Notes under the pieces: model-generated
The model's database searches: none
The model's input: only the letters and a program-made list of their open reading frames with translations
What the model was told of the DNA's origin: nothing
DNA from: Streptomyces antimycoticus
GTDB lineage: Bacteria; Actinomycetota; Actinomycetes; Streptomycetales; Streptomycetaceae
Reading direction: 5' to 3'
DNA: 64,000 bases
Assembly (NCBI RefSeq): GCF_005405925.1
Contig: NZ_BJHV01000001.1
Coordinates: 1,550,001-1,614,000 of the forward strand
Made by a program: the position numbers and the translations under genes
Part shown: piece after piece, positions 1 through 64,000 of the stretch
How positions within the stretch are numbered: position 1 is the stretch's first letter
Layout: every line of letters begins with the position of its first letter

Positions 1-2
1 TC

Positions 3-3000
3 AAGGTCACCACTCCGGGCGGTACGGCCCCCATCGGCTTCTTCTACTACGTCGCCTGGCCCACCCTGACCGGGCTCCTGCCCATCGCCGGACCGATCGG
101 CGGCGGCAATATCGTCGAGCTCACCGGCGTCAATCTGAGCACCGCGCGGCTGGTGCGCTTCGGCAATGCCATCGCCTCCCCCACGGCCGTCTCCGACCAG
201 CATCTGCTCGTGGCCGCTCCCCCGGCCTCGGGGCCCGGCACCGTCTCGCTGTACGTCATCAGCGTGGGCGGAGTGAGCAACCGGCTGCTCTACACCTACG
301 CGCCCGTGCCGGTCGTCACCGAGGTCAGCCCGGCCACCGGGTCGGTCGCGGGCGGCGAGACCATCGTCCTGACGGGCACCGGGCTCACCTATGTCACCGG
401 CGTCACCATCGGCGGAGTCCCCGCGGCGTCCTTCGAGTCGTACTCCGACACCCTGCTCGCCGTGGTGACGCCCCCGGGCCTCCCCGGCCCCGCCGACATC
501 ACCGTCACCACCGCCGGGGGCAGTGTGACGGTGCCGGGCGGCTTCGCCTACACGGCGTCGACCACGACGGCCATCACCTCCGCGCCCGATCCCTCCGTTG
601 TCGGCCAGCCGGTGACCTTCACCGCCGTGGTGACGGGCGTTCCGCCCACGGCGGGCACCCCCACCGGCACCGTCACCGTCGACTTCGGCGACGGCAGCCC
701 GAGTGTGAACGCCTCCCTCACCGACGGCACGGCCACGGTCAGCCATGTCTACACCGCACCGTCGGTCACCCCGTACGCCATCACCGCCGAGTACGGCGGC
801 GCTGCGTACTTCACGCCCTCCACCGGGACGGACACCCAGACCGTCGAGGCGGCGGCGACCACCACCACGGTGGCCTCCACCCCCGATCCGTCCGTGCCCG
901 GACAGTCCGTCACCTTCGTGGCCCAGGTGGCCCCCGCGCCGCCGGGGGCCGGTGCCCCGACCGGGACGGTGACGTTCGACTTCGGCGACGCCACCCCGAC
1001 CGTCACCCTGCCGCTGGCGAACGGGGCGGCGACGGTGGCCCACGCCTACACGGACGTCCCCGGGAGCCCGTACGCGGCCACCGCCACCTACAACGGCGAC
1101 ACGAACTTCACCTCCTCCGTGGGAACGGACAGCCACACCGTCGAGCAGGCCGGGACGGCCACCGCCGTGGCCTCCGCGCCCGACCCCTCGACGGTGGGCG
1201 AGCCGGTCACCGTCACCGCCACGGTCACCACGGTCTCCCCAGGAGCGGGAACACCAACCGGCACCGTCACCCTCGACTTCGGCGACGGCACCCCACCCGT
1301 GACGCCACCCCTCACCGGCGGCTCGGTGACCGCCACCCACACCTACACCTCCGCCACCGGCAGCCCGTACGGCATCACCGCCACCTACAGCGGCGACAGC
1401 AACTTCTCGGCCTCCACGGGGACCGACCCGCAGTCGGTGGGGCAGTCCTCGACCGCGACCGCCGTGGCCTCCGCCCCCGACCCCTCGGCGGCGGGCGAGC
1501 CGGTCACCGTCACCGCCACGGTCACCACGGTCTCCCCAGGAGCGGGAACACCAACCGGCACCGTCACCCTCGACTTCGGCGACGGCACCCCACCGGTCAC
1601 CGCGCCCGTGTCCGGGGGCCAGGCGACGGCCACGCACACCTACGCCTCCGCCGCGGGCAGCCCGTACCCCATCTCCGCCACCTACAACGGCGACGCGGAC
1701 TTCCGGACGTCCCTCGGCACCGACTCGCAGACCGCCCAGCCGGCCGCCACCGCGACGGCCGTGACCACCGCGCCCGACCCCTCGACGGTAGGCGATCCGG
1801 TGACCTTCACCGCCACGGTCACGGCCGTTCCGCCCGGCGCGGGCGCCCCCACCGGGACGGTCACCTTCGACCCCGGGGACGGCACCCCGCCCATCACCGC
1901 GACCCTCACCGGCGACACGGCGACCGCCACCTACGCCTATACCGACACCGCCGGCAGCCCGTACACGGTCACCGCCACCTACAACGGCGACATCGACTTC
2001 ACCGCGTCCAGCGGCACCGACACCCAGACCGTCGTCCCGGCCGCCACCGCCACCGCCATCGCCTCCGTGCCCGACCCCTCCACCGTGGGCCAGTCCACGA
2101 CGTTCGTCGCGAAGGTCACCCCCGGCACTCCGGCGGCCGGTTCGCCCACGGGCACCGTGGCGTTCGAGTTCAGCGACAACACCCCACCCGTCACGGCGCC
2201 CGTCACCGGCGGCACGGCCTCGGTCACGCACACCAACCCGGAGAGCGCGACCCCGTACACGGTCGCGGTCACCTACAGCGGCGACCAGAACTTCCACCCG
2301 TCCTCGGCTGCGGGCACCCATCAGGTCGTCCAGGCCGTGTCGACCACGGTGCTGACCGCCTCGCCGTCCCCCTCGGTGACCGGCGAGCCGGTGACCTTCA
2401 CCGCGACCGTCTCGGCCGCCCCACCCGCCTCCGGCACTCCGACCGGCACGGTCACCTTCGACTTCGGCGACGGCACCGCGCCCGTCGTCCTCCCCCTCAC
2501 CGGCGGTACGGCCACCACCGATCACGCCTACACCACCGCGGCCGGCAGCCCCTACACGGTCACCCTCAGCTACGACGGCGACGCCAACTTCGTGGCATCC
2601 GTCGGCACCGGCCTCCACACCGTCGACCCGGCCGCGACCGCCACCACGGTCACCGCCACGCCCGACCCGACCGTCACGGGCGAGCTGGTCACGGTCACCG
2701 TGGCCCCCACCGGGCCCGGTGCGGGCACCCCGACCGGGCCGGTCACCATCGACTTCGGCGACGGCACCCCACCGGTCACCGCCGAGCTGGTGGCCGGCTC
2801 GGCGGCGGTCGTCCACGCCTACACCAGCACGGCCGGCAGCCCCTACACCATCTCGGCCGAGTACGGCGGCGACACCGACTTCGCCCCGTCCGAGAACAGC
2901 ATCGACCACGCCGTCGCACCGGCCGCGACCACCACCGTCGTGACCTCGTCGCCGAGTCCGTCGGCGGTGGGCCAGACCGTGACGCTGATCGCGCGGGTGG

Positions 3001-6000
3001 CGCCGGTGCCGCCGGGCGCGGGCGCGCCGACGGGCACCGTCACCTTCGACTTCGGCGACGGCAGCGCGGCCGCCACCGCGACGATCGCGGGCGGGGTGGC
3101 CTCGACGTCACACGCCTTCATCTCCACCGCGGGCAGCCCGTACACGGTCACCGCCACCTACAGCGGCGACGACAACTTCGCCGCCTCCACCGGCATCTCC
3201 GCCCACCAGGTGGAGATGAGCGTGTCCGCCACCTCGACGACGGTGAGCTCCGCTCCGGACCCGTCCGTCGCCGGTGAGGCGGTGACCGTCTCCGCGACGG
3301 TCGCGGTCCTCCCGCCCGCCTCGGGCACCGCCACCGGGACGGTGACGTTCCAGTTCGGCGACGACAGCCCGGCCGTGACCGTCCCGCTGACCGGCGACAC
3401 GGCGACGACCAGCCATGTCTACACCTCCACCGCGGGCAGCCCGTACACGATCAGCGCCGCATACAGCGGCGACGGCGACTTCACCGGGTCGACCGGGCTC
3501 GACACCCAGACGGTCACCCCGTCCTCGTCATCCACGGCGGTGAGCTCCGCGCCGGATCCGTCCGTGACGGGCGAGCCGGTCACCTTCACCGCGACCGTCA
3601 CCCCGGGGCAGGTGGGTGCGGGGACCCCGACCGGCGCGGTGACCTTCGACTTCGGTGACGGCAGCCCGGCGGTCAGGGCGCCCCTGGACAACGGGACGGC
3701 GATCGCCGTCTACGCCTACCGCTCCACAGCGGGCAGCCCGTACGCCGTCACCGCCACCTACAGCGGGGACGCGAGCTTCACCGGATCCACGGACACCGAC
3801 ACCCAGACCGTGAACCCGGCGACCACCTCCACCACCGTCTTCTCCTCACCGGACCCGTCCCAGGCCGGCGAGCCGGTGACCATCACCGCCAGCGTCACGG
3901 TTCTCGCCCCGGGGTCGGGCACACCCGGTGGCACGGTCATCTTCGACTTCGGCGACGGCACACCGACGGTCACCGCCGCCAGCGTGGCGGGAGTGGCGAC
4001 GGTCACCCATGCCTACACGGGGACGTCCGGCAGCCCGTACACCATCACCGCCACCTACGACGACGATGGCGGCTTCGCCTCCTCCACCGGCACCGACGTC
4101 CACACCGTGCAGCCGGCCTCGACCACCACCACGGTGACCGCCGATCCCGACCCGTCGGTGGTGGGCGAGCAGCTGACGGTCACGGCGACGGTCGCACCGC
4201 TGGCACCGGGGGCCGGGGTGCCGACCGGCACGGTCACCTTCGACTTCGGCGACGGCACGGCACCGGTCACCGTGCCTCTGGCCGGAGGGGCCGCCATCCT
4301 CGCGCACACGTACGCGAGCAGTCTCGGCAGCCCGTACACGATCACCACGACGTACAGCGGCAGCGACGACTTCAGGTCCTCGGTGAGCACCGAGACCCAT
4401 ACGGTCCTGCCGGCCGCGACGACCACCACGATGAGCTCCACGCCGCAGCCGTCCATCGTGGGCCAGCCGGTCACCTTCACGGCGACCGTGGCACCGGTGG
4501 CACCGGGCGGTGGCTCGCCGACCGGGACGGTGACGTTCGACTTCGGCGACGGCAGCGCCCCGGCCGCGGTCCCGGTCGTCGACGGCCTGGCGACGGCCGT
4601 GTACGCCTATACGAGTGCGGCGGGCAGCCCGTACACCGTCACCGCCACCTACGGTGGCGACCGCGATTTCACGGCCTCCGGTGACACCGTCACCCACTCC
4701 GTCGGCCGGGCCTCGACCGCGATGGCGGTGACCTCGACACCGGATCCGTCGGTGGCGGGCCAGCCGGTGACCGTCACCGCGACCCTCTCGGTCGTCGCCC
4801 CGGGGGCCGGAACCCCCACCGGCGCCATCACCTTCGACTTCGGCGACGGCACGGCCCCCGTCACCGCACCGGTCACGGCCGGGGTGGCGTCGGCCACACA
4901 CGCCTGGACCAACACCTCGGGCAGCCCATACACCATCACGGCGGACTACAGCAGCGACGGCGACTTCACCGCCGCCAGCGGCACCGACACCCACACCGTC
5001 GCCCCGGCCGACACCCACACCGATGTGGTGTCCTCGCCCGATCCTTCGGTGACGGGCCAGCCGGTGACCATCACCGCGACCGTCTCCGCCGTGGCACCAG
5101 GGGCCGGAACCCCCACCGGCACCGTCATCGTCGACCCCGGCGACGGCACGGCCCCCGTCACCGCCTCCCTGACCGGGGGCGTGGCGACCGTCACCCACTC
5201 CTACACCGATGCCTCCGGCAGCCCGTACACCATCACGGCCACCTACAGCGGCGACGCCGACTTCACCGCCTCCAGCGGCACCGACACCCAGACCGTCGGC
5301 CTCGCCTCGACCACCACCAGCCTCAGCGGGCTCCCGGAGCCGTCGGTCACCGGCCAACCGGTGACGTTCCAGGCGAGGGTGGCGCCGGTCGCCCCGGGCG
5401 AGGGCTCGCCCACGGGCACGGTGACCTACGACTTCGGCGACGGAACCGCGCCGGTGAACGTCCCGGTGACGAACGGTGTGGCGACCGCCGTGCACACGTA
5501 CGCGACCGCGGCGGGCGGCCCGTACACGGTCACCGCCGCCTACGGCGGGGACGACCACTTCATCGGCTCCGTGGACGCGGAAACGCACTTCGTGGAGCGG
5601 GCATCGTCGACCACGACCGTCGACTCGTCACCGAATCCGTCGGTCACGGGCCAGCCGGTCACCGTCACCGCGACCGTCTCGGCCATCGCCCCGGGGGCCG
5701 GAACCCCCACGGGCACCGTCACCTTCGACTTCGGCGACGGCACACCGACGGCCACCGCACCGGTCACCGGCGGAGCGGCCACCCTCACCCATGGCTATCC
5801 GACCGCCCTCAACAGTCCGTACACCATTACGGCGGACTACAGCGGCGACGCCGACTTCGCCCCGTCCAGCGGCACCGACACCCAGAACGTCACCCCGGCC
5901 GCGACCGACACCACGGTGACTTCGGCCCCCGACCCGTCGGTGCCGGGTCAGCAGGTGACCATCGCCGCCACCGTCGCACCGGCCGCGCCCGGAAGCGGAA

Positions 6001-9000
6001 TCCCCACCGGCAGCGTCACCTTCGACCCCGGCGACGGCACACCGACCGTCACCGCGCCGCTCATCGCGGGGTCGGCGAACATCACCCACACCTACGCCGG
6101 CACCTCCGGCACCCCCTACACCATCACCGCCGCCTACAGCGGCGACGCCGACTTCACCGCCTCCACCGGCACGGACACCCAGACGGTCGGTCAGGCGGAC
6201 ACCGCCACCACCGTGGGCACCTCTCCGGACCCGTCCGTGGCGGGTGAAGTGGTCACCCTCACCGCCAGGGTCTCGGCCGTGGTTCCGGGGGCGGGCTCCC
6301 CCACCGGCAGTGTCACCTTCGACTTCGGCGACGGCACACCGACCGTCACCGCACCGGTCACCGGCGGGGTGGCGAGCGCCACTCACGCCTACCCCACCTC
6401 GGTCGGCAGCCCCTTCACGGTCACCGCCGCCTACGGCGGAGACCCCGACTTCGCCCCGTCCACCGCCACCGGGACCCATACGGTGCTGGTGAGCGCCGCC
6501 ACCACATCGACCACCGTGACCTCCTCCCCGGACCCCTCGGTGACGGGCCTGCCGGTGACCTTCACCGCGACCGTGGCACCGACGCCACCCGGCGCCGGGG
6601 TGCCCACCGGCACGGTCACCTTCGATTTCGGCGACGGCTCGGCGCCCGCCACGGCGTCGCTGTCCGCAGGCGTGGCGAGCGCCGTCCACGCCTACTCGAC
6701 CGCGGCGGGCAGCCCGTACACGGTCACCGCCGACTACAGCGGGGACGTCAACTTCAGTACCTCCGCGGGCACGGACACCCATACGGTCACCCCGGCCGCG
6801 ACGACCACGACGGTGGCCTCCGCACCGGATCCCTCCGTGGTGGGCCGGCCGGTGGCCCTCACGGCGGCCGTGGCCCCCGTCTCCCCGGGCGCGGGAGTGC
6901 CCACCGGCACCGTCACCTTCGACTTCGGCGACGGCTCTCCGGTCGCGTCGGCGTCGCTGACGGGTGGGGTGGCCACGATCAATCACGCCTATGCGAGCGC
7001 CGATGGCTTCACGGTGACCGCGACCTACGCCGGCGACACCAGCTACATCTCGTCCACCGGCACCGACACCCAGACCGTGGACCAGGCGGCCACCGCGACG
7101 ACGCTGGTCTCCTCGCCGAATCCCACGGTCAGCGGTCAGCCGGTCACCCTCACGGCGACGGTGGTGCCGATCGCCCCGGGGGCGGGGGTGCCGACCGGGA
7201 CGGTCACCTTCGGCTTCGGCGACGGCACACCGACCGTCACCGCGCCCCTGTCCGGCGGCCTCGCGTCCGTCAGCCACTCCTTCACGGGGGCCTCCGGCGG
7301 CCCGTATACGGTCACAGCCACCTACAACGGGGACGCCAACTTCACCGCGTCCGCCGCCACCGATGTCCAGACAGTCGACAGGACGGCCACCACGACGGCG
7401 GTGACCTCCTCCCCCGATCCCAGCGTCACCGGGCAGACGGTCACCCTCACCGCGACGGTCTCCCCGCTCGCCCCCGGCGCCGGGACACCCACCGGCACCG
7501 TCACGTTCAACCCCGGCGACGGCACCCCGGCCATCACCTCAACCCTGTCCGGTGGCACGGCCACCGCCACCCACGCGTACACCGGCGCCGCCGGCAGCCC
7601 CTACACCGTCAACGCCACCTACAACGGCGACACCAACCACACCTCGTCCACCGGCACCGACACCCAGACGGTCAACAGGGCCGCCACCACCACGACCGTC
7701 GCCTCCTCACCCGACCCCACCTTGGCCGGCCAGACCGTGACCCTCACCGCCACCGTCACCCCGGTCGGGCCCGGCTCCGGCACCCCGACCGGCACCGTCA
7801 CTTTCACCTATGGCGACGGCGCACCGGCCGCCACGGCACCGGTCACCGGGGGCGTGGCCACCGTGACCCACGTCTACGCGGGGACCTCGGGCAGCCCCTA
7901 CGCCGTCACCGCCACCTACAACGGGGACGCCGGCTACACCTCGTCCACCGGCACCGACACCCAGACGGTCAACAGGGCGGCCAGCATCACGGCCGTCGCC
8001 TCCTCGCCCGACCCCAGTGTCACGGGCCAGACCGTGACCCTGACCGCCACCGTGGCATCCGTCTCCCCCGGCGCCGGAACCCCGACCGGCACCGTCACCT
8101 TCTCCTTCGGCGACGGCACACCGACCGTCACCGCGCCCCTGTCCGGCGGCACGGCCACCACCACCCATGCCTACACCACCCGGACCGGCAGCCCCTTCAC
8201 GGTCACCGCCACCTACAACGGGGACACCAACTACACGACGTCCACCGGCACCGACACCCAGACCGTGGGCCGGGCGGCCACGACCACGGCCGTGGTCTCC
8301 GCCCCGGACCCCTCGGCGACCGGGGAGTCCGTGACCCTGACCGCCACCGTGGCATCCGTCTCCCCCGGCGCCGGAACCCCGACCGGCACCGTCACCTTCT
8401 CGTTCGGCGACGGTACGAACAACGCCACCGCGACCCTCTCCGGCGGCGTCGCGACCGTCACCCACACCTACACCACCAAGGCCGGCAGCCCCTTCCCCAT
8501 CACGGCCACCTACAACGGGGACACCAACTTCAGCGCGTCCAGTGGCACCGACACCCAGACCCTCAACGCCAAGACCGTGACCACCACCACGGTGACATCG
8601 ATCCCCGACCCCTCGGTGGTGGGCCAGCAGGTGACCATCAGTGCGACGGTCTCGTCCCCGACCGGTATCCCGGCCGGGGCGGTCACCTTCTCCTTCGGTG
8701 ACGGCACCAACACCGCCGTGGGAATCCTGCTCAACGGTATCGCGACCGTCACCCACACCTACACGACCACCACCGGGAGCCCGTTCACCATCACGGCCAC
8801 CTACAACGGGACCGATAACTTCGCCACCTCCAGCGGCACCGACACCCAGACCGTCAACAAGGCGGCCACCACGACATCCGTGGTCTCCTCCCCCAACCCC
8901 TCGACGGTGAGCGATCCGGTGACGGTCACCGCGACCGTGTCCTCCGTCGCCCCCGGCACGGGGAGGCCCACCGGGACCGTCACCCTGGCCATCACCGAGC

Positions 9001-9161
9001 GCACCCCCCATGTGGTGACACTGGTGAACGGCACCGCCTCCGCGACGTTCAACCCGCTGCAGAAGGGGACGCACACCGTCACCGCCAACTACAACGGCGA
9101 CGTCAACTACGCGACCTCCTCGGCGACCACCACGCAGACGGTGAACACCGGTCAGGGGTAG
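3..9161 (+). CDS. Giant TIG/Ig-like repeat surface protein (5' end outside window)
   Basis: The frame is open from the left edge, so the start lies upstream; 3052 residues are visible. The N-terminal part holds the end of one IPT/TIG domain and two full ones (about 55-300 and 301-555). From about 556 to the stop there are 29 tandem Ig-like repeats of about 99 residues (297 bp). Each has the pattern PDPSVxGxPVTxTATV, then PTGTVTFDFGDG, then AYT..GSPYTVTATYxGDxxF, then GTDTQTV. The FGDG element resembles the aspartate loop of PKD domains. Variants are DPGDG in repeats 5, 16, 19 and 24, a degenerate FSDN in repeat 6, and a last repeat with no GDG. No sortase motif or C-terminal membrane helix is visible; the protein ends in TVNTGQG. 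By family, such proteins are secreted or wall-associated adhesins or stalks; the exact role is unknown. It converges on the SMC-like operon with a 10-bp gap. Confidence 0.85.
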   Translation, partial: KVTTPGGTAPIGFFYYVAWPTLTGLLPIAGPIGGGNIVELTGVNLSTARLVRFGNAIASPTAVSDQHLLVAAPPASGPGTVSLYVISVGGVSNRLLYTYAPVPVVTEVSPATGSVAGGETIVLTGTGLTYVTGVTIGGVPAASFESYSDTLLAVVTPPGLPGPADITVTTAGGSVTVPGGFAYTASTTTAITSAPDPSVVGQPVTFTAVVTGVPPTAGTPTGTVTVDFGDGSPSVNASLTDGTATVSHVYTAPSVTPYAITAEYGGAAYFTPSTGTDTQTVEAAATTTTVASTPDPSVPGQSVTFVAQVAPAPPGAGAPTGTVTFDFGDATPTVTLPLANGAATVAHAYTDVPGSPYAATATYNGDTNFTSSVGTDSHTVEQAGTATAVASAPDPSTVGEPVTVTATVTTVSPGAGTPTGTVTLDFGDGTPPVTPPLTGGSVTATHTYTSATGSPYGITATYSGDSNFSASTGTDPQSVGQSSTATAVASAPDPSAAGEPVTVTATVTTVSPGAGTPTGTVTLDFGDGTPPVTAPVSGGQATATHTYASAAGSPYPISATYNGDADFRTSLGTDSQTAQPAATATAVTTAPDPSTVGDPVTFTATVTAVPPGAGAPTGTVTFDPGDGTPPITATLTGDTATATYAYTDTAGSPYTVTATYNGDIDFTASSGTDTQTVVPAATATAIASVPDPSTVGQSTTFVAKVTPGTPAAGSPTGTVAFEFSDNTPPVTAPVTGGTASVTHTNPESATPYTVAVTYSGDQNFHPSSAAGTHQVVQAVSTTVLTASPSPSVTGEPVTFTATVSAAPPASGTPTGTVTFDFGDGTAPVVLPLTGGTATTDHAYTTAAGSPYTVTLSYDGDANFVASVGTGLHTVDPAATATTVTATPDPTVTGELVTVTVAPTGPGAGTPTGPVTIDFGDGTPPVTAELVAGSAAVVHAYTSTAGSPYTISAEYGGDTDFAPSENSIDHAVAPAATTTVVTSSPSPSAVGQTVTLIARVAPVPPGAGAPTGTVTFDFGDGSAAATATIAGGVASTSHAFISTAGSPYTVTATYSGDDNFAASTGISAHQVEMSVSATSTTVSSAPDPSVAGEAVTVSATVAVLPPASGTATGTVTFQFGDDSPAVTVPLTGDTATTSHVYTSTAGSPYTISAAYSGDGDFTGSTGLDTQTVTPSSSSTAVSSAPDPSVTGEPVTFTATVTPGQVGAGTPTGAVTFDFGDGSPAVRAPLDNGTAIAVYAYRSTAGSPYAVTATYSGDASFTGSTDTDTQTVNPATTSTTVFSSPDPSQAGEPVTITASVTVLAPGSGTPGGTVIFDFGDGTPTVTAASVAGVATVTHAYTGTSGSPYTITATYDDDGGFASSTGTDVHTVQPASTTTTVTADPDPSVVGEQLTVTATVAPLAPGAGVPTGTVTFDFGDGTAPVTVPLAGGAAILAHTYASSLGSPYTITTTYSGSDDFRSSVSTETHTVLPAATTTTMSSTPQPSIVGQPVTFTATVAPVAPGGGSPTGTVTFDFGDGSAPAAVPVVDGLATAVYAYTSAAGSPYTVTATYGGDRDFTASGDTVTHSVGRASTAMAVTSTPDPSVAGQPVTVTATLSVVAPGAGTPTGAITFDFGDGTAPVTAPVTAGVASATHAWTNTSGSPYTITADYSSDGDFTAASGTDTHTVAPADTHTDVVSSPDPSVTGQPVTITATVSAVAPGAGTPTGTVIVDPGDGTAPVTASLTGGVATVTHSYTDASGSPYTITATYSGDADFTASSGTDTQTVGLASTTTSLSGLPEPSVTGQPVTFQARVAPVAPGEGSPTGTVTYDFGDGTAPVNVPVTNGVATAVHTYATAAGGPYTVTAAYGGDDHFIGSVDAETHFVERASSTTTVDSSPNPSVTGQPVTVTATVSAIAPGAGTPTGTVTFDFGDGTPTATAPVTGGAATLTHGYPTALNSPYTITADYSGDADFAPSSGTDTQNVTPAATDTTVTSAPDPSVPGQQVTIAATVAPAAPGSGIPTGSVTFDPGDGTPTVTAPLIAGSANITHTYAGTSGTPYTITAAYSGDADFTASTGTDTQTVGQADTATTVGTSPDPSVAGEVVTLTARVSAVVPGAGSPTGSVTFDFGDGTPTVTAPVTGGVASATHAYPTSVGSPFTVTAAYGGDPDFAPSTATGTHTVLVSAATTSTTVTSSPDPSVTGLPVTFTATVAPTPPGAGVPTGTVTFDFGDGSAPATASLSAGVASAVHAYSTAAGSPYTVTADYSGDVNFSTSAGTDTHTVTPAATTTTVASAPDPSVVGRPVALTAAVAPVSPGAGVPTGTVTFDFGDGSPVASASLTGGVATINHAYASADGFTVTATYAGDTSYISSTGTDTQTVDQAATATTLVSSPNPTVSGQPVTLTATVVPIAPGAGVPTGTVTFGFGDGTPTVTAPLSGGLASVSHSFTGASGGPYTVTATYNGDANFTASAATDVQTVDRTATTTAVTSSPDPSVTGQTVTLTATVSPLAPGAGTPTGTVTFNPGDGTPAITSTLSGGTATATHAYTGAAGSPYTVNATYNGDTNHTSSTGTDTQTVNRAATTTTVASSPDPTLAGQTVTLTATVTPVGPGSGTPTGTVTFTYGDGAPAATAPVTGGVATVTHVYAGTSGSPYAVTATYNGDAGYTSSTGTDTQTVNRAASITAVASSPDPSVTGQTVTLTATVASVSPGAGTPTGTVTFSFGDGTPTVTAPLSGGTATTTHAYTTRTGSPFTVTATYNGDTNYTTSTGTDTQTVGRAATTTAVVSAPDPSATGESVTLTATVASVSPGAGTPTGTVTFSFGDGTNNATATLSGGVATVTHTYTTKAGSPFPITATYNGDTNFSASSGTDTQTLNAKTVTTTTVTSIPDPSVVGQQVTISATVSSPTGIPAGAVTFSFGDGTNTAVGILLNGIATVTHTYTTTTGSPFTITATYNGTDNFATSSGTDTQTVNKAATTTSVVSSPNPSTVSDPVTVTATVSSVAPGTGRPTGTVTLAITERTPHVVTLVNGTASATFNPLQKGTHTVTANYNGDVNYATSSATTTQTVNTGQG
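556..9161 (+). repeat. 29 x ~297-bp tandem coding repeats
   Basis: The repeats encode Ig-like modules of about 99 residues. Neighbouring units are locally identical: 1196-1297 equals 1493-1594 (102 bp), and 8032-8104 equals 8329-8401 (73 bp), both offset by exactly 297 bp. Elsewhere the units differ at many positions, so the identical patches point to recent local gene conversion or unit duplication. Units 8, 22 and 28 are slightly shorter than the rest. Confidence 0.9.
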
Positions 9162-9171
9162 CCCGCCGGGC

Positions 9172-12100
9172 TCACGACCGGTCCGCCGCCTCGGCGGGCG
9201 CATCCGCGCCCGTCTCGGGGCGGCGGTACATCCGGGTCGCGGTGATCTGGCCGTGCACCTGCTGCTCCTCCTCCGTCTCCCGGGCCGGCAGGCCGGGCCG
9301 CAGATGCTCCTCGACACTGATGTACTTCAGCCCGGCCCGCAGGTCCGCGTCATTGCGCAACCGGATCACCAGCGGGAACTCGGCCAGCGCCGTGGTGTCG
9401 AACAGCCCCGTCGTATAGAGGAGCTGGACCCCGAGCGCGTCCGCGACAGCCCGCTGAAGCTCCAGCAGATAGGTGGCGTTGGCGCGGCCGATGGGGTTGT
9501 CGAGGAAGAGGGTGCCCGCGTGGCGGTGCTTGTCGCGGCCCCGGTCGTTGCTGCGCAGGGCCGCCATCGTGCAGTACAGCGCGATGGCGGCGGTCAGCAA
9601 CTGGCCGCCGGAGAACACATCGCCCATCTGTCCCACCGGCACCCGCTCGGCCCGCAGCACCGCGTCCGGTTTGAGGATCTCGACGGCCACCCCGCGCGGC
9701 TGGAGCGCGGCGTGGACCCCGCGCAGCAGCAGCGACATGCCGTCCCGCCGCAGATCGGAGTTCTTCCGGACGGCGGAGCGGGTCGCCTCGTCGATGACCT
9801 CGCCGAGCCGCTCGGCGAGCGTGGCCTGGTCGGGGTCCTCGAAGCGGATCCGCAGGAACTCCTGCCCCGACCACTCGCCGAGCCCCTCCGGGAGCCGGGA
9901 GAGCCGCTGCGCCGAACGCAGGGTGGCCAGGCAGGACTCGACCAGGCCGCGCAGCCGGTCCACGATGGAGTCGCGGTTGCGCTCCAACTGCTCGAGCTCG
10001 TCGGTGAGCACGCGCAACCGGGGCGCGAACGCGTCGGCCCAGGCGGCGGCGTGCTCGGGCAGCGCGGCCGCGGGGAGTTCGCGGATCTGCTGGCGGGCGG
10101 GGGTGCGCACCTGCTCGTAGCGGGTGGAGTTGGCGTGCCGCACCAGCACATCGCCAGCCTCCCGCACCGCCGACTCGGCCCCCGACAGATCGGCGGCGCA
10201 GCCGCGCAGTGAGCGGCGGGTCTCGGCGGCGGCCTGACGGGCCTCGGCGAGATCGCCGGCGTATGGCTCGGGCCGCTCGCCGTCGTCCTCCGCGCCGGGG
10301 CCCTCGCGCAGCAGATCCCGCAGCAGGGCCGCGGTCTCGTCGAAGCCGCCCGCCGCGTCCTCGGCGGAGCGGTGGGAGCGCACCAGGTCGGCGTGGGCGG
10401 TACGGGCGGTGTCCAGGGCGTCGGTACGGGCGGCCAGTTCGCCGTTGGCGGTGCGCAGCAGCTCCTTCGCCTGCTCGGCGTCGGCCGGGACCGTCTCCTC
10501 GGGCAGCTCGGTGTGGGCGTCGCCGTCGGCGGGGGCGAGCCGCTCGGCCTCGCCGCGCAGCCGCCCGAGCTGCTCGCTCGCCGCCGACGCGCGGCTCTCC
10601 AGCAACTGGACGAGCGATTCGGCGCGGGCGGCGGCGGCCTGCCGGGAGGGTCCGTCGGCGCCGTCGGTGCCCTCCAGGAGCTGGGCGGCGCGGGTGCGGA
10701 CCTTGTTGGTGAGCCGGTCGAGGGAGGCGAGGGCGGCGCTCTCGTCGCTTTCGGCGCGGGCCTGTTCGGCGCGCAGATCGGCGCCGACGCCGACCTTCTC
10801 GTAGACCTGCGAGGCGGCGCGGTACGCCTCGCGGAGCGCGGGCAGCGAGGTGGTGGGCGGCTCGGCGTCCTCGCCGAGGTCGTCGGGGGCGCCGGCGATC
10901 TCCGCGCGCTCGGCGCGCAGGGCGCGGGCGGTACGGTGCGCGTCGTCGGCGGCGCGCTGGGCGGCGCGCCGGTCCTCGTCGGCGGAGCGGGCCCGGTCCA
11001 CGCAGCCCGCGGCGCGCTCCTCGTACTCGGCGGCCTCCTCGGCCAGTTCGCGCAGCCGGGTCTGCCAGGTGGCGCGCTCCCGCAGCCGGTACGCCAGACC
11101 GGCCAGCGCGTCCGCCACCCGGCGGGCCCGCTGCGCCGCCTCCTGGCGCTCGTCCCGGACGCGGGCGGCCTCGGTGGCGGCCTCGTCGGCCTCAGCCCGT
11201 ACCGTACGCGCCTCCACCAGCTCGCGCTGCGCGGTGTCGGCGGTCTCCCGGCCGGTCTCCGCCGCCGCCGCGAGCTCCGCGAGCCGCCCGGGCGGGCAGC
11301 CGGTGCGCCAGGAGGCGAGCCGCGCGGACAGCGCCCGGTCCCCGGCCAGCCGGGCGGCGAGCGCCCTGATCTCCTCGTCCCGCTCGGTGGCGCGGGCCCG
11401 CAGCTCGCGCCGCTCGTCGTCGGCGGCGCGCTCGTCGTGCATCGCCGGGTTCGGCGGCACGAGGAAGACCCCGCTGTCCTCGGTGCCGGGTGCGGGCGTC
11501 GGCGCGAGCAGCGCGGCGGACGTCCCGACGGCCACGGCGGACCGCGGCAGCAGCGACGCCTGGCCGAGCACCGCACGGGCGCGGGCGTGGGTGTCGGGGT
11601 CGGTGATGACGACGCCGTCCACCAGCTCGGGGCGGGCCGCGAGCACGGCGGCGTGGTCGACGGGGTCCACGGCCTGGGCGAGGTAACGCCAGCCGGGGAG
11701 GGCGGGGATGCCGTGCTCGCCGAGGTATTCGACGGCCGCCAGCACATCGGGGCTGGGCGGCAGCAGGCCCCCGTCACCGAGCGCGCCCAGGATCCGCGCG
11801 TCGTCGGCGGCGGCGGTCCGCAGCTCGAAGAGCTGCCGCTCGGCGGAGGCGACGCTCTCCTCGAGGAGCTCACGCAGCGCCTCGGCGTTGCGATCCAACT
11901 CCTCGGCGGTCAGCGGCCCGTCACCGAGGGGCCGCTGGGCGGGCGGGGTGCGGTGGCCGCGGTCGCGGCCGCTTTCAGGGGCGGGTTCGGGTTCGCCGCC
12001 GGGCTCGGGGCTCCAACAGTCGGAGTCGTCGGTGGTGGTGGCGGCCTGGGTTACGTCGGCCGTGTCGGTGTCGGTGTCGGCCTCCCCTTCGGTCCGACCG

Positions 12101-14742
12101 TCGTCACCGTCCCCGACCCGAGCCGACACCTCTCCGGACGGCCGAGATTCGGCCGCCACCACCCGGGCGCCGCCGCGCGGGGCACCCGACGGGGCCGCGT
12201 GGGTGCCGTGGGCGGAGTCCGTGGCGGCCGGGGCGCCGCCGCGCGGGTCGTCATCGCCCGACGGATCGTCATCGACCTCGTCGATCCGTACCGTCAGCCG
12301 CCCCGCGGGCCGTGACTCCGCGGCGAGCGGACGCCGCCCGGGGGCCTCCCCGGGACCCGCCTCCGCGTCCTCAGCAGACTCCCCTCCATGGCGAGTGGGG
12401 CGCGTCTCTTCCGCCTCACCCACCGGTCGGGCATCCGTCCGTGCACCGCCGACCGGGGCGGAGCCGTCCCCCGGCACCTCGCCCACCGGGCACGGCTCAC
12501 CGAGCGCGCGGGAGGCGGCAACGCCGTCACCGCTCGCCGGGTCGGAGGCGGAACCCCACCCGTAGTCCTCTCCCACGAGGCGTTCGCGGGTGTCGGTGGG
12601 GGGCTCCACGGCGGCGTAGGCGTGGTCGTGGGGCGCGGGCTCGGCGTCCAGGGGGATCGTGCGGGTGGAGGCGCGGAAGGCGGCGGGGAGTTGGGAGAGG
12701 CCGATGTCGTCCGCGTCCTCCTCGTCCACGCGGACGGTGATCCACCCGGCGCGGACGGAGTCGGTCGGCAGGGTGCGGGCGCCCCGTCGGCCCACGGCGC
12801 CCGCGCCCGGAATGCGCACCGTCACCCCGCTCACCGCGCGCGCGTCCGCCGCCGAGGGGCGGGTGGCGGCGCGCGGGGCGGGGACGGCGGCGGAGGGCTG
12901 CGGCAGGCCCAGCAGTTCGATCAGGCGCTGCTCCGCGCCCAGCGCCTCCGCGGCCCGCCGCTCCGCGTCGTACGCGGACTCCGCGGCCCGCGCCGCGTCC
13001 ACCGCTCGCGCCGCGGCCAGGTCGGCGCGGGCCTCCTCGGCGGCGGCCGTCTTCGCGTGGTCGGCGGTGCGCCGGGCGGTCTCGCGGGCCTCGTCGAAGG
13101 CGGCGACCGTGGTCTTCTCGGCGTCGCTCGCGGCGAGGGCGGCGCGGGCCGGGTCGGCGTCGGGGGCGGAGTCGTCGAGCCAGCCGGCGCGGACGGCCTC
13201 GGCGGTCTCCTGCTCGACCTCGGCGAGCCGCTGGCGCAGATGCTCGGCGTCGCTGCGGGCGCGCTGGGCCGCTGTGGCGGCGGAGGTGGCGTCGCGGTGG
13301 GCGGCCTCGCCGGCCTCCTGGAGGGCGGCGGAGCGCTCCTCCTCCTCGCCCGCGACCCGCTCTCCGTCCGCCGCCGCGGCGTGCAGTGCGCGGACGAGGT
13401 CGCCGGCGGCCTTGGCGCGGGCGGCGAGCGCGGGGGCCGCGTCCCGCTCGGCCTCGCGGATGGCGGCGGCCACGCGCGCGGAGCGGTCGGCGGCGGCGCG
13501 GTGGCGCAGCACCGTCTCGGCGGCCTGCCAGGCGGAGTGCAGGGTGCGGGCGTCGTTGAGCTCGCGGCGCTGCGCCGCGGCGCCCTTCTCGGCGGCGGCG
13601 AGCGCCAAGGAGGCGTGGCGGTAGGCGAGTTCGGCGGCGACGAGGTCGCTGCGGCTGCGGGCCGCCTCGGCGTCGGTGACGGCCTGGGCGGCGGAGTCGA
13701 CCCGCTCGGCGAGCTCGGCGGCGCGCGCCCGCTCCTCCGCGCCGCGTGCGGACAGCCGCCGGGCGAGCGTACGGGTGCGGCGCTCGGCGCCCGCGTGCAC
13801 GCCGCGGGCCTGCTCACGCCGCTCGGCGGCCTCCGCGATGCGCTGGAGCAGATCGAGCGAACCGGCAGTGAAGTCGCGCTCGGCGGTCAGCTCGGCGCGG
13901 CGGCCCAGCTTGTGGGCGAAGCCGTGGACGAGGTCGGCGAGCCCGTCGGTGTCGCGGGTGTCGGTGACGGCGCGCAGCAGGAGGTCGGTGAAGTCGGAGT
14001 CGTTCTTGACCGCGAAGAGCCCGGCCGCCTCGCCCTCGTCGGCGTTCATCTCCCGCTGGTAGCGGAAGAGTTCGGGGTCGAGGCCGAGCTCGCCGAGGTG
14101 TTCGTTCCAGCGCTCGTGGATCTCCACCCAGACCACGTCGAGATGCGGATACGCCTTGCCGGCCTCCGTAAGGGCGTCACGGAAGCCCTTCATGGTGCGG
14201 CGGCGGCCGCGTGCGGTGGAGGCCCCCTCGACGGAGGGTCGCACCGCCGCCGACTCGGCGACCGGCAGCGAGTCCAGGCTCATTCCGGGGCCGGGCCGGA
14301 AGGAGTACCACGCCTCGGCGAACTTCCGCGGGTCGTTGGAGACCTGACGGCCGCGCCATTCGCTGACCTTGCCGACGACGACGGTCTCACCGGTGACGGT
14401 GTGCTGCCACTCCAGCGCGACATGCCCGCAGTCGTCGGCGAGCAGGAACTTGCGCAGCACACCGGAGCTGGCACCGCCCAGGGTGTTGCGATGGCCGGGC
14501 AGCATCACCGAGAAGATCAGCTTGAGCAGGACGGACTTGCCGCCGCCGTTCTCCAGGAAGAGCACACCGGCGGGGGCGGGGCGGCGCGGCGGGCCGACCG
14601 GCTCCTCCTCGAAGAACTCCGCCTGGGTGGGCGCGGGGCTGGGCACCGGCTCGCCGACTCCGCGCAGGTCCAGCACGGTGTCGGCGTAACGCGCACCGGC
14701 CGGCCCGATGGAGTAGAGGCGGATCCGGGACAGCTCGTACAT
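9172..14742 (-). CDS. SMC-like (MukB/JetC-type) coiled-coil ATPase
   Basis: 1856 residues with SMC-type architecture. An N-terminal half-head carries Walker A (ENGGGKS, residues 64-70). Long Ala/Glu/Arg-rich coiled coils flank a central region. The C-terminal half-head has an ABC signature (SGGQ, about 1711-1714) and Walker B (LFLDNP, Asp about 1748). The residue after the Walker B Asp is Asn, where ABC ATPases usually have the catalytic Glu. The centre contains an acidic, low-complexity insert (about 635-935) followed by a compact hydrophobic region that could be the hinge. The start is ATG after the upstream gene with a 62-bp gap. Position behind two smaller genes recalls MukF-MukE-MukB and the JetA-JetB-JetC part of Wadjet, but no JetD/TOPRIM gene lies nearby. 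SMC family membership is well supported; a role in chromosome organisation or plasmid defence is inference. Confidence 0.75.
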   Translation of the reverse strand: MYELSRIRLYSIGPAGARYADTVLDLRGVGEPVPSPAPTQAEFFEEEPVGPPRRPAPAGVLFLENGGGKSVLLKLIFSVMLPGHRNTLGGASSGVLRKFLLADDCGHVALEWQHTVTGETVVVGKVSEWRGRQVSNDPRKFAEAWYSFRPGPGMSLDSLPVAESAAVRPSVEGASTARGRRRTMKGFRDALTEAGKAYPHLDVVWVEIHERWNEHLGELGLDPELFRYQREMNADEGEAAGLFAVKNDSDFTDLLLRAVTDTRDTDGLADLVHGFAHKLGRRAELTAERDFTAGSLDLLQRIAEAAERREQARGVHAGAERRTRTLARRLSARGAEERARAAELAERVDSAAQAVTDAEAARSRSDLVAAELAYRHASLALAAAEKGAAAQRRELNDARTLHSAWQAAETVLRHRAAADRSARVAAAIREAERDAAPALAARAKAAGDLVRALHAAAADGERVAGEEEERSAALQEAGEAAHRDATSAATAAQRARSDAEHLRQRLAEVEQETAEAVRAGWLDDSAPDADPARAALAASDAEKTTVAAFDEARETARRTADHAKTAAAEEARADLAAARAVDAARAAESAYDAERRAAEALGAEQRLIELLGLPQPSAAVPAPRAATRPSAADARAVSGVTVRIPGAGAVGRRGARTLPTDSVRAGWITVRVDEEDADDIGLSQLPAAFRASTRTIPLDAEPAPHDHAYAAVEPPTDTRERLVGEDYGWGSASDPASGDGVAASRALGEPCPVGEVPGDGSAPVGGARTDARPVGEAEETRPTRHGGESAEDAEAGPGEAPGRRPLAAESRPAGRLTVRIDEVDDDPSGDDDPRGGAPAATDSAHGTHAAPSGAPRGGARVVAAESRPSGEVSARVGDGDDGRTEGEADTDTDTADVTQAATTTDDSDCWSPEPGGEPEPAPESGRDRGHRTPPAQRPLGDGPLTAEELDRNAEALRELLEESVASAERQLFELRTAAADDARILGALGDGGLLPPSPDVLAAVEYLGEHGIPALPGWRYLAQAVDPVDHAAVLAARPELVDGVVITDPDTHARARAVLGQASLLPRSAVAVGTSAALLAPTPAPGTEDSGVFLVPPNPAMHDERAADDERRELRARATERDEEIRALAARLAGDRALSARLASWRTGCPPGRLAELAAAAETGRETADTAQRELVEARTVRAEADEAATEAARVRDERQEAAQRARRVADALAGLAYRLRERATWQTRLRELAEEAAEYEERAAGCVDRARSADEDRRAAQRAADDAHRTARALRAERAEIAGAPDDLGEDAEPPTTSLPALREAYRAASQVYEKVGVGADLRAEQARAESDESAALASLDRLTNKVRTRAAQLLEGTDGADGPSRQAAAARAESLVQLLESRASAASEQLGRLRGEAERLAPADGDAHTELPEETVPADAEQAKELLRTANGELAARTDALDTARTAHADLVRSHRSAEDAAGGFDETAALLRDLLREGPGAEDDGERPEPYAGDLAEARQAAAETRRSLRGCAADLSGAESAVREAGDVLVRHANSTRYEQVRTPARQQIRELPAAALPEHAAAWADAFAPRLRVLTDELEQLERNRDSIVDRLRGLVESCLATLRSAQRLSRLPEGLGEWSGQEFLRIRFEDPDQATLAERLGEVIDEATRSAVRKNSDLRRDGMSLLLRGVHAALQPRGVAVEILKPDAVLRAERVPVGQMGDVFSGGQLLTAAIALYCTMAALRSNDRGRDKHRHAGTLFLDNPIGRANATYLLELQRAVADALGVQLLYTTGLFDTTALAEFPLVIRLRNDADLRAGLKYISVEEHLRPGLPARETEEEQQVHGQITATRMYRRPETGADAPAEAADRS

Positions 14743-14804
14743 GGCGGCGGACTCTCGTTGTCGGAAGGGGTGGTGATGTCGGGCGGGCGGGGGCGGGGCG
14801 GGGT

Positions 14805-15688
14805 TCAGGAGTGGAAGGGGAGACCGGCGTCGGCCACCAGATCGAGGTCGTCGCCCTCGTCGGGGGCAGCAGGGTCGCGCTGCCGTCGCTGACGGGGACG
14901 ACACCGAGCTCCAGCAGCTCGGCCATGGCGGCGGTGGCCGCCATGTCGCGCACCTGGAGCTGATAGCGGGCGGTGGTGCGGTAGGTGCCGCCGGACTCGT
15001 CCCCGGTGCGCTGCAGAAAGCCGGAGTCGACCAGGAAGGCGAGGGCCTTGCCGACGATGCCGGTGGTGGAACCGGCGAGCCTGCGCGCGTCCTTGGTGGC
15101 GCCGGTGGCGCTGCGCCGGGCGTACACCCGCCAGGCGGATTCCAGCCCGGGCGCTCCGGTGGCGGGGTCGGTGTTCTCCCCCTGCTCCTCGGCGCGCTCC
15201 TCCAGCCGACGGCACGCCTGGCGGACGAAGGCGTCGACGCCGTTGACGGTGACCCGGCCGATATAGCCGTCGTCGGCGAGGTCCTCGGGGCGGGGGAACG
15301 CCAGGGCGGCGACGGCGAGATGCGCGAGGCCGTGCAGAAAGCGGTCGGCGGAGTCGGTGGCGGCCCGGCGCGCGTAGTCGCCCATGCGGACGGCGAAGAC
15401 GGAGTCCTCGGCGGCGGTGACGGCCATTCCGGCGCGGGTCGAGACCTCCAGCACGATGAGCCCGAGCCCGGCGGCGACGGCGTCGGCGAGGCGCGCGAAG
15501 GCCGGTTCATCGCGGTGGCGGCGCAGCAGCTCGGCGTATTCGACGTCGCGCGCGGGCAGCAGCTTGGGCTGGAGTCCGAAGGCCACCAGCCGTGCGGCGT
15601 CGGCCGCGTCGGCGGGCGTGATCCCGGGCGCCGCCGGGGCGGGTGCCGCGTCCGGCGTTGTGCTGTCGTCGATGTCGTACTCGGTCAC
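14805..15688 (-). CDS. Putative MukE/JetB-like accessory protein (frameshifted)
   Basis: About 294 residues once one base is restored. The start is GTG at 15688 with a strong GAGGAGG site 9 bp upstream. The body is mostly helical, with a C-terminal stretch (FLVDSGFLQRTG, then TYRTTARYQLQVRDMA) that looks like a winged helix. Near 14862 a GGGGG run is one base short. The frame that leaves LLPP is rescued by DEGDDLDLVADAGLPFHS and a stop at 14805, and the length leaves remainder 2 modulo 3, as expected for one lost base. A 15-codon reading frame (15732-15685) links the stop of the preceding gene (TGATG) to this start (GTGA). It may be the true N-terminus if another base is missing. The assignment rests on size, gene order and coupling to the SMC gene, not on a diagnostic motif. 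Confidence 0.55.
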
Positions 15689-15731
15689 GGCTGAACCTCC
15701 TCGCGCGGGGCGTCTTCACTGGTCATGGCCA

Positions 15732-17262
15732 TCAGGCCACCTCCGCCCGGTCGGCCGCCATACCGGCCGCGTCCAGCAGGGCGGTACCCACTATCAGGTC
15801 GGCGCCGCCGAACTCGGGGTCGTCCAGCTCGGTGCCGTCGTCCACGGCGAACAGCAGCCGCTGCTCGCCCTGCCGGTAGGCGGTGCCGACCGGGGGCTGG
15901 CGGCGTGGACGGCGAGGAGGGCGATCAGATAGGGCAGTTCGGGGTCGCGGCGGCGGGCGTCGGCGAGCAGCCCGGACAGCCGGCGAGGGGCGTCGGCGGG
16001 CAGCTCGAGCAGCTCCATGGCCACCGCCAGCTGCTCCTCGCTGAAGCGGCTGTCGTCGGGGGTGGCGATGAGGTCCGGCTCGGGCATCTCGGCGCCGAGG
16101 TGCTCACGCTCCACGGGCGGGGTGAGCAGCATCTCGACCAGGTCGCCCATGCGCACCGAGGTCGGGGTGCGCAGGCCGGTGCCGCGGGCGAAGAACGCGT
16201 CGGTGACCCGGCCCGCGCGGTCGAGGGGCAGCGGGAGGACGGGGGCCAGAAGCTGGCCGTACAGGTCGTATCCGGAGCGCGGGGCGGGGGGTGCGAAGGC
16301 TTGGCGGTCCTGCTCGGCGCGGAACAGCGGACCGGCCTCCAGCAGCCGGGACTGGAGCTGGGTGTGGCGCCGGATGCAGTCCTTGACGATGTCCACGAGC
16401 TCGGCGGCGCGCCGCTTGTGCTCGGCGCTCTCCGCCTCGTCGCGCGCCTTACGGATGTTGGTGAGGATCGCGTTCTCATGGCGGTAGCGGTCGGCGACGT
16501 GGTCGAGCGCCTCGCTGATCAGCTCGGGGACGGTACTCAGCCAGTCGACGGCGCGGACGTTGCGCCGGGTGGCGTCGAGGGTGCGGCGCAGCGTCTCCGA
16601 GTACTGCACGGTGCGGTAGCGGGCCTGCTCGGCCGCGAGCTGGGCATCGGCGAGCCGGCCCCGGCTGATGAGGACCTCCAGCTTGACCTCGGCGGCGATC
16701 TGGGCGCTGGTGACATCCGTGTCCAGCGCGCCGACCAGGACGTTGACCGCCTCGTCGGTGGTGCGCAGATAGACGCTGCCGCCGGGACCGGGCACCTCTT
16801 CGATCAGCTTGAAGTCATAGTCCCTGCGGACATAGACCCCATCGGGCCCGAAGGTGCCGTAAACGGCGCGGAAGCCACGGTCCACACTGCCGACGTTGAT
16901 CAGGTTCTCCAGCACCCAGCGGGCGACCCGGTCGTGCTCGGCGGCGGGGCGCCCGGGGCCTGGGCCGCGATGCGGGGCAGCAGCCTGGTCACTATCTGCT
17001 CGTGGTCGGCGCCGGTGTCGAAGTCCATGTGGAGCGTGACGAGGTCGATGGCGGCGAGGGCGACCTCCGCCATCGCGTACACCCCGTACTCCCCCGCCAG
17101 GTTGGCCTTGCGCGCGTCGAGGTCGTGCAGCGGCGCGGTGCAGGCGAGCGCGCGCAGCCGCCGGGCCAGGCCCTCGTCGGCGGCCGGGCCCGGGGCCGGC
17201 CGGGCAGCCCCTTCAGCGGTGTTGAGCTGGGGCGCGGCGGCCCCCGGGGGTGGAGATGTCAC
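15732..17262 (-). CDS. Putative kleisin (MukF/JetA-like) subunit, two frameshifts
   Basis: Two single-base losses split this gene. Restored, it runs from GTG 17262 (VTSPPPGAAAPQ) to TGA 15732, about 510 residues. The first break is near 16952, where a CCC run is one short and IAAQAPG should continue as RPAAEHDRVARWVLEN. The second is in the GGGGG at 15892, after which the frame continues GTAYRQGEQRLLFAVDD to AGMAADRAEVA and stop. The length is remainder 1 modulo 3, matching two lost bases. The protein is soluble and largely helical, with a coiled middle segment. First position in an A-B-C operon before a small winged-helix-like protein and an SMC protein suggests a MukF/JetA-type kleisin. I see no motif that proves it. 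The stop overlaps the next ATG as TGATG. Confidence 0.5.
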
Positions 17263-17392
17263 GTCGCACAGAGTAGGCGGTCGCACCGACAACGTACGAA
17301 ACGGCACGGAGATCCCGGTATGACGCACCCGATCCCCCGGGCGTGCACGCGCGTACACCGGCGCGTCCCCCGCACCTCACCGATCCGTCAGT

Positions 17393-18508
17393 CTACGGCT
17401 CACCGGCCGGTGGTCCGTCCAGGGCGAGCGCCGCGAAGGTGGCCAGCCAGTGATCGCCGGTGAAGTCCCCGGAGTCGGTGGCCGGGAGCCCGGCGGCCAG
17501 ATGGTCGCGGGCCGCCGTCCGCAGTACGTCCACCCGCGGATCGCCGTGCGGCAGGGCGGCGGCCAGGCGGCCGAGCGCGGCGGCCCGGCTGAGGATGAGG
17601 CCGAGGAGATGACCGATCTGCGGATCGGCGGGGTCGGAGACGACGGGCGGGGTGAGCACGGTGACGGGCGCGCCCCATTCGACGCCGGGCAGGAAGCGTT
17701 CCAGCCAGCGCGCGAACTCCTCTTCCGGCAGCACCCGGCTCATCGCCTCGGCCTCGGTGAGCGCGGGCGAGAGGAAGTCCTGTCCGGAGGGCTCCCAGTG
17801 GACGGGGGCGTCACGGTCGTCGGCGAACCAGCCGAGGACGGCCTCGGTGACCGGTTCGACGATCGTCTTGACGCCGGCGGCCGGCGCGCTGTCCAGGACC
17901 AGGCCGAGGGCGAAGGCGCTGTTGGTGTGGACGCCGTGCCGTACCGGGTAGGTGGCGCGCGCCAGCCATCCGCCCAGCAGTGCGCGGACGGCGTCGGCGG
18001 CCGGTTCCAGGGCCTTCGCCCAGCGCTCGCCCGCGGCTCCCGGGAGGCTCCGGCACTCGGCGGTCAACGCGAGCAGCCAGGCCCATCCGTAAGGACGCTC
18101 GAAGGAGGGATGGGCACGGAGATAGTCCGCCTCGGCGGCCAGGGCATCGACCGTAAGGTGCCCGTCCAGTACGGCGGTGACCTCGTCGGCCCGGATGCGG
18201 TCGGTGCAGCGACGCAGCAGCCGGACCAGCAGCCAGTGCATATGGACCGCGGAGTGCCAGTCGTAGGAACCGTAGAAGGCGGGGTGGTGGTGGCGCGGCT
18301 CCACCAAGTCCTCGGGGCCGCGCAGCAGATGCGCCGGGGCGTTGGGGTAGGCCCGGGTGACGTTGGCGGTGGCGAGGGCGGCGAACCGCGCCGCGTACCG
18401 GCCGAGTTCGCTCGCCGTCTCGTCCGGCCCGTCGGATTCGTGCGGCTCGTTGGGCTCATGCGGCTCGTGCGGCTCGTGCGGCTCGTGCGGCTCGTGCGGC
18501 TCGTTCAA
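17393..18508 (-). CDS. DUF2891 family protein
   Basis: 371 residues from a TTG start at 18508 that overlaps the pcp stop as TTGA. No ATG or GTG lies between that point and the conserved body, so the start is either this TTG or lacks a normal codon. The first residues are a run of Glu-Pro-His triplets. The body (LATANVTRAYPNAPAHLL, HHPAFYGSYDWHSAVHMHW, YGWAWLLAL) is typical of DUF2891, a helical family often found near peptide or sugar utilisation genes and with no established reaction. It is the last gene of the DUF969-DUF979-pcp operon, so a link to pyroglutamate or peptide use is likely but inferred. No signal peptide is visible. Confidence 0.8.
   Translation of the reverse strand: MNEPHEPHEPHEPHEPHEPNEPHESDGPDETASELGRYAARFAALATANVTRAYPNAPAHLLRGPEDLVEPRHHHPAFYGSYDWHSAVHMHWLLVRLLRRCTDRIRADEVTAVLDGHLTVDALAAEADYLRAHPSFERPYGWAWLLALTAECRSLPGAAGERWAKALEPAADAVRALLGGWLARATYPVRHGVHTNSAFALGLVLDSAPAAGVKTIVEPVTEAVLGWFADDRDAPVHWEPSGQDFLSPALTEAEAMSRVLPEEEFARWLERFLPGVEWGAPVTVLTPPVVSDPADPQIGHLLGLILSRAAALGRLAAALPHGDPRVDVLRTAARDHLAAGLPATDSGDFTGDHWLATFAALALDGPPAGEP
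18454..18504 (+). repeat. 9-bp tandem repeat (ctcgtgcgg) at pcp/DUF2891 junction
   Basis: Five near-perfect copies of a 9-mer, with degenerate flanking copies, directly follow the TTG start of the DUF2891 gene. On the coding strand they read Glu-Pro-His. Unit length is a multiple of three, so copy-number change would not shift the frame. Confidence 0.85.
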
Positions 18509-19149
18509 TGCGTTGCTCCCTCGGCGATGCGCAGGTCGGTCCGGGTGCGCACGGCCGCCCCGATGACCGCCCGCAGCGCGTCGGCGGACATGGCGGCGGG
18601 CAGTGCGGGTTCGGCACGGTCCACGACCTGTTCGGGCGCGTACGGGAGGTGGACGAAGCCGCCGCGCAGGGCGGGCCGCTCGGTGGCGATGAGATGGGCC
18701 AGGCCGTAGAAGACGTGGTTGCACACAAAGGTCCCGGCCGTCTGCGAGACGGCGGCCGGAATCCCGGCCTCGCGGACGGCCGCGACACACGCCTTGACGG
18801 GCAGGGAGGCGAAGTAGGCGGCGGGGCCGCCCTCGATGACCGGTTCGTCGATGGGCCGGCGTCCGGCGTTGTCGGGTATGCGGGCGTCGTCCACGTTGAT
18901 CGCGACCCGCTCGACGGTGACATTGGGGCGCCCGCCGGCCTGGCCCACGCACAGCACCAGATCGGGGTCGGCCTCCGCCACGGCGGCGGCCAGCTCCTCC
19001 AGCGCGGTGCCGAAGACGCAGGCGAGCTGTATGGCCGTGACCTCGGTGCCGGGCGGCGGATCGGCGGCGACGAGGGAGACGGCCTGCCACGACGGGTTGA
19101 CGTCCGAGCCCGCGAAGGGCTCGAAGCCGGTGAGAAGTACTCGGGTCAC
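18505..19149 (-). CDS. pcp: Pyrrolidone-carboxylate peptidase (pyroglutamyl peptidase I)
   Basis: Cytosolic cysteine peptidase (family C15) that removes N-terminal pyroglutamate from peptides, giving free 5-oxoproline. 214 residues, the usual length. The glycine-rich N-terminus (LLTGFEPFAGSDVNPS) and the catalytic triad are visible: Glu80 (in VTVERVAINVDDAR), Cys143 (in TAGTFVCNHVFYG) and His167 (in GGFVHLPYAPEQ). These match the classical numbering almost exactly. The start is GTG 19149, 11 bp after the DUF979 stop; the stop overlaps the DUF2891 start. Neighbouring putative transporter genes and the nearby pxpABC genes fit a pathway in which peptides are trimmed and the released pyroglutamate is opened to glutamate. 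Confidence 0.95.
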   Translation of the reverse strand: MTRVLLTGFEPFAGSDVNPSWQAVSLVAADPPPGTEVTAIQLACVFGTALEELAAAVAEADPDLVLCVGQAGGRPNVTVERVAINVDDARIPDNAGRRPIDEPVIEGGPAAYFASLPVKACVAAVREAGIPAAVSQTAGTFVCNHVFYGLAHLIATERPALRGGFVHLPYAPEQVVDRAEPALPAAMSADALRAVIGAAVRTRTDLRIAEGATH

Positions 19150-19160
19150 AGCGGCCCCCT

Positions 19161-20129
19161 TCAGAAGGCGAAGAGCGAGATGATGGCGATGTTGCAGACC
19201 AGCAGCGCACCGGCGGTGGGGATCTGGGCCTTGATGGGCCCGTACTGGTCCTTGAGTTCCAGCAGCGCGGCGGGCACCAGGTTGAAGTTGGCGGCCATGG
19301 GGGTCACGAGCGTGCCGCAGAAGCCGGCCAGCATGCCGACGGCGAGGACGACGGGCGGATCCCCGTGCATCTGCTGGATGAGCACGGGCCAGCCGATGGC
19401 GGCGGTCATCACCGGGAAGGCGGCGAAGGCGTTGCCCATGATGATGGTGAACAGGGCCATTCCGACGCAGTAGACGGCCACGGCGATGTACTTCTGGCCG
19501 TCCGGCAGCAGCTGCTCGGTGATCTTGCCGACCTGGGTGCCGACCCCGGCCACCTGGAAGATGGAGCCGAGCACGGCGAGCAGTTGGGGCAGCAGCAGCG
19601 CCCAGCCCATGGACTCCAGCAGGCTCCGGCCGGCGTGCAGGGGCACCGAGGGCCGCCGCTCGCGCACCACGACCATGGCGACCAGCAGCCCGACGATCGC
19701 GCCGAAGCCGAGGCCGAGGATGGTCTCGCTGCCCTCCTCCAGGACCGGTTGGCCCCCGATGTGCCAGTGCTTGACGGCCGAGGCGCAGACGACGGCGACC
19801 AGCGGGATGGTGAGCGCCGGGACGAACAGTTTGCTGCCGAGCCGGGCGGCCGTGGCGACGCGCTGCTCGGTCGTGGTGGTGCGTGGCACACCACGCCCGG
19901 TGAGCGGGAAGCCGCCGAGGCAGACCATGGCGAGGACGGCGACGCCCAGCGGTTCGGCCGGGGCCTTCTTCTCCACCACCCAGCTGCTGTAGAAGAAGCA
20001 GCCGCCGAGCAGCCCCCAGAAGGCGGCCGAGCCAAGGCGCTTGGGGTTGCTGCGGTCGACAGCCATCTGGGCGGCCATGGCGAGGAAGACGGCGCCGACG
20101 AGCCAGTAGAACCACTCCGCCTTGATCAC
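19161..20129 (-). CDS. DUF979 membrane protein (putative 5-oxoproline transporter subunit)
   Basis: 322 residues with about nine to ten hydrophobic segments, for example WFYWLVGAVFLAMAAQMAV at the N-terminus and ALLVCNIAIISLFAF at the C-terminus. This is an integral membrane protein of the DUF979 family, which is found almost always next to DUF969. The start is GTG 20129, overlapping the DUF969 stop by GTGA, so the two are translationally coupled. Family pairing and the downstream pcp gene suggest the two proteins form a permease for pyroglutamate or a related small acid; this is inference from gene neighbourhood. Confidence 0.88.
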   Translation of the reverse strand: MIKAEWFYWLVGAVFLAMAAQMAVDRSNPKRLGSAAFWGLLGGCFFYSSWVVEKKAPAEPLGVAVLAMVCLGGFPLTGRGVPRTTTTEQRVATAARLGSKLFVPALTIPLVAVVCASAVKHWHIGGQPVLEEGSETILGLGFGAIVGLLVAMVVVRERRPSVPLHAGRSLLESMGWALLLPQLLAVLGSIFQVAGVGTQVGKITEQLLPDGQKYIAVAVYCVGMALFTIIMGNAFAAFPVMTAAIGWPVLIQQMHGDPPVVLAVGMLAGFCGTLVTPMAANFNLVPAALLELKDQYGPIKAQIPTAGALLVCNIAIISLFAF

Positions 20130-20848
20130 TTGGCTTCCTCCGCGGTGCGGCTGCCCTCGGCAGCGGATCGGCCGCCGGGGGCGGCGAGGTCGTGGTCCAG
20201 GGAGCGGTCCAGGCGCAGCAGCCGGAAGCCGTGGATGAGGAAGGCGCAGACGGCGGTGGGGATGGCCCACAGCGCAAGCTGCAGCGGCTCCAGATGGGTG
20301 TGGTAGGTGGTGTTGACGAATCCGGTGATCAGCAGGATCGAGCCGATGGCCAGGAAGCAGTCCTCGCCGAAGAACAGCCCGACCGTGTCGGCGCTGGCGG
20401 AGTACGAGCGAACGCGCTCGCGGACCCGCTCGGGCAGCGGGCCGTGGCGGCGTTCCGCGGCGCCCTCGGCCATCGGCGCGACCATGGGCCGCACGCTCTG
20501 GGCCGGGCCGCCGATGCTGGTGAGGCCGAGCGCGGCGGTGAGCTGGCGCAACGCCAGGTAGAGGGCGAGGAACCGGCCGGTGGTGAGCTTGCCGAGCCGC
20601 CCGATGAGGGTCCGGGCCTGTTCCTGGAGGCCGTTGCGCTCCAGGAGGCCGATCACGGGCAGGGTGATGACGAAGATCGTCACCGAGCGGCTGGAGGCGA
20701 AGCCGTCGCCGAAGGCCGCCAGGATCTCCTGGGGCGAGAGCTTGGCCAGCAGTCCGGTGGCGATGCCGGCGACCCCCACCACCAGCAACGGGTTGCGTCG
20801 TGTGGCGAAGCCGAGGATCACCACGAGGACGCCAAGGAGAACGATCAT
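20126..20848 (-). CDS. DUF969 membrane protein (putative transporter subunit)
   Basis: 240 residues, starting ATG 20848 with MIVLLGVLVVILGFATRR. Multiple hydrophobic segments show an inner-membrane location, and the last 30 or so residues are polar and cytosolic. Conserved-looking motifs include TRRNPLLVVGVAG, GLTSIGGPAQ and FFGEDCFLAIGSILL. DUF969 is the constant partner of DUF979. It is the first gene of the operon DUF969-DUF979-pcp-DUF2891. Its upstream region carries one near-perfect and one half copy of the palindrome found before pxpA, so the GntR-family regulator next door probably controls it. Confidence 0.88.
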   Translation of the reverse strand: MIVLLGVLVVILGFATRRNPLLVVGVAGIATGLLAKLSPQEILAAFGDGFASSRSVTIFVITLPVIGLLERNGLQEQARTLIGRLGKLTTGRFLALYLALRQLTAALGLTSIGGPAQSVRPMVAPMAEGAAERRHGPLPERVRERVRSYSASADTVGLFFGEDCFLAIGSILLITGFVNTTYHTHLEPLQLALWAIPTAVCAFLIHGFRLLRLDRSLDHDLAAPGGRSAAEGSRTAEEAK

Positions 20849-20912
20849 GCGTCCCGCCTTCCGCGCAGAAGGACCTCACGGGGGCGTGAGGAGAGTGCAC
20901 CGGAGGCTAGGC

Positions 20913-20934
20913 GTTCGTTCAACGATCCGACAAG
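20913..20934. promoter_or_regulatory. Operator-like site upstream of DUF969
   Basis: Read on the minus strand this is CTTGTCGGATCGTTGAACGAAC. It matches the site before pxpA (21889-21910) at 20 of 22 positions. The core GTTCGTTCAACGATC is an imperfect inverted repeat. It lies 65-86 bp upstream of the DUF969 start. Confidence 0.7.
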
Positions 20935-20960
20935 AGCCTGAAACGAACTTGTTCCGGCTC

Positions 20961-20975
20961 CGTCGGATCGTTTAC
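20961..20975. promoter_or_regulatory. Half-operator between gntR and DUF969
   Basis: CGTCGGATCGTTTAC repeats the left half of the 21889-21910 site (TGTCGGATCGTTCAAC). It sits just beyond the gntR stop codon and about 30 bp from the 20913 site, which could allow cooperative binding. Confidence 0.45.
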
Positions 20976-20988
20976 CGCTGGGAAACCT

Positions 20989-21810
20989 TTATCGCCGGGA
21001 CATCTTCCGCCCGTAGGCATCGGCCAACTGCCCCTGGGAATCGTCCAGATAGGAGGCGAGCAGCCGCTCCGCCTCCACCGCGTCGCCGCTCTGCAGCACC
21101 TCGAGGATCTGGCGGTTGCGCACCAGATAGGGGGCGTGGAAGCGGCGGGGGTCGGCCATGACATGGAAGACCAGCCGGAGCTCGGCCAGCACCCCGCGCA
21201 TGAGTTCGTCCGCGCGGGGACTTCCGGCGAGGGAGACGATCGCCTGATGGAAGCGGATATTGGCGGTGGACAGGTCCTGCCAGGCCCGGTCCCGCGCGGC
21301 ACGCTCGCCCGCCAGGACCGCCGCCTCGACCGCCTGGACCGCGTAGGGCGGCTCACCCAGGCCGCGCACCGTCGCGCATTCGACGAGCCGGCGCACGCGG
21401 TAGATGTCATTGAGGTCGTCGACCGTGACGACGCGGACGAACACCCCGCGATTCAGCTCGTGCACCAGCAGCCGCTCATGGGTCAGCAGGCGGAAGGCCT
21501 CGCGGAGGGTGTTGCGCGAAACGCCGAGCGCGCCGCCCACGCTGTCCTCGGACAGCCGGGTGCCGGGTGGGAAGAATCCCTCGGCGATGCGGTCGCGCAG
21601 GATGTCCGCGACGCGCTCCGCCGTGCTGGTGCGCCCCAGCAGGGCCCGGTCGGCCTCGAGCCCGGCGGCGAGACCGGAGACCTGGGGGTACCCGGCCGCC
21701 TCCGGCACCCCCGCCGTCTCCGGCGTCTCCGGCATCCCCGGCGACTCGTCCGACGATTCCCCCGACGATTCGCCGGACTGGCGATTTACTCCTTTTGTCC
21801 CGTTCGCCAC
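20989..21810 (-). CDS. GntR-family (FadR/FCD) transcriptional regulator
   Basis: 273 residues from GTG 21810, which has an AGGGG site; a TTG at 21858 is a weaker alternative. The first 50 or so residues are a Ser/Glu/Pro-rich disordered tail. Next is a winged helix (about 60-130: STAERVADILRDRIAEGFFPPG, then SVGGALGVSRNTLREAFRLL), which is the GntR DNA-binding pattern. The C-terminal half is an all-helical FCD ligand-binding domain (NDIYRVRRLVE, STANIRFHQAIVSLAG, RNRQILEVLQSGDAVEAE). It stands between the DUF969 operon and the divergent pxpABC genes, both of which have matching palindromes upstream. It is therefore the likely local regulator, with 5-oxoproline or glutamate as candidate ligand (inference). 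Confidence 0.93.
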   Translation of the reverse strand: MANGTKGVNRQSGESSGESSDESPGMPETPETAGVPEAAGYPQVSGLAAGLEADRALLGRTSTAERVADILRDRIAEGFFPPGTRLSEDSVGGALGVSRNTLREAFRLLTHERLLVHELNRGVFVRVVTVDDLNDIYRVRRLVECATVRGLGEPPYAVQAVEAAVLAGERAARDRAWQDLSTANIRFHQAIVSLAGSPRADELMRGVLAELRLVFHVMADPRRFHAPYLVRNRQILEVLQSGDAVEAERLLASYLDDSQGQLADAYGRKMSRR

Positions 21811-21888
21811 ATCAGCCCCTGTTCGGTGTCTCGTTCGTCCCGTATAGCGAGAAGTCAAGCCCAGAAACCGTTACCGGACAACAGACAT

Positions 21889-21910
21889 CTTGTCGGATCG
21901 TTCAACGATC
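21889..21910. promoter_or_regulatory. Palindromic operator in gntR-pxpA intergenic region
   Basis: CTTGTCGGATCGTTCAACGATC contains the perfect 15-bp inverted repeat GATCGTT-C-AACGATC (21896-21910). It lies 62 bp before the pxpA ATG and 79 bp before the gntR start. It is a candidate site for the GntR regulator, suited to control both genes. Confidence 0.75.
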
Positions 21911-21971
21911 GCTTACCTTGTGATGCCATCCATGGCCCCTCACGTATCCCCCACGCCCCGAACGGACGGAT

Positions 21972-22751
21972 ATGACCGCATCCTTGGCGAACCTGTCCAT
22001 CGATCTCAACGCCGACCTCGGCGAGGGGTTCGGCCGCTGGGAGCTCACCGACGACGAGGCCCTGCTGTCCATCGTCACCAGCGCCAATGTCGCCTGTGGC
22101 TTCCACGCCGGGGACCCCTCGACCATGCGCCGGGTGTGCGAGCTGGCCGCCGAGCACGGGGTGCGCATCGGGGCCCAGGTCTCCTACCGGGACCTGGCCG
22201 GTTTCGGGCGGCGCAGCATGGACGTCCCGCCGCGGGAGCTGACCGACGAGATCGCCTATCAGATCGGCGCGCTGGAAATCTTCGCCCGCGCCGCCGGGGC
22301 GCGGGTGCACTACGTCAAGCCGCATGGCGCGCTCTACAACCGCAGCGTGCACGACGAGGCGCAGGCCGCCGCCGTGGTCGAGGGCGTCCGGCTGGCCGAC
22401 GGGGGTCCGCTGCCGGTGCTGGGGCTGCCCGGGTCCCGGCTGCACGAGGCGGCCCGCGCGGCCGGGCTGCCGGTGATCGCCGAGGCGTTCGCCGACCGCG
22501 CCTACACCGCCGCCGGAACCCTCGTACCGCGCGGCGAGCCCGGTGCCGTGGTCCACGACCCGGACACGGTGGTCAAGCGCGCCCTCGGCTTCGCCCGGGA
22601 CCGCGCGGTGACCTCGATCGACGGACAGCGCATCGAGGTGGACGTGCGCTCGCTGTGCGTCCACGGCGACACCCCCGGCGCCGCCGACCTCGCCCGCCGG
22701 GTGCGCAGCGAGCTGACGGCCACCGGAGTGCGCGTGGCGGCGTTCACATGA
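21972..22751 (+). CDS. pxpA: 5-oxoprolinase subunit PxpA (LamB/YcsF)
   Basis: 259 residues, usual length. Subunit of the ATP-dependent, prokaryotic PxpABC 5-oxoprolinase that converts 5-oxoproline to glutamate in the cytosol. Family motifs are clear: SIDLNADLGEGFG near the N-terminus, NVACGFHAGDP (about 39-49), YVKPHGALYN (about 113-122) and CVHGDTPGA near the C-terminus. The start is ATG 21972. The stop overlaps the pxpB start by ATGA, so the three genes are coupled. The promoter region contains the palindromic operator at 21889-21910. Confidence 0.96.
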   Translation: MTASLANLSIDLNADLGEGFGRWELTDDEALLSIVTSANVACGFHAGDPSTMRRVCELAAEHGVRIGAQVSYRDLAGFGRRSMDVPPRELTDEIAYQIGALEIFARAAGARVHYVKPHGALYNRSVHDEAQAAAVVEGVRLADGGPLPVLGLPGSRLHEAARAAGLPVIAEAFADRAYTAAGTLVPRGEPGAVVHDPDTVVKRALGFARDRAVTSIDGQRIEVDVRSLCVHGDTPGAADLARRVRSELTATGVRVAAFT

Positions 22752-23416
22752 CCCTGCGGTCCCTGCCTGTCGGCGAGCACGGGCTGCTCATCGAGGTCGA
22801 CAGCGGCGAGGCGGCCGAGGCACTCCACGCCGAGCTGCTGCGCCGCGCCGCCGCGCGGAAGCTGCCCGCCGTACGCGAGATCGTGCCCGCCGCCCGCACC
22901 GTGTTCCTCGACGGGCTCGCCGATCCCGGGCGGCTCGCCGCCGAGCTGCCCGGCTGGCGGATACCGCCGCTGGACCGCGGCGACAGCGAGATCGTCGAGG
23001 TGTCCGTGCGCTACGACGGGCCCGATCTGGCCGAGGTCGCGAAGCGGTGGGGGGTGACGCCCGAGGAAGCCGTAAGGATTCACTCGGGCACCGAGTTCCG
23101 GGTGGCCTTCTGCGGCTTCGCGCCCGGCTTCGGCTATCTGACGGGGCTGCCCGAGCGGTTCCATGTGCCGCGCCATGCGACGCCCAGGACCCGGGTGCCG
23201 GTCGGCTCGGTGGCCCTCGCGGGCGGGTACACGGGCGTCTATCCGCGCTCGTCCCCCGGCGGCTGGCAGCTCATCGGCACCACGGACGCCGTGCTGTGGG
23301 ACGCCGCGCGGGAACCGGCGGCGCTCTTCACCCCCGGCACCCGTGTCCGCTTCATCCCGGTACCGGGTACGGCGGGCCCGGCGCCGGGCCCGCCCCCGGA
23401 AGGGACGGCGCCATGA
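22748..23416 (+). CDS. pxpB: 5-oxoprolinase subunit PxpB (KipI-like)
   Basis: 222 residues, ATG 22748 overlapping the pxpA stop. The KipI/allophanate hydrolase subunit 1 family is recognised from GEHGLLIEV at the N-terminus, AFCGFAPGFGYLTGLP, PRHATPRTRVPVGSVALAGG and YPRSSPGGWQLIGTT. With PxpC it forms the part of the complex proposed to phosphorylate 5-oxoproline, and PxpA completes hydrolysis. The C-terminal 20 or so residues are Pro/Gly-rich and variable. Confidence 0.95.
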   Translation: MTLRSLPVGEHGLLIEVDSGEAAEALHAELLRRAAARKLPAVREIVPAARTVFLDGLADPGRLAAELPGWRIPPLDRGDSEIVEVSVRYDGPDLAEVAKRWGVTPEEAVRIHSGTEFRVAFCGFAPGFGYLTGLPERFHVPRHATPRTRVPVGSVALAGGYTGVYPRSSPGGWQLIGTTDAVLWDAAREPAALFTPGTRVRFIPVPGTAGPAPGPPPEGTAP

Positions 23417-24324
23417 CCGACAGCGCCTTCGTCGTCGTCCGGCCGGGAGCCCTGACCACCGTCCAGGACCTGGGCCGCGTCGGCCATGCCCATCTCGGGG
23501 TGCCCCGCTCGGGTGCGCTCGACCAGCCCGCCCACCGGCTCGCCAACCGCCTGGTGGGCAACACCGAAGGGGCCGCGACCCTGGAGACCACGCTGACCGG
23601 GTGTGCGGTGCGGCTGCGCCGCCCGGCGACGGTCGCGGTCACCGGCGCGCCCTGCCCGGTCACGGTCGACGGCCGCCCCGTCGCGTGGGGAGCGGCCGTA
23701 CGGGTGCCGACGGGCGCGCTCCTGGAGGCCGGGACCGCCGCCCAAGGGGTCCGCAGCTATGTGGCGTTCGACGGTGGTGTCGAGGCCGAGCCGGTGCTCG
23801 GCAGCCGGGCCACGGATGTGCTCTCCGGGCTGGGCCCGGCGCCGCTCGTGGACGGCGCGGTGCTGCGGCTCGGGCCGCCGGGCGGGCCCGCGCCCGGTGT
23901 GGACGGGGTGCCGCATCGGGGCGTCGCACCGCAACTGGTGCTTCCCGTGGTGCTCGGCCCGCGCGACGACTGGTTCACCCCGGCGGGGCTGCGCACCCTC
24001 GCCACCGGGGAGTTCCGGGTCTCGGCCGCGAGCAACCGGATCGGTCTGCGCACCGAGGGCCCTTCGCTGGAACGGGCGAAGGACGGTGAGCTGGCCAGTG
24101 AGGGGATGGCGCTCGGCGCGCTCCAAGTCCCGCCGGACGGACGGCCGGTGCTCTTTCTCGCCGACCATCCGACGACCGGCGGCTACCCGGTGGTGGGCGT
24201 CGTGCCGGAGCCGTATCTGGCCGCCGCCGCGCAGGCCGTCCCCGGCACCCCGGTGCGGTTCACCCCGCTGGGCCGGGTCTCCTGGGGACCGCCTGCGCGG
24301 CGGACCGGCGTGGGCGGCCCCTAA
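23413..24324 (+). CDS. pxpC: 5-oxoprolinase subunit PxpC (KipA-like)
   Basis: 303 residues, ATG 23413 overlapping the pxpB stop by ATGA. The KipA/allophanate hydrolase subunit 2 family is shown by VVRPGALTTVQDLGR, GVPRSGALDQPAHRLANRLVG, SYVAFDGGVEAEPVLGSRATD, SNRIGLRTEGP and ADHPTTGGYPVVGVV. It is the last gene of the pxpABC operon. The stop is followed by 79 bp and then the end of the convergent WhiB-like gene. Confidence 0.95.
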   Translation: MTDSAFVVVRPGALTTVQDLGRVGHAHLGVPRSGALDQPAHRLANRLVGNTEGAATLETTLTGCAVRLRRPATVAVTGAPCPVTVDGRPVAWGAAVRVPTGALLEAGTAAQGVRSYVAFDGGVEAEPVLGSRATDVLSGLGPAPLVDGAVLRLGPPGGPAPGVDGVPHRGVAPQLVLPVVLGPRDDWFTPAGLRTLATGEFRVSAASNRIGLRTEGPSLERAKDGELASEGMALGALQVPPDGRPVLFLADHPTTGGYPVVGVVPEPYLAAAAQAVPGTPVRFTPLGRVSWGPPARRTGVGGP

Positions 24325-24403
24325 GAGCCGCCCGGCGGGTCTTCGCGGGCCCCGCGGCGGCGGCCGCTGATGTGACCAGGCGCGAAGATTCGCCGGACAG
24401 GCC

Positions 24404-24670
24404 CTAGCGGGCCCGCCGAGCGCCGATCCGCTCCCTGCGCTGCACCTTGCGGCGCAGGGCGCGGCGCTCCTCCTCGCCGACGCCGCCCCAGACCCCGTGG
24501 GTCATCCCGGTCTCCAGCGCGTACTCCAGGCATTCCTGGATCACCGGACAGCGGTGGCAGACCTCCTTGGCCCGCGCCTCCTGCTGCTGGGCCGCCGGGC
24601 CCGCCACCCCCACCGGGAAGAACAGCTCCGGGTCCTCGTGCGTGCATTCGGCCTTCTGCCACCAGGCCAT
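24404..24670 (-). CDS. WhiB-family (Wbl) iron-sulfur regulator
   Basis: 88 residues, ATG 24670. Four cysteines at 9, 38, 41 and 47 give the C-x28-C-x2-C-x5-C spacing that binds the [4Fe-4S] cluster of Wbl proteins. The GVWGG turn follows at about 59-63, then a basic C-terminal tail (RRKVQRRERIGARRAR) that contacts DNA. Wbl proteins usually act by binding the primary sigma factor. The N-terminus (MAWWQKAECTHEDPELFFPVG) is close to the WblE/WhiB1 type but not identical, so it is likely a paralogue. There is no obvious functional tie to its neighbours. Confidence 0.95.
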   Translation of the reverse strand: MAWWQKAECTHEDPELFFPVGVAGPAAQQQEARAKEVCHRCPVIQECLEYALETGMTHGVWGGVGEEERRALRRKVQRRERIGARRAR

Positions 24671-24876
24671 GGCTGCCCCTTCCGTGAACGACGGTGCTGA
24701 AAGTCGCCCGCCGTCGGGCTCACACGCATGGCTGGCGAGCGGGCGCCGCCCGGGAATCATGCGGGCGCGTCCTAGCGGGCTTTGATATGGGTCGGGTTTC
24801 CGATCGCGGCGGCGGCAAACGGATCCGAACGCGCCATGCCTCACATCGGGTTTCCTCGGTGAGCCCCTGGGCGGCC

Positions 24877-27800
24877 TCAGCCCGTCCCCGGGGTCGTCAG
24901 TTCCGCCGGGCCGTAACCGCCGCCGCCCGGGGTGTGGACGACCAGGACGTCCCCCACCCCGACGTCCGCCGCGTCGCGGCCCTCCAGGCGGTCCACCGAA
25001 CCGTCGGCGCGCTCGATCAGATTCGCGCCCAGCGCGCCCGGTTCGCCACCCGCCATGCCGTACGGGGGCACCCGGCGGTGGCCGGTGAGGAGGGCGACGG
25101 TCATCGGCTCCAGGAAGCGGATGCGGCGGGTGACGCCGTGACCGCCGCGCCAGTGGCCGTGGCCGCCGCTGTCCCGGCGGATCGCGAAGCTCTCCACCCG
25201 CACCGGATAGCGCCACTCCAGCACCTCGGGGTCGGTCAGCCGGGAGTTGGTCATATGGGTCTGTACGGCGTCCGCGCCGTCGAAGCCGTCTCCCGCGCCG
25301 GAGCCGCCGGCGACCGTCTCGTAGTACTGGACGCGGTCATTGCCGAAGGTGACGTTGTTCATCGTGCCGGAGCCCTCGGCCTGGACACCCAGGGCCGCGT
25401 ACAGGGCGCCCGTGACGGCCTGGGAGGTCTCGACGTTCCCGGCGACCGTGGCGGCCGGGAAGACGGGCGCCAGCATGGAGCCCTCGGGGATGCGGACCTC
25501 GAGGGGCTTCAGGCAGCCGCTGTTGAGCGGGATGTCCTCGGCGACCAGCGTCCGGAAGACATAGAGCACGGCCGCCATCACCACCGAGCTCGGCGCGTTG
25601 TCGTTGCCCGGCCGCTGGGGCGAGGTGCCGGTGAAGTCCAGGAGGGCGCCGCGCGCCGTGCGGTCCACCGTAAGGGTGACGTGAATGACCGCTCCGCTGT
25701 CGGTCTCGTAGCGGTACGAGCCGTCGCTGAGGCCGGTCACGATGCGGCGCACGGACTCCTCGGCGTTGTCCTGGACGTGGCCCATATAGGCGTGCACGAC
25801 ATCGAGACCGAACTGCCCGATCATCCGGCGCAGTTCCTGGATGCCCTTCTCGTTGGCGGCGATCTGGGCGCGCAGATCGGCGAGGTTGGCGTCCGGGGCG
25901 CGGGACGGATACGGCCCGCCGGTCAGCAGCTCACGGGTCTCCCGCTCGCGCAGCGCCCCGTCCCGTACCAGCAGCCAGTTGTCGAAGAGGACGCCCTCCT
26001 CCTGGATGGTGCGGCTGAAGGCGGGCATGGAGCCGGGGGTGATACCGCCGATCTCGGCGTGGTGGCCGCGCGAGGCGACGAGGAAGAGCAGTTCGTCCCC
26101 CGCCTCGTCGAAGACCGGGCTGACCACGGTGACATCCGGCAGGTGGGTGCCTCCGTGGTACGGGTCGTTGATCGCGTACACATCGCCGGGCCGCATCGTG
26201 TCCCCGTTGCGCCGCAGCACCTCCTTGATGGACTCGCCCATGGAGCCCAGGTGCACCGGGATATGCGGGGCGTTGGCGATGAGATTGCCCTCGGCGTCGA
26301 AGAGGGCGCAGGAGAAGTCGAGCCGTTCCTTGATGTTTACGGAGTGGGCGGTGTGTTCCAGGCGCACGCCCATCTGTTCGGCGATGGCCATGAAGAGGCT
26401 GTTGAAGACCTCCAGCATCACGGGGTCCACCTCGGTGCCGACCGCGGTGGTGCTCGGCCGCGGCCGGACGCGGGTGAGCAGCAGATGGCCGCCTTCGCCC
26501 GCGGTGGCCTGCCAGCCGGGGTCGACCACGGTGGTGGCGTCCTCCTCGGCGATGATCGCGGGCCCGGTGACCCGGTCCGACGGGCGCATACGGCCGCGCT
26601 CGTACAGCGCCGTCCGCTGCCATCGCCCTTCCGCGAACATCCTTGCGGTCGTCACGGGCGCCAGTTCGCCCTCCCTCGGCGGCCGTTCCACGGCATGGCC
26701 GCCGGTGGGCCCGGACGCGCCGACCGCCTCGACCGACACCGCCTCCACGACCAGCGGCTTGTCCATGGTGAAGGCGTAGCGCTCGCGGTGTGCCCGGACG
26801 AAGTCCTCGGTCATCGCAGGGACGGAGCCCAGTGGGACGGGGATGCTGGAGTCGGTGCCCGCGTACCGCAGATGGACCCGGGCGACGGTGTCCAGGGTGT
26901 CCTCCGGGACGCCGTCCGCGAGCAGTTCGTCGCGGGTCTGGCCGGCCAGCCGCCCGCACAGCTCGCGCACCCGCGGCAGCGTCTCCTCGCCCAGCTCCGC
27001 CTCGACGGCCTGCTCGCGCATGGCGGTGGCGTCGGCCACCCCGATGCCGTACGCGGAGAGCACCCCGGCGAGCGGCGGCACGATCACCGTGCCGATGCCG
27101 AGCGCGTCGGCGACCGCGCAGGCGTGCTGGCCGCCCGCGCCACCGAAGCTGGTGAGCGCATAGCGGGTGACATCGCGGCCGCGCTGGACGGAGATCTTCT
27201 TGACCGCGTTGGCCATATTGAGCACCGCGATGTCCAGGAAGCCCGCCGCGGCCTCCTCCGGTCCGCGCCGGTCGCCGGTCGACTCCGCGATCTCCTCGGC
27301 GAGCGCGGCGAAGCGCTCCCGGACCGTCGCCGCGTCCAGCGGCCGGTCGGCGTGCGGGCCGAAGACGGCCGGGAAGTGGTCCGGCTGGATCCGGCCGAGC
27401 ATCACATTCGCGTCGGTCACGGTCAGCGGGCCGCCGCGCCGGTAGCAGGCGGGCCGGGGACGGCTCCGGCCGAGTCCGGCCCCACCCGATAGCGCCGGCC
27501 GTCGAAGTGGAGCACCGAACCGCCGCCCGCCGCCACGGTGTGGATGTTCATCATCGGGGCACGCATCCGCACCCCCGCGACCTCGGTACCGAAGACGCGC
27601 TCGAACTCGCCCGCGTAGTGCGAGACATCGGTCGAGGTGCCGCCCATGTCGAAGCCGATGACGCGGTCGTGTCCGGCCTCGCCGGAGGAGCGCGCCATGC
27701 CCACCACACCGCCCGCCGGTCCGGACAGCACCGCGTCCTTGCCCCGGAAGTGCGCGGCCTCCCGCAGCCCTCCGTTGGACTGCATGAACATCAGCCGGAT

Positions 27801-28496
27801 ATCGCGCAGTTCGGCGGCCACGTCCTCCACATAGCGGCGCAGGATGGGCGAGAGATACGCGTCGACCACGGTGGTGTCGCCGCGTGACACCAGTTTCATC
27901 AGCGGGCTGACCTCGTGGGAGCAGCTCACCTGCGGGAAGCCGATGTCGCGCGCCACCTCGGCGAGGGCCCTTTCGTGGGCGGCGTGCCGATAGCCGTGCA
28001 GCAGGACGACGGCGGCGCTGCGGAAGCCGTCGCGGTGGGCGGTGCGCAGCGCCTCGGCGGCGGCGTCGAGGTCCAGGGGGCGGACGACCTCGCCGTGGGC
28101 GTCCACCCGCTCGGGGATCTCCACCACCCGGTCATACAGCGCCTCGGGGAGCAGGATCCGGCGGTCGAAGAGGCGGGGGCGGTTCTGATACGCGATGCGC
28201 AGGGCGTCCCGGAAGCCTTCGGTGACGACGAGGACGGTCGGCTCGCCCTTGCGCTCCAGCAGGGCGTTGGTGGCGACCGTGGTGCCCATCTTGACGACGT
28301 CGATCCGGTCGGCCGGGACCGGTTCACCGGGGCCGAGCCCCAGCGTCTGCCGGATCCCGGCGACAGCGGCGTCGGTATAGCGCTCGGGGTGGTGGGAGAG
28401 CAGCTTGCGGGTGACCAGACGGCCGTCCGGACGCTTGCCGACGACGTCCGTGAAGGTTCCGCCCCGGTCGATCCAGAATTCCCAGCGACCCGTCAC
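24877..28496 (-). CDS. ATP-dependent 5-oxoprolinase/hydantoinase (HyuA-HyuB fusion), frameshifted
   Basis: About 1206 residues after one base is restored, the length of full OPLAH-type 5-oxoprolinases. Start GTG 28496, stop 24877. The HyuA half shows an actin-like ATP-binding start ([12 protein letters not shown]), [14 protein letters not shown] and [14 protein letters not shown]. The HyuB half shows [48 protein letters not shown] and [11 protein letters not shown]. Near 27450 the coding strand reads CCGCCTGC where CCGGCCTGC is expected. The conserved [18 protein letters not shown] therefore breaks into [10 protein letters not shown] and stop, and resumes in the next frame. The enzyme cleaves 5-oxoproline to glutamate with ATP; hydantoin substrates are possible. 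Its start overlaps the restored stop of the SGNH gene by GTGA. Confidence 0.85.
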
Positions 28497-29778
28497 CCCG
28501 CCATTGTCGCAGCGGGCGGCGGTGTGTCGGCGATGAGCGGGGCGGCGGGCGGGTGGGACAGCGGCATGGTGGGGACAGGCTGCGGGGCGGCGGACGAGGG
28601 CGTGGGCCGCTCGGTGAGTGGGCTGGTGGGCGGATGAGGGAGCAGGGCCGGGGCCGGGCCGCTGGTCACCACGGTGAGCGCGGCGAGGGTCGCCCGGCGG
28701 TCCCGCTCCTCAAGCAGATGGGCGGTGCCCGGAGGCGGTGCCTCCATTCCAGGGCGGCCAGCGCGACCAGGCCGGGCAGGAGGTCGGTGCAGCGGTCCGC
28801 GATCCAGCGGGTGCCGCGGGTAGCCATCCACCACGCGGAGGCCGCACGCGAGGGCGCGGGGCCGTCGAGCTCCAGGGACGGCGGGGCGCCGGTCGCGACG
28901 GACCGGGCGCGCAGGGCGCTGTGGAACTCCCTGGCCAGCAGCCGGTGCCCGAGCTCGCTCGGGTGCAGCCGGTCCACGCTCCACGCCCGCCGCTCGGCGA
29001 CCCAACTGTGGTCGCCGAGCTCCACATGGACCGCCTCGTACCGCTGGGACAGTGCGTGCACCACAGTGTTCACCGCGCGCATCCGGCGCCCCAGCGGGCG
29101 CGCGAGCGCGGACGGCAGCCCCAGCATCCGCCCTGGGTCGGGCAGGCAGGCGGTGAGCACCACGGCGCCGTCGGCGCGCAGCGCGCCGATCGTGCGGTCG
29201 AGGGCCTCGGCGACCCGGTGGATGTCGAACGAGTCGCGCAGCGTGTCGTTCCCGCCGACCACGACCGAGGCCAGATGCGGGCGGGCGCGGCGGGCTTCGG
29301 CCAATTGCTCATCCGCGACATCGGCGGCCAGCGCGCCGCTGCGGGACACATTGACGAACTCCACCGGCTCAGCGGGGTGCGGCCCGGTGGCGGCCGCCAG
29401 CAGCGCGGCCCAGCCACGCCATCCGCCGCCGGGCGCCGGGTCGCCGAGCCCCTCGGTGAGCGAGTCGCCGAGGGCGGCGAACCTCAGCCTGCGCGGCTCC
29501 GCGCCGTCGCCCGGGCCCGGCGCCGGGCCGGGCGTCCGCCCCACCGGGTGCGGGGCAGTGGTGGAACCCTGCCCCGCACCCTCCGTCTCCGTCTCCGTCT
29601 TCGTAAGGACGGCCTCCGTAAGGCTGGCCCCCTTAAGGACGGCCTCCGTAAGGATGGCCCCTTTAAGGACGGCCCCCTTAAGGACGGCCTCCGTAAGGAT
29701 GGTGTCCGTAACAACGGCCTCCGTACGAGACGGTTCCGTACCAGCGCGGTCCCCCGTGTGAGCGCCGGCTGCGCTCAC
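28493..29778 (-). CDS. SGNH/GDSL hydrolase with pentapeptide-like N-terminus, frameshifted
   Basis: About 428 residues after one base is restored. The start is GTG 29778, overlapping the stop of the upstream glycosyltransferase (GTGA). Residues 12-50 follow an A-x-L-x-x pattern ([20 protein letters not shown]), as in pentapeptide repeats, and a Pro/Gly linker follows. The catalytic domain has block [16 protein letters not shown] (Ser nucleophile), block [14 protein letters not shown] and block [17 protein letters not shown] (Asp-His). Typical substrates are esters of lipids or sugars. The C-terminal domain ([20 protein letters not shown]) is common in Streptomyces paralogues. Near 28730 a run is one base short. 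The restored frame runs [25 protein letters not shown] to a stop at 28493 that overlaps the 5-oxoprolinase GTG. Confidence 0.75.
29595..29735 (-). repeat. 15-bp tandem repeats encoding pentapeptide-like units
   Basis: About eight imperfect copies of a 15-mer close to ctccgtaaggacggc lie in the 5' coding part of the SGNH hydrolase gene. They encode five-residue units of the form A-(V/I/S)-L-x-x. Confidence 0.8.
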
Positions 29779-31004
29779 CGCACACCGCCGACTGCCCGAT
29801 GCGCCGAGACCGCCGCGGCGGCCGGGAGCGCCACGGCCGGGACCCGGCCGCCGTCGGCGGACCGGACGCCCTCGGTGGACGCGTCATGGGCGGTCAGGAA
29901 GGAGGCGACCGCCGCGGGCCAGCCGTAGCGTTCGGCGCGTGCCCGGGCCGCCGCCCGGCGGAGGGGCTCGGAGCGGGCCAGGACGCGCTCCACGGCGTCC
30001 GCGAAGGCCGTTCCGTCGTCCGCGGCGGTCTCGCCCGCGGCGCCGACGATGTCGGGCAGCGCGGAGAGCGCGCTGACGACGACGGGCGAACCGCACGCCA
30101 GCGCCTCCAGCGCCGCGAGGCCGAAGGTCTCCGCCGGGCCCGGCGCCAGCACGACATCGGCACTGGCCTGGATGGCGGCGAGCCCCGCCCGCTCCGCCAC
30201 ATGACCGAGGAAGACGGCCGGAAGCCCCTCGGCGTGGGCGCGGGCCTCCAGGCGCGGCCGCAGCGGCCCGTCCCCGGCGACCACGAGCGCCGCGGAGACA
30301 CCCCGCCGCCGCAGCTCGGCGAGCGCGTCGAGCGCCCGGCCCGGCCGCTTCTCGGGCGAGAGCCGCGAGCACATGGCGAGGAGAACGGCCGCCTCACCAC
30401 GATGGTGGTCCCGCAGCGCGGCGTCGTGGTGGGAGGGGTGGAAGTGGCCGAGATCCACGCCCAGAGGGGCGCGTACGACATTCCGCGCGCCGATCCGTAC
30501 AAACTCGCGCGCCGCCCATTCGGTGGTGCAGACGATCCGCGAGTACGCCCGCGCGGTACGGAGGTTGAGCCGGTCCGCGGCGCCCTGGGCGAACCCGTCC
30601 GGCACGCCCCACGTGCGCAATACGGCGTCCGCGCTCTCGTGGGAGACCATCACGGCCGGGACGCGGGCGCGCCGCGCCCACTCCCCCGTCCAGCGGAGGG
30701 TGGTGCGGTCCGACACTTCGAGCCGGTCCGGCGCCAGGCCGTCGAGCAGCCGGGTCAGCCTCCGCCGGTCGGTCAGGACGCGGTAGCCGCCGGTACCGGG
30801 GATGGTCGGCCCGGGGAGCGTGATCACGCGCCCCTGCCGGGTCTGCTCGTCCGAGACCCGCTCGCCCGGCACCACGAGGACGGCCTCGTGCCCGGCCGCC
30901 TGATAACCGGCCCCGAGCTCGCGCAGCGCGGTGCGGAGGCCGCCGGAGGCGGGGGTGACGAAGTTGGCCAGCCGGACGATGCGCAGGCCCTTGCCGTCGT
31001 TCAT
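29775..31004 (-). CDS. GT4-type glycosyltransferase
   Basis: 409 residues from ATG 31004, which has a GGAGGA site about 9 bp upstream; an ATG at 31031 in frame is less well supported. GT-B fold: an N-terminal acceptor domain (RIVRLANFVTPASGGLRTALREL) and a C-terminal nucleotide-sugar domain with CSRLSPEKRPGRALDALAEL and the E-x7-E region PAETFGLAALEALACG. GT4 enzymes of this type commonly transfer mannose or glucose to lipids, often phosphatidylinositol or diacylglycerol. The acceptor here is not known. It is first in an operon with the SGNH hydrolase and the large 5-oxoprolinase, with a stop-start overlap. Confidence 0.9.
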   Translation of the reverse strand: MNDGKGLRIVRLANFVTPASGGLRTALRELGAGYQAAGHEAVLVVPGERVSDEQTRQGRVITLPGPTIPGTGGYRVLTDRRRLTRLLDGLAPDRLEVSDRTTLRWTGEWARRARVPAVMVSHESADAVLRTWGVPDGFAQGAADRLNLRTARAYSRIVCTTEWAAREFVRIGARNVVRAPLGVDLGHFHPSHHDAALRDHHRGEAAVLLAMCSRLSPEKRPGRALDALAELRRRGVSAALVVAGDGPLRPRLEARAHAEGLPAVFLGHVAERAGLAAIQASADVVLAPGPAETFGLAALEALACGSPVVVSALSALPDIVGAAGETAADDGTAFADAVERVLARSEPLRRAAARARAERYGWPAAVASFLTAHDASTEGVRSADGGRVPAVALPAAAAVSAHRAVGGVR

Positions 31005-31107
31005 GCTGCTCTCTCCTCCCACGGCACTCATGGTGTGTGCCTTTCATTCGCTTCTCCGCCCGCACGGCATACAGGCGCGGGTATCGGCCCCGGCCGCCGT
31101 CCGGCGC

Positions 31108-32274
31108 TCACGCCGCGACCGCCGTACGGGCCGCCAGCACCTCGGTGTAGTGGTCGATCAGCTGGTCGCCGATCGCCTCCCAGGTGCGGCCCTCGACCGC
31201 CTCCCGGCCGGCGTGCCCCAGTGCCGCGCGCAGCCTCGCGTCGGCCGAGAGCAGCGATACAGCGTCGGTCACCTCGGTCTCGTCCCCGGGCGGCACCAGC
31301 AGCCCCGTACGCCCGTGGTCGACGAGGTCGAGCGGGCCGCCCGCCGCGGGCGCGACCACCGGGACGCCGCTGGCCTGGGCCTCCTGCACGGTCTGGCAGA
31401 AGGTCTCCTGGGGCCCCGTGTGGGCGAAGACGTCCAGCGACGCGAAGACGCGGGCCAGGTCGTTGCCGGTGCGGCGGCCGAGGAAGCGGGCCCTCGGCAT
31501 GGCCGCCCGCAGCGCGGGCTCGCTCGGCCCGTCCCCGACCACGACGACCTGGACTCCGGGCAGCTGGCTCAGCGGTGCGAGCAGCTCGACGTTCTTCTCC
31601 GGGGCGAGACGGCCGATGTATCCGACGATCAGCTCACCGCCGGGGGCGAGAGACCGACGCAGCTCCGGGTCGCGGCGCGAGGGATGGAAGCGCTCGGTGT
31701 CGACCCCGCGCGGCCACAGCCGGATCCGCGGCACACCGTGCTCCTCGAGGTCGCGGGCGGAGGCGGTGGAAGGAGCCAGGGTGCGGTCGGCGGCGGTGTG
31801 CACGGCGCGGATGCGCCGCCAGGCCGCGTTCTCGCCCGCGCCGAGGTAGGTGCGGGCGTAGGAGCCGAGGTCGGTCTGGTACACGGCCACCGCCGGTATC
31901 CGCAGCCGGAGTGCGGCGGTCATCCCGCGCGCACCCAGCACGAAGGGGCTGGCGAGGTGGACGACGTCGCTGTGGTGGGAGGTGATGGCGGCGGCGAGCT
32001 TACGGCTGGGGAGGGCGACCCGGACCTGCGGATAGCCGGGCAGGGGCAGGGAGGGGATGCGTATGACGGGGTACGGATGCGACCGGTCGAGCTCCCCTTG
32101 GCTCTCGGGTGGACCGCCTGCCGTGGCGGGCGGTGGGCCTCCGGGGGGACCCGCCGGTGCGATGACCAAGGGGTGATGACCACGGCGGTGGAGATGGTCG
32201 GCCGTCTGCAGCGTGCAGTGAGCGACGCCGTTGATGTCGGGTGGGAAGGATTCAGTCACGATGGCGACACGCAT
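31108..32274 (-). CDS. GT4-type glycosyltransferase (MgtA-like)
   Basis: 388 residues. The N-terminus MRVAIVTESFPPDINGVA is the typical GT4 start with the glycine-rich loop. The C-terminal domain has GYIGRLAPEKNVELLAPL, VVVGDGPSEPALR and the E-x7-E motif in PQETFCQTVQEAQASGVPVVAP. It resembles GDP-mannose-dependent alpha-mannosyltransferases (MgtA/PimB group), which act at the cytosolic face of the membrane; sugar and acceptor are inferred only. It is separated from the other GT4 gene by about 100 bp, same strand, and they may work on one glycolipid. Confidence 0.9.
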   Translation of the reverse strand: MRVAIVTESFPPDINGVAHCTLQTADHLHRRGHHPLVIAPAGPPGGPPPATAGGPPESQGELDRSHPYPVIRIPSLPLPGYPQVRVALPSRKLAAAITSHHSDVVHLASPFVLGARGMTAALRLRIPAVAVYQTDLGSYARTYLGAGENAAWRRIRAVHTAADRTLAPSTASARDLEEHGVPRIRLWPRGVDTERFHPSRRDPELRRSLAPGGELIVGYIGRLAPEKNVELLAPLSQLPGVQVVVVGDGPSEPALRAAMPRARFLGRRTGNDLARVFASLDVFAHTGPQETFCQTVQEAQASGVPVVAPAAGGPLDLVDHGRTGLLVPPGDETEVTDAVSLLSADARLRAALGHAGREAVEGRTWEAIGDQLIDHYTEVLAARTAVAA

Positions 32275-32590
32275 ACCGGTGTTGTCGGCGTACGAAGGGT
32301 GGCTCCGGCATCGTGCACGTTTCGCGCCGTAGAACGTCCCATGAGCGTTGGCCTTCGCGCTCCCCGGGCGCCGCTCAGGACCCCGGCGAGATCACGTCAA
32401 ACCCGCATGTACCCGCCTCAATGAGCGACCGGTCACTCGGCGTGAAACTGTCGCCCGGGTGAACACCCTGTTCGCGCGGCGCGGAGGTACGGAGGGTGAC
32501 GCACCCTTCACCCTGCCGGGGAAGACGCGTCTGTCGCCTCCGAGGTTGCGCGCCCCGGCGCGAGATCGAGCTCCGGGGCGGCCGGCGGGG
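32275..32590. other. Intergenic, no gene seen
   Basis: 316 bp between the GT4 start and the HEAT-repeat gene stop. No supported reading frame. A short GC hairpin (CGCGCC-CC-GGCGCG, 32549-32562) downstream of the HEAT-repeat gene could be a weak terminator. The upstream promoter of the MgtA-like gene must lie near its left end. Confidence 0.5.
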
Positions 32591-34015
32591 TCAGAAGTCC
32601 GGGGTTTCGGGCCCGATGCGGCTGCGGACCGCCGTCTGGACCTCGGCCTCCTCCGCCGGATCGGCGGCCAGCCGGCGGAGCTGTTCGACGACGCGGGTGT
32701 CGGCGGTGGCGGCGTGGCGGGCGGCGAGTTCGCGGGTGCTCTCCTCGCAGTCCCACAGGCATTCGACGGCGAAGCCCGCCGCGAAGGACGGATCGGTGGC
32801 GGCCAGCGCGCGGGCGGCGCGGCCGCGCAGGTGGGAGGAGGCCGTCTCGCGGTAGACATGGCGCAGTACGGGCGCGGCGCAGGAGATCGTCAGGCGTCCG
32901 GCGCCGTCGACGAGCGTCCACAGGATCTGGGCGTCCGGGCCCTCGGCCCGGACCGTGCGGCGGAGGGCGGCGAGCACGAGCGGGGTGTCGTACTGACCGC
33001 CGCGGCAGGAGAGCATCGCGGCCGCCGCGTCACCGAGGGCGTCGGGGCGGTGGGCCCAGACGCGGGCCCGGTCGAGGGCGGAGATACTGCGCATGCGTTC
33101 GAAGGCGGAGAGGGCCGCTTGGGAGACCAGCTCCGAGGCGTCCGGCTCGGTCACGGCCGCCTCGATCAGGTCGAGCACCTCGGGGTCGCCGATCTCCGCG
33201 AGATGCCGCAGCGCCGCGGCGCGCGCGGCGTCGGGGGCCGACGCGGCGGCGGCGAGGAGTTCGGGTCGGTCCTCGGGACCGGCGACGGCGGCCAGGCAGC
33301 GGGCCGCCGCGTCGGGGCGGCGGGCATCCGGCTTCAGATCGTGCTCCCGCTGGGCCCACAGCAGGATGTCGTGGACGCTCCATCCGGGGCGCGGTCCCGA
33401 GGGCCGCATCTGGCGCTGCCACCGGTCGAAGGCGCCCTGCTCCGCCGCCGCGCGCACCCGCGGCCCGTGGTGCGGATCGCCGGCCCACAGCCGCCAGGGC
33501 CGGGGTTCGTAGGCGCCGCGTACGACGGCGGCCAGCTCGGCGTCGCCCTCGGTGGTCTCGGGGAAGCGGGCGAGGACCGCGGGGGCCAGGCCGCGCAGCC
33601 CGGGGTCGTCGTCGCGCAGGGCCAGCTCGTCGAGGGCCCATTCCCAGTTGCTGCCGGCCGCGGTGTAGCGGCGCAGGAGCCGCAGGGCGTCGGCCCGGCC
33701 GTAGGCGGCGAGGTGGCCGAGGACGGAGAGGGCGAGCCCGGTGCGCGCCTCGTCGTCGTTGACCAGGTCGTCGGGGTGGAACAGATGCTGTTCGATTTCG
33801 TCGAGCTCGGCGTCGAGGTCCAGACAGAGCCTGGCGTAATAGAGCGAGCGGTTCTCGACCTGCCAGTCACGGCGGGGGTCGTGCAGCACACAGTGGTGCA
33901 GTGCCGCGAGCGCCTCGGCCCGCGGCGCGGCGAGGGCATGCAGGGTCCCGTCGCCGCGGCCTCGCTGAAGGAGGCCGAGCAGGGTGCCGCTGGGCGCTAT
34001 GTCTGGATCGAACAT
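32591..34015 (-). CDS. HEAT-repeat protein
   Basis: 474 residues from ATG 34015 (MFDPDIAPSGTLLGLLQRGRG), which I chose because the conserved body begins there; in-frame starts further upstream lack conserved sequence. The protein is almost wholly helical, with repeated pairs such as AALRHLAEIGDPEVLDLIEAAVTE and AARALAATDPSFAAGFAVECLW, typical of HEAT or PBS-lyase-like repeats. It has no signal peptide, membrane helix or catalytic motif. Such proteins are scaffolds for protein contacts; the partner is unknown. It is transcribed divergently from the PAS-PP2C gene. Confidence 0.8.
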   Translation of the reverse strand: MFDPDIAPSGTLLGLLQRGRGDGTLHALAAPRAEALAALHHCVLHDPRRDWQVENRSLYYARLCLDLDAELDEIEQHLFHPDDLVNDDEARTGLALSVLGHLAAYGRADALRLLRRYTAAGSNWEWALDELALRDDDPGLRGLAPAVLARFPETTEGDAELAAVVRGAYEPRPWRLWAGDPHHGPRVRAAAEQGAFDRWQRQMRPSGPRPGWSVHDILLWAQREHDLKPDARRPDAAARCLAAVAGPEDRPELLAAAASAPDAARAAALRHLAEIGDPEVLDLIEAAVTEPDASELVSQAALSAFERMRSISALDRARVWAHRPDALGDAAAAMLSCRGGQYDTPLVLAALRRTVRAEGPDAQILWTLVDGAGRLTISCAAPVLRHVYRETASSHLRGRAARALAATDPSFAAGFAVECLWDCEESTRELAARHAATADTRVVEQLRRLAADPAEEAEVQTAVRSRIGPETPDF

Positions 34016-34329
34016 GAGGTCAGCATCCGGTGCGGGAGGTTCGCTGGCAACGGGATTTCCGTCGATCGGCATTCTTGCCGATGTCCTGGCGCCGTATGCC
34101 TGATGAACGGCGTGGGACTGAGGGACTCCCGAGCGCCGCAGCCTACCCGGAATCGCGCCCTCCGCCGATTCCCCGCGGATATGGCCCCGGAAGGCCATCG
34201 GCATATGCCGCAAGCACCACCGGATCGGGTATTGCCAAACCGCTTACGGGATGTCGCAGCCTGTGCAAGAGTCGTTACCGGTCCCTCCCCTCAAGACCCG
34301 GCCGCGCCGCGCCCGTATCGGAGAACGTC
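34016..34329. other. Divergent promoter region
   Basis: 314 bp between the HEAT-repeat gene and the PAS-PP2C gene. No gene seen. It includes the perfect 12-bp palindrome CGGCATATGCCG at 34199-34210, a possible regulator site, and a GGAG ribosome site just before ATG 34330. Confidence 0.5.
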
Positions 34330-35852
34330 ATGCCGTCCCCCCGCTCCGCGGACCATCCCGCCGTTCCACCTCCCCAGCGTGACACGGTCGACGCCCTCAT
34401 CTCGCAGACCCAGCGGCTCCGCGGCGGGCTCGACGCCGTCCGCCGCGACACCGTCGCGGATCTGGGCGGTACGGACGACGCGCAGGTGCGCTGGCAGCGT
34501 GCGCTGTGCGAGCTCGCCGCCCACCAGTTGGACGATCTGGACCGGCATCTGGGCGAGCTGCGCGAGGGACTGCTCGCCGATCCCCCAGAACGGACGAGGA
34601 GACCGAAGCCGACGCGACGGAGACGGGGACGGAAGCCGACGCGCGGGCGGCGGCCGAGGCCCCGGCCGAAAGTGATGGCACCGGCCGCGGTTCGCTGCTG
34701 AGCCGGGTCGGCAGCGCCGAGTGGAACCTCCTCTCCGACGAGGTGACCTGGTCCGACGAGCTGTGCCGGATCTTCGGCCGCGACCCCGGGGACGGCGGGC
34801 TCACCCTCGACGAGCTGCCCTCCTGGGTCTTCTCCGAGGATCAGCCGATGCTGACCGCGATGGTCACGGACTGCCTGGTGGACGGAAAGCCGATCGACGG
34901 CGAGTTCCGCGTCGTGCGCGCGGACGAGGTGGTGCGCACCGTCCATATGGCGGGCGAGCCGGTGCTCGACACCGACGGCAGCACCGCCTCCATGTGGGCC
35001 GTGCTCCGGGACGTGAGCGAGCTGCGCCGCAGCGAACGGGCGGTGCGCGAAAGCCGGGACACCCTCAGCCACCAGCGGCGGATCGCGCGGACCGAGCGCC
35101 GGCTGGCGGTGGAGGTGCAGGAGGCCGTGCTGCCGCCGTGGCGCGGCTCCCTCCGGCTTCCGTCCGGTGACGGCTTTCCGGGCGCCGGCCCGGCGGCCGA
35201 CGGCGCCGCCCTCGATATCGCCGCCCACTATCTCCCCTCCGAGTCCAGCGCCCAGATCGGCGGCGACTGGTACGACGCGCTCGAACTGCCGGACGGACGG
35301 ACCCTGCTGAGCGTCGGCGGTCTCACCGGCCATGGCGTGACCGCGACCTGCGGTATGGCCATGCTGCTGGGCGCGGTGCGCGGCATGGCGGTGGCCGGGA
35401 TCGAGCCGGGCCCGCTGATGGGGCGGCTCAACCAGCTGCTCGCCGTCTCCTCCCAGCCCGCGCTGGTCGGCGCCGCCTGCGGGCAGTACGACCCGCGCAC
35501 CCGCACCCTGGTGTGGGCGCAGGCCGGACACCCCGCCCCGCTGCTCTTCCGCGACGGGACGGGACGCCCGCTGCGCTCTCCCGACGGCGTGCTGCTCGGC
35601 GCCACCACGGGCGCCACGTATACCCAGTCCGAGGAGCGGCTGGAGCCGGGCGATCTGCTGGTGCTGCACACCGGACGGCTCGCCCAGGACGCCGAGGGCG
35701 CCACCGAGCGGCTGCTCGCGCTCGCGCCACGGCTGACCGCCGCCCATGGCGCACAGGAGTGCGTACGGACCGTGGCCGAGGCGTTCGGCGACGAGCCGCG
35801 CGAGAACGACGCCTGTGTGCTGATCGCCAGGGTCACCGGTGCCCGCGCATGA
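34330..35852 (+). CDS. PAS domain-PP2C (SpoIIE/RsbU-type) phosphatase, frameshifted
   Basis: About 507 residues after one base is restored. The start is ATG 34330 with GGAG 7 bp upstream. The order is an N-terminal helical segment (about 20-90), an acidic linker, a PAS domain (about 125-225: VGSAEWNLLSDEVTW, RIFGRDP), a short signalling helix, and a PP2C/SpoIIE phosphatase domain (about 265-505) with QIGGDWYDALELPDG, GHGVTATCGMAMLLGAVRG, WAQAGHPAPLL and the metal-binding ENDACVLIARV. Such enzymes dephosphorylate anti-sigma factor antagonists. In the CCCCC at 34582 one C is missing: LLADPP should continue RTDEETEADATETG. The length has remainder 2 modulo 3, as expected. Confidence 0.85.
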
Positions 35853-35877
35853 CGCGGCTTCCCACGTCGGCATCGAT

Positions 35878-35935
35878 CCTCGTGAGGCACGGTGATCGGA
35901 CCTCGTAAGGCGCGGTGATCGGACCTCGTGAGGCG
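35878..35935. repeat. 23-bp tandem repeat
   Basis: Two full copies (35878-35900 and 35901-35923, two mismatches) and 12 bp of a third, of the form cctcgtgaggcacggtgatcgga. They sit in the gap between the PP2C gene and the end of the convergent NsdA-like gene. Confidence 0.8.
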
Positions 35936-36029
35936 TTGGCTTCCCGTACGGGTGACTTGTTTCGTCAGGGTTGACTCGTCGTAAGGCGTTGCCCCCTCGT
36001 CGGGCCCCTGGTGCGGCGTGGCCCGGCCG

Positions 36030-37538
36030 CTAGACGGCCGCGCTCCGGGCGATGGAGCCGGACCCTTTCAGCCCCGGGCCACCCTTCCCCGTGCCACCCT
36101 TCGGCATCACCTGCTGGATCTCCTCACGCAGCTCCCGGATGGCCGGTGTCGTGGAGTACCGCCCGGTGAGCCGGTACATCTCGCGCAGCCGGTCCCAGGT
36201 GCGATGCGAGGAGTTCTGCTCGATCGTCAGCAGGGCCATCCGGGCATAGCGCTCGGCCTGCTCGGGATCGTCGCCGATGAAACAGGACGAGGCGATGGAG
36301 ATGTAGTCGAAGATCTGGGACCGCTGGCGCCCGCCCTCCCGCATCCGCAGCGCCTTCTTGGCATGGCTCTCGGCGATGCCCGCCGCCCCCGGCTCATGCT
36401 CGGCGAGGGTGCGGTAGACCAGCCCCTGCATCCCGTACAGATCCGCCTCGTTGAACAACTGCATCCAGCTCGGCGCCGGCCCCTCGTCCCGGTCCGAGAT
36501 GAACAGCTCCTCCGCCTCGCCCAGAGCGCGGCGCACCGCCTGGCCGTTGCCCTTGGACGCCTGCGCCCATGCCTCGATGGTGCAGAACATGGCCCGGGTG
36601 CACGGCAGCGCGGCCTCGCCCGCACCGGTCTTGGCCAGCTTCATCAGATCCAGGGCGTCGTCCGGGCGGCCCAGGTGGACCATCTGCCGGGCGGCCCGGG
36701 AAAGCGCCTCGCTCGCCCGGGGGCGGTCGCCGCCCTCGCGGGCCGCGTGGGCGGCGATGACGAAGTACTTCTGGGCGGTGGGCTCCAGGCCGACGTCATG
36801 GGACATCCAGCCGGCGAGCACCGCCAGGTTGGCCGCCACCCCCCACAGCCTGCGCTGCAGATGCTCGGGGTGGCGGTAGGCGAGCATGCCGCCCACCTCG
36901 TTGAGCTGGCCGACCACGGCCTTGCGCTGGAGCCCGCCGCCGCGGGCCGCGTCCCAGGCGCGGAAGACCTCGACCGAGGTCTCCAGGGCGTCGATCTCCT
37001 GGGAGCCGACCGGGGCGGCCTCATAGCGGTCGAAGCCCACGGGCTCGACGGACAGGGGATTGTCGGTACGGGGCGCGTCGGTGGCGAGGGTGGGGTCGGA
37101 GAGCAGAAACTCGCTCATGGCACCGGTGATGGCGGATCCTGCGGCGAGCGCGGCGCCCGCACCCACCAAGCCGCGTCGGTTGAACATAAGGTCCATTCCC
37201 GTGAATTCGGTGAGGACCGCGGCCGTGGACTCGGGCGGCCAGAGCAGCCCGTCGGCGGGCTGCCCCTTTCCCGAGCGCCCCCCTCGTCCGAACCCGAGAT
37301 CCTCAGTGGTCACGACTCGACCGAGACGCTCGGTGAACAGGGCCGCCAGCACCTTGGGCACGGGATCGCGCGGCGTCTCGCCGGTGTCGATCCAACGCCG
37401 CACCCGCGAGGTGTCGGTCGCCAGCTGCGGATGGCCCATGGCCGCCGCCTTCCGGTTCACGAGCCTCGCGAGCTCCCCCTTGGACCATCCGGCGAGGCCG
37501 AACAGGTCCGCAAGACGGGTGTTGGGTTCCCTCGTCAC
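36030..37538 (-). CDS. NsdA-like TPR regulator with N-terminal HTH
   Basis: 502 residues, GTG 37538. The N-terminal 80 or so residues ([38 protein letters not shown]) form an XRE-like helix-turn-helix as in NsdA-type proteins of Streptomyces. The C-terminal 300 residues are TPR-like helical repeats ([61 protein letters not shown]). NsdA represses antibiotic production and development; this is a paralogue, so the same job is not assured. It is divergent from the APH-like gene, and short decamer repeats lie in between. Confidence 0.8.
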
Positions 37539-37601
37539 GTCAAGCCCCCAGGTTCCTCGGCTGACTTGACAGTAACGGCCCCGTCACGAGCCGTGCGACT
37601 A

Positions 37602-37630
37602 TTCGCCAGGGTTCGCCAGGGTCCGCCAGA
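37602..37630. repeat. Three direct decamers (ttcgccaggg)
   Basis: Two exact copies and one variant (tccgccaga) in phase, one helical turn apart, in the gap between the NsdA-like gene and the APH-like gene. Spacing of about 10 bp suggests a protein-binding array. Confidence 0.5.
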
Positions 37631-37784
37631 TGGTGTGCCACCCGCACAGGGGTGTACTGTAGGAGTGCGTTACCCGGCCCCGTGGCGGATCGAGCTGAAC
37701 CGACCGCATTCCCCAGGGTGCGGCCCCGCCTCGGGGCCGGGTGCGTACGCAACTCGTCGGCACACGAAGGGATCTGTATCGCCC

Positions 37785-38888
37785 ATGTACGCAGCGTCGT
37801 CCTCCGTGTCCGTCCCGCCCCGGCCGTACCGGCGGCAGCTGCCCGGCTCCGGGCCGTACCTCGATCCCGCCCACGGCGGCCGGGCCCGGCGGACCGCCGC
37901 CCTCGGCACCGTGCCGCCTCGCGGGAGACTCGACTTGTCCGGTCCACAGGGTGCGCAGCTGCGCACCGCGATCACCTCGGTCCATCGCATCTGTCCGGAG
38001 TTCAACCCGGTGCAGGTGCTGCGGCGCAGCGGACGGTCCGTGCTCCTGATCGGGGCGACCGGGCGCAGCACCGCGGTGGCCAAGTGCCTGCTGGACCACT
38101 CCCCCGCGTGGGCCGAGCGGTTCCGCCGGGAAATAGCGATGTACCGGGCGTTCGTCCGCCAGCGCCCGCCGGTGCGGGTGCCCCGGCTGATCGCCGCCGA
38201 CCCGGACAACTGCGCGCTGGTCATCGAGCGGATGCCCGGGCGGATCGCGGCCGCGCAGCGCCACCCCACCGAGCCCCCGCCGCGCGCCGATCTGGGTGCG
38301 GTGCTGGGGGCGATCCGCAGGGTCAACCAATGGCGGCCGCCTGCCGATCTGTTCGACGCCCCCATCGACTACGCCGGCCGGCTGACCCGTTATCACGAGC
38401 TCGGGCTGCTCACCGACCGGGACATGGGCGATCTGCAGAAGCTGCTGCGCGGCGTCTCGCACGCCTGGGGGCGGCAGACCCCGGCGCAGTTCTGCCATGG
38501 CGACGCCCTGTTGAACAATGTCCTGCTCTCCCCCGCGGGCCCGGTGCTCCTCGACTGGGACCACGCGGGCTGGTATCTGCCCGGCTATGACCTGGCCACG
38601 CTGTGGACCGTGCTGGGCGACGCCCCTGTCACCCGACGCCAGATCAGCCAGTTGGCGCAGGCCGCGGGCCCGGCCGCGCGGGACTCCTTCCTGGTGAATC
38701 TGATGCTGGTGCTGACGCGGGAGATCCGCCAGTACGAGACCGCGGTGCAGCGCACCATGCACGATCCCGCCCCCGTGGTGCCGGGCGCGGTCCCGGCCGG
38801 TGAGGAGCAGCGGCTGCTGCTGCGCCGGTTGCATGATGACTGCGCGCTGGCCCGGCGGGCGGTGCGGGCGGCGGTCGGCACCCGCTGA
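37785..38888 (+). CDS. Aminoglycoside phosphotransferase-fold (APH) protein
   Basis: 367 residues from ATG 37785. The first 50 residues are Pro/Arg/Ser-rich and variable. The kinase-like fold has [11 protein letters not shown] (Lys), [23 protein letters not shown] (hinge), the catalytic loop [15 protein letters not shown] and the metal-binding [18 protein letters not shown]. It therefore phosphorylates a small molecule or is a related regulator. Streptomyces carry several such proteins not tied to drug resistance, so a resistance role should not be assumed. A strong hairpin follows the stop. Confidence 0.88.
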
Positions 38889-38909
38889 GCGGAGGCGGAT
38901 GGCGGCAGG

Positions 38910-38941
38910 GGCGCGTCACCGGTCTGGACCGGTGACGCGCC
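38910..38941 (+). terminator. Hairpin terminator after APH-like gene
   Basis: Arms of 15 bp (GGCGCGTCACCGGTC / GACCGGTGACGCGCC) with a 2-nt loop, 21 bp after the stop codon. No T-run follows, which is usual for Streptomyces. Confidence 0.8.
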
Positions 38942-39048
38942 GCGGTTGGGCTGACATGCGAACACGCGTCTGGGTGACGGCGATTGACGTCACGCCTGGC
39001 AGCGCATATCTCTAAGTGGCTCGGCCCGGCCCGCTTGAGGAGGCTGCA

Positions 39049-41073
39049 ATGCCAGAATCCGCACAGGACAGCGCCCACGACGCGAACACAAACCCGTCCG
39101 GCCCCACCCGGAGAACCACACTGCGCACCGCGGGAGCCGCGGCGTCCGCCGCCCTTCTGCTCCCGCTGGTCTCGGCGACACCCGCCGCCCATGCCGACCA
39201 GCCGCGGGCCGACGGTCCTCCTGCCGACGGCGGCGCCCTGCAGCGCGCCTTCGCGGCCGCGGCCGCCGAGTACGGCGTTCCGCTCAGCGTGCTCCTGGGC
39301 GTCTCGTATCTCCAGTCGCGCTGGGACGGCCACCGCGGCGCGCCCAGCGTCACCGGCGGCTATGGGCCCATGCATCTCACCGACGCCCACACCGCCCTGC
39401 TCACCGCCCCGCACCACAGCCAGGGCATCGAGGACGCGCGCGGCGACCTCGCCCGGCCCCTGAGGGTCCCCAAGGCCACCGTTCCCGAGCCCCGGCAGCT
39501 GCCCGCCCGGCTGCGCACCCTCGGCCGGGCCGCGGAGCTCACGGGGCTGTCCGCGGAGGCGCTGCGCGGCGATGAGAGCGCCAATGTGCGCGGTGGCGCG
39601 GCCCTGCTGGCCGCCACCCAGAAGCGGCTGGGGCTGCCGCCGAGCGAGGACCCCGCCGGCTGGTACGCGGCGGTGGCGGCCTATTCCGGCGCCGATGACG
39701 CCACGGCCGCGGCCGCCTTCGCCGACGAGGTGTACGAGGTGATCCGCGGCGGTGCCGCGCGGACGACCGCCGACGGCGAGCGGGTCTCCCTCGACGCGGC
39801 GCCCGCACTCGCACCGGACACCCGGCAGCTGCGGACGCTCGGTCTGCCGTCCCGTGCCCGGGATCCGCATGTCGAGGCCCCCAAGGATGTGTCCTGCGAG
39901 TGGATCCCGGCGCCCTACGAGGAGTTCGGGGACAACGACTACGGCAACCACGACCTGGGCGACCGCCCCGCCTCGCAGTCCATCGACTACATCGTCATCC
40001 ATGACACCGAGGGCTCCTGGGACACCACCATCAAGCTGGTCCAGGACCCCACCTATGTGTCCTGGCAATACACCCTGCGCTCCTCCGACGGGCATATCGC
40101 CCAGCATGTGCCGCTCAAGGACGTGGCCTGGCACGCGGGCAACTGGTACGTCAACGCCAAGTCCATCGGCCTGGAGCACGAGGGGTTCCTGACCGCTCCG
40201 GACGCCTGGTACACGGAGGCGATGTACCGCAGCTCGGCGCGGCTGGTGCGCTATCTCGCCAAGCGGTTCGACATTCCGCTGGACCGCCAGCACATCCTGG
40301 GCCATGACAATGTGCCGGGCACCACCACCGCCACCATCGCGGGCATGCACACCGACCCCGGCCCCTACTGGGACTGGGCGCACTACTTCACCCTGCTCGG
40401 CGCGCCCTTCCGGCGCACCGCCGGCTCCTCCGGCGGGCTGGTCACCATCCGCCCCGACTACGACACCAACCGGCCCGTCTACACCGGCTGTGAGACGGCG
40501 GGCGAGGAGTGTGCCCCGCACGGCTCGGCCGCGGTGCGGCTGCACACCGCGCCGCGTGCGGATGCCCCGCTGGTCAAGGACATCGGGCTGCGCCCCGACG
40601 GCTCCGACTCGACGGACGGTGTCAATGACACCGGTGCCCGCGCCACCACCGGGCAGCAGTTCGCGGTCGCGGGCCGTGAGGGCGACTGGACGGCGATCTG
40701 GTACCTCGGCCAGCGGGCCTGGTTCCAGGACCCCAAGCGGCGGCCGACGGCGGTGAGCGCCAAGGGGCTTGTCGTGACGCCCAAGGCCGGGGTGGCGGAG
40801 GTGCCGGTGTACGGCCGCGCCTATCCGGAGCAGGGGGCGTATCCGGAGGGTGTGCCGGTGCAGGCGGTCTCGCCGCTGCCGTACAAGCTGCTCGCCGGGC
40901 AGTCCTATCCGCTGGGGCTGAGGACGCGGGGCGAGTATCTGTGGGCGACCACCTTCGATCCGGCGGGTCACAAGGTGGTGCGCGGCCAGGACGTGTACTA
41001 CCAGATCCAGTTCGGGCACCGGGTGGCGTTCGTCCGGGCCGCCGATGTGACGGTCCGGCGCTCGGGGAAGTGA
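39049..41073 (+). CDS. Tat-exported N-acetylmuramoyl-L-alanine amidase
   Basis: 674 residues, ATG 39049 with GAGGAGG 5 bp before. A twin-arginine signal (RRTTLRTAGAAASAALLLPL, then AHADQ) directs Tat export. An N-terminal lysozyme/transglycosylase-like helical region (about 65-250; LLGVSYLQSRWDGH) precedes an Amidase_2/PGRP domain (about 310-450). Zinc ligands are seen in YIVIHDTEGSWD and MHTDPGPYWDW; GLEHEG is a further family motif. SH3-like segments follow (VRLHTAPRADAPLVKDIG, AWFQDPKR). It cleaves the bond between MurNAc and the stem peptide in cell-wall turnover, outside the membrane. Confidence 0.92.
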   Translation: MPESAQDSAHDANTNPSGPTRRTTLRTAGAAASAALLLPLVSATPAAHADQPRADGPPADGGALQRAFAAAAAEYGVPLSVLLGVSYLQSRWDGHRGAPSVTGGYGPMHLTDAHTALLTAPHHSQGIEDARGDLARPLRVPKATVPEPRQLPARLRTLGRAAELTGLSAEALRGDESANVRGGAALLAATQKRLGLPPSEDPAGWYAAVAAYSGADDATAAAAFADEVYEVIRGGAARTTADGERVSLDAAPALAPDTRQLRTLGLPSRARDPHVEAPKDVSCEWIPAPYEEFGDNDYGNHDLGDRPASQSIDYIVIHDTEGSWDTTIKLVQDPTYVSWQYTLRSSDGHIAQHVPLKDVAWHAGNWYVNAKSIGLEHEGFLTAPDAWYTEAMYRSSARLVRYLAKRFDIPLDRQHILGHDNVPGTTTATIAGMHTDPGPYWDWAHYFTLLGAPFRRTAGSSGGLVTIRPDYDTNRPVYTGCETAGEECAPHGSAAVRLHTAPRADAPLVKDIGLRPDGSDSTDGVNDTGARATTGQQFAVAGREGDWTAIWYLGQRAWFQDPKRRPTAVSAKGLVVTPKAGVAEVPVYGRAYPEQGAYPEGVPVQAVSPLPYKLLAGQSYPLGLRTRGEYLWATTFDPAGHKVVRGQDVYYQIQFGHRVAFVRAADVTVRRSGK

Positions 41074-41188
41074 GCCCGACGGGCCGTCAGTCCGCCGCGG
41101 AAGAGTGGTGGACGGGCCATCCGGGGGTCGTGAGCGACCGTGTCGGCTATGTGCCGTACGGGCGTCTCACGGCCCTCGGCGGCACTCC

Positions 41189-41689
41189 TCAGCGCTGCTG
41201 GAACATCTCCGCGGGCAGCGGCTTGAGCAGCCGGTACAGATCGTCGGTGATCGGCCGGTCCCAGCTGGCGATGGTGACGAGCACCCCGTCGCTGCGGTCG
41301 AACTGGGCGCAGGAGATCCGGCCCTCGGAGAGCTTGATCCGGCGGACGATGAGGAGGTTGTCCTCATGCATGACCGGGCTGTCCTCGGTGTCCACCACAT
41401 GCACCGGCTCGTCGTTCCCGAGCGCCGCCAGCAGCTGGGTGACCTCGAACGGCGGCTGGCCCTCCGCGACCTCCCGGGCCGGGGACCCCTCGGGCAGATT
41501 GCCGATGATCATCGCCGGGCCGCGGCCGCCGAACAGGTCGTAGCGCAGGAAGACGCCCTGGCAGGTGCCGTCCGGAGCGGGCAGCAGCCCCGCCCCGAGG
41601 TCGCCGGGCCAGTCTCCCGGGTCCATGGCGAGGACATCGAAGTCCGGCCCGGTGGGCGTGGCGGCGCTGCGGCGGCGGAGGAAGGACAT
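41189..41689 (-). CDS. Conserved hypothetical protein
   Basis: 166 residues, ATG 41689. Short soluble alpha/beta protein with motifs DFDVLAMDPGDWPGDLGAG and GVFLRYDLFGGRGPAMIIGNLP and a polar C-terminus. No signal peptide, membrane helix or known catalytic motif. Codon use is normal for the region. It converges on the amidase gene and I cannot assign a function. Confidence 0.75.
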   Translation of the reverse strand: MSFLRRRSAATPTGPDFDVLAMDPGDWPGDLGAGLLPAPDGTCQGVFLRYDLFGGRGPAMIIGNLPEGSPAREVAEGQPPFEVTQLLAALGNDEPVHVVDTEDSPVMHEDNLLIVRRIKLSEGRISCAQFDRSDGVLVTIASWDRPITDDLYRLLKPLPAEMFQQR

Positions 41690-41750
41690 GCGGACATGGT
41701 ACGTGGCCGCGTGCCGGTTACCGTGCCGGGGAGCGGGCGGGCCGCACCCC

Positions 41751-44690
41751 TCATCCGGGGTCGGGCGCCGGGCGCTGGGGCAGGCCGACCGTGGGGGTGA
41801 TCAGCCGCTTCGCCAGACCGGCGCGGTCGGTGCCGACCTTACGGTAGACATCGGAGAGCAGCCGGGCGACCTCACGCTCCTCCAGCCCCGTCGCCTCGCT
41901 GATCCGGGCGTCCGGCCAGCCCTCGGCGGCCCGCTCGGCGACGGCCTGCTCCTGGGAGGTCAGCGGGCTGGTGTGATCGACACGCAACTGCATGGGGCGC
42001 AGCCCGGCGGCGGACAGCTCGTCGCGGGCCCGGGCCGCGAGCGCGTCGGCCCCGCAGCGCACCGCTCCCTCCAGACCGCGGTAGAGCCGGTCGCCGGCCT
42101 CCTGGGGCAGGCCGATGCGGCGCAGCGCGGCGCCGTGGTCGACCAGCGCCACGGCCAGGTCGTACGCGGCCGGTGACCGCATCAGATGGCTGACGGCCTC
42201 GGCCAGCAGCTTGATCCGGTCCGGCCCCTGGGTCACGGTCGCCGCGGCGTGCAGCGCCTTGCCGATCGCGGAGTGGGTGCCGAACTGACGGGCGCGGCGC
42301 ACCGCGTCGTCGGCGACCTCGACGGCCTGCGGGGGATCGGTCAGCGCGAGGGTCTGGGCGAGGTGGAGCTGCCAGGGGCACCAGGCGGGGTTGCGCATAC
42401 CGCGCCCGTCCATGCGGCGGCCGACCTCGGTGAGCTGGTGCCGGGCCTCGCGGTGCAGATTGGCGGCCAGCAACAGCTCGCCGCGGACCGCCGGTACGTC
42501 GGGGCAGAGCGTGGCCTGCGGCAGGGTCTCGCCGCGGTGCCCGGCCGCGAACTCCTGCGCCTCGCGGACCCGGCCCTGGCAGATCAGCGTTCCGATGAGG
42601 GTGCCGACCGCGGTCCAGTGCGCGGGTGTCGAGGAGCCCACCAGATCGGCGATCCGCATCCCCTCCCGGGCCAGCTCCTCCGCCTCGCCGAGCGCGCCAC
42701 GGCGCAGCCGGGCGTACCCGAGAAGAGTGAAGCCGAACGCCAGATGGGAGCCGCGCCAGCCCTTGCGCTCACATTCGGCGATGCCCTTGTTGAACAGCTC
42801 CTCGGCGCGCCCGGGCTGGTCGCAGTGGAGGAAGACCAGGGCGACCAGGATGGGCACCTCGAAGCCCCAGTCGTCATCGGTCCAGCTGAGGCCGTCGCCG
42901 AGGGCCTCCTCCGCGTAGTGCAGCGCGGTGGCGACCGGTTCGCCGCGCGTCAGCGCGTCCCAGGCGCGCAGCCCCAGCAGATAGCGCTCGGCCATGCCGC
43001 GGCCGGTGAGGTGGTCCGCGAGCCGGGCGAGGCGCCGGGAGCGGGCGGGCGACTCCTTCTCGTCGGCGCGGAACATGTTCCACATCAGCTGCTCGGTCTG
43101 CATCCGCAGCCGGGCGCGGGCGCTGGTGGCCCGGCCGATCTCGGCGGCGACGACCTGGGCGGCCTCCTCCATACGGCCGCTGTGGCCGTATGCCTGGGCG
43201 AGCCGGTAGGTGATCGCCTCGCGCAGGTCGGGGCCGAGTGCGGGCTCTTCGAGCGCGGCCCGCAGATGGTTGACGGTGACGTCGGGCTCGGTGAGCTGGG
43301 CGGCGCAGCCCAACTCGTACAGCACGGCGGGGCGCTCCTCGAGGGCGGGTGGTTCGCGCAGCGCCCGGGCCAGACAGCGGCGCCCGGCGTCGGGGGCTCC
43401 GGCACGCAGATACTCCCGGGCGGCGGCCCGCAGATGGTGCACCACCCAGGGGTCGCCCTCGGGGTGCATCTCCAGCAGATGCCGGCCCGCGGCCGCGGAG
43501 CCCAGGCCCGCACCGAGCACCACGGTGGCGGCCTGGCCGTGCATGGCCACCCGCAGGGCGCCGGGGATGGCCTGGTAGACGGCGGTGGCGATGAGCGGGT
43601 GGAGGTATTCGAGGGGCTTGGTGCCGTTTCCGGGGCGCGGCGGGGCCAGGATCCGCGCGTCGACGAGCCGCGCCACCACATCGACAGCCTCGGTCTCGCT
43701 GAGCCCGGCGACATTGGCGGTCAGCGCCGGGGTGGCCTCGATGCCGAGGACGGCGACGGCCCAGGCGAGGCGGACGGCGGCGGTGCCGAGGCGGGTCAGC
43801 CGCTCGTTGAGCCCGCTGTCCTTGGCCGAGGAGACCAGTTCGCGCAGCGCGGGCAGGTTCTCCGACTGCGGTTTCAGCCGACGGTCGCGGATCTTGGCGG
43901 TGAGCTCGGTGATCTCCCAGGGGTTGCCGCCGGTCATCGCCCAGCACTCGCGGCAGAACGCGTCGTCGGCGTGGTCCCCGAGGACCTCCCGGACGATCCT
44001 GCCGACTCCGCTCGGGGTCAGCGGCGCCAGCACATGGGGACGTGATCCCTGGCGCTCGACAAGAGCCCGTATCACGGCGACGTCGGCGGTCAGGCCCTCC
44101 GGGCGGTAGCCGACGGCGAGCAGCAGGGGCAGGTCGGCGGTGCGCGAGGCGAACCGGGTCAGCCAGTCCAGCGATTCGGGGTCGGCCCAGTGGACATCGT
44201 CGAGGATCATGACGACCGGGGCGTGTTCCACGGCGAAGCGGGTCACCAGCCAGTCGAGGCCGTCGCGGACGCCCTGCGGATCGGGTGCGCCGCCGTTGCC
44301 CGAGACCACCAGGCCGACCGCGGGCGCGACGATGTCGTACCAGCCGCCGAGGATCCTGCGGTGCTCGTCCTCGCCGGTCGCCGCGAGCACCGGCTGGAAG
44401 AGCTGGCGCACCACATGGAAGGCCGCGCCCTGTTCGTGCTCACCGCCGCGGGCCCGGAGCACGGTGCAGCCGCGTGCGGCGGCCCTCCGGCGCGCCTCGC
44501 CGAGCAGCGCGGTCTTGCCGACACCGCCGGGGCCCTCGAAGGCGATCACTCCGCCGCCGCGGGTCCCGGCCCGATCGGCGGCGTCCGTCCCGCACAGCTC
44601 GGTCAGCGCGGCGTCCACCGCGCGCAGTTCCCGATCCCGCTCCAGCAGTGTCCGGCGCGTCAGGTTCTGTTGGCTCATGTCCTCCGCCAC
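41751..44690 (-). CDS. LuxR-family LAL-type regulator (AAA ATPase-TPR-HTH)
   Basis: 979 residues from GTG 44690, preceded by GGAGGGG at a good distance; the in-frame ATG at 44678 has its GGAGG too close. The N-terminal AAA/NACHT-like domain has Walker A (EGPGGVGKT, residues 52-60) and Walker B (VVMILDDVHWAD). A long helical TPR-like middle follows. The C-terminus (SPLTSQEQAVAERAAEGWPD, then REVARLLSDVYRKVG) is a degenerate LuxR helix-turn-helix. LAL proteins are ATP-dependent activators, often of antibiotic or carbon-use clusters. It is divergent from the terpene synthase with 237 bp between starts, so it may control that gene. Confidence 0.9.
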   Translation of the reverse strand: MAEDMSQQNLTRRTLLERDRELRAVDAALTELCGTDAADRAGTRGGGVIAFEGPGGVGKTALLGEARRRAAARGCTVLRARGGEHEQGAAFHVVRQLFQPVLAATGEDEHRRILGGWYDIVAPAVGLVVSGNGGAPDPQGVRDGLDWLVTRFAVEHAPVVMILDDVHWADPESLDWLTRFASRTADLPLLLAVGYRPEGLTADVAVIRALVERQGSRPHVLAPLTPSGVGRIVREVLGDHADDAFCRECWAMTGGNPWEITELTAKIRDRRLKPQSENLPALRELVSSAKDSGLNERLTRLGTAAVRLAWAVAVLGIEATPALTANVAGLSETEAVDVVARLVDARILAPPRPGNGTKPLEYLHPLIATAVYQAIPGALRVAMHGQAATVVLGAGLGSAAAGRHLLEMHPEGDPWVVHHLRAAAREYLRAGAPDAGRRCLARALREPPALEERPAVLYELGCAAQLTEPDVTVNHLRAALEEPALGPDLREAITYRLAQAYGHSGRMEEAAQVVAAEIGRATSARARLRMQTEQLMWNMFRADEKESPARSRRLARLADHLTGRGMAERYLLGLRAWDALTRGEPVATALHYAEEALGDGLSWTDDDWGFEVPILVALVFLHCDQPGRAEELFNKGIAECERKGWRGSHLAFGFTLLGYARLRRGALGEAEELAREGMRIADLVGSSTPAHWTAVGTLIGTLICQGRVREAQEFAAGHRGETLPQATLCPDVPAVRGELLLAANLHREARHQLTEVGRRMDGRGMRNPAWCPWQLHLAQTLALTDPPQAVEVADDAVRRARQFGTHSAIGKALHAAATVTQGPDRIKLLAEAVSHLMRSPAAYDLAVALVDHGAALRRIGLPQEAGDRLYRGLEGAVRCGADALAARARDELSAAGLRPMQLRVDHTSPLTSQEQAVAERAAEGWPDARISEATGLEEREVARLLSDVYRKVGTDRAGLAKRLITPTVGLPQRPAPDPG

Positions 44691-44927
44691 GTTCTTCCCC
44701 TCCGGCAGGTGACGCCGAGCGTAGCGCGGATGGCACGCTCCGTAGCCCTCCAATGGGGGGTTTTCCGCCGGGTATTGCCAGTGGCACACGCCATTTCACT
44801 GCCTCCTCTATCGATGCCACGTTCCGCACGCGAGGATGACCGGATTCACCGGGTTGGCCAGACGCCGCGCACGCCTGTGGTATATGCGGCCTCGGCCGCC
44901 CGACCAACGAAGGGGGCGGACACGATC

Positions 44928-46082
44928 ATGCACGCGCACGCTTCGCGACCACAGGCCCGGCAGACGACACTGCTGCGCCGGGCGGCCCTGTTCGACTTTC
45001 CGGCCTCCGCCGACCTCAGTCCCGGCACCGAGGCAGCCAGGCAGCACACCATCCAATGGCTTTCGCGGTTCGGCGTCTTCGAGGACCCCGCGTCCGTCGC
45101 CGAGTACGACGCGCTCCGCTTCGACGTGCTGGCGGGCCTGTTCTACCCCCGGGCGACCGGCGCCGATCTGAACCTGGGCAGTGACCTCGTGGGCTGGTAC
45201 TTCGTCTTCGACGATCAGTTCGACGGCGAACTGGGCTCCCGTCCGGAGGCCGTGGCACGGCTGGTGGCGGACGTCATCCGGATCACCGAGGAGGACGCGG
45301 CGCACGGCAGGACACAGGACGGCGAAGGGCCGCTCCTGGAGAGCTTCCGCGACCTGTGGCGACGGATCAGCTCCGGGCGGCCGCAGGTGTGGCGGGACCG
45401 CTTCCGCCACCACTGGCTGGAGTACCTGCACTCCTACCACCACGAGGCCCTGGAACGGACCGGCGCCCTGCCCGGGGACGGCGGGGACGCACCGCGCTCG
45501 GTGGAGGCCGTGCTGGCACTGCGGCGTCACTCGATAGGCGTACAGCCCTGTCTCGACCTGAACGAGCCGTTCGGCGGCTACACCCTGCCGCCCGCGCTGC
45601 ACGGCGGCTTCCCGATGGCGCGGATGCGGGAGGCTACGGACGATGTGGTGGTCTTCACCAATGACATCGCTTCCCTGGACAAGGAACTGGCCGTCGGCGA
45701 CGTCCACAACAGTGTCATCGTCCAGTGGGAGCGCGCGGGTGGTGAACTGGAGGACGCGGTAGGCCATATCGCCGACCTGGCCAACGCGCGCTATCGGTGG
45801 TTCGAGGAGACCGCGGCCAGGCTGCCGGCGCTGCTCACCGAGGCGGGGGCGGACCCGGGCACCCACCACGCCGTGCGGCGCTATGTGGACGGCATGCGGC
45901 ATGTGATGACCGGCAATCTGGGCTGGTCGCTGCGTACGGCACGCTACGACGAGCGGGGCACCGAGGCGGTCAGCGGGGGACGGCAGCGGCCCTGGGCCCA
46001 GCTGACCGGCGCGGAGGAGCTGATCCGGGCGGGGCGGGGTGCGCCGCTGCCACCGCTGGGCAGCGGCTCGGGCTCCCGTTAG
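44928..46082 (+). CDS. Class I terpene synthase
   Basis: 384 residues, ATG 44928 with an AAGGGGG site. Class I ionising cyclase: aspartate-rich motif FDDQFD (95-99) and the NSE/DTE triad NDIASLDKE (245-253), both of which bind the Mg-diphosphate cluster. A C-terminal Arg-Tyr pair (about 343) seals the site. The length and motifs match bacterial sesquiterpene synthases such as pentalenene synthase; the product cannot be told from sequence alone. No P450 or prenyltransferase is in the immediate vicinity, so the hydrocarbon may be the final product or be modified by distant genes. Confidence 0.93.
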   Translation: MHAHASRPQARQTTLLRRAALFDFPASADLSPGTEAARQHTIQWLSRFGVFEDPASVAEYDALRFDVLAGLFYPRATGADLNLGSDLVGWYFVFDDQFDGELGSRPEAVARLVADVIRITEEDAAHGRTQDGEGPLLESFRDLWRRISSGRPQVWRDRFRHHWLEYLHSYHHEALERTGALPGDGGDAPRSVEAVLALRRHSIGVQPCLDLNEPFGGYTLPPALHGGFPMARMREATDDVVVFTNDIASLDKELAVGDVHNSVIVQWERAGGELEDAVGHIADLANARYRWFEETAARLPALLTEAGADPGTHHAVRRYVDGMRHVMTGNLGWSLRTARYDERGTEAVSGGRQRPWAQLTGAEELIRAGRGAPLPPLGSGSGSR

Positions 46083-46089
46083 CCGGGGT

Positions 46090-47922
46090 TCAGCTCGCGT
46101 AGAGCTGCTCGATCTGTGCGGCGCAGACCTTGTAGACCGCGTCGCGCCGCAGTTTGAGCGAGGGCGTCAACAGCCCGTCCGCCACGGTGAATTCCTTCGG
46201 GAGGATACGGAAGGCCCTGATCGACTCCGCCCTGGACACCGAGAGGTTCGCCGTGGAGACCGCCTGCTGGATCTCCGCGTGCAGCGCCTTGTTCGCCGAC
46301 GCGTGCTCCCGGCCGACGGGAAGCCGCGCGCCGACCACCTGGTGCCAGCGCGCCAGCATCTCGGCGTCCAGGGTGATCAGCGCCCCCACGAAGGGGCGGT
46401 TGTCGCCCACCAGGACGCACTGCGAGATCAGCGGATACGCCCGCAGCCGCTCCTCCAGCGGCAGCGGGCATACGCTCTTACCGCCGCTGGTGATGATGAT
46501 GTCCTTCTTACGGCCGGTGATGGTGAGATAGCCCTCGCCGTCGAGGAAACCGACGTCTCCGGTGTGCAGCCAGCCGTCGCGCAGCGCGGCCGCGGTGGCC
46601 TTCGGATCGTCCAGATAGCCTTCGAAGACGGTGCCGCCGCGCACCCATACCTCGCCGTCCGGCGCGATACGCACCGTCGTGCCCGGCATCGGGCGGCCCA
46701 CCGTGCCGTGCCGGGGACGGCCGGGCGGCTGCGCGGTGATCGCCGCCGTGGTCTCGGTGAGGCCGTAGCCGTTGTAGACGGTGATCCCGGCGCCGGCGAA
46801 CGTCAGCCCCAGCTCCCGGCTGAACGGTGAGCCACCGGTGACCGCGTAGCGCACCCGGCCGCCCAGGACGGCTCTCAGGCGCCGGTAGACCATGCGGTCG
46901 AAGACGGCGTGCATGGCCCTGCGCCCCGGGCCCGGTCCCTTCCCGCCGCCCTGTGCCTGCTGCTCGACGGCCGCCGCGTAGCGCATCGCCGTGGCCATGG
47001 CCTTCTGGAAGACCACGCCCCTGCCCGCGTCCTGGGCGGCTGTCCGCGCGGCCGCGAGGATCTTCTCGAAGATGTAGGGCACCGCGAAGACACAGGTCGG
47101 GCGGAAGCTCTGGAAGGACGGCAGCAGGGCGGACGGGGTGAGCTCGGGTTCATGCCCCATGAGGATGCCGCCCCGCACACAGAGCACTTGGACCATCAGT
47201 CCGTAGATATGCGCCAGCGGGAGGAAGGCGAGGATGGCGGGCTGCACCCCGGGCTCGGCGAACAGCCCGCTCCAGCCGGCGAACAGGGTGTCGCATTCGG
47301 CGGCGAGGTTGGCATGGGTGATCATGCACCCCAGGGGCTGTCCGGTGGTGCCCGAGGTGTAGCAGATGACCGCGGTACAGCGCGGTTCCACGAGCCAGCG
47401 CCGCTCGGTGACCAGTTCCTCGTGGACGTCGGCGCCCCGCCGCCACAGCTCCGCCACGCACCCCTGGTCCATCTGCCAGATGGAGCGCAGCCAGGGAAGG
47501 GCGTCGCAGACGGCGCCGACCGTCATGGCGTGGTCCTCGCCCTCGACCACCACGGCCACGGCCCGGGTCTGGGCCAGGATCCAGCGCACCTGCTCCGCCG
47601 AGGAGGTGGGATAGACGGTCACCACCTGGGCCCCGACCGACCACAGGGCATAGCTGAACAGCGTCCACTCGTACCGCGTCCGTGCCATCAGGGCCACCCG
47701 GTCCCCGAACCGCACGCCCTCGGCCAGCAGGCCCTTCGCCAGCGCCAGCACCTCGTCCCGGAAGGTCCCGGCGGTCACCGGAGTCCACCGGCCGCGGTCG
47801 GTGGCGTCGCGCCGGGCGAGCTGGGCCCTGTCCGGTTCGCGGTCCGCGAGCTCGTAGACCGAGTCCGCGAGCCCGCCCGCGCGCAGTGGTTCCACCATGT
47901 GAGGGAGACTGAATTCGCGCAC
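46090..47922 (-). CDS. Long-chain acyl-CoA synthetase (AMP-forming)
   Basis: 610 residues, GTG 47922 behind a GGGGGTG site. ANL-superfamily ligase that joins a carboxylate to CoA through an acyl-adenylate. Seen are the P-loop YTSGTTGQPLG, FLPLAHIYGLM, the adenine region YNGYGLTETTAA, HTGDVGFLDGEGYLTI and GRKKDIIITSGGKSV. The catalytic Lys region near the C-terminus (LTPSLKLRRDAV) is present. It belongs to the FAA1/FadD15 branch of long fatty-acid ligases. The stop converges on the terpene synthase with a 7-bp gap. Confidence 0.93.
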   Translation of the reverse strand: MREFSLPHMVEPLRAGGLADSVYELADREPDRAQLARRDATDRGRWTPVTAGTFRDEVLALAKGLLAEGVRFGDRVALMARTRYEWTLFSYALWSVGAQVVTVYPTSSAEQVRWILAQTRAVAVVVEGEDHAMTVGAVCDALPWLRSIWQMDQGCVAELWRRGADVHEELVTERRWLVEPRCTAVICYTSGTTGQPLGCMITHANLAAECDTLFAGWSGLFAEPGVQPAILAFLPLAHIYGLMVQVLCVRGGILMGHEPELTPSALLPSFQSFRPTCVFAVPYIFEKILAAARTAAQDAGRGVVFQKAMATAMRYAAAVEQQAQGGGKGPGPGRRAMHAVFDRMVYRRLRAVLGGRVRYAVTGGSPFSRELGLTFAGAGITVYNGYGLTETTAAITAQPPGRPRHGTVGRPMPGTTVRIAPDGEVWVRGGTVFEGYLDDPKATAAALRDGWLHTGDVGFLDGEGYLTITGRKKDIIITSGGKSVCPLPLEERLRAYPLISQCVLVGDNRPFVGALITLDAEMLARWHQVVGARLPVGREHASANKALHAEIQQAVSTANLSVSRAESIRAFRILPKEFTVADGLLTPSLKLRRDAVYKVCAAQIEQLYAS

Positions 47923-48331
47923 GACACCCCCTGTTTTCGGCCGACTTGCCGCCCCGCGCAACGGGGAAGTGGGAGGGAAAACTACCCGCCGGGGCCGGGG
48001 CTGCATAGAGCGGTGGACGATTCTGTTCCGGCCCGCGGAGACCTACTGCGACCTGCCACTGTTACCGTGAGTCACCCTCACGTTTCACCACGGAACATGA
48101 AGGAGCCGTGAACCTCGGGTGACCGCACGGAGAAACGGGCCTCTCGGTCGTGTCCGGCGAGGCATGGATCCATCAGGGGGCGTTCCGCGTCCTGATCCTG
48201 GCCGATAACGCACTCACCGCTGTGGGCCGGGCGCCGCGGGGCTGAGGCCGTGGCGCGCTCTTCCGAGGGGCGACACGCCAGGGGCGGGCGGGTCCGGCCG
48301 GACCCGCCCGCCCCTGATCGGCGGTCCCGGT
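47923..48331. other. Intergenic with inverted repeats
   Basis: 409 bp between the ligase start and the DUF397 stop. No supported gene. Contains a 17-bp inverted repeat CGTGAG-tcacc-CTCACG (48066-48082), perhaps an operator for the ligase, and the long hairpin at 48280-48315. Confidence 0.5.
48280..48315 (-). terminator. Perfect 36-nt palindrome, terminator of DUF397 gene
   Basis: Two perfect 18-bp arms (AGGGGCGGGCGGGTCCGG and its complement) with no spacer. It begins 17 bp past the DUF397 stop, with no T-run, as is normal in Streptomyces. Confidence 0.85.
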
Positions 48332-48577
48332 TCAGGTGAGGTCGAACTCGCCCTCACGCGCGCCCAGGACGAAGGCGCGCCACTCGGCCGGGGTGAAGAT
48401 CAGTGCCGGGCCCTCGGGACGACGGCCGTGGCGCATCGCGATGAAGCCCTCGACGAAGGCGATCTCCACATCGCCCACACCCTGGCTACTCGACTGCCAC
48501 TGGGCGCCCGAGAGGTCGAGGTCGGGCTTCTCTGCGCTTCCTGTCAGTGGCTGTGCGGTGGTGGTGGTGTCGGCCAC
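48332..48577 (-). CDS. DUF397 domain protein
   Basis: 81 residues, ATG 48577. Contains the DUF397 core: LSGAQWQSSSQG, VEIAFVEGFIAMRHGRRPEG and LIFTPAEWRAFVLGAREGEFDL. These small proteins usually sit beside an XRE/DUF5753 regulator and are thought to work with it in Streptomyces development. No such partner is adjacent here, so it is an orphan copy. A strong terminator follows. Confidence 0.92.
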   Translation of the reverse strand: MADTTTTAQPLTGSAEKPDLDLSGAQWQSSSQGVGDVEIAFVEGFIAMRHGRRPEGPALIFTPAEWRAFVLGAREGEFDLT

Positions 48578-48670
48578 GTCAGCTCATCCTCCCGGATCGT
48601 CGTCCGCGCCCCACCCTAGCGATCGTGACCGGTGCCGCACAGGCCACGAAAGAAGGACTAAGGAGGAGAC

Positions 48671-49837
48671 TCAATTGGCGGGCGGCGTGTCCGCGACCAC
48701 CCACATCGAGAAGAACTGCGAGCCCCCGCCATAGGCGTGGCCGAGCGCCTTACGGGCGCCGTCGATCTGGTGTTCGCCCGCCCGTCCGCGCACCTGGAGT
48801 GCGGCCTCGGCGAACCGCAGCATCCCGGACGCGCCGATGGGGTTGGTGGACAGCACCCCGCCCGAGGGGTTGACCGGGAGCTCGCCGTCGATCCCGGTCA
48901 CCCCCGACTCGGTGAGCTTCCAGCCCTCGCCCTCGTCCGCGAAGCCGAGGTTCTCCAGCCACATGGGTTCGTACCAGCTGAAGGGCACATACATCTCCAC
49001 CGCGTCGATCTCCCGGCGCGGATCGGTGATCCCGGCCTGGCGGTAGACGTCGGCGGCGCAGTCCCGGCCCGCCCTCGGCGATACGCAGTCCTTCCCCGCG
49101 AAGAGCGTCGGCTCGCTGCGCATGGCGCCGCCGTGCATCCAGGCGGGCGGATACGGGGCACGGTCCGCCCCGGCCCGGTCGGTGAGCACCATGGCGCAGG
49201 CGCCGTCCGAGGAGGGGCAGGTCTCCGAGTAGCGGATGGGGTCCCACAGCATCGGGGAGGACCGCACCTTCTCCAGCGTCAGATCGTGCTCGTGCAGATG
49301 CGCGTAGGGGTTGCGCAGGGCGTTGCGGCGGTCCTTGTAGGCCACGAGGGCGCCGATACCGTCGGGCGCGCCGGTGCGCCGCATGTACGCCCGTACGTGC
49401 GGGGCGAAGAAGCCGCCCGCCCCGGCCAGCAGCGGCTGCTGGAACGGGATGGGCAGGGACAGCCCCCACATGGCGTTCGACTCCGACTGCTTCTCGAAGG
49501 CGAGGGTGAGTACGGTCCGATGGACACGGGAAGCGACCAGGCCCGAGGCCACCAGCGCGGTGGAGCCGCCGACCGAACCGGCGGTGTGCACGCGCAGCAT
49601 CGGCTTGCCGACCGCGCCGAGCGCGTCGGCGAGGTACAGCTCGGGCATCATGACGCCCTCGAAGAAGTCGGGCGCCTTGCCGATGACGACGGCATCGATG
49701 TCCGCCCAGGTCAGCTCGGCGTCGTCCAGGGCCCGTACGGCGGCCTCCCGGACCAGCCCGGCGATGGAGACGTCCCGGCGTGCGGCGGTGTGCTTGGTCT
49801 GGCCGATCCCGACGACGGCCACCGGCTCCTTGGTCAC
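48671..49837 (-). CDS. Thiolase-fold lipid-transfer protein (Ltp), non-classical active site
   Basis: 388 residues, GTG 49837 overlapping the stop of the next thiolase-like gene by GTGA. The fold is recognised from VAVVGIGQTKHT, WADIDAVVIGKAP, the nucleophile-elbow region RVHTAGSVGGSTALVASG and the C-terminal NPSGGVLSTNPIGASGM. The position of the thiolase Cys reads TAGS, and the usual GHP is TNP, so the normal Cys-His pair is missing. In the steroid side-chain pathway, Ltp2-type proteins with altered sites act as retro-aldolases bound to a DUF35 protein. The same operon here includes a DUF35 gene, so an aldol-cleaving role is plausible (inference). Confidence 0.8.
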   Translation of the reverse strand: MTKEPVAVVGIGQTKHTAARRDVSIAGLVREAAVRALDDAELTWADIDAVVIGKAPDFFEGVMMPELYLADALGAVGKPMLRVHTAGSVGGSTALVASGLVASRVHRTVLTLAFEKQSESNAMWGLSLPIPFQQPLLAGAGGFFAPHVRAYMRRTGAPDGIGALVAYKDRRNALRNPYAHLHEHDLTLEKVRSSPMLWDPIRYSETCPSSDGACAMVLTDRAGADRAPYPPAWMHGGAMRSEPTLFAGKDCVSPRAGRDCAADVYRQAGITDPRREIDAVEMYVPFSWYEPMWLENLGFADEGEGWKLTESGVTGIDGELPVNPSGGVLSTNPIGASGMLRFAEAALQVRGRAGEHQIDGARKALGHAYGGGSQFFSMWVVADTPPAN

Positions 49838-50910
49838 AGGACATCCCCTTCCAGGACCGCCACCAGGTTCTGCTGCAGACACGGGCCCGAGGTGGCATGG
49901 GCGAGGGCCCGGTCGGCGGCGCCGCGGTGGATGGCGGCGGCGGCCTCGCCGAGGCGGATCAGCCCGGCGGCCATCATGGGGTTGGCGGCCAGCGCCCCGC
50001 CGGACGGATTGACACGTACGCCCTCCCCCAGCCCCAGCTCCCGGCGGAGGATCAGCTCCTGCGAGGTGAACGGCGCATGCAGCTCGGCCAGGTCGGCGGG
50101 GGCCTCGAAGGCGCCCGCGCGCTCGGCGGCGAGCCGGGTGGACGGAGAGCGGGTGAGGTCCCGTACGCCGAGGCTGTGCGCCTCCGTCCGGTGGTCCATG
50201 CCACGGATCCAGGCCGGGCGGCGGCAGAGCCGGCGCGCGGTGTCCCCGGCGGCGAGCACGACGGCGGCCGCGCCGTCGCCGACCGGCGGGCAGTCGTGGC
50301 GGCGCAGCGGCCGCACCAGATACGGGTCGTCCAGCAGGGTCTCGGGCGGGGGTGAACCGGTCACCTGAGCATGCGGGTTGTCCTCGGCCGCGGTCCGGCT
50401 GCGCGCGGCGACCGCGGCCAGCGCCCGCTCGTCGGCGCCGGTGTCTTCGGCGTCTTCCGCGTCGAGCAGCGCCTGGGCCTGGAGGGCGGCGAGGGAGACC
50501 GAGTCCGGCCACAGGGGCGCCACGTAGTACGGGTCGAGCTGGCGGGTCAGGACCTCCCGCAGATCGCCGGGCGAGGACTTGCCGTAGGAGTAGACGAGCG
50601 CGGTGTCCGCCTCGCCCGTCAGCAGCCTCGTCCATGCCTCGTACAGCGCCCAGGCGCCGTCCATCTCCACATGGGACTCCGAGATCGGCGGCCAGGCGCC
50701 GACGCCGTCGAGGGCCATGGTGAAGGAGAAGGCCCGGCCCGCCAGATAGTCGGAGGAGCCGGAGCAGGTGAAGTCGATCTCGCCCGCCCGGAGTCCGACG
50801 GCGTCGAGCACCTGGTGGAGGACGGGCATCAGCATCTCGACCTCGGAGACCTCCGCGCTGTCGCGCCGGTGGTGGCTCTGGCCGAAGGCGACGATGGCAA
50901 CCTCTCGCAT
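49834..50910 (-). CDS. Second thiolase-fold lipid-transfer-like protein
   Basis: 358 residues, ATG 50910, directly abutting the DUF35 stop. Thiolase-like start (REVAIVAFGQSHHRRD), GEIDFTCSGSSDYLAG, ESHVEMDGAWALYEAWTRLL and NPSGGALAANPMMAAGLIRLGE. The elbow Cys is replaced (EMDG), and GHP is replaced by ANP, as in its partner. Ltp-type proteins are often encoded in pairs and probably form heterodimers. The stop overlaps the partner's start by GTGA, consistent with equal synthesis. Confidence 0.78.
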   Translation of the reverse strand: MREVAIVAFGQSHHRRDSAEVSEVEMLMPVLHQVLDAVGLRAGEIDFTCSGSSDYLAGRAFSFTMALDGVGAWPPISESHVEMDGAWALYEAWTRLLTGEADTALVYSYGKSSPGDLREVLTRQLDPYYVAPLWPDSVSLAALQAQALLDAEDAEDTGADERALAAVAARSRTAAEDNPHAQVTGSPPPETLLDDPYLVRPLRRHDCPPVGDGAAAVVLAAGDTARRLCRRPAWIRGMDHRTEAHSLGVRDLTRSPSTRLAAERAGAFEAPADLAELHAPFTSQELILRRELGLGEGVRVNPSGGALAANPMMAAGLIRLGEAAAAIHRGAADRALAHATSGPCLQQNLVAVLEGDVL

Positions 50911-51870
50911 CTACAACAGCTCCTTGTAGGTGTCGTAGTCGGCGTCGGGTTCGCCGGTGGGGCGGTAGTGGTCGGGGTAGCGGCTGTCCTCGCTCCATAC
51001 GGGCTCCACGCGCAGCCCCATGCGCACCTGGTCGTAGGGGATGCCGCCGACGCGCCCGTGGAGGGCCAGACCGGCCCCGTCCAGGGCGATATGGGCGTAG
51101 ACGTAGGGCACTTCGATATCGAGGTTGCGGGCCTTGATGTTCACGATGCAGAAGGTGGTGACCGTGCCGCGCGGGCCGACCTCCACCTGCTCGTCGGTGG
51201 CGACCCCGCAGGTGGGGCAGGCGCCCCGGGGCGGGACGTACACCTTTCGGCAGGACGGGCAGCGCTCCCCCTGGGTGGTGCGGTCGCCGAGGGCCTTCAG
51301 ATAGCGCGACTGGGCGCGGCCGGGTGCGTAGGTGTAGTCGAGGCGGGCGGGGGCCACGATGCCGGTGACGGGGTCGGTGAACTCCCCGCTGTGCGGCACG
51401 GCTTCGCCGCCCTCGGCGCCGTCGTACGGTTCGAAGCAGGCGATGTCGGTGATGGCGCCCACGCGCTCCTCGGCCCAGCGGATGCGCACCCGCATACCGG
51501 TGCGCACCGCGTCGGGGCCGGGCGCGTCGAGCGCGTGGAGGAGGGCGGTGTCCGCACCGTCCAGCCGCACCAGCACCCAGGCGAAGGGGGTGTCCAGGGG
51601 TTGGCCGCGGCGCGACGCGGGGTTCCAGGCCCAGGTGGTGACGGTGCCGGTGGGGGCGACCTCGACGAGGTCGGACAGCTCGTCGGCGGTGACCGGGTCG
51701 TATTCGACGGGCGGCACCAGCACCCGGCCGTCGGTGGTGCGCACGCCGAGCACGGTGCGTTCACGCAGTCCGGTGAGGAAGGCGCTCTGCACCGGGCCGA
51801 GGGAGCGGGTGAAGGGGAACTCGACGACCAGAGGGGCCTGGAGCACCTCGGGTGAGGGAGCCGGGGTCAT
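50911..51870 (-). CDS. Tandem DUF35 (OB-fold, zinc ribbon) protein
   Basis: 319 residues, ATG 51870 with a GAAGGAGA site. Two DUF35-like units: the first (about 15-150) has an OB fold but no cysteine ribbon; the second (about 175-305) has a CPSC-x10-CPTC zinc ribbon followed by an OB fold (GPRGTVTTFCIVNIKA, YVYAHIALDG). DUF35 proteins are partners of thiolase-like enzymes, as ChsH2 is for Ltp2. Fusion of a ribbon-less and a ribbon-bearing unit in one chain fits with pairing to two thiolase-fold subunits. The stop abuts the next start with no gap. Confidence 0.88.
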   Translation of the reverse strand: MTPAPSPEVLQAPLVVEFPFTRSLGPVQSAFLTGLRERTVLGVRTTDGRVLVPPVEYDPVTADELSDLVEVAPTGTVTTWAWNPASRRGQPLDTPFAWVLVRLDGADTALLHALDAPGPDAVRTGMRVRIRWAEERVGAITDIACFEPYDGAEGGEAVPHSGEFTDPVTGIVAPARLDYTYAPGRAQSRYLKALGDRTTQGERCPSCRKVYVPPRGACPTCGVATDEQVEVGPRGTVTTFCIVNIKARNLDIEVPYVYAHIALDGAGLALHGRVGGIPYDQVRMGLRVEPVWSEDSRYPDHYRPTGEPDADYDTYKELL

Positions 51871-51929
51871 GGGGGGTGCGTCTCCTTCCGCGCGGCCGGC
51901 GTGGGGCGGCGGCCTGAGGTGTTGGGGGA

Positions 51930-52736
51930 TCACGCCCGGCGGTAGACCGGCGGCCGTTTCTCCGCGAAGGCTTTCGAACCCTCCTTGGCGTCGGCGGTGT
52001 CGAAGACCGGCCAGCCGCGTTCGAGTTCGGACTTCAGACCGTCGGACTCGGTCATCTCGGCGGTCTCGTAGACGGACGCCTTGACCGCCTCGACGGCGAG
52101 CGGACCGTTGGCGTTGATCAGCTCGGCGATCTCCAGGGCCTTCTCCAGCGCCGTGCCGTCCGGGACGACATGGCCGATCAGCCCGATCCGCGCCGCCTCC
52201 TCGGCCGGGTAGGGGCGCCCGGTGAGCAGCATCTCCAGGGCGTGGGTGCGGGGCAACTGGCGGGCCAGCCGTACGGTGGAGCCGCCGATGGGGAACAGCC
52301 CGCGGCGGACCTCGAAGAGCCCGAAGGTGGCGCCGCGGCCCGCGACCCGGATGTCGGTGCCCTGAAGGATCTCGGTGCCGCCCGCGACACAGGGACCCTC
52401 GACGGCGGCGATCACCGGTTTGCGCGGCCGATGGTGGCGGAGCATCGCCTTCCAGTGCAGATCGGGGTCGGCCGCGAGGCGGTCGCGGACATGCTGCCCG
52501 TCCATCCGGCCGCCGGCCGCGAGCGCCTTGAGGTCCATTCCCGCGCAGAAGGCCCCACCGGCGCCGGTGAGCACCACGGAGCGCACGGCATCGTCCTCGT
52601 CGGCCTCGGCCCAGCCGTCGTACAGCCCGACCAGCATCGGCAGCGAGAGCGCGTTCCTGGCCTCTGGCCGGTTCAAGGTGAGCACCAGGGTCGCGCCGAC
52701 GCGCTCGACGATGAGGTGTTCGGTCCCGCTTGTCAC
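51930..52736 (-). CDS. Enoyl-CoA hydratase/isomerase (crotonase family)
   Basis: 268 residues, GTG 52736 with GGGAGGA. Crotonase fold: NRPEARNALSLPMLVGL, oxyanion-hole segments GAGGAFCAGMDLKAL and VEGPCVAGGTEILQGTDIRVAG, and GLFEVRRGLFPIGGSTVRL. One catalytic Glu position of classical hydratases seems replaced (GGTEIL keeps a Glu; the second site reads RRGLFP). It acts on an unsaturated acyl-CoA in the cytosol. It is the first gene of the operon that continues with DUF35 and the two Ltp genes, and its promoter holds a TCTGA-N7-TCAGA operator shared with the divergent ligase. Confidence 0.9.
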   Translation of the reverse strand: MTSGTEHLIVERVGATLVLTLNRPEARNALSLPMLVGLYDGWAEADEDDAVRSVVLTGAGGAFCAGMDLKALAAGGRMDGQHVRDRLAADPDLHWKAMLRHHRPRKPVIAAVEGPCVAGGTEILQGTDIRVAGRGATFGLFEVRRGLFPIGGSTVRLARQLPRTHALEMLLTGRPYPAEEAARIGLIGHVVPDGTALEKALEIAELINANGPLAVEAVKASVYETAEMTESDGLKSELERGWPVFDTADAKEGSKAFAEKRPPVYRRA

Positions 52737-52794
52737 GACGTCCTCCCGTCTCGAGACCTAGAACAGGTTGCAGCAGGGGAAGGCCGACTTCAAG

Positions 52795-52821
52795 AGAAAT
52801 CTGATGCTCAGTCAGATTTCT
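52795..52821. promoter_or_regulatory. 27-bp inverted repeat, TCTGA-N7-TCAGA operator
   Basis: Arms AGAAATCTGA / TCAGATTTCT (10 bp, perfect) with a 7-bp spacer, between the divergent crotonase and acyl-CoA ligase genes. The core TCTGA-N7-TCAGA (52800-52816) recurs at 58797-58813. Size and symmetry are typical for TetR-family regulators; no TetR gene is in the window. Confidence 0.8.
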
Positions 52822-52901
52822 TCGACCGGGGGCCTTCCCACCTCATCCCGGCCCGGCTCTAATGAGCGCCGAGCCGCCGGATCGAGGGGTCAGGAGGAGT
52901 C

Positions 52902-54548
52902 ATGGAGTACAACCTTGCCGACCTGTTCGAGTCGATCGTCGACACGGTGCCAGGCAGAGAGGCGCTGGTGTACCTGGACCACCCCGGCACCGGAGCCGAG
53001 CGGCGGCTCACCTACGCCCAGCTCGACGCCGCCGCCAACCGGCTCGCCCACCATCTGCGGGACAGCGGAATCGCTGCGGGCGAGCATGTCGGGCTGCATC
53101 TGTGCAACGGCGTCGAGTACCTCCAGACCGCTCTGGCCTGCGTGAAGATCCGGGCGGTGCCGGTGAACGTCAACTACCGCTACGTGGAAGACGAGTTGGT
53201 CTACCTCTACCGCGACGCGGACTTGGCCGCGCTGGTCTACGACGCCGAGTTCGGCGAGCGGGTGGCCGCCGCGCTGCCGCACACCGACAGCCTGCGCCAT
53301 CTGGTGCGGGTCGGCACCGGGGACGGCCCCCGTACGTCCGTGGCGTTCACCGACGCCGAGGCGTCCGGGTCACCCGAGCGCGGCTTCCCGGCACGGTCCG
53401 CCGACGACCGCTTCATCATCTACACCGGCGGCACCACCGGTATGCCCAAGGGCGTGATGTGGCGGCAGGAGGACCTCTTCTTCTCCGGGCTGGGCGGCGG
53501 CGCTCCGACCGGCCGGCCCGTCGGGCGCCCGGAGGAGCTGGCCGAGCGGGTGGCCGCGGGCGGCGAGGGGCTGGTCTTCTTCCCCACTCCGCCGCTGATG
53601 CACGGCACCTCCACCCTTACGGCCTTCATCGCGTTCAACTTCGGTCAGAAGGTGGTGCTGCACCGAAAGTTCGTGCCTCAGGACGTCCTGAGGACGGTCC
53701 AGAAGGAGAAGGTCACCACGGTCTCGCTGGTCGGCGACGCGATGCTGCGGCCCCTGGTGGACGCCCTGACCGGCCCCCTCAAGGGCACCGATCTCTCCTC
53801 GCTGCTCAGCGTCAGCAGCTCGGGCGCGATCCTGTCGGAGACCGTACGCGCCCAGTTCGCCGAGCTCGCCCCGCACACCCTGCTGCTGAACAACTTCGGC
53901 TCCTCGGAGTCCGGGTTCAACGGCACGGCCACCGACGACTCCGGCCCCCAGAAGGGCTTCCGGCTGCACGTCAACGCCCGTACGACGGTGGTGGACCCGG
54001 CGACCCTGGCCCCGGTGGCACCCGGTGAGCCCGGCCGGATCGCCCAGCGCGGCCATGTGCCGCTCGGCTACTACAACGACGCGAAGAAGACCGCCGAGAC
54101 GTTCTTCGAGGCGGACGGCGAGCGCTGGGTGCTGCTCGGCGACATGGCCACCGTCGACGAGCAGGGCGTGATCACCGTCCTCGGGCGCGGTTCGCAGTGC
54201 ATCAACACCGGGGGCGAGAAGGTCTATCCCGAAGAGGTCGAACAGGCCCTGAAGGCCCATCCGGACGTGTACGACGCGCTGGTGGCGGGCGTCCCGGACA
54301 GCCGCTGGGGCCATCGCGTCGCGGCCGTCGTCCAGCCCCGGACACAGACGTCCGGGCTCACCGCCGACGCCATCCGCGACCACTGCCGGGAGCGGCTCGC
54401 GGGCTACAAGATCCCGCGTACGGTCGTCTTCACCGACCGCATCCAGCGCTCCCCCAGCGGCAAGGCGGACTACCGATGGGCGCGCGCGGTCGCACAGGAG
54501 GCGGACCGGGACACCGCACACCGCGGAGGAACCGCCGGCGCCGACTAG
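52902..54548 (+). CDS. Acyl-CoA synthetase (AMP-forming)
   Basis: 548 residues, ATG 52902 with AGGAGGAG. ANL ligase: P-loop YTGGTTGMPKG, FFPTPPLMHGTS, NNFGSSESGFNG, LLGDMATVDEQG, GRGSQCINTGGEKVYPEEVE, and the C-terminal catalytic Lys in QRSPSGKADYRW. It activates a carboxylate, probably the entry substrate of the divergent operon, to its CoA ester. Divergent placement and the shared operator make it part of the same regulon. Confidence 0.93.
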   Translation: MEYNLADLFESIVDTVPGREALVYLDHPGTGAERRLTYAQLDAAANRLAHHLRDSGIAAGEHVGLHLCNGVEYLQTALACVKIRAVPVNVNYRYVEDELVYLYRDADLAALVYDAEFGERVAAALPHTDSLRHLVRVGTGDGPRTSVAFTDAEASGSPERGFPARSADDRFIIYTGGTTGMPKGVMWRQEDLFFSGLGGGAPTGRPVGRPEELAERVAAGGEGLVFFPTPPLMHGTSTLTAFIAFNFGQKVVLHRKFVPQDVLRTVQKEKVTTVSLVGDAMLRPLVDALTGPLKGTDLSSLLSVSSSGAILSETVRAQFAELAPHTLLLNNFGSSESGFNGTATDDSGPQKGFRLHVNARTTVVDPATLAPVAPGEPGRIAQRGHVPLGYYNDAKKTAETFFEADGERWVLLGDMATVDEQGVITVLGRGSQCINTGGEKVYPEEVEQALKAHPDVYDALVAGVPDSRWGHRVAAVVQPRTQTSGLTADAIRDHCRERLAGYKIPRTVVFTDRIQRSPSGKADYRWARAVAQEADRDTAHRGGTAGAD

Positions 54549-54557
54549 GCTGACCGG

Positions 54558-55115
54558 GTGAACCTTCCTCCTGTGCCCCTCGCCGACGGGATCACGATGC
54601 GGATCCCCGTCCCGGATGACGCCGAGGCGCTCGCTGACGCGTACACGCGCAACCGTGAGCATCTGCACCCCACCAGCCCGCGGCGGGAGGAGAGCTTCTT
54701 CACCGCCGACGGCCAGGTCGCCCGGCTGCGGGACCAGCTGGAGCAGTGGGAGTCCGGCCGACTGGTGCCCTGGGTGCTGGCCGGTGCCGAGCGGATCCTG
54801 GGCACGGTCACGCTGTCGCATATCGTCCTCGGGCCCTGGCGCAACGCCCATCTCGCCTACTGGCTCGACGCCGGGCACCTCGGCCGCGGGCTGACCACCC
54901 TGGCCGTGCGGTCCGCCTGCCGGGTGGCCGACGAGCAGCTCGGGCTGCACCGGATCGAGGCCAGCACACTGGTGGAGAACGTCCCGTCCCAGCGCGTCCT
55001 GTTGCGCTGTGAGTTCACCCGGATCGGCATGGCGCCGGACTATCTGCACATCGCCGGCGCCTGGCGGGACCATCTGCTCTTCCAGCGCGTCCTCAACGAC
55101 CGCCCCTCGGCCTGA
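54558..55115 (+). CDS. GNAT-family N-acetyltransferase (RimJ/RimL type)
   Basis: 185 residues, GTG 54558, only 9 bp after the ligase stop. RimJ-like acetyltransferase: RIPVPDDAEALADAY, FGTV-type strand (ERILGTVTLSHI), AYWLDAGHLGRGLTTLAVRSAC (acetyl-CoA loop of QxxGxG type) and LHRIEASTLVENVPSQRVL. It transfers acetyl from acetyl-CoA to an amine, perhaps a ribosomal or other protein N-terminus. The operon link to the ligase may be chance. Confidence 0.9.
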   Translation: MNLPPVPLADGITMRIPVPDDAEALADAYTRNREHLHPTSPRREESFFTADGQVARLRDQLEQWESGRLVPWVLAGAERILGTVTLSHIVLGPWRNAHLAYWLDAGHLGRGLTTLAVRSACRVADEQLGLHRIEASTLVENVPSQRVLLRCEFTRIGMAPDYLHIAGAWRDHLLFQRVLNDRPSA

Positions 55116-55123
55116 CGGGCACC

Positions 55124-55726
55124 TTACGGCGCCGCCCGCTCGCACACCGACGGCAGCGACCGCCCCAGCGCCACACTGTGCAGCGCGTCCAGCTGCCGCC
55201 CATGGATCACCGCCGCGACCCCGGCCGTGAGCCGCCCCACACAGGAGGGGGCCTCCCGCACGGCCGCCGAGTCCGCGATGGCACGCACGAGTTCGCCGTT
55301 GATCCGGTTGATCTCCAGCCGGATCCGACCGAGGTCGGGACGTTCGGTCGGCGCCTGTGAGGGGTCCGCGTCCCAGCGGCGGTAGAGGCCACGCTGGACG
55401 ACCTTGCTGGCCTCGATCTGGTCGCGGAAGATCCTCGACGTCGCCACGGGGTCGGCACCCAGCTCCTCGGCCTGCCGCGCCACCGCCTCCAGCACCTCCC
55501 GCTCCCGCGCCGGGTCGTCGATCGGGCTGTCCGTGCCCCACTTCGCGGCGGCGACCTCATCGGCCACCAGCACCCGTTGCGCGGAGAGATCGACCAGCGG
55601 CCGCAGGGTGCCATGGACACGGGCCGGACCCGCCGGAGCGGCGAAGGCGGCGGTGGCCCCCGTGGCCAGCACGGCGGTGGTCAGCGCGGCGATCAGCGCA
55701 TGACGCGGGGACAGATGCGGTCGCAT
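55124..55726 (-). CDS. Secreted chorismate mutase (AroQ-gamma type)
   Basis: 200 residues, ATG 55726. A signal peptide is clear (HALIAALTTAVLATGATAAFA, cleaved after AFA or APA). The mature all-helical domain has LSAQRVLVADEVAAAKW, DPAREREVLEAVARQAEELG, SRIFRDQIEASKVVQRG and two Cys that could form a disulfide (SCVG, SVCER). This matches the exported monofunctional chorismate mutases such as the Mycobacterium *MtCM. They turn chorismate to prephenate outside the cytosol, with unclear purpose. Confidence 0.85.
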   Translation of the reverse strand: MRPHLSPRHALIAALTTAVLATGATAAFAAPAGPARVHGTLRPLVDLSAQRVLVADEVAAAKWGTDSPIDDPAREREVLEAVARQAEELGADPVATSRIFRDQIEASKVVQRGLYRRWDADPSQAPTERPDLGRIRLEINRINGELVRAIADSAAVREAPSCVGRLTAGVAAVIHGRQLDALHSVALGRSLPSVCERAAP

Positions 55727-55953
55727 GGGCGGGGGTTCCTCTCTCGCAGGACGGGCGGCCCGAGGCGTCACCCCGGCGGCCCGGGGGCCCGACGGGTTCT
55801 GGAACGATAGGACGCCGCACCCTCGGCACGCCATGGAGCCGGTCCCGCGGGACAGCGGAACCGGCCCCCTGGCGCATTGGCCGGATCAGGCGGCGCCGGC
55901 ACTACTTGGCGCTACTGGCCACTACTGGCACTCAGCAGGCCGCCCCCACACCC

Positions 55954-57510
55954 TCACTGCGACCCCGCACCCTCCCAGTACGGTGCGCGCAGCCGCCGCT
56001 TGTAGAGCTTGCCATTGGGGTCACGCGGCATCTCGGCGATGAACTCCACCGACTTGGGGCATTTGTAGCCCGCCAGCCGGGTGGTGCAGTGAGCGAGGAT
56101 CTCGGTGGCCAGATCGGGCCCCGGCGCATGCCCCTCGGCGGGTTCCACGACCGCGATGACCTGCTCGCCCCAGTCCTCGTGGGGGATCCCGAAGGCGGCG
56201 GCGTCGGCGACGGCCGGGTGGGTGAGCAGCGCGGCCTCGATCTCGGCGGGGTAGATGTTGACCCCGCCCGAGATGATCAGGTCGATCTTGCGGTCGCGGA
56301 GGTAGAGATAGCCGTCCTCGTCCAGGAGGCCGAGGTCGCCGACGGTGAAGAAGTCGCCGATGCGGTTCTTCTCGGTCTTGCTCTTGTCCTTGTGGTAGGC
56401 GAAGCCCCCGGTGCTCATCTTCATGTAGACGGTGCCGAGTTCACCGGCCGGGAGCCGGGTGCCCTCGTCGTCGAAGATGGCGAGCTCGCTGATGGGCCAG
56501 GGACGGCCGACGGTCCCCGGCTTCTTCAGCCAGTCCTCGGCAGTGGCGAACGCGCCGCCGCCCTCGCTGGCCGCGTAGTACTCCTCGATACAGCCGCCCC
56601 ACCACTCGATCATCGCGCGTTTCACATGGTCGGGGCAGGGTGCGGCGCCGTGGATGGCGTGGCGCATCGAGGAGACGTCGTAGGACCGCTTGGCCTCGTC
56701 GGGGAGGGCGAGCAGCCGGTGGAACTGGGTCGGCACCATATGGGTGTGCGTACAGCGGTGGGTGTCGATGAGGCGCAGCATCTCCTGGGGCGTCCACTTG
56801 TCCATGAGCACCAGGGGATGGCCGATGTGCAGCGACGAGCTAGCGAACTGCAGTACGGCGGTGTGGTAGAGCGGTGAGCACACCAGATGGACGTGGTCGG
56901 GCTCCTCGGAGCGGGGGGTGATGCCGAAGAAGCGCAGAAAGCCGCCCAGGTGGCTCTCCTCGGGGAGCTTTCCGGTCAGCGCACGGCGGATGCCACGCGG
57001 ACGGCCCGTGGTGCCGGAGGTGTAGTTCATGACCCAGCCCAGCTCGCGGTCGGCGGGCGGCGCCTCCGGCTGCCCCTCGACGAGCTCGGCGTACGGGCGG
57101 AAGCCGTCGATGGCGCCGACCGCGTAGCGGTGGGTCGCGGGCAACCCCGCCTCGTCGGCGGCCGCCGCCGCCTGCTCGCCATAGCGCTCATGGGCGATCA
57201 GCACCTTGGCGCCGGAGTCGGAGACGATCCAGGCGATCTCGGGGCCGACCAGATGGTGGTTGACCGGCACCAGATAGAGCCCGGCCTGGGTGGCGGCGAG
57301 GGCGGCGACGAAGAACTCCACCCCGTTCGGCAGGACGACCGCCAGGGCGTCGCCGCGTCGCAGCCCGGCGGCGCGCAGCCCTGCGACGAGCCGGTTGCAC
57401 GCGCTGTGCAGCCGCCCGGCGGTCCACTCCTCACCGTCCGGGGCGATGAGCATGGTGCGGTCGGGCTCGAGCGCGGCCTGGGCCCAGAAGCCGTTGGGTG
57501 TAGGGGACAT
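55954..57510 (-). CDS. Acyl-CoA synthetase (fatty acid-CoA ligase family)
   Basis: 518 residues, ATG 57510. ANL ligase: NYTSGTTGRPRGIRR, PLYHTAVLQFA, YYAASEGGGAFA, FTVGDLGLLDEDGYLYL, RDRKIDLIISGGVNIYPAE and the C-terminal Lys in RDPNGKLYKRRL. It belongs to the same broad family as the ligase at 52902 but differs in detail. It lies 139 bp after the nitronate monooxygenase-like gene on the same strand, and may be cotranscribed from the operator at 58797. Confidence 0.92.
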   Translation of the reverse strand: MSPTPNGFWAQAALEPDRTMLIAPDGEEWTAGRLHSACNRLVAGLRAAGLRRGDALAVVLPNGVEFFVAALAATQAGLYLVPVNHHLVGPEIAWIVSDSGAKVLIAHERYGEQAAAAADEAGLPATHRYAVGAIDGFRPYAELVEGQPEAPPADRELGWVMNYTSGTTGRPRGIRRALTGKLPEESHLGGFLRFFGITPRSEEPDHVHLVCSPLYHTAVLQFASSSLHIGHPLVLMDKWTPQEMLRLIDTHRCTHTHMVPTQFHRLLALPDEAKRSYDVSSMRHAIHGAAPCPDHVKRAMIEWWGGCIEEYYAASEGGGAFATAEDWLKKPGTVGRPWPISELAIFDDEGTRLPAGELGTVYMKMSTGGFAYHKDKSKTEKNRIGDFFTVGDLGLLDEDGYLYLRDRKIDLIISGGVNIYPAEIEAALLTHPAVADAAAFGIPHEDWGEQVIAVVEPAEGHAPGPDLATEILAHCTTRLAGYKCPKSVEFIAEMPRDPNGKLYKRRLRAPYWEGAGSQ

Positions 57511-57586
57511 GGCGGTCCGGTCCTCCTTCTGACGGCGGTGTCAGGCGGTGTGGGACGAGATCAGGCGAGGTGGGGCGGGGGTCGGG

Positions 57587-57654
57587 CGAGGTCTGGCAGG
57601 TTGCGGCGCGCCCGGTCAGGCGAGGTCTGGCAGGTTGCGGCGCGCCCGGTCAGG
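57587..57654. repeat. Perfect 34-bp tandem duplication
   Basis: cgaggtctggcaggttgcgg and the next 14 bases occur twice (57587-57620, 57621-57654) with no mismatch. The right copy contains the stop codon of the nitronate monooxygenase-like gene. Shorter partial copies (tcaggcgaggt) lie to the left. Confidence 0.9.
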
Positions 57655-58753
57655 CGCGCTTGGCGATGCGGATGACGCGGTCGATGGCGCGCTCGAAGCC
57701 CCGGGTCAGATCGTCGAAGACGGCCTGGACCGGGCGGACCTCGTCCATCCGGCCGACGATCTGGCCGACCGGCGTGCCGAGCAGCGGTTCCACCTCGTAC
57801 TTCTGGATGCGGGAGACGGCCTCGGCGACGAGCAGCCCCTGGAGCGGCATGGGCAGCGGGCCCGGGCCGTCCGAGTCCTCCCAGGCGTCGGTCCACTCGG
57901 TGCGTAGCTGGCGGGCGGGCTTGCCGGTGAGGGCGCGGGAGCGCACGGTGTCCCCGGAGCCGGCCGCCAGCAGCTTGCGGATGAGGGCAGGCGAATGCAG
58001 TTCGGCCTCCTCGGTGGTGAGCCAGAGGGAGCCGATCCAGACGCCCTGGGCGCCCAGCGCCAGCCCGGCGGCGATCTGCTCACCGCTGCCGATACCGCCC
58101 GCGGCGAGCACGGGCAGCGGGTCCACGGCGCGCACCACCTCGGGGGTGAGCACCATGGAGGCGATCTCCCCGGTGTGGCCGCCCGCCTCGTATCCCTGGG
58201 CGACGATGACATCGAGCCCCGCCTCCTTGTGGTGGAGGGCGTGGCGGGCGCTGCCCGCGAGGGCGGCCACGAGGATGCCATGGTCATGGGCGCGGGCGAC
58301 GACGTCGGCCGGGGGTGAGCCCAGGGCGTTGGCCAGGAGTTTCACGGGGTAGTCGAAGGCGACGTCGAGCTGGCTGCGGGCCACCTCCTCGAGCCAGCCG
58401 GTGATCCGCCAGCCGGACGCCTCGCCCTCGGCGAGCTCGGGGACGCCGTGCTTGGCGAGGGTGTCCCGGACGAAGGCGCGGTGGCCTTCGGGGATCATCG
58501 CCTCGATATCGGCTTCGGTGACCCCCTCCACCTTCTTCGCGGGCATCACGACGTCCACGCCATAGGGCTTGCCGTCGGCGTGCTCCTCCATCCAGTCGAG
58601 GTCGCGGGCCAGCTCCTCGCCCGCGCCGTAGCGGACCGCGCCGAGCACACCGAAGCCGCCGGCCCGGCTGATCGCCGCGGCCACGGCGGGGAACGGCGTG
58701 AAGCCGAAGACGGCGTGCTCGACACCCAGCCTTGTGCTCAGCTCCGTCTGCAT
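57650..58753 (-). CDS. Nitronate monooxygenase-like flavoprotein
   Basis: 367 residues, ATG 58753. TIM-barrel FMN enzyme of the 2-nitropropane dioxygenase family: FGFTPFPAVAAAISRAGGFGVLG at the N-terminus, VAQGYEAGGHTGEIASMVL, PVLAAGGIGSGEQIAAGLALGAQGVWIG. This family oxidises nitronates, or acts as an enoyl-type flavin reductase in lipid or polyketide paths. Its upstream region holds the operator shared with the 52.8-kb genes, so it is probably co-regulated with the CoA-linked pathway, and the reaction may be a redox step there (inference). Confidence 0.88.
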   Translation of the reverse strand: MQTELSTRLGVEHAVFGFTPFPAVAAAISRAGGFGVLGAVRYGAGEELARDLDWMEEHADGKPYGVDVVMPAKKVEGVTEADIEAMIPEGHRAFVRDTLAKHGVPELAEGEASGWRITGWLEEVARSQLDVAFDYPVKLLANALGSPPADVVARAHDHGILVAALAGSARHALHHKEAGLDVIVAQGYEAGGHTGEIASMVLTPEVVRAVDPLPVLAAGGIGSGEQIAAGLALGAQGVWIGSLWLTTEEAELHSPALIRKLLAAGSGDTVRSRALTGKPARQLRTEWTDAWEDSDGPGPLPMPLQGLLVAEAVSRIQKYEVEPLLGTPVGQIVGRMDEVRPVQAVFDDLTRGFERAIDRVIRIAKRA

Positions 58754-58796
58754 GGTCGGCAGGATGCCGCAGGGGGGCGGACGAAGGAAGAGTTTT

Positions 58797-58813
58797 TCTG
58801 ACGCTACGTCAGA
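58797..58813. promoter_or_regulatory. TCTGA-N7-TCAGA operator upstream of nitronate monooxygenase-like gene
   Basis: TCTGACG-CTA-CGTCAGA is a perfect inverted repeat with the same half-sites and the same 7-bp spacer as the site at 52800-52816. It lies 44 bp before the start codon. Confidence 0.75.
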
Positions 58814-58871
58814 TTCAAGGAAAGAAAAGCGCGCCCAGGGCCCCGAAGGACTCTCCGAGGACTCTCGGGCG

Positions 58872-60428
58872 TCACTTCCCCAGCACCGCCATGGCCGCGT
58901 TGTGCCCGGGGATTCCGCTCACCCCGCCGCCGCGCACCGCCCCCGCGCCGCACAGCAGCACATTGGCGTGGCGCGTCTCCACGCCCCAGCGGCCGGTGCC
59001 CTCCTGGGCGTACGGGAAGGCCAGATCCCGATGGAAGATATTGCCGCCGGGCAGCCGCAGCTCGGCGTCCAGGTCCAGCGGGGTCTTGGCCTCGATGCAC
59101 GGCCGGCCGTCGGCGTCGTGGGCGAGACAGTCGGTGATCGGCTCGGCGAGATGCGCGTCCAGCTCCGCGAGGGTGGCGCGCAGCAGGGCGGTGCGCGCCG
59201 CGTCATTGTCCTCGGTGAACAGCCGGGCGGGGGTGTGCAGTCCGAACAGGGTCAGGGTCTGATAGCCCTCGCGTGCCAGCTCCGGACCGAGGATCGACGG
59301 ATCGGTCAGCGAGTGGCAGTAGATCTCCGACGGCGGCCGGTGCGGCAGCTCCCCCGCGGCCGCCTGGCGGTACGCGTCCTCCAGGGCGCCGTACCCCTCG
59401 GCGATGTGGAACGTCCCGGAGAACGCCTCGCGCGGGTCCACCTCGCGGTCGCGCAGCGCGGGCAGCCTGCGCAGCAGCATGTTCACCTTGAGCTGCGCCC
59501 CTTCGGCGGGCGGGGCGGGCGGCTCCTCGCCCAGCAGCCGGGCCAGCTCGCGCGGCGCGGCCCCGACGAGCACATGCCGGGCGGCCGTGGTGGACTCCCC
59601 CGCCTCGCCCTCGTACCGCACCTCGGCCGAGGTGCCGTCGGTGGCGATCGCGGTGACCTCGCACCCGGTCGCGATCCGCGCGCCCGCCGCGCGGGCGGCG
59701 TCGGCCAGGGCATCGGTGAGCGCGCCCATGCCGCCGACGGGGACGTCCCAGTCGCCGGTGCCGCCGCCGATCACGTGGTAGAGGAAGCAGCGGTTCTGAC
59801 GCAGCGACGGGTCGTGGGCCCGGGCGAAGGTGCCGATGAGCGCGTCGGTGAGGACCACGCCCCGGACGAGGTCGTCGTCGAACGCCGCCTCGACCGCCTC
59901 CCCCAGCGGCCGCTCGAACAGCGCCTGCCACGCCGCGTCGTCCCCGATCCGCCCCCGCAGCTCCTCCCGGGTGGGCAGCGGCTCGGTAAGCGTGGGGAAG
60001 ACGCGCTCGGCGACGCGCTGGGTCATGCCGTAGAAGCGCTGCCAGGACTCGTACTCCCGCTCCGAGCCGGTCAGCCGCGCGAACGCGGCGCGCGTCCGGG
60101 CGGAGGAGCCGGCATCCACCAGCAGCCCGGTGTGGCGCCCGCCCCGGACCTCGGGCGTATACGAGGACACCACGCGCTTGCGCACCGCGAAGCGCAGTCC
60201 GAGATCGTCGACGATCCGCCGCGGCAACAGGCTGACCAGGTAGGAGTAGCGCGAGAGCCGTGCGTCCACGCCGGGATAGGGCCGTGTGGACACGGCGGCG
60301 CCACCGGTGTGGCCGAGGCGCTCGAGCACCAGCACGCTCCGCCCGGCGCGGGCGAGATAGGCGGCGGCGACCAGACCGTTGTGACCGCCGCCGACGATGA
60401 CGACGTCATACGCATCGCTGTGAGACAT
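58872..60428 (-). CDS. Phytoene-desaturase-like FAD oxidoreductase
   Basis: 518 residues, ATG 60428. Dinucleotide-binding Rossmann motif DVVIVGGGHNGLVAAAYLARAG (residues 8-29), VLERLGHTGGAA, GGMGALTDALADAARAAGARI, and the FAD-binding C-terminus NVLLCGAGAVRGGGVSGIPGHNAA. This matches the CrtI/pyridine nucleotide-disulfide oxidoreductase-like group (PYROXD2-like), for which substrates are mostly unknown. No carotenoid genes are near, so a carotenoid role is not supported. Convergent or divergent partners give no further clue. Confidence 0.9.
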   Translation of the reverse strand: MSHSDAYDVVIVGGGHNGLVAAAYLARAGRSVLVLERLGHTGGAAVSTRPYPGVDARLSRYSYLVSLLPRRIVDDLGLRFAVRKRVVSSYTPEVRGGRHTGLLVDAGSSARTRAAFARLTGSEREYESWQRFYGMTQRVAERVFPTLTEPLPTREELRGRIGDDAAWQALFERPLGEAVEAAFDDDLVRGVVLTDALIGTFARAHDPSLRQNRCFLYHVIGGGTGDWDVPVGGMGALTDALADAARAAGARIATGCEVTAIATDGTSAEVRYEGEAGESTTAARHVLVGAAPRELARLLGEEPPAPPAEGAQLKVNMLLRRLPALRDREVDPREAFSGTFHIAEGYGALEDAYRQAAAGELPHRPPSEIYCHSLTDPSILGPELAREGYQTLTLFGLHTPARLFTEDNDAARTALLRATLAELDAHLAEPITDCLAHDADGRPCIEAKTPLDLDAELRLPGGNIFHRDLAFPYAQEGTGRWGVETRHANVLLCGAGAVRGGGVSGIPGHNAAMAVLGK

Positions 60429-60542
60429 GCCCTCTGGTTAGCACGCGCTGATCGCCCGGGCCAGGGCGCCGCAGGTCACCCCTGCCGCGCCGCCGCCCCG
60501 ACGGCTGCGCCGTCTCGCCCGGCCCTGCCGCCCCGCCGCCCG

Positions 60543-60633
60543 CGCCATCACCACCGCCCAAGCCACCTCGCCCAGCCCCACCACCCGACACCTACGCCAT
60601 CACCACCGCCCAGGCCACCTCGCCCAGCCCACC
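60543..60633. repeat. 39-bp direct repeat
   Basis: cgccatcaccaccgccca and about 21 further bases occur at 60543-60583 and 60595-60633 with one or two differences, in the 216-bp gap between the FAD oxidoreductase start and the kinase stop. No gene seen in the gap. Confidence 0.8.
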
Positions 60634-60644
60634 ACCCCGGCCGG

Positions 60645-62807
60645 CTAGGCCGTCTCGGCGCGCCGACCCAACCGCTCCAGGCAGTGGGCCTCGTCGCCGC
60701 GGCTGATGAGGGTGTCGGGATGGTCGGGGCCCAGGACGCGGGCGCGGGCGCGGGTCACCCGGCGGTAGCCGTCCAGCGCGTCGGACCAGCGGCCGAGCCA
60801 GCCCAGGGCGACGGCCACCTCGCGGCGGCTGACCAGGGTGTCCGGATGGTCGGGGCCCAGGGCGCGCTCGCGGAGGTCACAGACCTCCCGCGCCTCGGCG
60901 AGCGCCTCCTCCCAGCGGCCCAGCCGGCCGAGGCTGACGCCGAGGCCGTGCCGGGCGCGCAGGGTCTCCGGATCGGCCGGGCCGTGGGCGCGGATGCGGT
61001 CCTCGACAAGGGCGCGGTAGACCGCGAGGGCCTCCGCGCCCCGGTCCAGCCGCCCCAGTCCGACGCCGATCTCGTAGCGGGCGGCGAGGGTGTCGGGATG
61101 GTCGGGGCCAAGGGTGCGGGCGCGGTCGGCGGCCACCTCGCGGAAGATGTCCAGGGCCTCCCGCCAGCGGTCGAGGCGGCCGAGGGCGTACGCCACCTCG
61201 TAGCGGGTGACCAGCGTGTCGGGGTGGTCGGGGCCCAGCACCCGGGCGCGGTCGGCGGCCACCCCCTCCGCCATGCGGTACGCCTCCTCCAGGCGCCCCA
61301 GACAGCCCAGGTTGAAGGCGAGGTTGTGGCGGCAGCGCAGGGTGTCGGGGTGGTCGGCGCCCATGGTGCGCTCGCGGGCGGCGAGCACGGCCACATAGAG
61401 GTGCTGGGCCTCGGTGAAGCGGCCGAGGCGGCCCAGGGTGAACGCGGTCTCCTGGCGGGCGGCGAGGGTGTCCGCGTGGTCGGGGCCCAGGGCGCGCCGG
61501 CGGCCCGCCGCGACCCGCTCGTACTCGCGCAGGGCGTCGCCGGGGCGGCCCAGGATCCCGAGGGCGAAGGCGGCCTCATAGCGGCTGGCGAGGGTGTCGG
61601 GGTGGTCGGCGCCCAGCGCGCGCTCGCGCTCGGCGGCCACCGCGCGGTGGGTTGCCACGGCCTCCTCCCAGCGCCCCAGCCGCCCCAGGTCCAGCGCGGC
61701 GCGGTGCCGGTCGGCGAGCCGGGCCCGAACCGCAGGCGGCGGTGCGGGCAGCGCACTGACGCGGCGTCCGGTCCAGGCGCCGGTGAGTGCGGCCGCCGCG
61801 TCGGGCGGGGTCGCCGACAGCAGTCCCACGCCGCCGGATTGCGCCTTGGACCCGGTGGTCATGTCCTGGGCCCAGGCCGGAAGTCGGGGGGCCGGGGGTC
61901 CGGCGCCCGGGAGCGCGCCGCGCGGCTCGGGGAGCGGCGGCACCGTCGGCCACCGGGACGGGCGGGCCGGGGCTATTCGCTGGGCGAGCTCGGTGGCGTC
62001 GCGTGGACGCCCCTCCGGGGTCTTGGCCAGCAGATCGAGGACGGCGCGCTCGAAGGGCTCGGGGAGTTCGGGCCGGTGGCCGCGCGGCGGGGCGGGCTGG
62101 GTGTGGCGGTGGCCGACGAGGACCGCCCATGCGTCGTCGAGGGCGAACGGCGGCGCCCCCGTGGCCAGTTCGTAGAGCACACAGCCCAGGGAGTACAGAT
62201 CGCTGCGGTGGTCGACCGGGCCGCCCGCGATCTGCTCGGGCGACATGTAGTGCGGGGTGCCCATGGCGACGCCGGTGCCGGTGAGCCGGGAGGTGAAGCC
62301 GACGTCATGGCCGAGGCGGGCGATGCCGAAGTCGCAGAGCTTCACGGTGCCGTCGGTGAGCCGCATGATGTTGGCCGGCTTCAGATCGCGGTGCACCACG
62401 CCCTGGTCATGGGTGTAGGCGAGGGCCGCGGCGACCTGCTCCGCGATGTCCAGCACCTCGGGGACCGGCAGCGGGCGGCGCTCGTTGTCCTTCAGCAGCT
62501 GGCTGAGGTTACGGCCCTCCAGCAACTCCATGACCAGGTACAGCACGCCCTCGTACTCGCCGAAGTCATGCACCACCGTGACCCCGCGGTGCTGCAGCGC
62601 GGCGGCCACCCGCGCCTCCCGGCGGAAGCGCTCGCGCACCACACCGGTGAACGAGGGGTCGTGGCGCGACCCCAGCGGTTTGAGGCATTTGACGGCGACG
62701 CGGCGGCCGAGCGACTCGTCGCGCGCCCGCCACACCTCGCCCATTCCCCCGCGCCCGATCCGGTCCAGCAGCCGGTACCGGCCCTGGATCAGCCTGATGT
62801 CCGCCAT
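60645..62807 (-). CDS. Ser/Thr protein kinase fused to TPR repeats
   Basis: 720 residues, ATG 62807 with AGGGGGAG. The kinase domain (about 8-275) has the glycine loop GRGGMG (18-23), Lys40, HRDLKPAN (Asp141), DFG (159-161) and GTPHYMSPEQ; all catalytic residues are intact. After a Pro-rich linker come nine 42-residue TPR units of kinesin-light-chain type, most with LGPDHPDTL and LGRLGRWEEAL. No membrane helix or PASTA domain, so it is cytosolic, unlike PknB. TPRs likely select substrates. It is followed downstream by the FAD oxidoreductase on the same strand. Confidence 0.93.
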   Translation of the reverse strand: MADIRLIQGRYRLLDRIGRGGMGEVWRARDESLGRRVAVKCLKPLGSRHDPSFTGVVRERFRREARVAAALQHRGVTVVHDFGEYEGVLYLVMELLEGRNLSQLLKDNERRPLPVPEVLDIAEQVAAALAYTHDQGVVHRDLKPANIMRLTDGTVKLCDFGIARLGHDVGFTSRLTGTGVAMGTPHYMSPEQIAGGPVDHRSDLYSLGCVLYELATGAPPFALDDAWAVLVGHRHTQPAPPRGHRPELPEPFERAVLDLLAKTPEGRPRDATELAQRIAPARPSRWPTVPPLPEPRGALPGAGPPAPRLPAWAQDMTTGSKAQSGGVGLLSATPPDAAAALTGAWTGRRVSALPAPPPAVRARLADRHRAALDLGRLGRWEEAVATHRAVAAERERALGADHPDTLASRYEAAFALGILGRPGDALREYERVAAGRRRALGPDHADTLAARQETAFTLGRLGRFTEAQHLYVAVLAARERTMGADHPDTLRCRHNLAFNLGCLGRLEEAYRMAEGVAADRARVLGPDHPDTLVTRYEVAYALGRLDRWREALDIFREVAADRARTLGPDHPDTLAARYEIGVGLGRLDRGAEALAVYRALVEDRIRAHGPADPETLRARHGLGVSLGRLGRWEEALAEAREVCDLRERALGPDHPDTLVSRREVAVALGWLGRWSDALDGYRRVTRARARVLGPDHPDTLISRGDEAHCLERLGRRAETA

Positions 62808-62829
62808 GCTCCCCCTGCCTTGGCGGAAG

Positions 62830-63780
62830 TCAGCTTCCGCCGCCCCCGTGGAGACCGGCCGCGTGCGGCCGCGCCCCCGTCGCATCCCCGCTGTCCAGTA
62901 TGGCCGCGTTTCTGCGCAGTTTGTAGGGCGAGGGGCGGCTGCCCGGTCCGAGCCGCTCGACCGCCCGCATGATGTGCTTCGGCGGGAGCTGCCAGCGGGC
63001 CGTGGGCGGGATGCAGCGCAGCGCCCTGCCCATCGCCCGCAATCGGCGGGTGACCACGGCGGGCGGGGGCGCGGGGCGCCCGTACAGTTCGTGGGCGTAC
63101 GGGGGCAGGGACCCGTAGGCGAGCGCGGCGAAGCGCCCCCAGATCGCCTCACGCGCCGGGACGAGCAGCGCATGGACCGGGGGCCGCCGCAGAAAGGCGT
63201 CCACTTCGCGGGCCTCGGGGGTGTTGGCGAGTTGGGGGCGCACCCTCGCGAAGTACGCGGCGAGCGCCGCCGTATCGGCCGGTACGTCAGCGGGGTCGAG
63301 ACCGACCAGCCGGGCGGACACCACGTTCTCGGCGACATAGGCGTCCGCCTGGGCGTCGGTGAGCGGATAGCCGGAGCGGCGCATCACATGGAGGTACGAG
63401 TCGATCTCGGCGCAGTGCACCCACAGCAGCAGCTCGGGCTCGTCGACGCCGTGCCGGACACCGGTGACGGGGTCGGTCAGGGAGAGTCTGCGGTGAATGC
63501 CCCGGACCTTGGCACCGGCCCGCTCGGCGGCCTCGGTGGTGCCGTAGGTGATGGTGGCGACGAACCGCGCGGTGCGCAGCAGCCTTCCCCAGGCGTCCTT
63601 GCGGAAGTCGGAGTTCTGGGTGACGCCGCGCACCGCGAGCGGATGCAGGGCCTGGAGGTACAGGGCGCGCACCCCCGCTATCCACATCACCGGGTCGCCG
63701 TGCATCTGCCAGGTGACCGACCGGGGGCCGTAGAGCCCCGGGTCGGCGTCCGATCCGCCCTGCCGTATGGCCGCCGCCAT
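62830..63780 (-). CDS. MpaB/DUF2236-family oxygenase
   Basis: 316 residues from ATG 63780, which has GGGAGGT 9 bp upstream; GTG codons at 63786 and 63789 fall inside that site. The DUF2236 core is seen: MHGDPVMWIAGVRALYLQALHPLAVRGV (start of the conserved region with the His), ELLLWVHCAEIDSYL and YGSLPPYAHELYG. The family includes haem-dependent latex-clearing protein and MpaB-type oxygenases. Most Streptomyces copies have no known substrate. It ends 22 bp from the kinase start and may be cotranscribed with it. Confidence 0.88.
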   Translation of the reverse strand: MAAAIRQGGSDADPGLYGPRSVTWQMHGDPVMWIAGVRALYLQALHPLAVRGVTQNSDFRKDAWGRLLRTARFVATITYGTTEAAERAGAKVRGIHRRLSLTDPVTGVRHGVDEPELLLWVHCAEIDSYLHVMRRSGYPLTDAQADAYVAENVVSARLVGLDPADVPADTAALAAYFARVRPQLANTPEAREVDAFLRRPPVHALLVPAREAIWGRFAALAYGSLPPYAHELYGRPAPPPAVVTRRLRAMGRALRCIPPTARWQLPPKHIMRAVERLGPGSRPSPYKLRRNAAILDSGDATGARPHAAGLHGGGGS

Positions 63781-63842
63781 GGCCACCACCTCCCGACGGC
63801 CAGCCTAGGCGGCACCGGACCCCTGGGCGGGCCCCGAAGGGC

Positions 63843-64000
63843 TCACTTCTTCAGGGGCTGGGTGAAGCGCAGCATGTTGCCGGAGGGGTCGCGGAACGCG
63901 CAGTCGCGGACGCCGTAAGGCTGGTCCATGGGCTCTTGCAGCACCTCGCCGCCCGCGGCGCTGACGCGCTCGAAGGTGGCGTCGCAGTCGTCCGTCGCGA
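63843..64000 (-). CDS. VOC-family (glyoxalase-like) protein, C-terminal fragment
   Basis: Only the last 52 codons are in the window; the start lies beyond the right edge. The sequence CDATFERVSAAGGEVLQEP, YGVRDCAFRDPSGNMLRF and TQPLKK is the typical end of a vicinal-oxygen-chelate protein, with the metal-side strand before the stop. Such proteins act as glyoxalases, dioxygenases or antibiotic-binding proteins; this piece cannot tell which. Confidence 0.85.
   Translation of the reverse strand, partial: ATDDCDATFERVSAAGGEVLQEPMDQPYGVRDCAFRDPSGNMLRFTQPLKK

Follow-up and report, generated by a model that had tools for sequence, protein, structure and literature searches.

Relation to described SMC complexes

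In the MukBEF complex of enterobacteria the genes are arranged in the order F-E-B, which corresponds to the A-B-C order of the Jet systems. The Pseudomonas MksBEF complex is a kleisin-KITE-SMC trio that lacks a nuclease and, as described in the excerpt of PMC10586767 that was consulted, acts on the chromosome. MksBEFG of Corynebacterium and Mycobacterium is an actinobacterial kleisin-KITE-SMC complex that additionally has the MksG nuclease and is defensive, according to the consulted part of PMC10123090, whereas the JetABC locus described here has no nuclease gene. It was found in a 64-kb window (the whole stretch of Streptomyces antimycoticus DNA that was analysed).

The locus most closely resembles type III Wadjet (JetABCD), with which it shares the JetA3 and JetC3 families, the A-B-C gene order, a related JetB and the Walker B variant DNPIG. 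However, it lacks JetD, it is near-universal and largely syntenic in Streptomycetaceae as opposed to sporadic, and its JetC is often longer owing to a low-complexity insertion close to the hinge. Like MukBEF, it is nuclease-free and its A and B subunits have predicted MukF-like and MukE-like folds, but A, B and C show no sequence similarity to solved MukBEF structures at E-values up to 10, and JetABC does not replace SMC-ScpAB, as the strain’s own genome additionally encodes canonical SMC (755.8 bits) and ScpA (188.4 bits). Coexistence with SMC-ScpAB is shared with Pseudomonas MksBEF; JetABC belongs to the type III lineage, and its chromosomal role would be assigned by analogy.

The jetABC genes and their products

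The locus and its flanks are arranged as follows:

153 to 9161, plus strand: Big_3_5 repeat protein of 3002 residues, convergent flank (Pfam, neighbourhood map)
9172 to 14742, minus strand: jetC-like SMC ATPase gene, 1856 residues, intact open reading frame (PADLOC JetC3 PDLC00588, 1421.8 bits)
14805 to 15688, minus strand: jetB-like KITE gene, ~292 residues, ends placed by homology (orthologue identity and orthologue fold)
15732 to 17262, minus strand: jetA-like kleisin gene (MukF/JetA3 family), ~510 residues, ends placed by homology (PADLOC JetA3 PDLC00567, tblastn with an intact Streptomyces orthologue, orthologue fold)
17393 to 19210, minus strand: DUF2891 flank gene (Pfam PF11199, 410 bits, residues 275-596)

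The original prediction of a kleisin-like A, a small B and a 1856-residue SMC-like C in this order is borne out, with all three genes on the minus strand, and Pfam confirms the convergent repeat protein downstream and DUF2891 upstream. Its guess at the MukF/JetA, MukE/JetB and MukB/JetC families was also right, as judged from the PADLOC matches of A and C, which are of the type III Wadjet kind, and the predicted folds of A and B orthologues; A matches JetA3 and the B orthologue has a JetB/MukE-like predicted fold. The Big_3_5 repeat protein occupies the side of the window on which a conservon adjoins the locus in most relatives.

In this assembly jetA is interrupted near 16965 and near 15892 and so occupies three frames, as mapped by a tblastn search with an intact Streptomyces orthologue; the pieces match PDLC00567 with 444 and 99.5 bits, and the intact orthologue scores 615 bits. 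JetB has an apparent frame change near 14864, in its final ~19 residues, and is 87% identical to a Streptomyces orthologue over residues 25-273. A gene neighbouring the locus, which we take to encode a hydantoinase-type protein, is likewise frame-shifted, an indication of indel errors in the assembly; the complex could function in this strain only if the breaks in A and B are sequencing errors. JetA is a single open frame in 80/80 named loci (the best 80 matches, biased toward intact ones) and JetB in 73 of 76 (best matches only).

The window JetB had no Pfam, PADLOC or NCBIfam match, and the PADLOC JetB3 profile matched neither it nor core JetB. A relationship to the JetB proteins of JetD-bearing loci is nevertheless seen (41-49% identity), and one of these proteins gives a JetB3 match with an E-value of 5e-6. 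Because a PDB search, run with profiles for A and B and with C as one sequence, returned no relatives at E-values up to 10 (one noise row), folds were predicted instead. The JetA orthologue is predicted to be a MukF-like kleisin, with MukF first in its VIA-align list, and the predicted fold of the Streptomyces JetB orthologue matches JetB (8dk1/8as8) and MukE, a KITE fold; in both lists many unrelated helical or winged-helix chains lie close behind the top matches. The N-terminal IFDR motif of JetB, reported in the consulted part of PMC10586767 to contact JetD, is missing from every JetB row examined, and its absence is uninformative because it holds with and without JetD alike.

JetC contains the following elements:

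14533 to 14556, minus strand: Walker A-like motif LENGGGKS, JetC residues 63-70 (sequence)
11911 to 12891, minus strand: low-complexity hinge-proximal insertion, JetC residues 618-944 (JetC row alignment)
9601 to 9615, minus strand: ABC signature FSGGQ, JetC residues 1710-1714 (sequence)
9481 to 9510, minus strand: Walker B/D-loop region LFLDNPIGRA, with Asn at the SMC catalytic Glu position (sequence)

The FSGGQ signature is present in 53 of 55 JetC rows examined, the remaining two (L117 and L121) being partial gene calls. At what we take to be the position of the catalytic Walker B Glu of SMC proteins, Asn occurs in all 53 type III JetC rows in which the motif was found, JetD-bearing ones included, and ATP hydrolysis is therefore not assured. 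The length of JetC is mainly due to the hinge-proximal insertion. A VTVRI-like pattern considered as a conserved motif within it was rejected, as it occurs in the window only (0/33 core, 0/8 Frankiaceae, 0/9 JetD-bearing and 0/24 Pseudonocardiaceae rows), and the insertion is accordingly taken to be a fast-evolving low-complexity loop.

Distribution of the locus and absence of JetD

Of 295 Streptomyces genomes 291 have JetC3, and JetA3 was detected in all but one of 121 Streptomycetaceae genomes (120), covering 17/17 genera. One of these matches is a JetD-bearing locus: the only genome of one genus (G532, genus g112) has such a locus and no core locus, so the core form occurs in at most 16 of the 17 genera. 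Core jetABC is largely syntenic in Streptomycetaceae and JetD-bearing loci are sporadic, and the two forms occur together in some genomes (L088 with L089 in G107; L086 with L108 in G603). Among Streptomyces core loci dN/dS is 0.157 for A, 0.207 for B and 0.213 for C, indicating purifying selection. The JetD-less form is shared by Frankiaceae. In a Pseudonocardiaceae clade the jet genes lie inside a whiA / gap-pgk-tpiA housekeeping cluster, and JetD is still there at this whiA-gap site in L243; 83 of 120 Pseudonocardiaceae gave no match. No JetC relatives were found in phages, and plasmids gave JetC matches in nine records, the best at 43% identity. The protein lists covered the top 120 out of 1119 and the top 120 out of 667 matches, and the locus list covered the top 80 out of 563.

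The original prediction saw no JetD on either side of A-B-C, and an HMM of type III JetDs likewise finds none across the window. This HMM comprises 11 rows from nine JetD-bearing loci, two of the rows being wrong-frame ORFs that overlap the gene; a cleaner alignment (A6) was used in the genome searches. Neither Pfam PF09983 nor the A6 JetD3 profile, at E-values up to 10, matches anything in the strain’s own 11.2-Mb genome, an empty result being limited proof. The A6 profile does match in 11/150 sister Streptomyces genomes, leaving 139 of 150 with no match, JetD_C (PF09983) is found in 35 of 295 Streptomyces, and C. glutamicum matches PF09983. With the single HMM, JetD lies downstream of JetC in 14 of 15 non-core type III loci, the fifteenth (L107) being cut off, as is L225. 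Nine of the 14 supplied the HMM seeds and six were chosen for having JetD_C beside JetC; the hits independent of the seeds are L078, L109, L117 (57 bits only), L123 and L125. The same HMM finds no JetD in the sequence beyond JetC of 33 Streptomycetaceae and nine Frankiaceae core loci. There is likewise none in 64 named loci for which 1.5 kb or more past JetC was available (partly the same genomes as the 33 core loci). JetD is thus not regularly adjacent in relatives; regular adjacency was what the original prediction had named as grounds for its rejection. Its absence is not readable in L096 and L118, where JetC ends 63 and 2 bases from the contig end, or in L113, in which no JetC gene was called.

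Streptomycetaceae group with Frankiaceae as a single clade in both the JetA (99/99) and the JetC (100/99) tree, and the window JetC falls inside the Streptomycetaceae core clade of the latter. Of the JetA sequences fetched, the first JetA tree included 26 of the 34 from Streptomycetaceae core loci and 9 of the 11 from Frankiaceae, together with 11 of 34 database proteins; the second retained 16 of these 26 and omitted the database proteins and L078 (one in-frame stop, very long branch). The JetC tree was built from 15 core rows, the window, 8 Frankiaceae, 9 JetD-bearing and 26 Pseudonocardiaceae rows; L250, L253, L256, L113, L118, L121 and the JetD-bearing loci with no called JetC are absent from it. 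The first JetA tree had pointed to just one loss of JetD, an idea abandoned once Pseudonocardiaceae rows were added: five changes of the JetD label are needed on the JetA tree (at least four forced) and three on the JetC tree (three forced). JetD-bearing L243 and L248 nest among JetD-less rows, L248 and L249 being a sister pair of which one has JetD and one does not. As read from the sequence trees, some of these changes could be regains.

A proposed second condensin-like complex and its alternatives

From the A and C families, the predicted folds of the A and B orthologues, the absence of a detectable JetD, near-universality, synteny, purifying selection and a tree position among JetD-bearing relatives, we conclude that JetABC is probably a three-subunit SMC complex, derived from type III Wadjet by JetD loss and kept as a core Streptomycetaceae chromosomal set that serves as a second condensin-like complex. 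A type III Wadjet plasmid-defence ancestor would have lost the JetD nuclease, with JetABC retained on the chromosome. By analogy with MukBEF and Wadjet, C dimers together with A and B may form an ATP-driven ring that entraps DNA or extrudes loops; without JetD this ring would act on chromosomal DNA and not by plasmid cutting, presumably beside SMC-ScpAB as does Pseudomonas MksBEF. Of the two readings first offered, the evidence favours that of an actinomycete relative of MukBEF that would organise the chromosome, its function being put forward conditionally, and the near-universal cutter-less form suggests that a defence system was converted to chromosome handling. The chances seem even for a wider proposal, in which Streptomyces has a near-universal second condensin, unnamed so far, and the nuclease was repeatedly lost from Wadjet III in filamentous actinobacteria, converting a plasmid shredder into a chromosome organiser. 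The losses would have occurred in Streptomycetaceae plus Frankiaceae, in the Pseudonocardiaceae whiA-gap clade and in single genomes, leaving the SMC motor intact each time, and L243, with JetD at the same site, and the L248/L249 pair may capture the conversion midway.

It is unlikely that JetABC is instead a nuclease-free defence system that still detects small circular DNA and restricts it, without cutting, by compacting, sequestering or silencing it, a mode of action proposed for Smc5/6. The rest of the family is assigned to plasmid defence (PADLOC), compaction of circular DNA is described as a restriction mode in the consulted part of PMC10586767, and conservation alone does not establish a housekeeping role, as Corynebacterium MksBEFG is conserved too and is a plasmid-defence system in the excerpt of PMC10123090. 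However, the near-universal, largely syntenic occurrence of the core form in Streptomycetaceae, unlike that of the sporadic JetD-bearing loci found in some of the same genomes, and the placement of the Pseudonocardiaceae genes within a glycolysis/whiA cluster argue against defence.

That JetABC borrows a nuclease encoded elsewhere is quite improbable. The sensor subunits are intact in relatives, the few Streptomyces with complete Wadjet III or other JetD_C proteins (11/150 and 35/295, as above) could supply one, and the Pseudonocardiaceae cluster includes a gene that we presume to be uvrC-like, encoding an excision nuclease. Against this, the Pfam-tested neighbours (conservon, WhiA, RapZ, Gap, Pgk and Tpi) are not nucleases, and because no type III JetD was found in the strain’s own genome (two profiles) or in most sister genomes, any nuclease borrowed there would need to belong to a different type.

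A developmental or signalling SMC complex, anchored at the membrane or hyphal tip and tied to the adjacent conservon G-protein system, is a very improbable substitute for a general condensin. A conservon gene set follows 24 of the 33 Streptomycetaceae core loci with downstream sequence (Pfam-identified in one), and the consulted part of PMC10123090 places C. glutamicum Wadjet relatives at the cell poles with DivIVA, but the window, 9/33 core loci and the Frankiaceae loci have no mapped conservon kinase gene adjoining jetABC, and the sensor CvnA evolves much faster than JetABC, although CvnB does not. A decaying Wadjet III remnant, to which the two frame changes in A and the apparent one in B might point, is scarcely tenable and largely refuted for the family by the open JetA and mostly open JetB frames of the best-matching relatives and dN/dS of 0.16-0.21; for this strain the equally frame-shifted neighbour gene speaks for assembly errors.

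In the consulted parts of PMC13121528 and PMC8410768 the condensin of Streptomyces is named as SMC only, and we found no description of a nuclease-free Streptomyces JetABC in open-licence PMC papers; a conserved JetABC would fill a gap in the picture of how linear, multi-copy genomes are folded and segregated. Chromosomal activity of any JetABCD system is not documented, according to the excerpt of PMC10586767, and a naturally nuclease-free JetABC would provide a clean test case for it, with JetD-plus and JetD-minus sister loci as natural before-and-after pairs. Surveys of defence systems in which complete Wadjet sets alone are counted would miss the commonest Streptomyces form.

Structure of the three-gene locus

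Open reading frames and homology in the window gave the same coordinates as the original prediction for an operon of a jetA-like kleisin gene (A), a jetB-like KITE gene (B) and a jetC-like SMC ATPase gene (C), together JetABC. The features are as follows.

153 to 9161, plus strand: convergent Big_3_5 protein of 3002 residues with 29 Ig-like Big_3_5 stretches, at the position that a conservon occupies in most relatives
9172 to 14742, minus strand: C, a single intact open reading frame of 1856 codons
9481 to 9510, minus strand: Walker B motif of JetC (LDNPIGRA), with asparagine at what we take to be the position of the catalytic glutamate of SMC ATPases
11911 to 12891, minus strand: low-complexity insertion of 327 residues in JetC, partly acidic, with VTVRI-like repeats, at the hinge end of the coiled coil
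15688 to about 14805, minus strand: B, upstream of C
17262 to about 15732, minus strand: A, upstream of C and beyond B

The intergenic gaps are roughly 60 bases (C/B) and 40 bases (B/A). In the assembly, A is divided over three frames by breaks near 16965 and 15892; an apparent frame change also affects the last residues of B, near 14864. These breaks are probably indel errors of the assembly, because a frameshift (near 27455) likewise affects a neighbouring gene that we take to be of hydantoinase type, but none is present in C or a presumed GntR-type gene. The assembly seems to be indel-rich, the affected genes being JetA (twice), apparently JetB, the hydantoinase-type gene and the canonical SMC gene of the same genome, whose match is spread over two or more open frames. 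The Walker B asparagine is present in all 53 type III JetC rows in which the motif was found, JetD-bearing rows included; given this residue, type III complexes would be predicted either to hydrolyse ATP differently or not to hydrolyse it at all. The length of the hinge-end insertion differs strongly among Streptomycetaceae in the alignment of JetC rows.

Distribution of JetD-less loci and the history of JetD

The operon had been described as having no nuclease subunit on either side, and profile searches bore this out: JetD, the TOPRIM nuclease and fourth Wadjet subunit, was found neither in the window nor in the strain's own genome. A type III JetD HMM detected no JetD among six-frame ORFs of the window, and the genome had no match to PF09983 (JetD_C) or, at E values up to 10, to the A6 profile, built from sixteen type III JetDs. 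The A6 profile works, as it obtained matches in 11 of 150 Streptomyces genomes.

The nuclease-free locus is not peculiar to one strain. JetC3 matched in 291 of 295 sampled Streptomyces and JetA3 in 120 of 121 Streptomycetaceae (17/17 genera), tallies that by themselves do not tell the JetD-less core locus apart from a complete Wadjet III. Among the 120 is G532, the single representative of its genus; it carries a JetD-bearing locus (L078) in place of the core one. JetD_C was present in 35 of the 295 Streptomyces. Three sets of loci were retrieved: core loci of Streptomycetaceae (34) and Frankiaceae (11), and non-core type III loci (15). The HMM placed JetD downstream of JetC in 14 of the 15 non-core loci, the remaining one (L107) ending inside JetC; six JetD-bearing control loci had been picked for JetD_C beside JetC, and nine supplied HMM seeds. 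The same HMM found no JetD in the core loci, a called JetC gene and sequence beyond it being available in 33 of 34 (Streptomycetaceae) and 9 of 11 (Frankiaceae). Nor was JetD found among 80 named loci from genome_contigs (best E 0.71), whose genomes are partly shared with the fetched loci; 66 of them reach the end of JetC, and in 64 the sequence continues for 1.5 kb or more past it. Some genomes carry both forms, among them G107 (L088 with JetD, L089 without) and G603 (L086, L108).

An Amycolatopsis JetA query of a class-wide sample (394 genomes) had matches in 60 genomes: 40 of Streptomycetaceae, 19 of family f18 and 1 of family f46. Family f18 is Frankiaceae, its best named matches being Frankia, Parafrankia and Pseudofrankia; at least one of its genomes (G311) had no JetA match, and L223, L224 and L226 are separate JetD-bearing copies. 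Core JetABC in this family (L110-L121) has conserved neighbours of its own, among them a gene that we call TerD-like by assumption. Family f46, taken as Pseudonocardiaceae, had matches in 37 of 120 genomes, representing 15 of 46 genera. JetD was seen in 6 of its 29 fetched loci and not in 23, and gap (glyceraldehyde-3-phosphate dehydrogenase) lies on the downstream side in 16. In a Pseudonocardiaceae clade (L222, L229-L245), JetABC sits between a rapZ-whiA side, presumably including uvrC and yvcK, and a gap-pgk-tpiA side; Pfam searches supported the naming of WhiA, RapZ, Gap, Pgk and Tpi, each in a single locus. At the whiA-gap site, L243 reads JetA-B-C-D, its JetD confirmed by PADLOC (JetD3, 302 bits), and within one genus code JetD was found in L248 and not in L249.

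In a JetA tree without most Pseudonocardiaceae rows, the JetD-less rows fall into a single clade (99/97), placed among those that carry JetD. When the Pseudonocardiaceae rows are added, Streptomycetaceae and Frankiaceae still form one clade (JetA, 99/99; JetC heads, 100/99), and the JetC tree places the window protein inside Streptomycetaceae. The JetA tree needs 5 changes of JetD label, of which well-supported branches force at least 4; the JetC tree needs 3, all forced. Because JetD, wherever present, comes after JetC, the simplest reading is that it was lost more than once; fewer losses combined with regains may also account for the trees.

Possible roles of JetABC

DNA entrapment and movement by an ATPase ring are established for MukBEF and Wadjet. 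Extrapolating from these families, C dimers, the kleisin A and the KITE B would close such a ring, entrap DNA and move along it. Passages of PMC10586767 assign sensing to the JetABC core of Wadjet and cutting to JetD, and a JetD-less locus would therefore be a motor without a weapon. Wadjet as defined includes JetD, and since JetD was searched for and not found, the JetABC locus lies outside it; the locus resembles MksBEF of Pseudomonas. Wadjet is reported via DefenseFinder in sections of an Actinobacteria defence survey (PMC10482375), in whose main text neither JetD nor JetC occurs, and we found no publication on a nuclease-free Streptomyces JetABC in the open-licence PMC literature.

JetABC probably has a chromosome-acting, MksBEF-like role. 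Against this stand MksBEFG, which is actinobacterial yet defensive according to passages of PMC10123090, and the asparagine at the Walker B glutamate position in all 53 of the type III JetC rows that contain the motif. That JetABC restricts foreign DNA without cutting is a lesser possibility, and its use of a borrowed nuclease is unlikely. A conservon-linked role appears quite improbable. Of the 33 Streptomycetaceae core loci whose sequence extends downstream, 24 have a CvnA-type kinase gene of a conservon after JetC. In L074 (2457-6775), the conservon after JetC comprises histidine-kinase-like, Roadblock, DUF742 and GTPase genes. Pfam assigned all four conservon proteins of one locus (NIT/HATPase_c, Robl_LC7, DUF742, ATP_bind_1). 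A link between this G-protein-like sensor and the SMC complex is hypothetical.

Decay of the locus is very improbable: JetA forms a single open frame in all 80 named loci and JetB in 73 of 76, counts from best-matching loci that are biased to intact genes. Median pairwise dN/dS (Nei-Gojobori) in Streptomyces core loci was 0.157 for JetA (18 loci), 0.207 for JetB (15) and 0.213 for JetC (18); in the same loci it was 0.482 for CvnA (15), 0.192 for CvnB (13), 0.271 for CvnD (11), 0.242 for the GntR type (12) and 0.245 for the LamB/YcsF type (9). Selection to retain JetABC is therefore roughly equal in strength to that acting on the conserved genes beside it. SMC is the only Streptomyces condensin named in the relevant passages of PMC13121528 and PMC8410768. 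Canonical SMC and ScpA are also encoded in the strain's own genome, so JetABC would be an additional complex.
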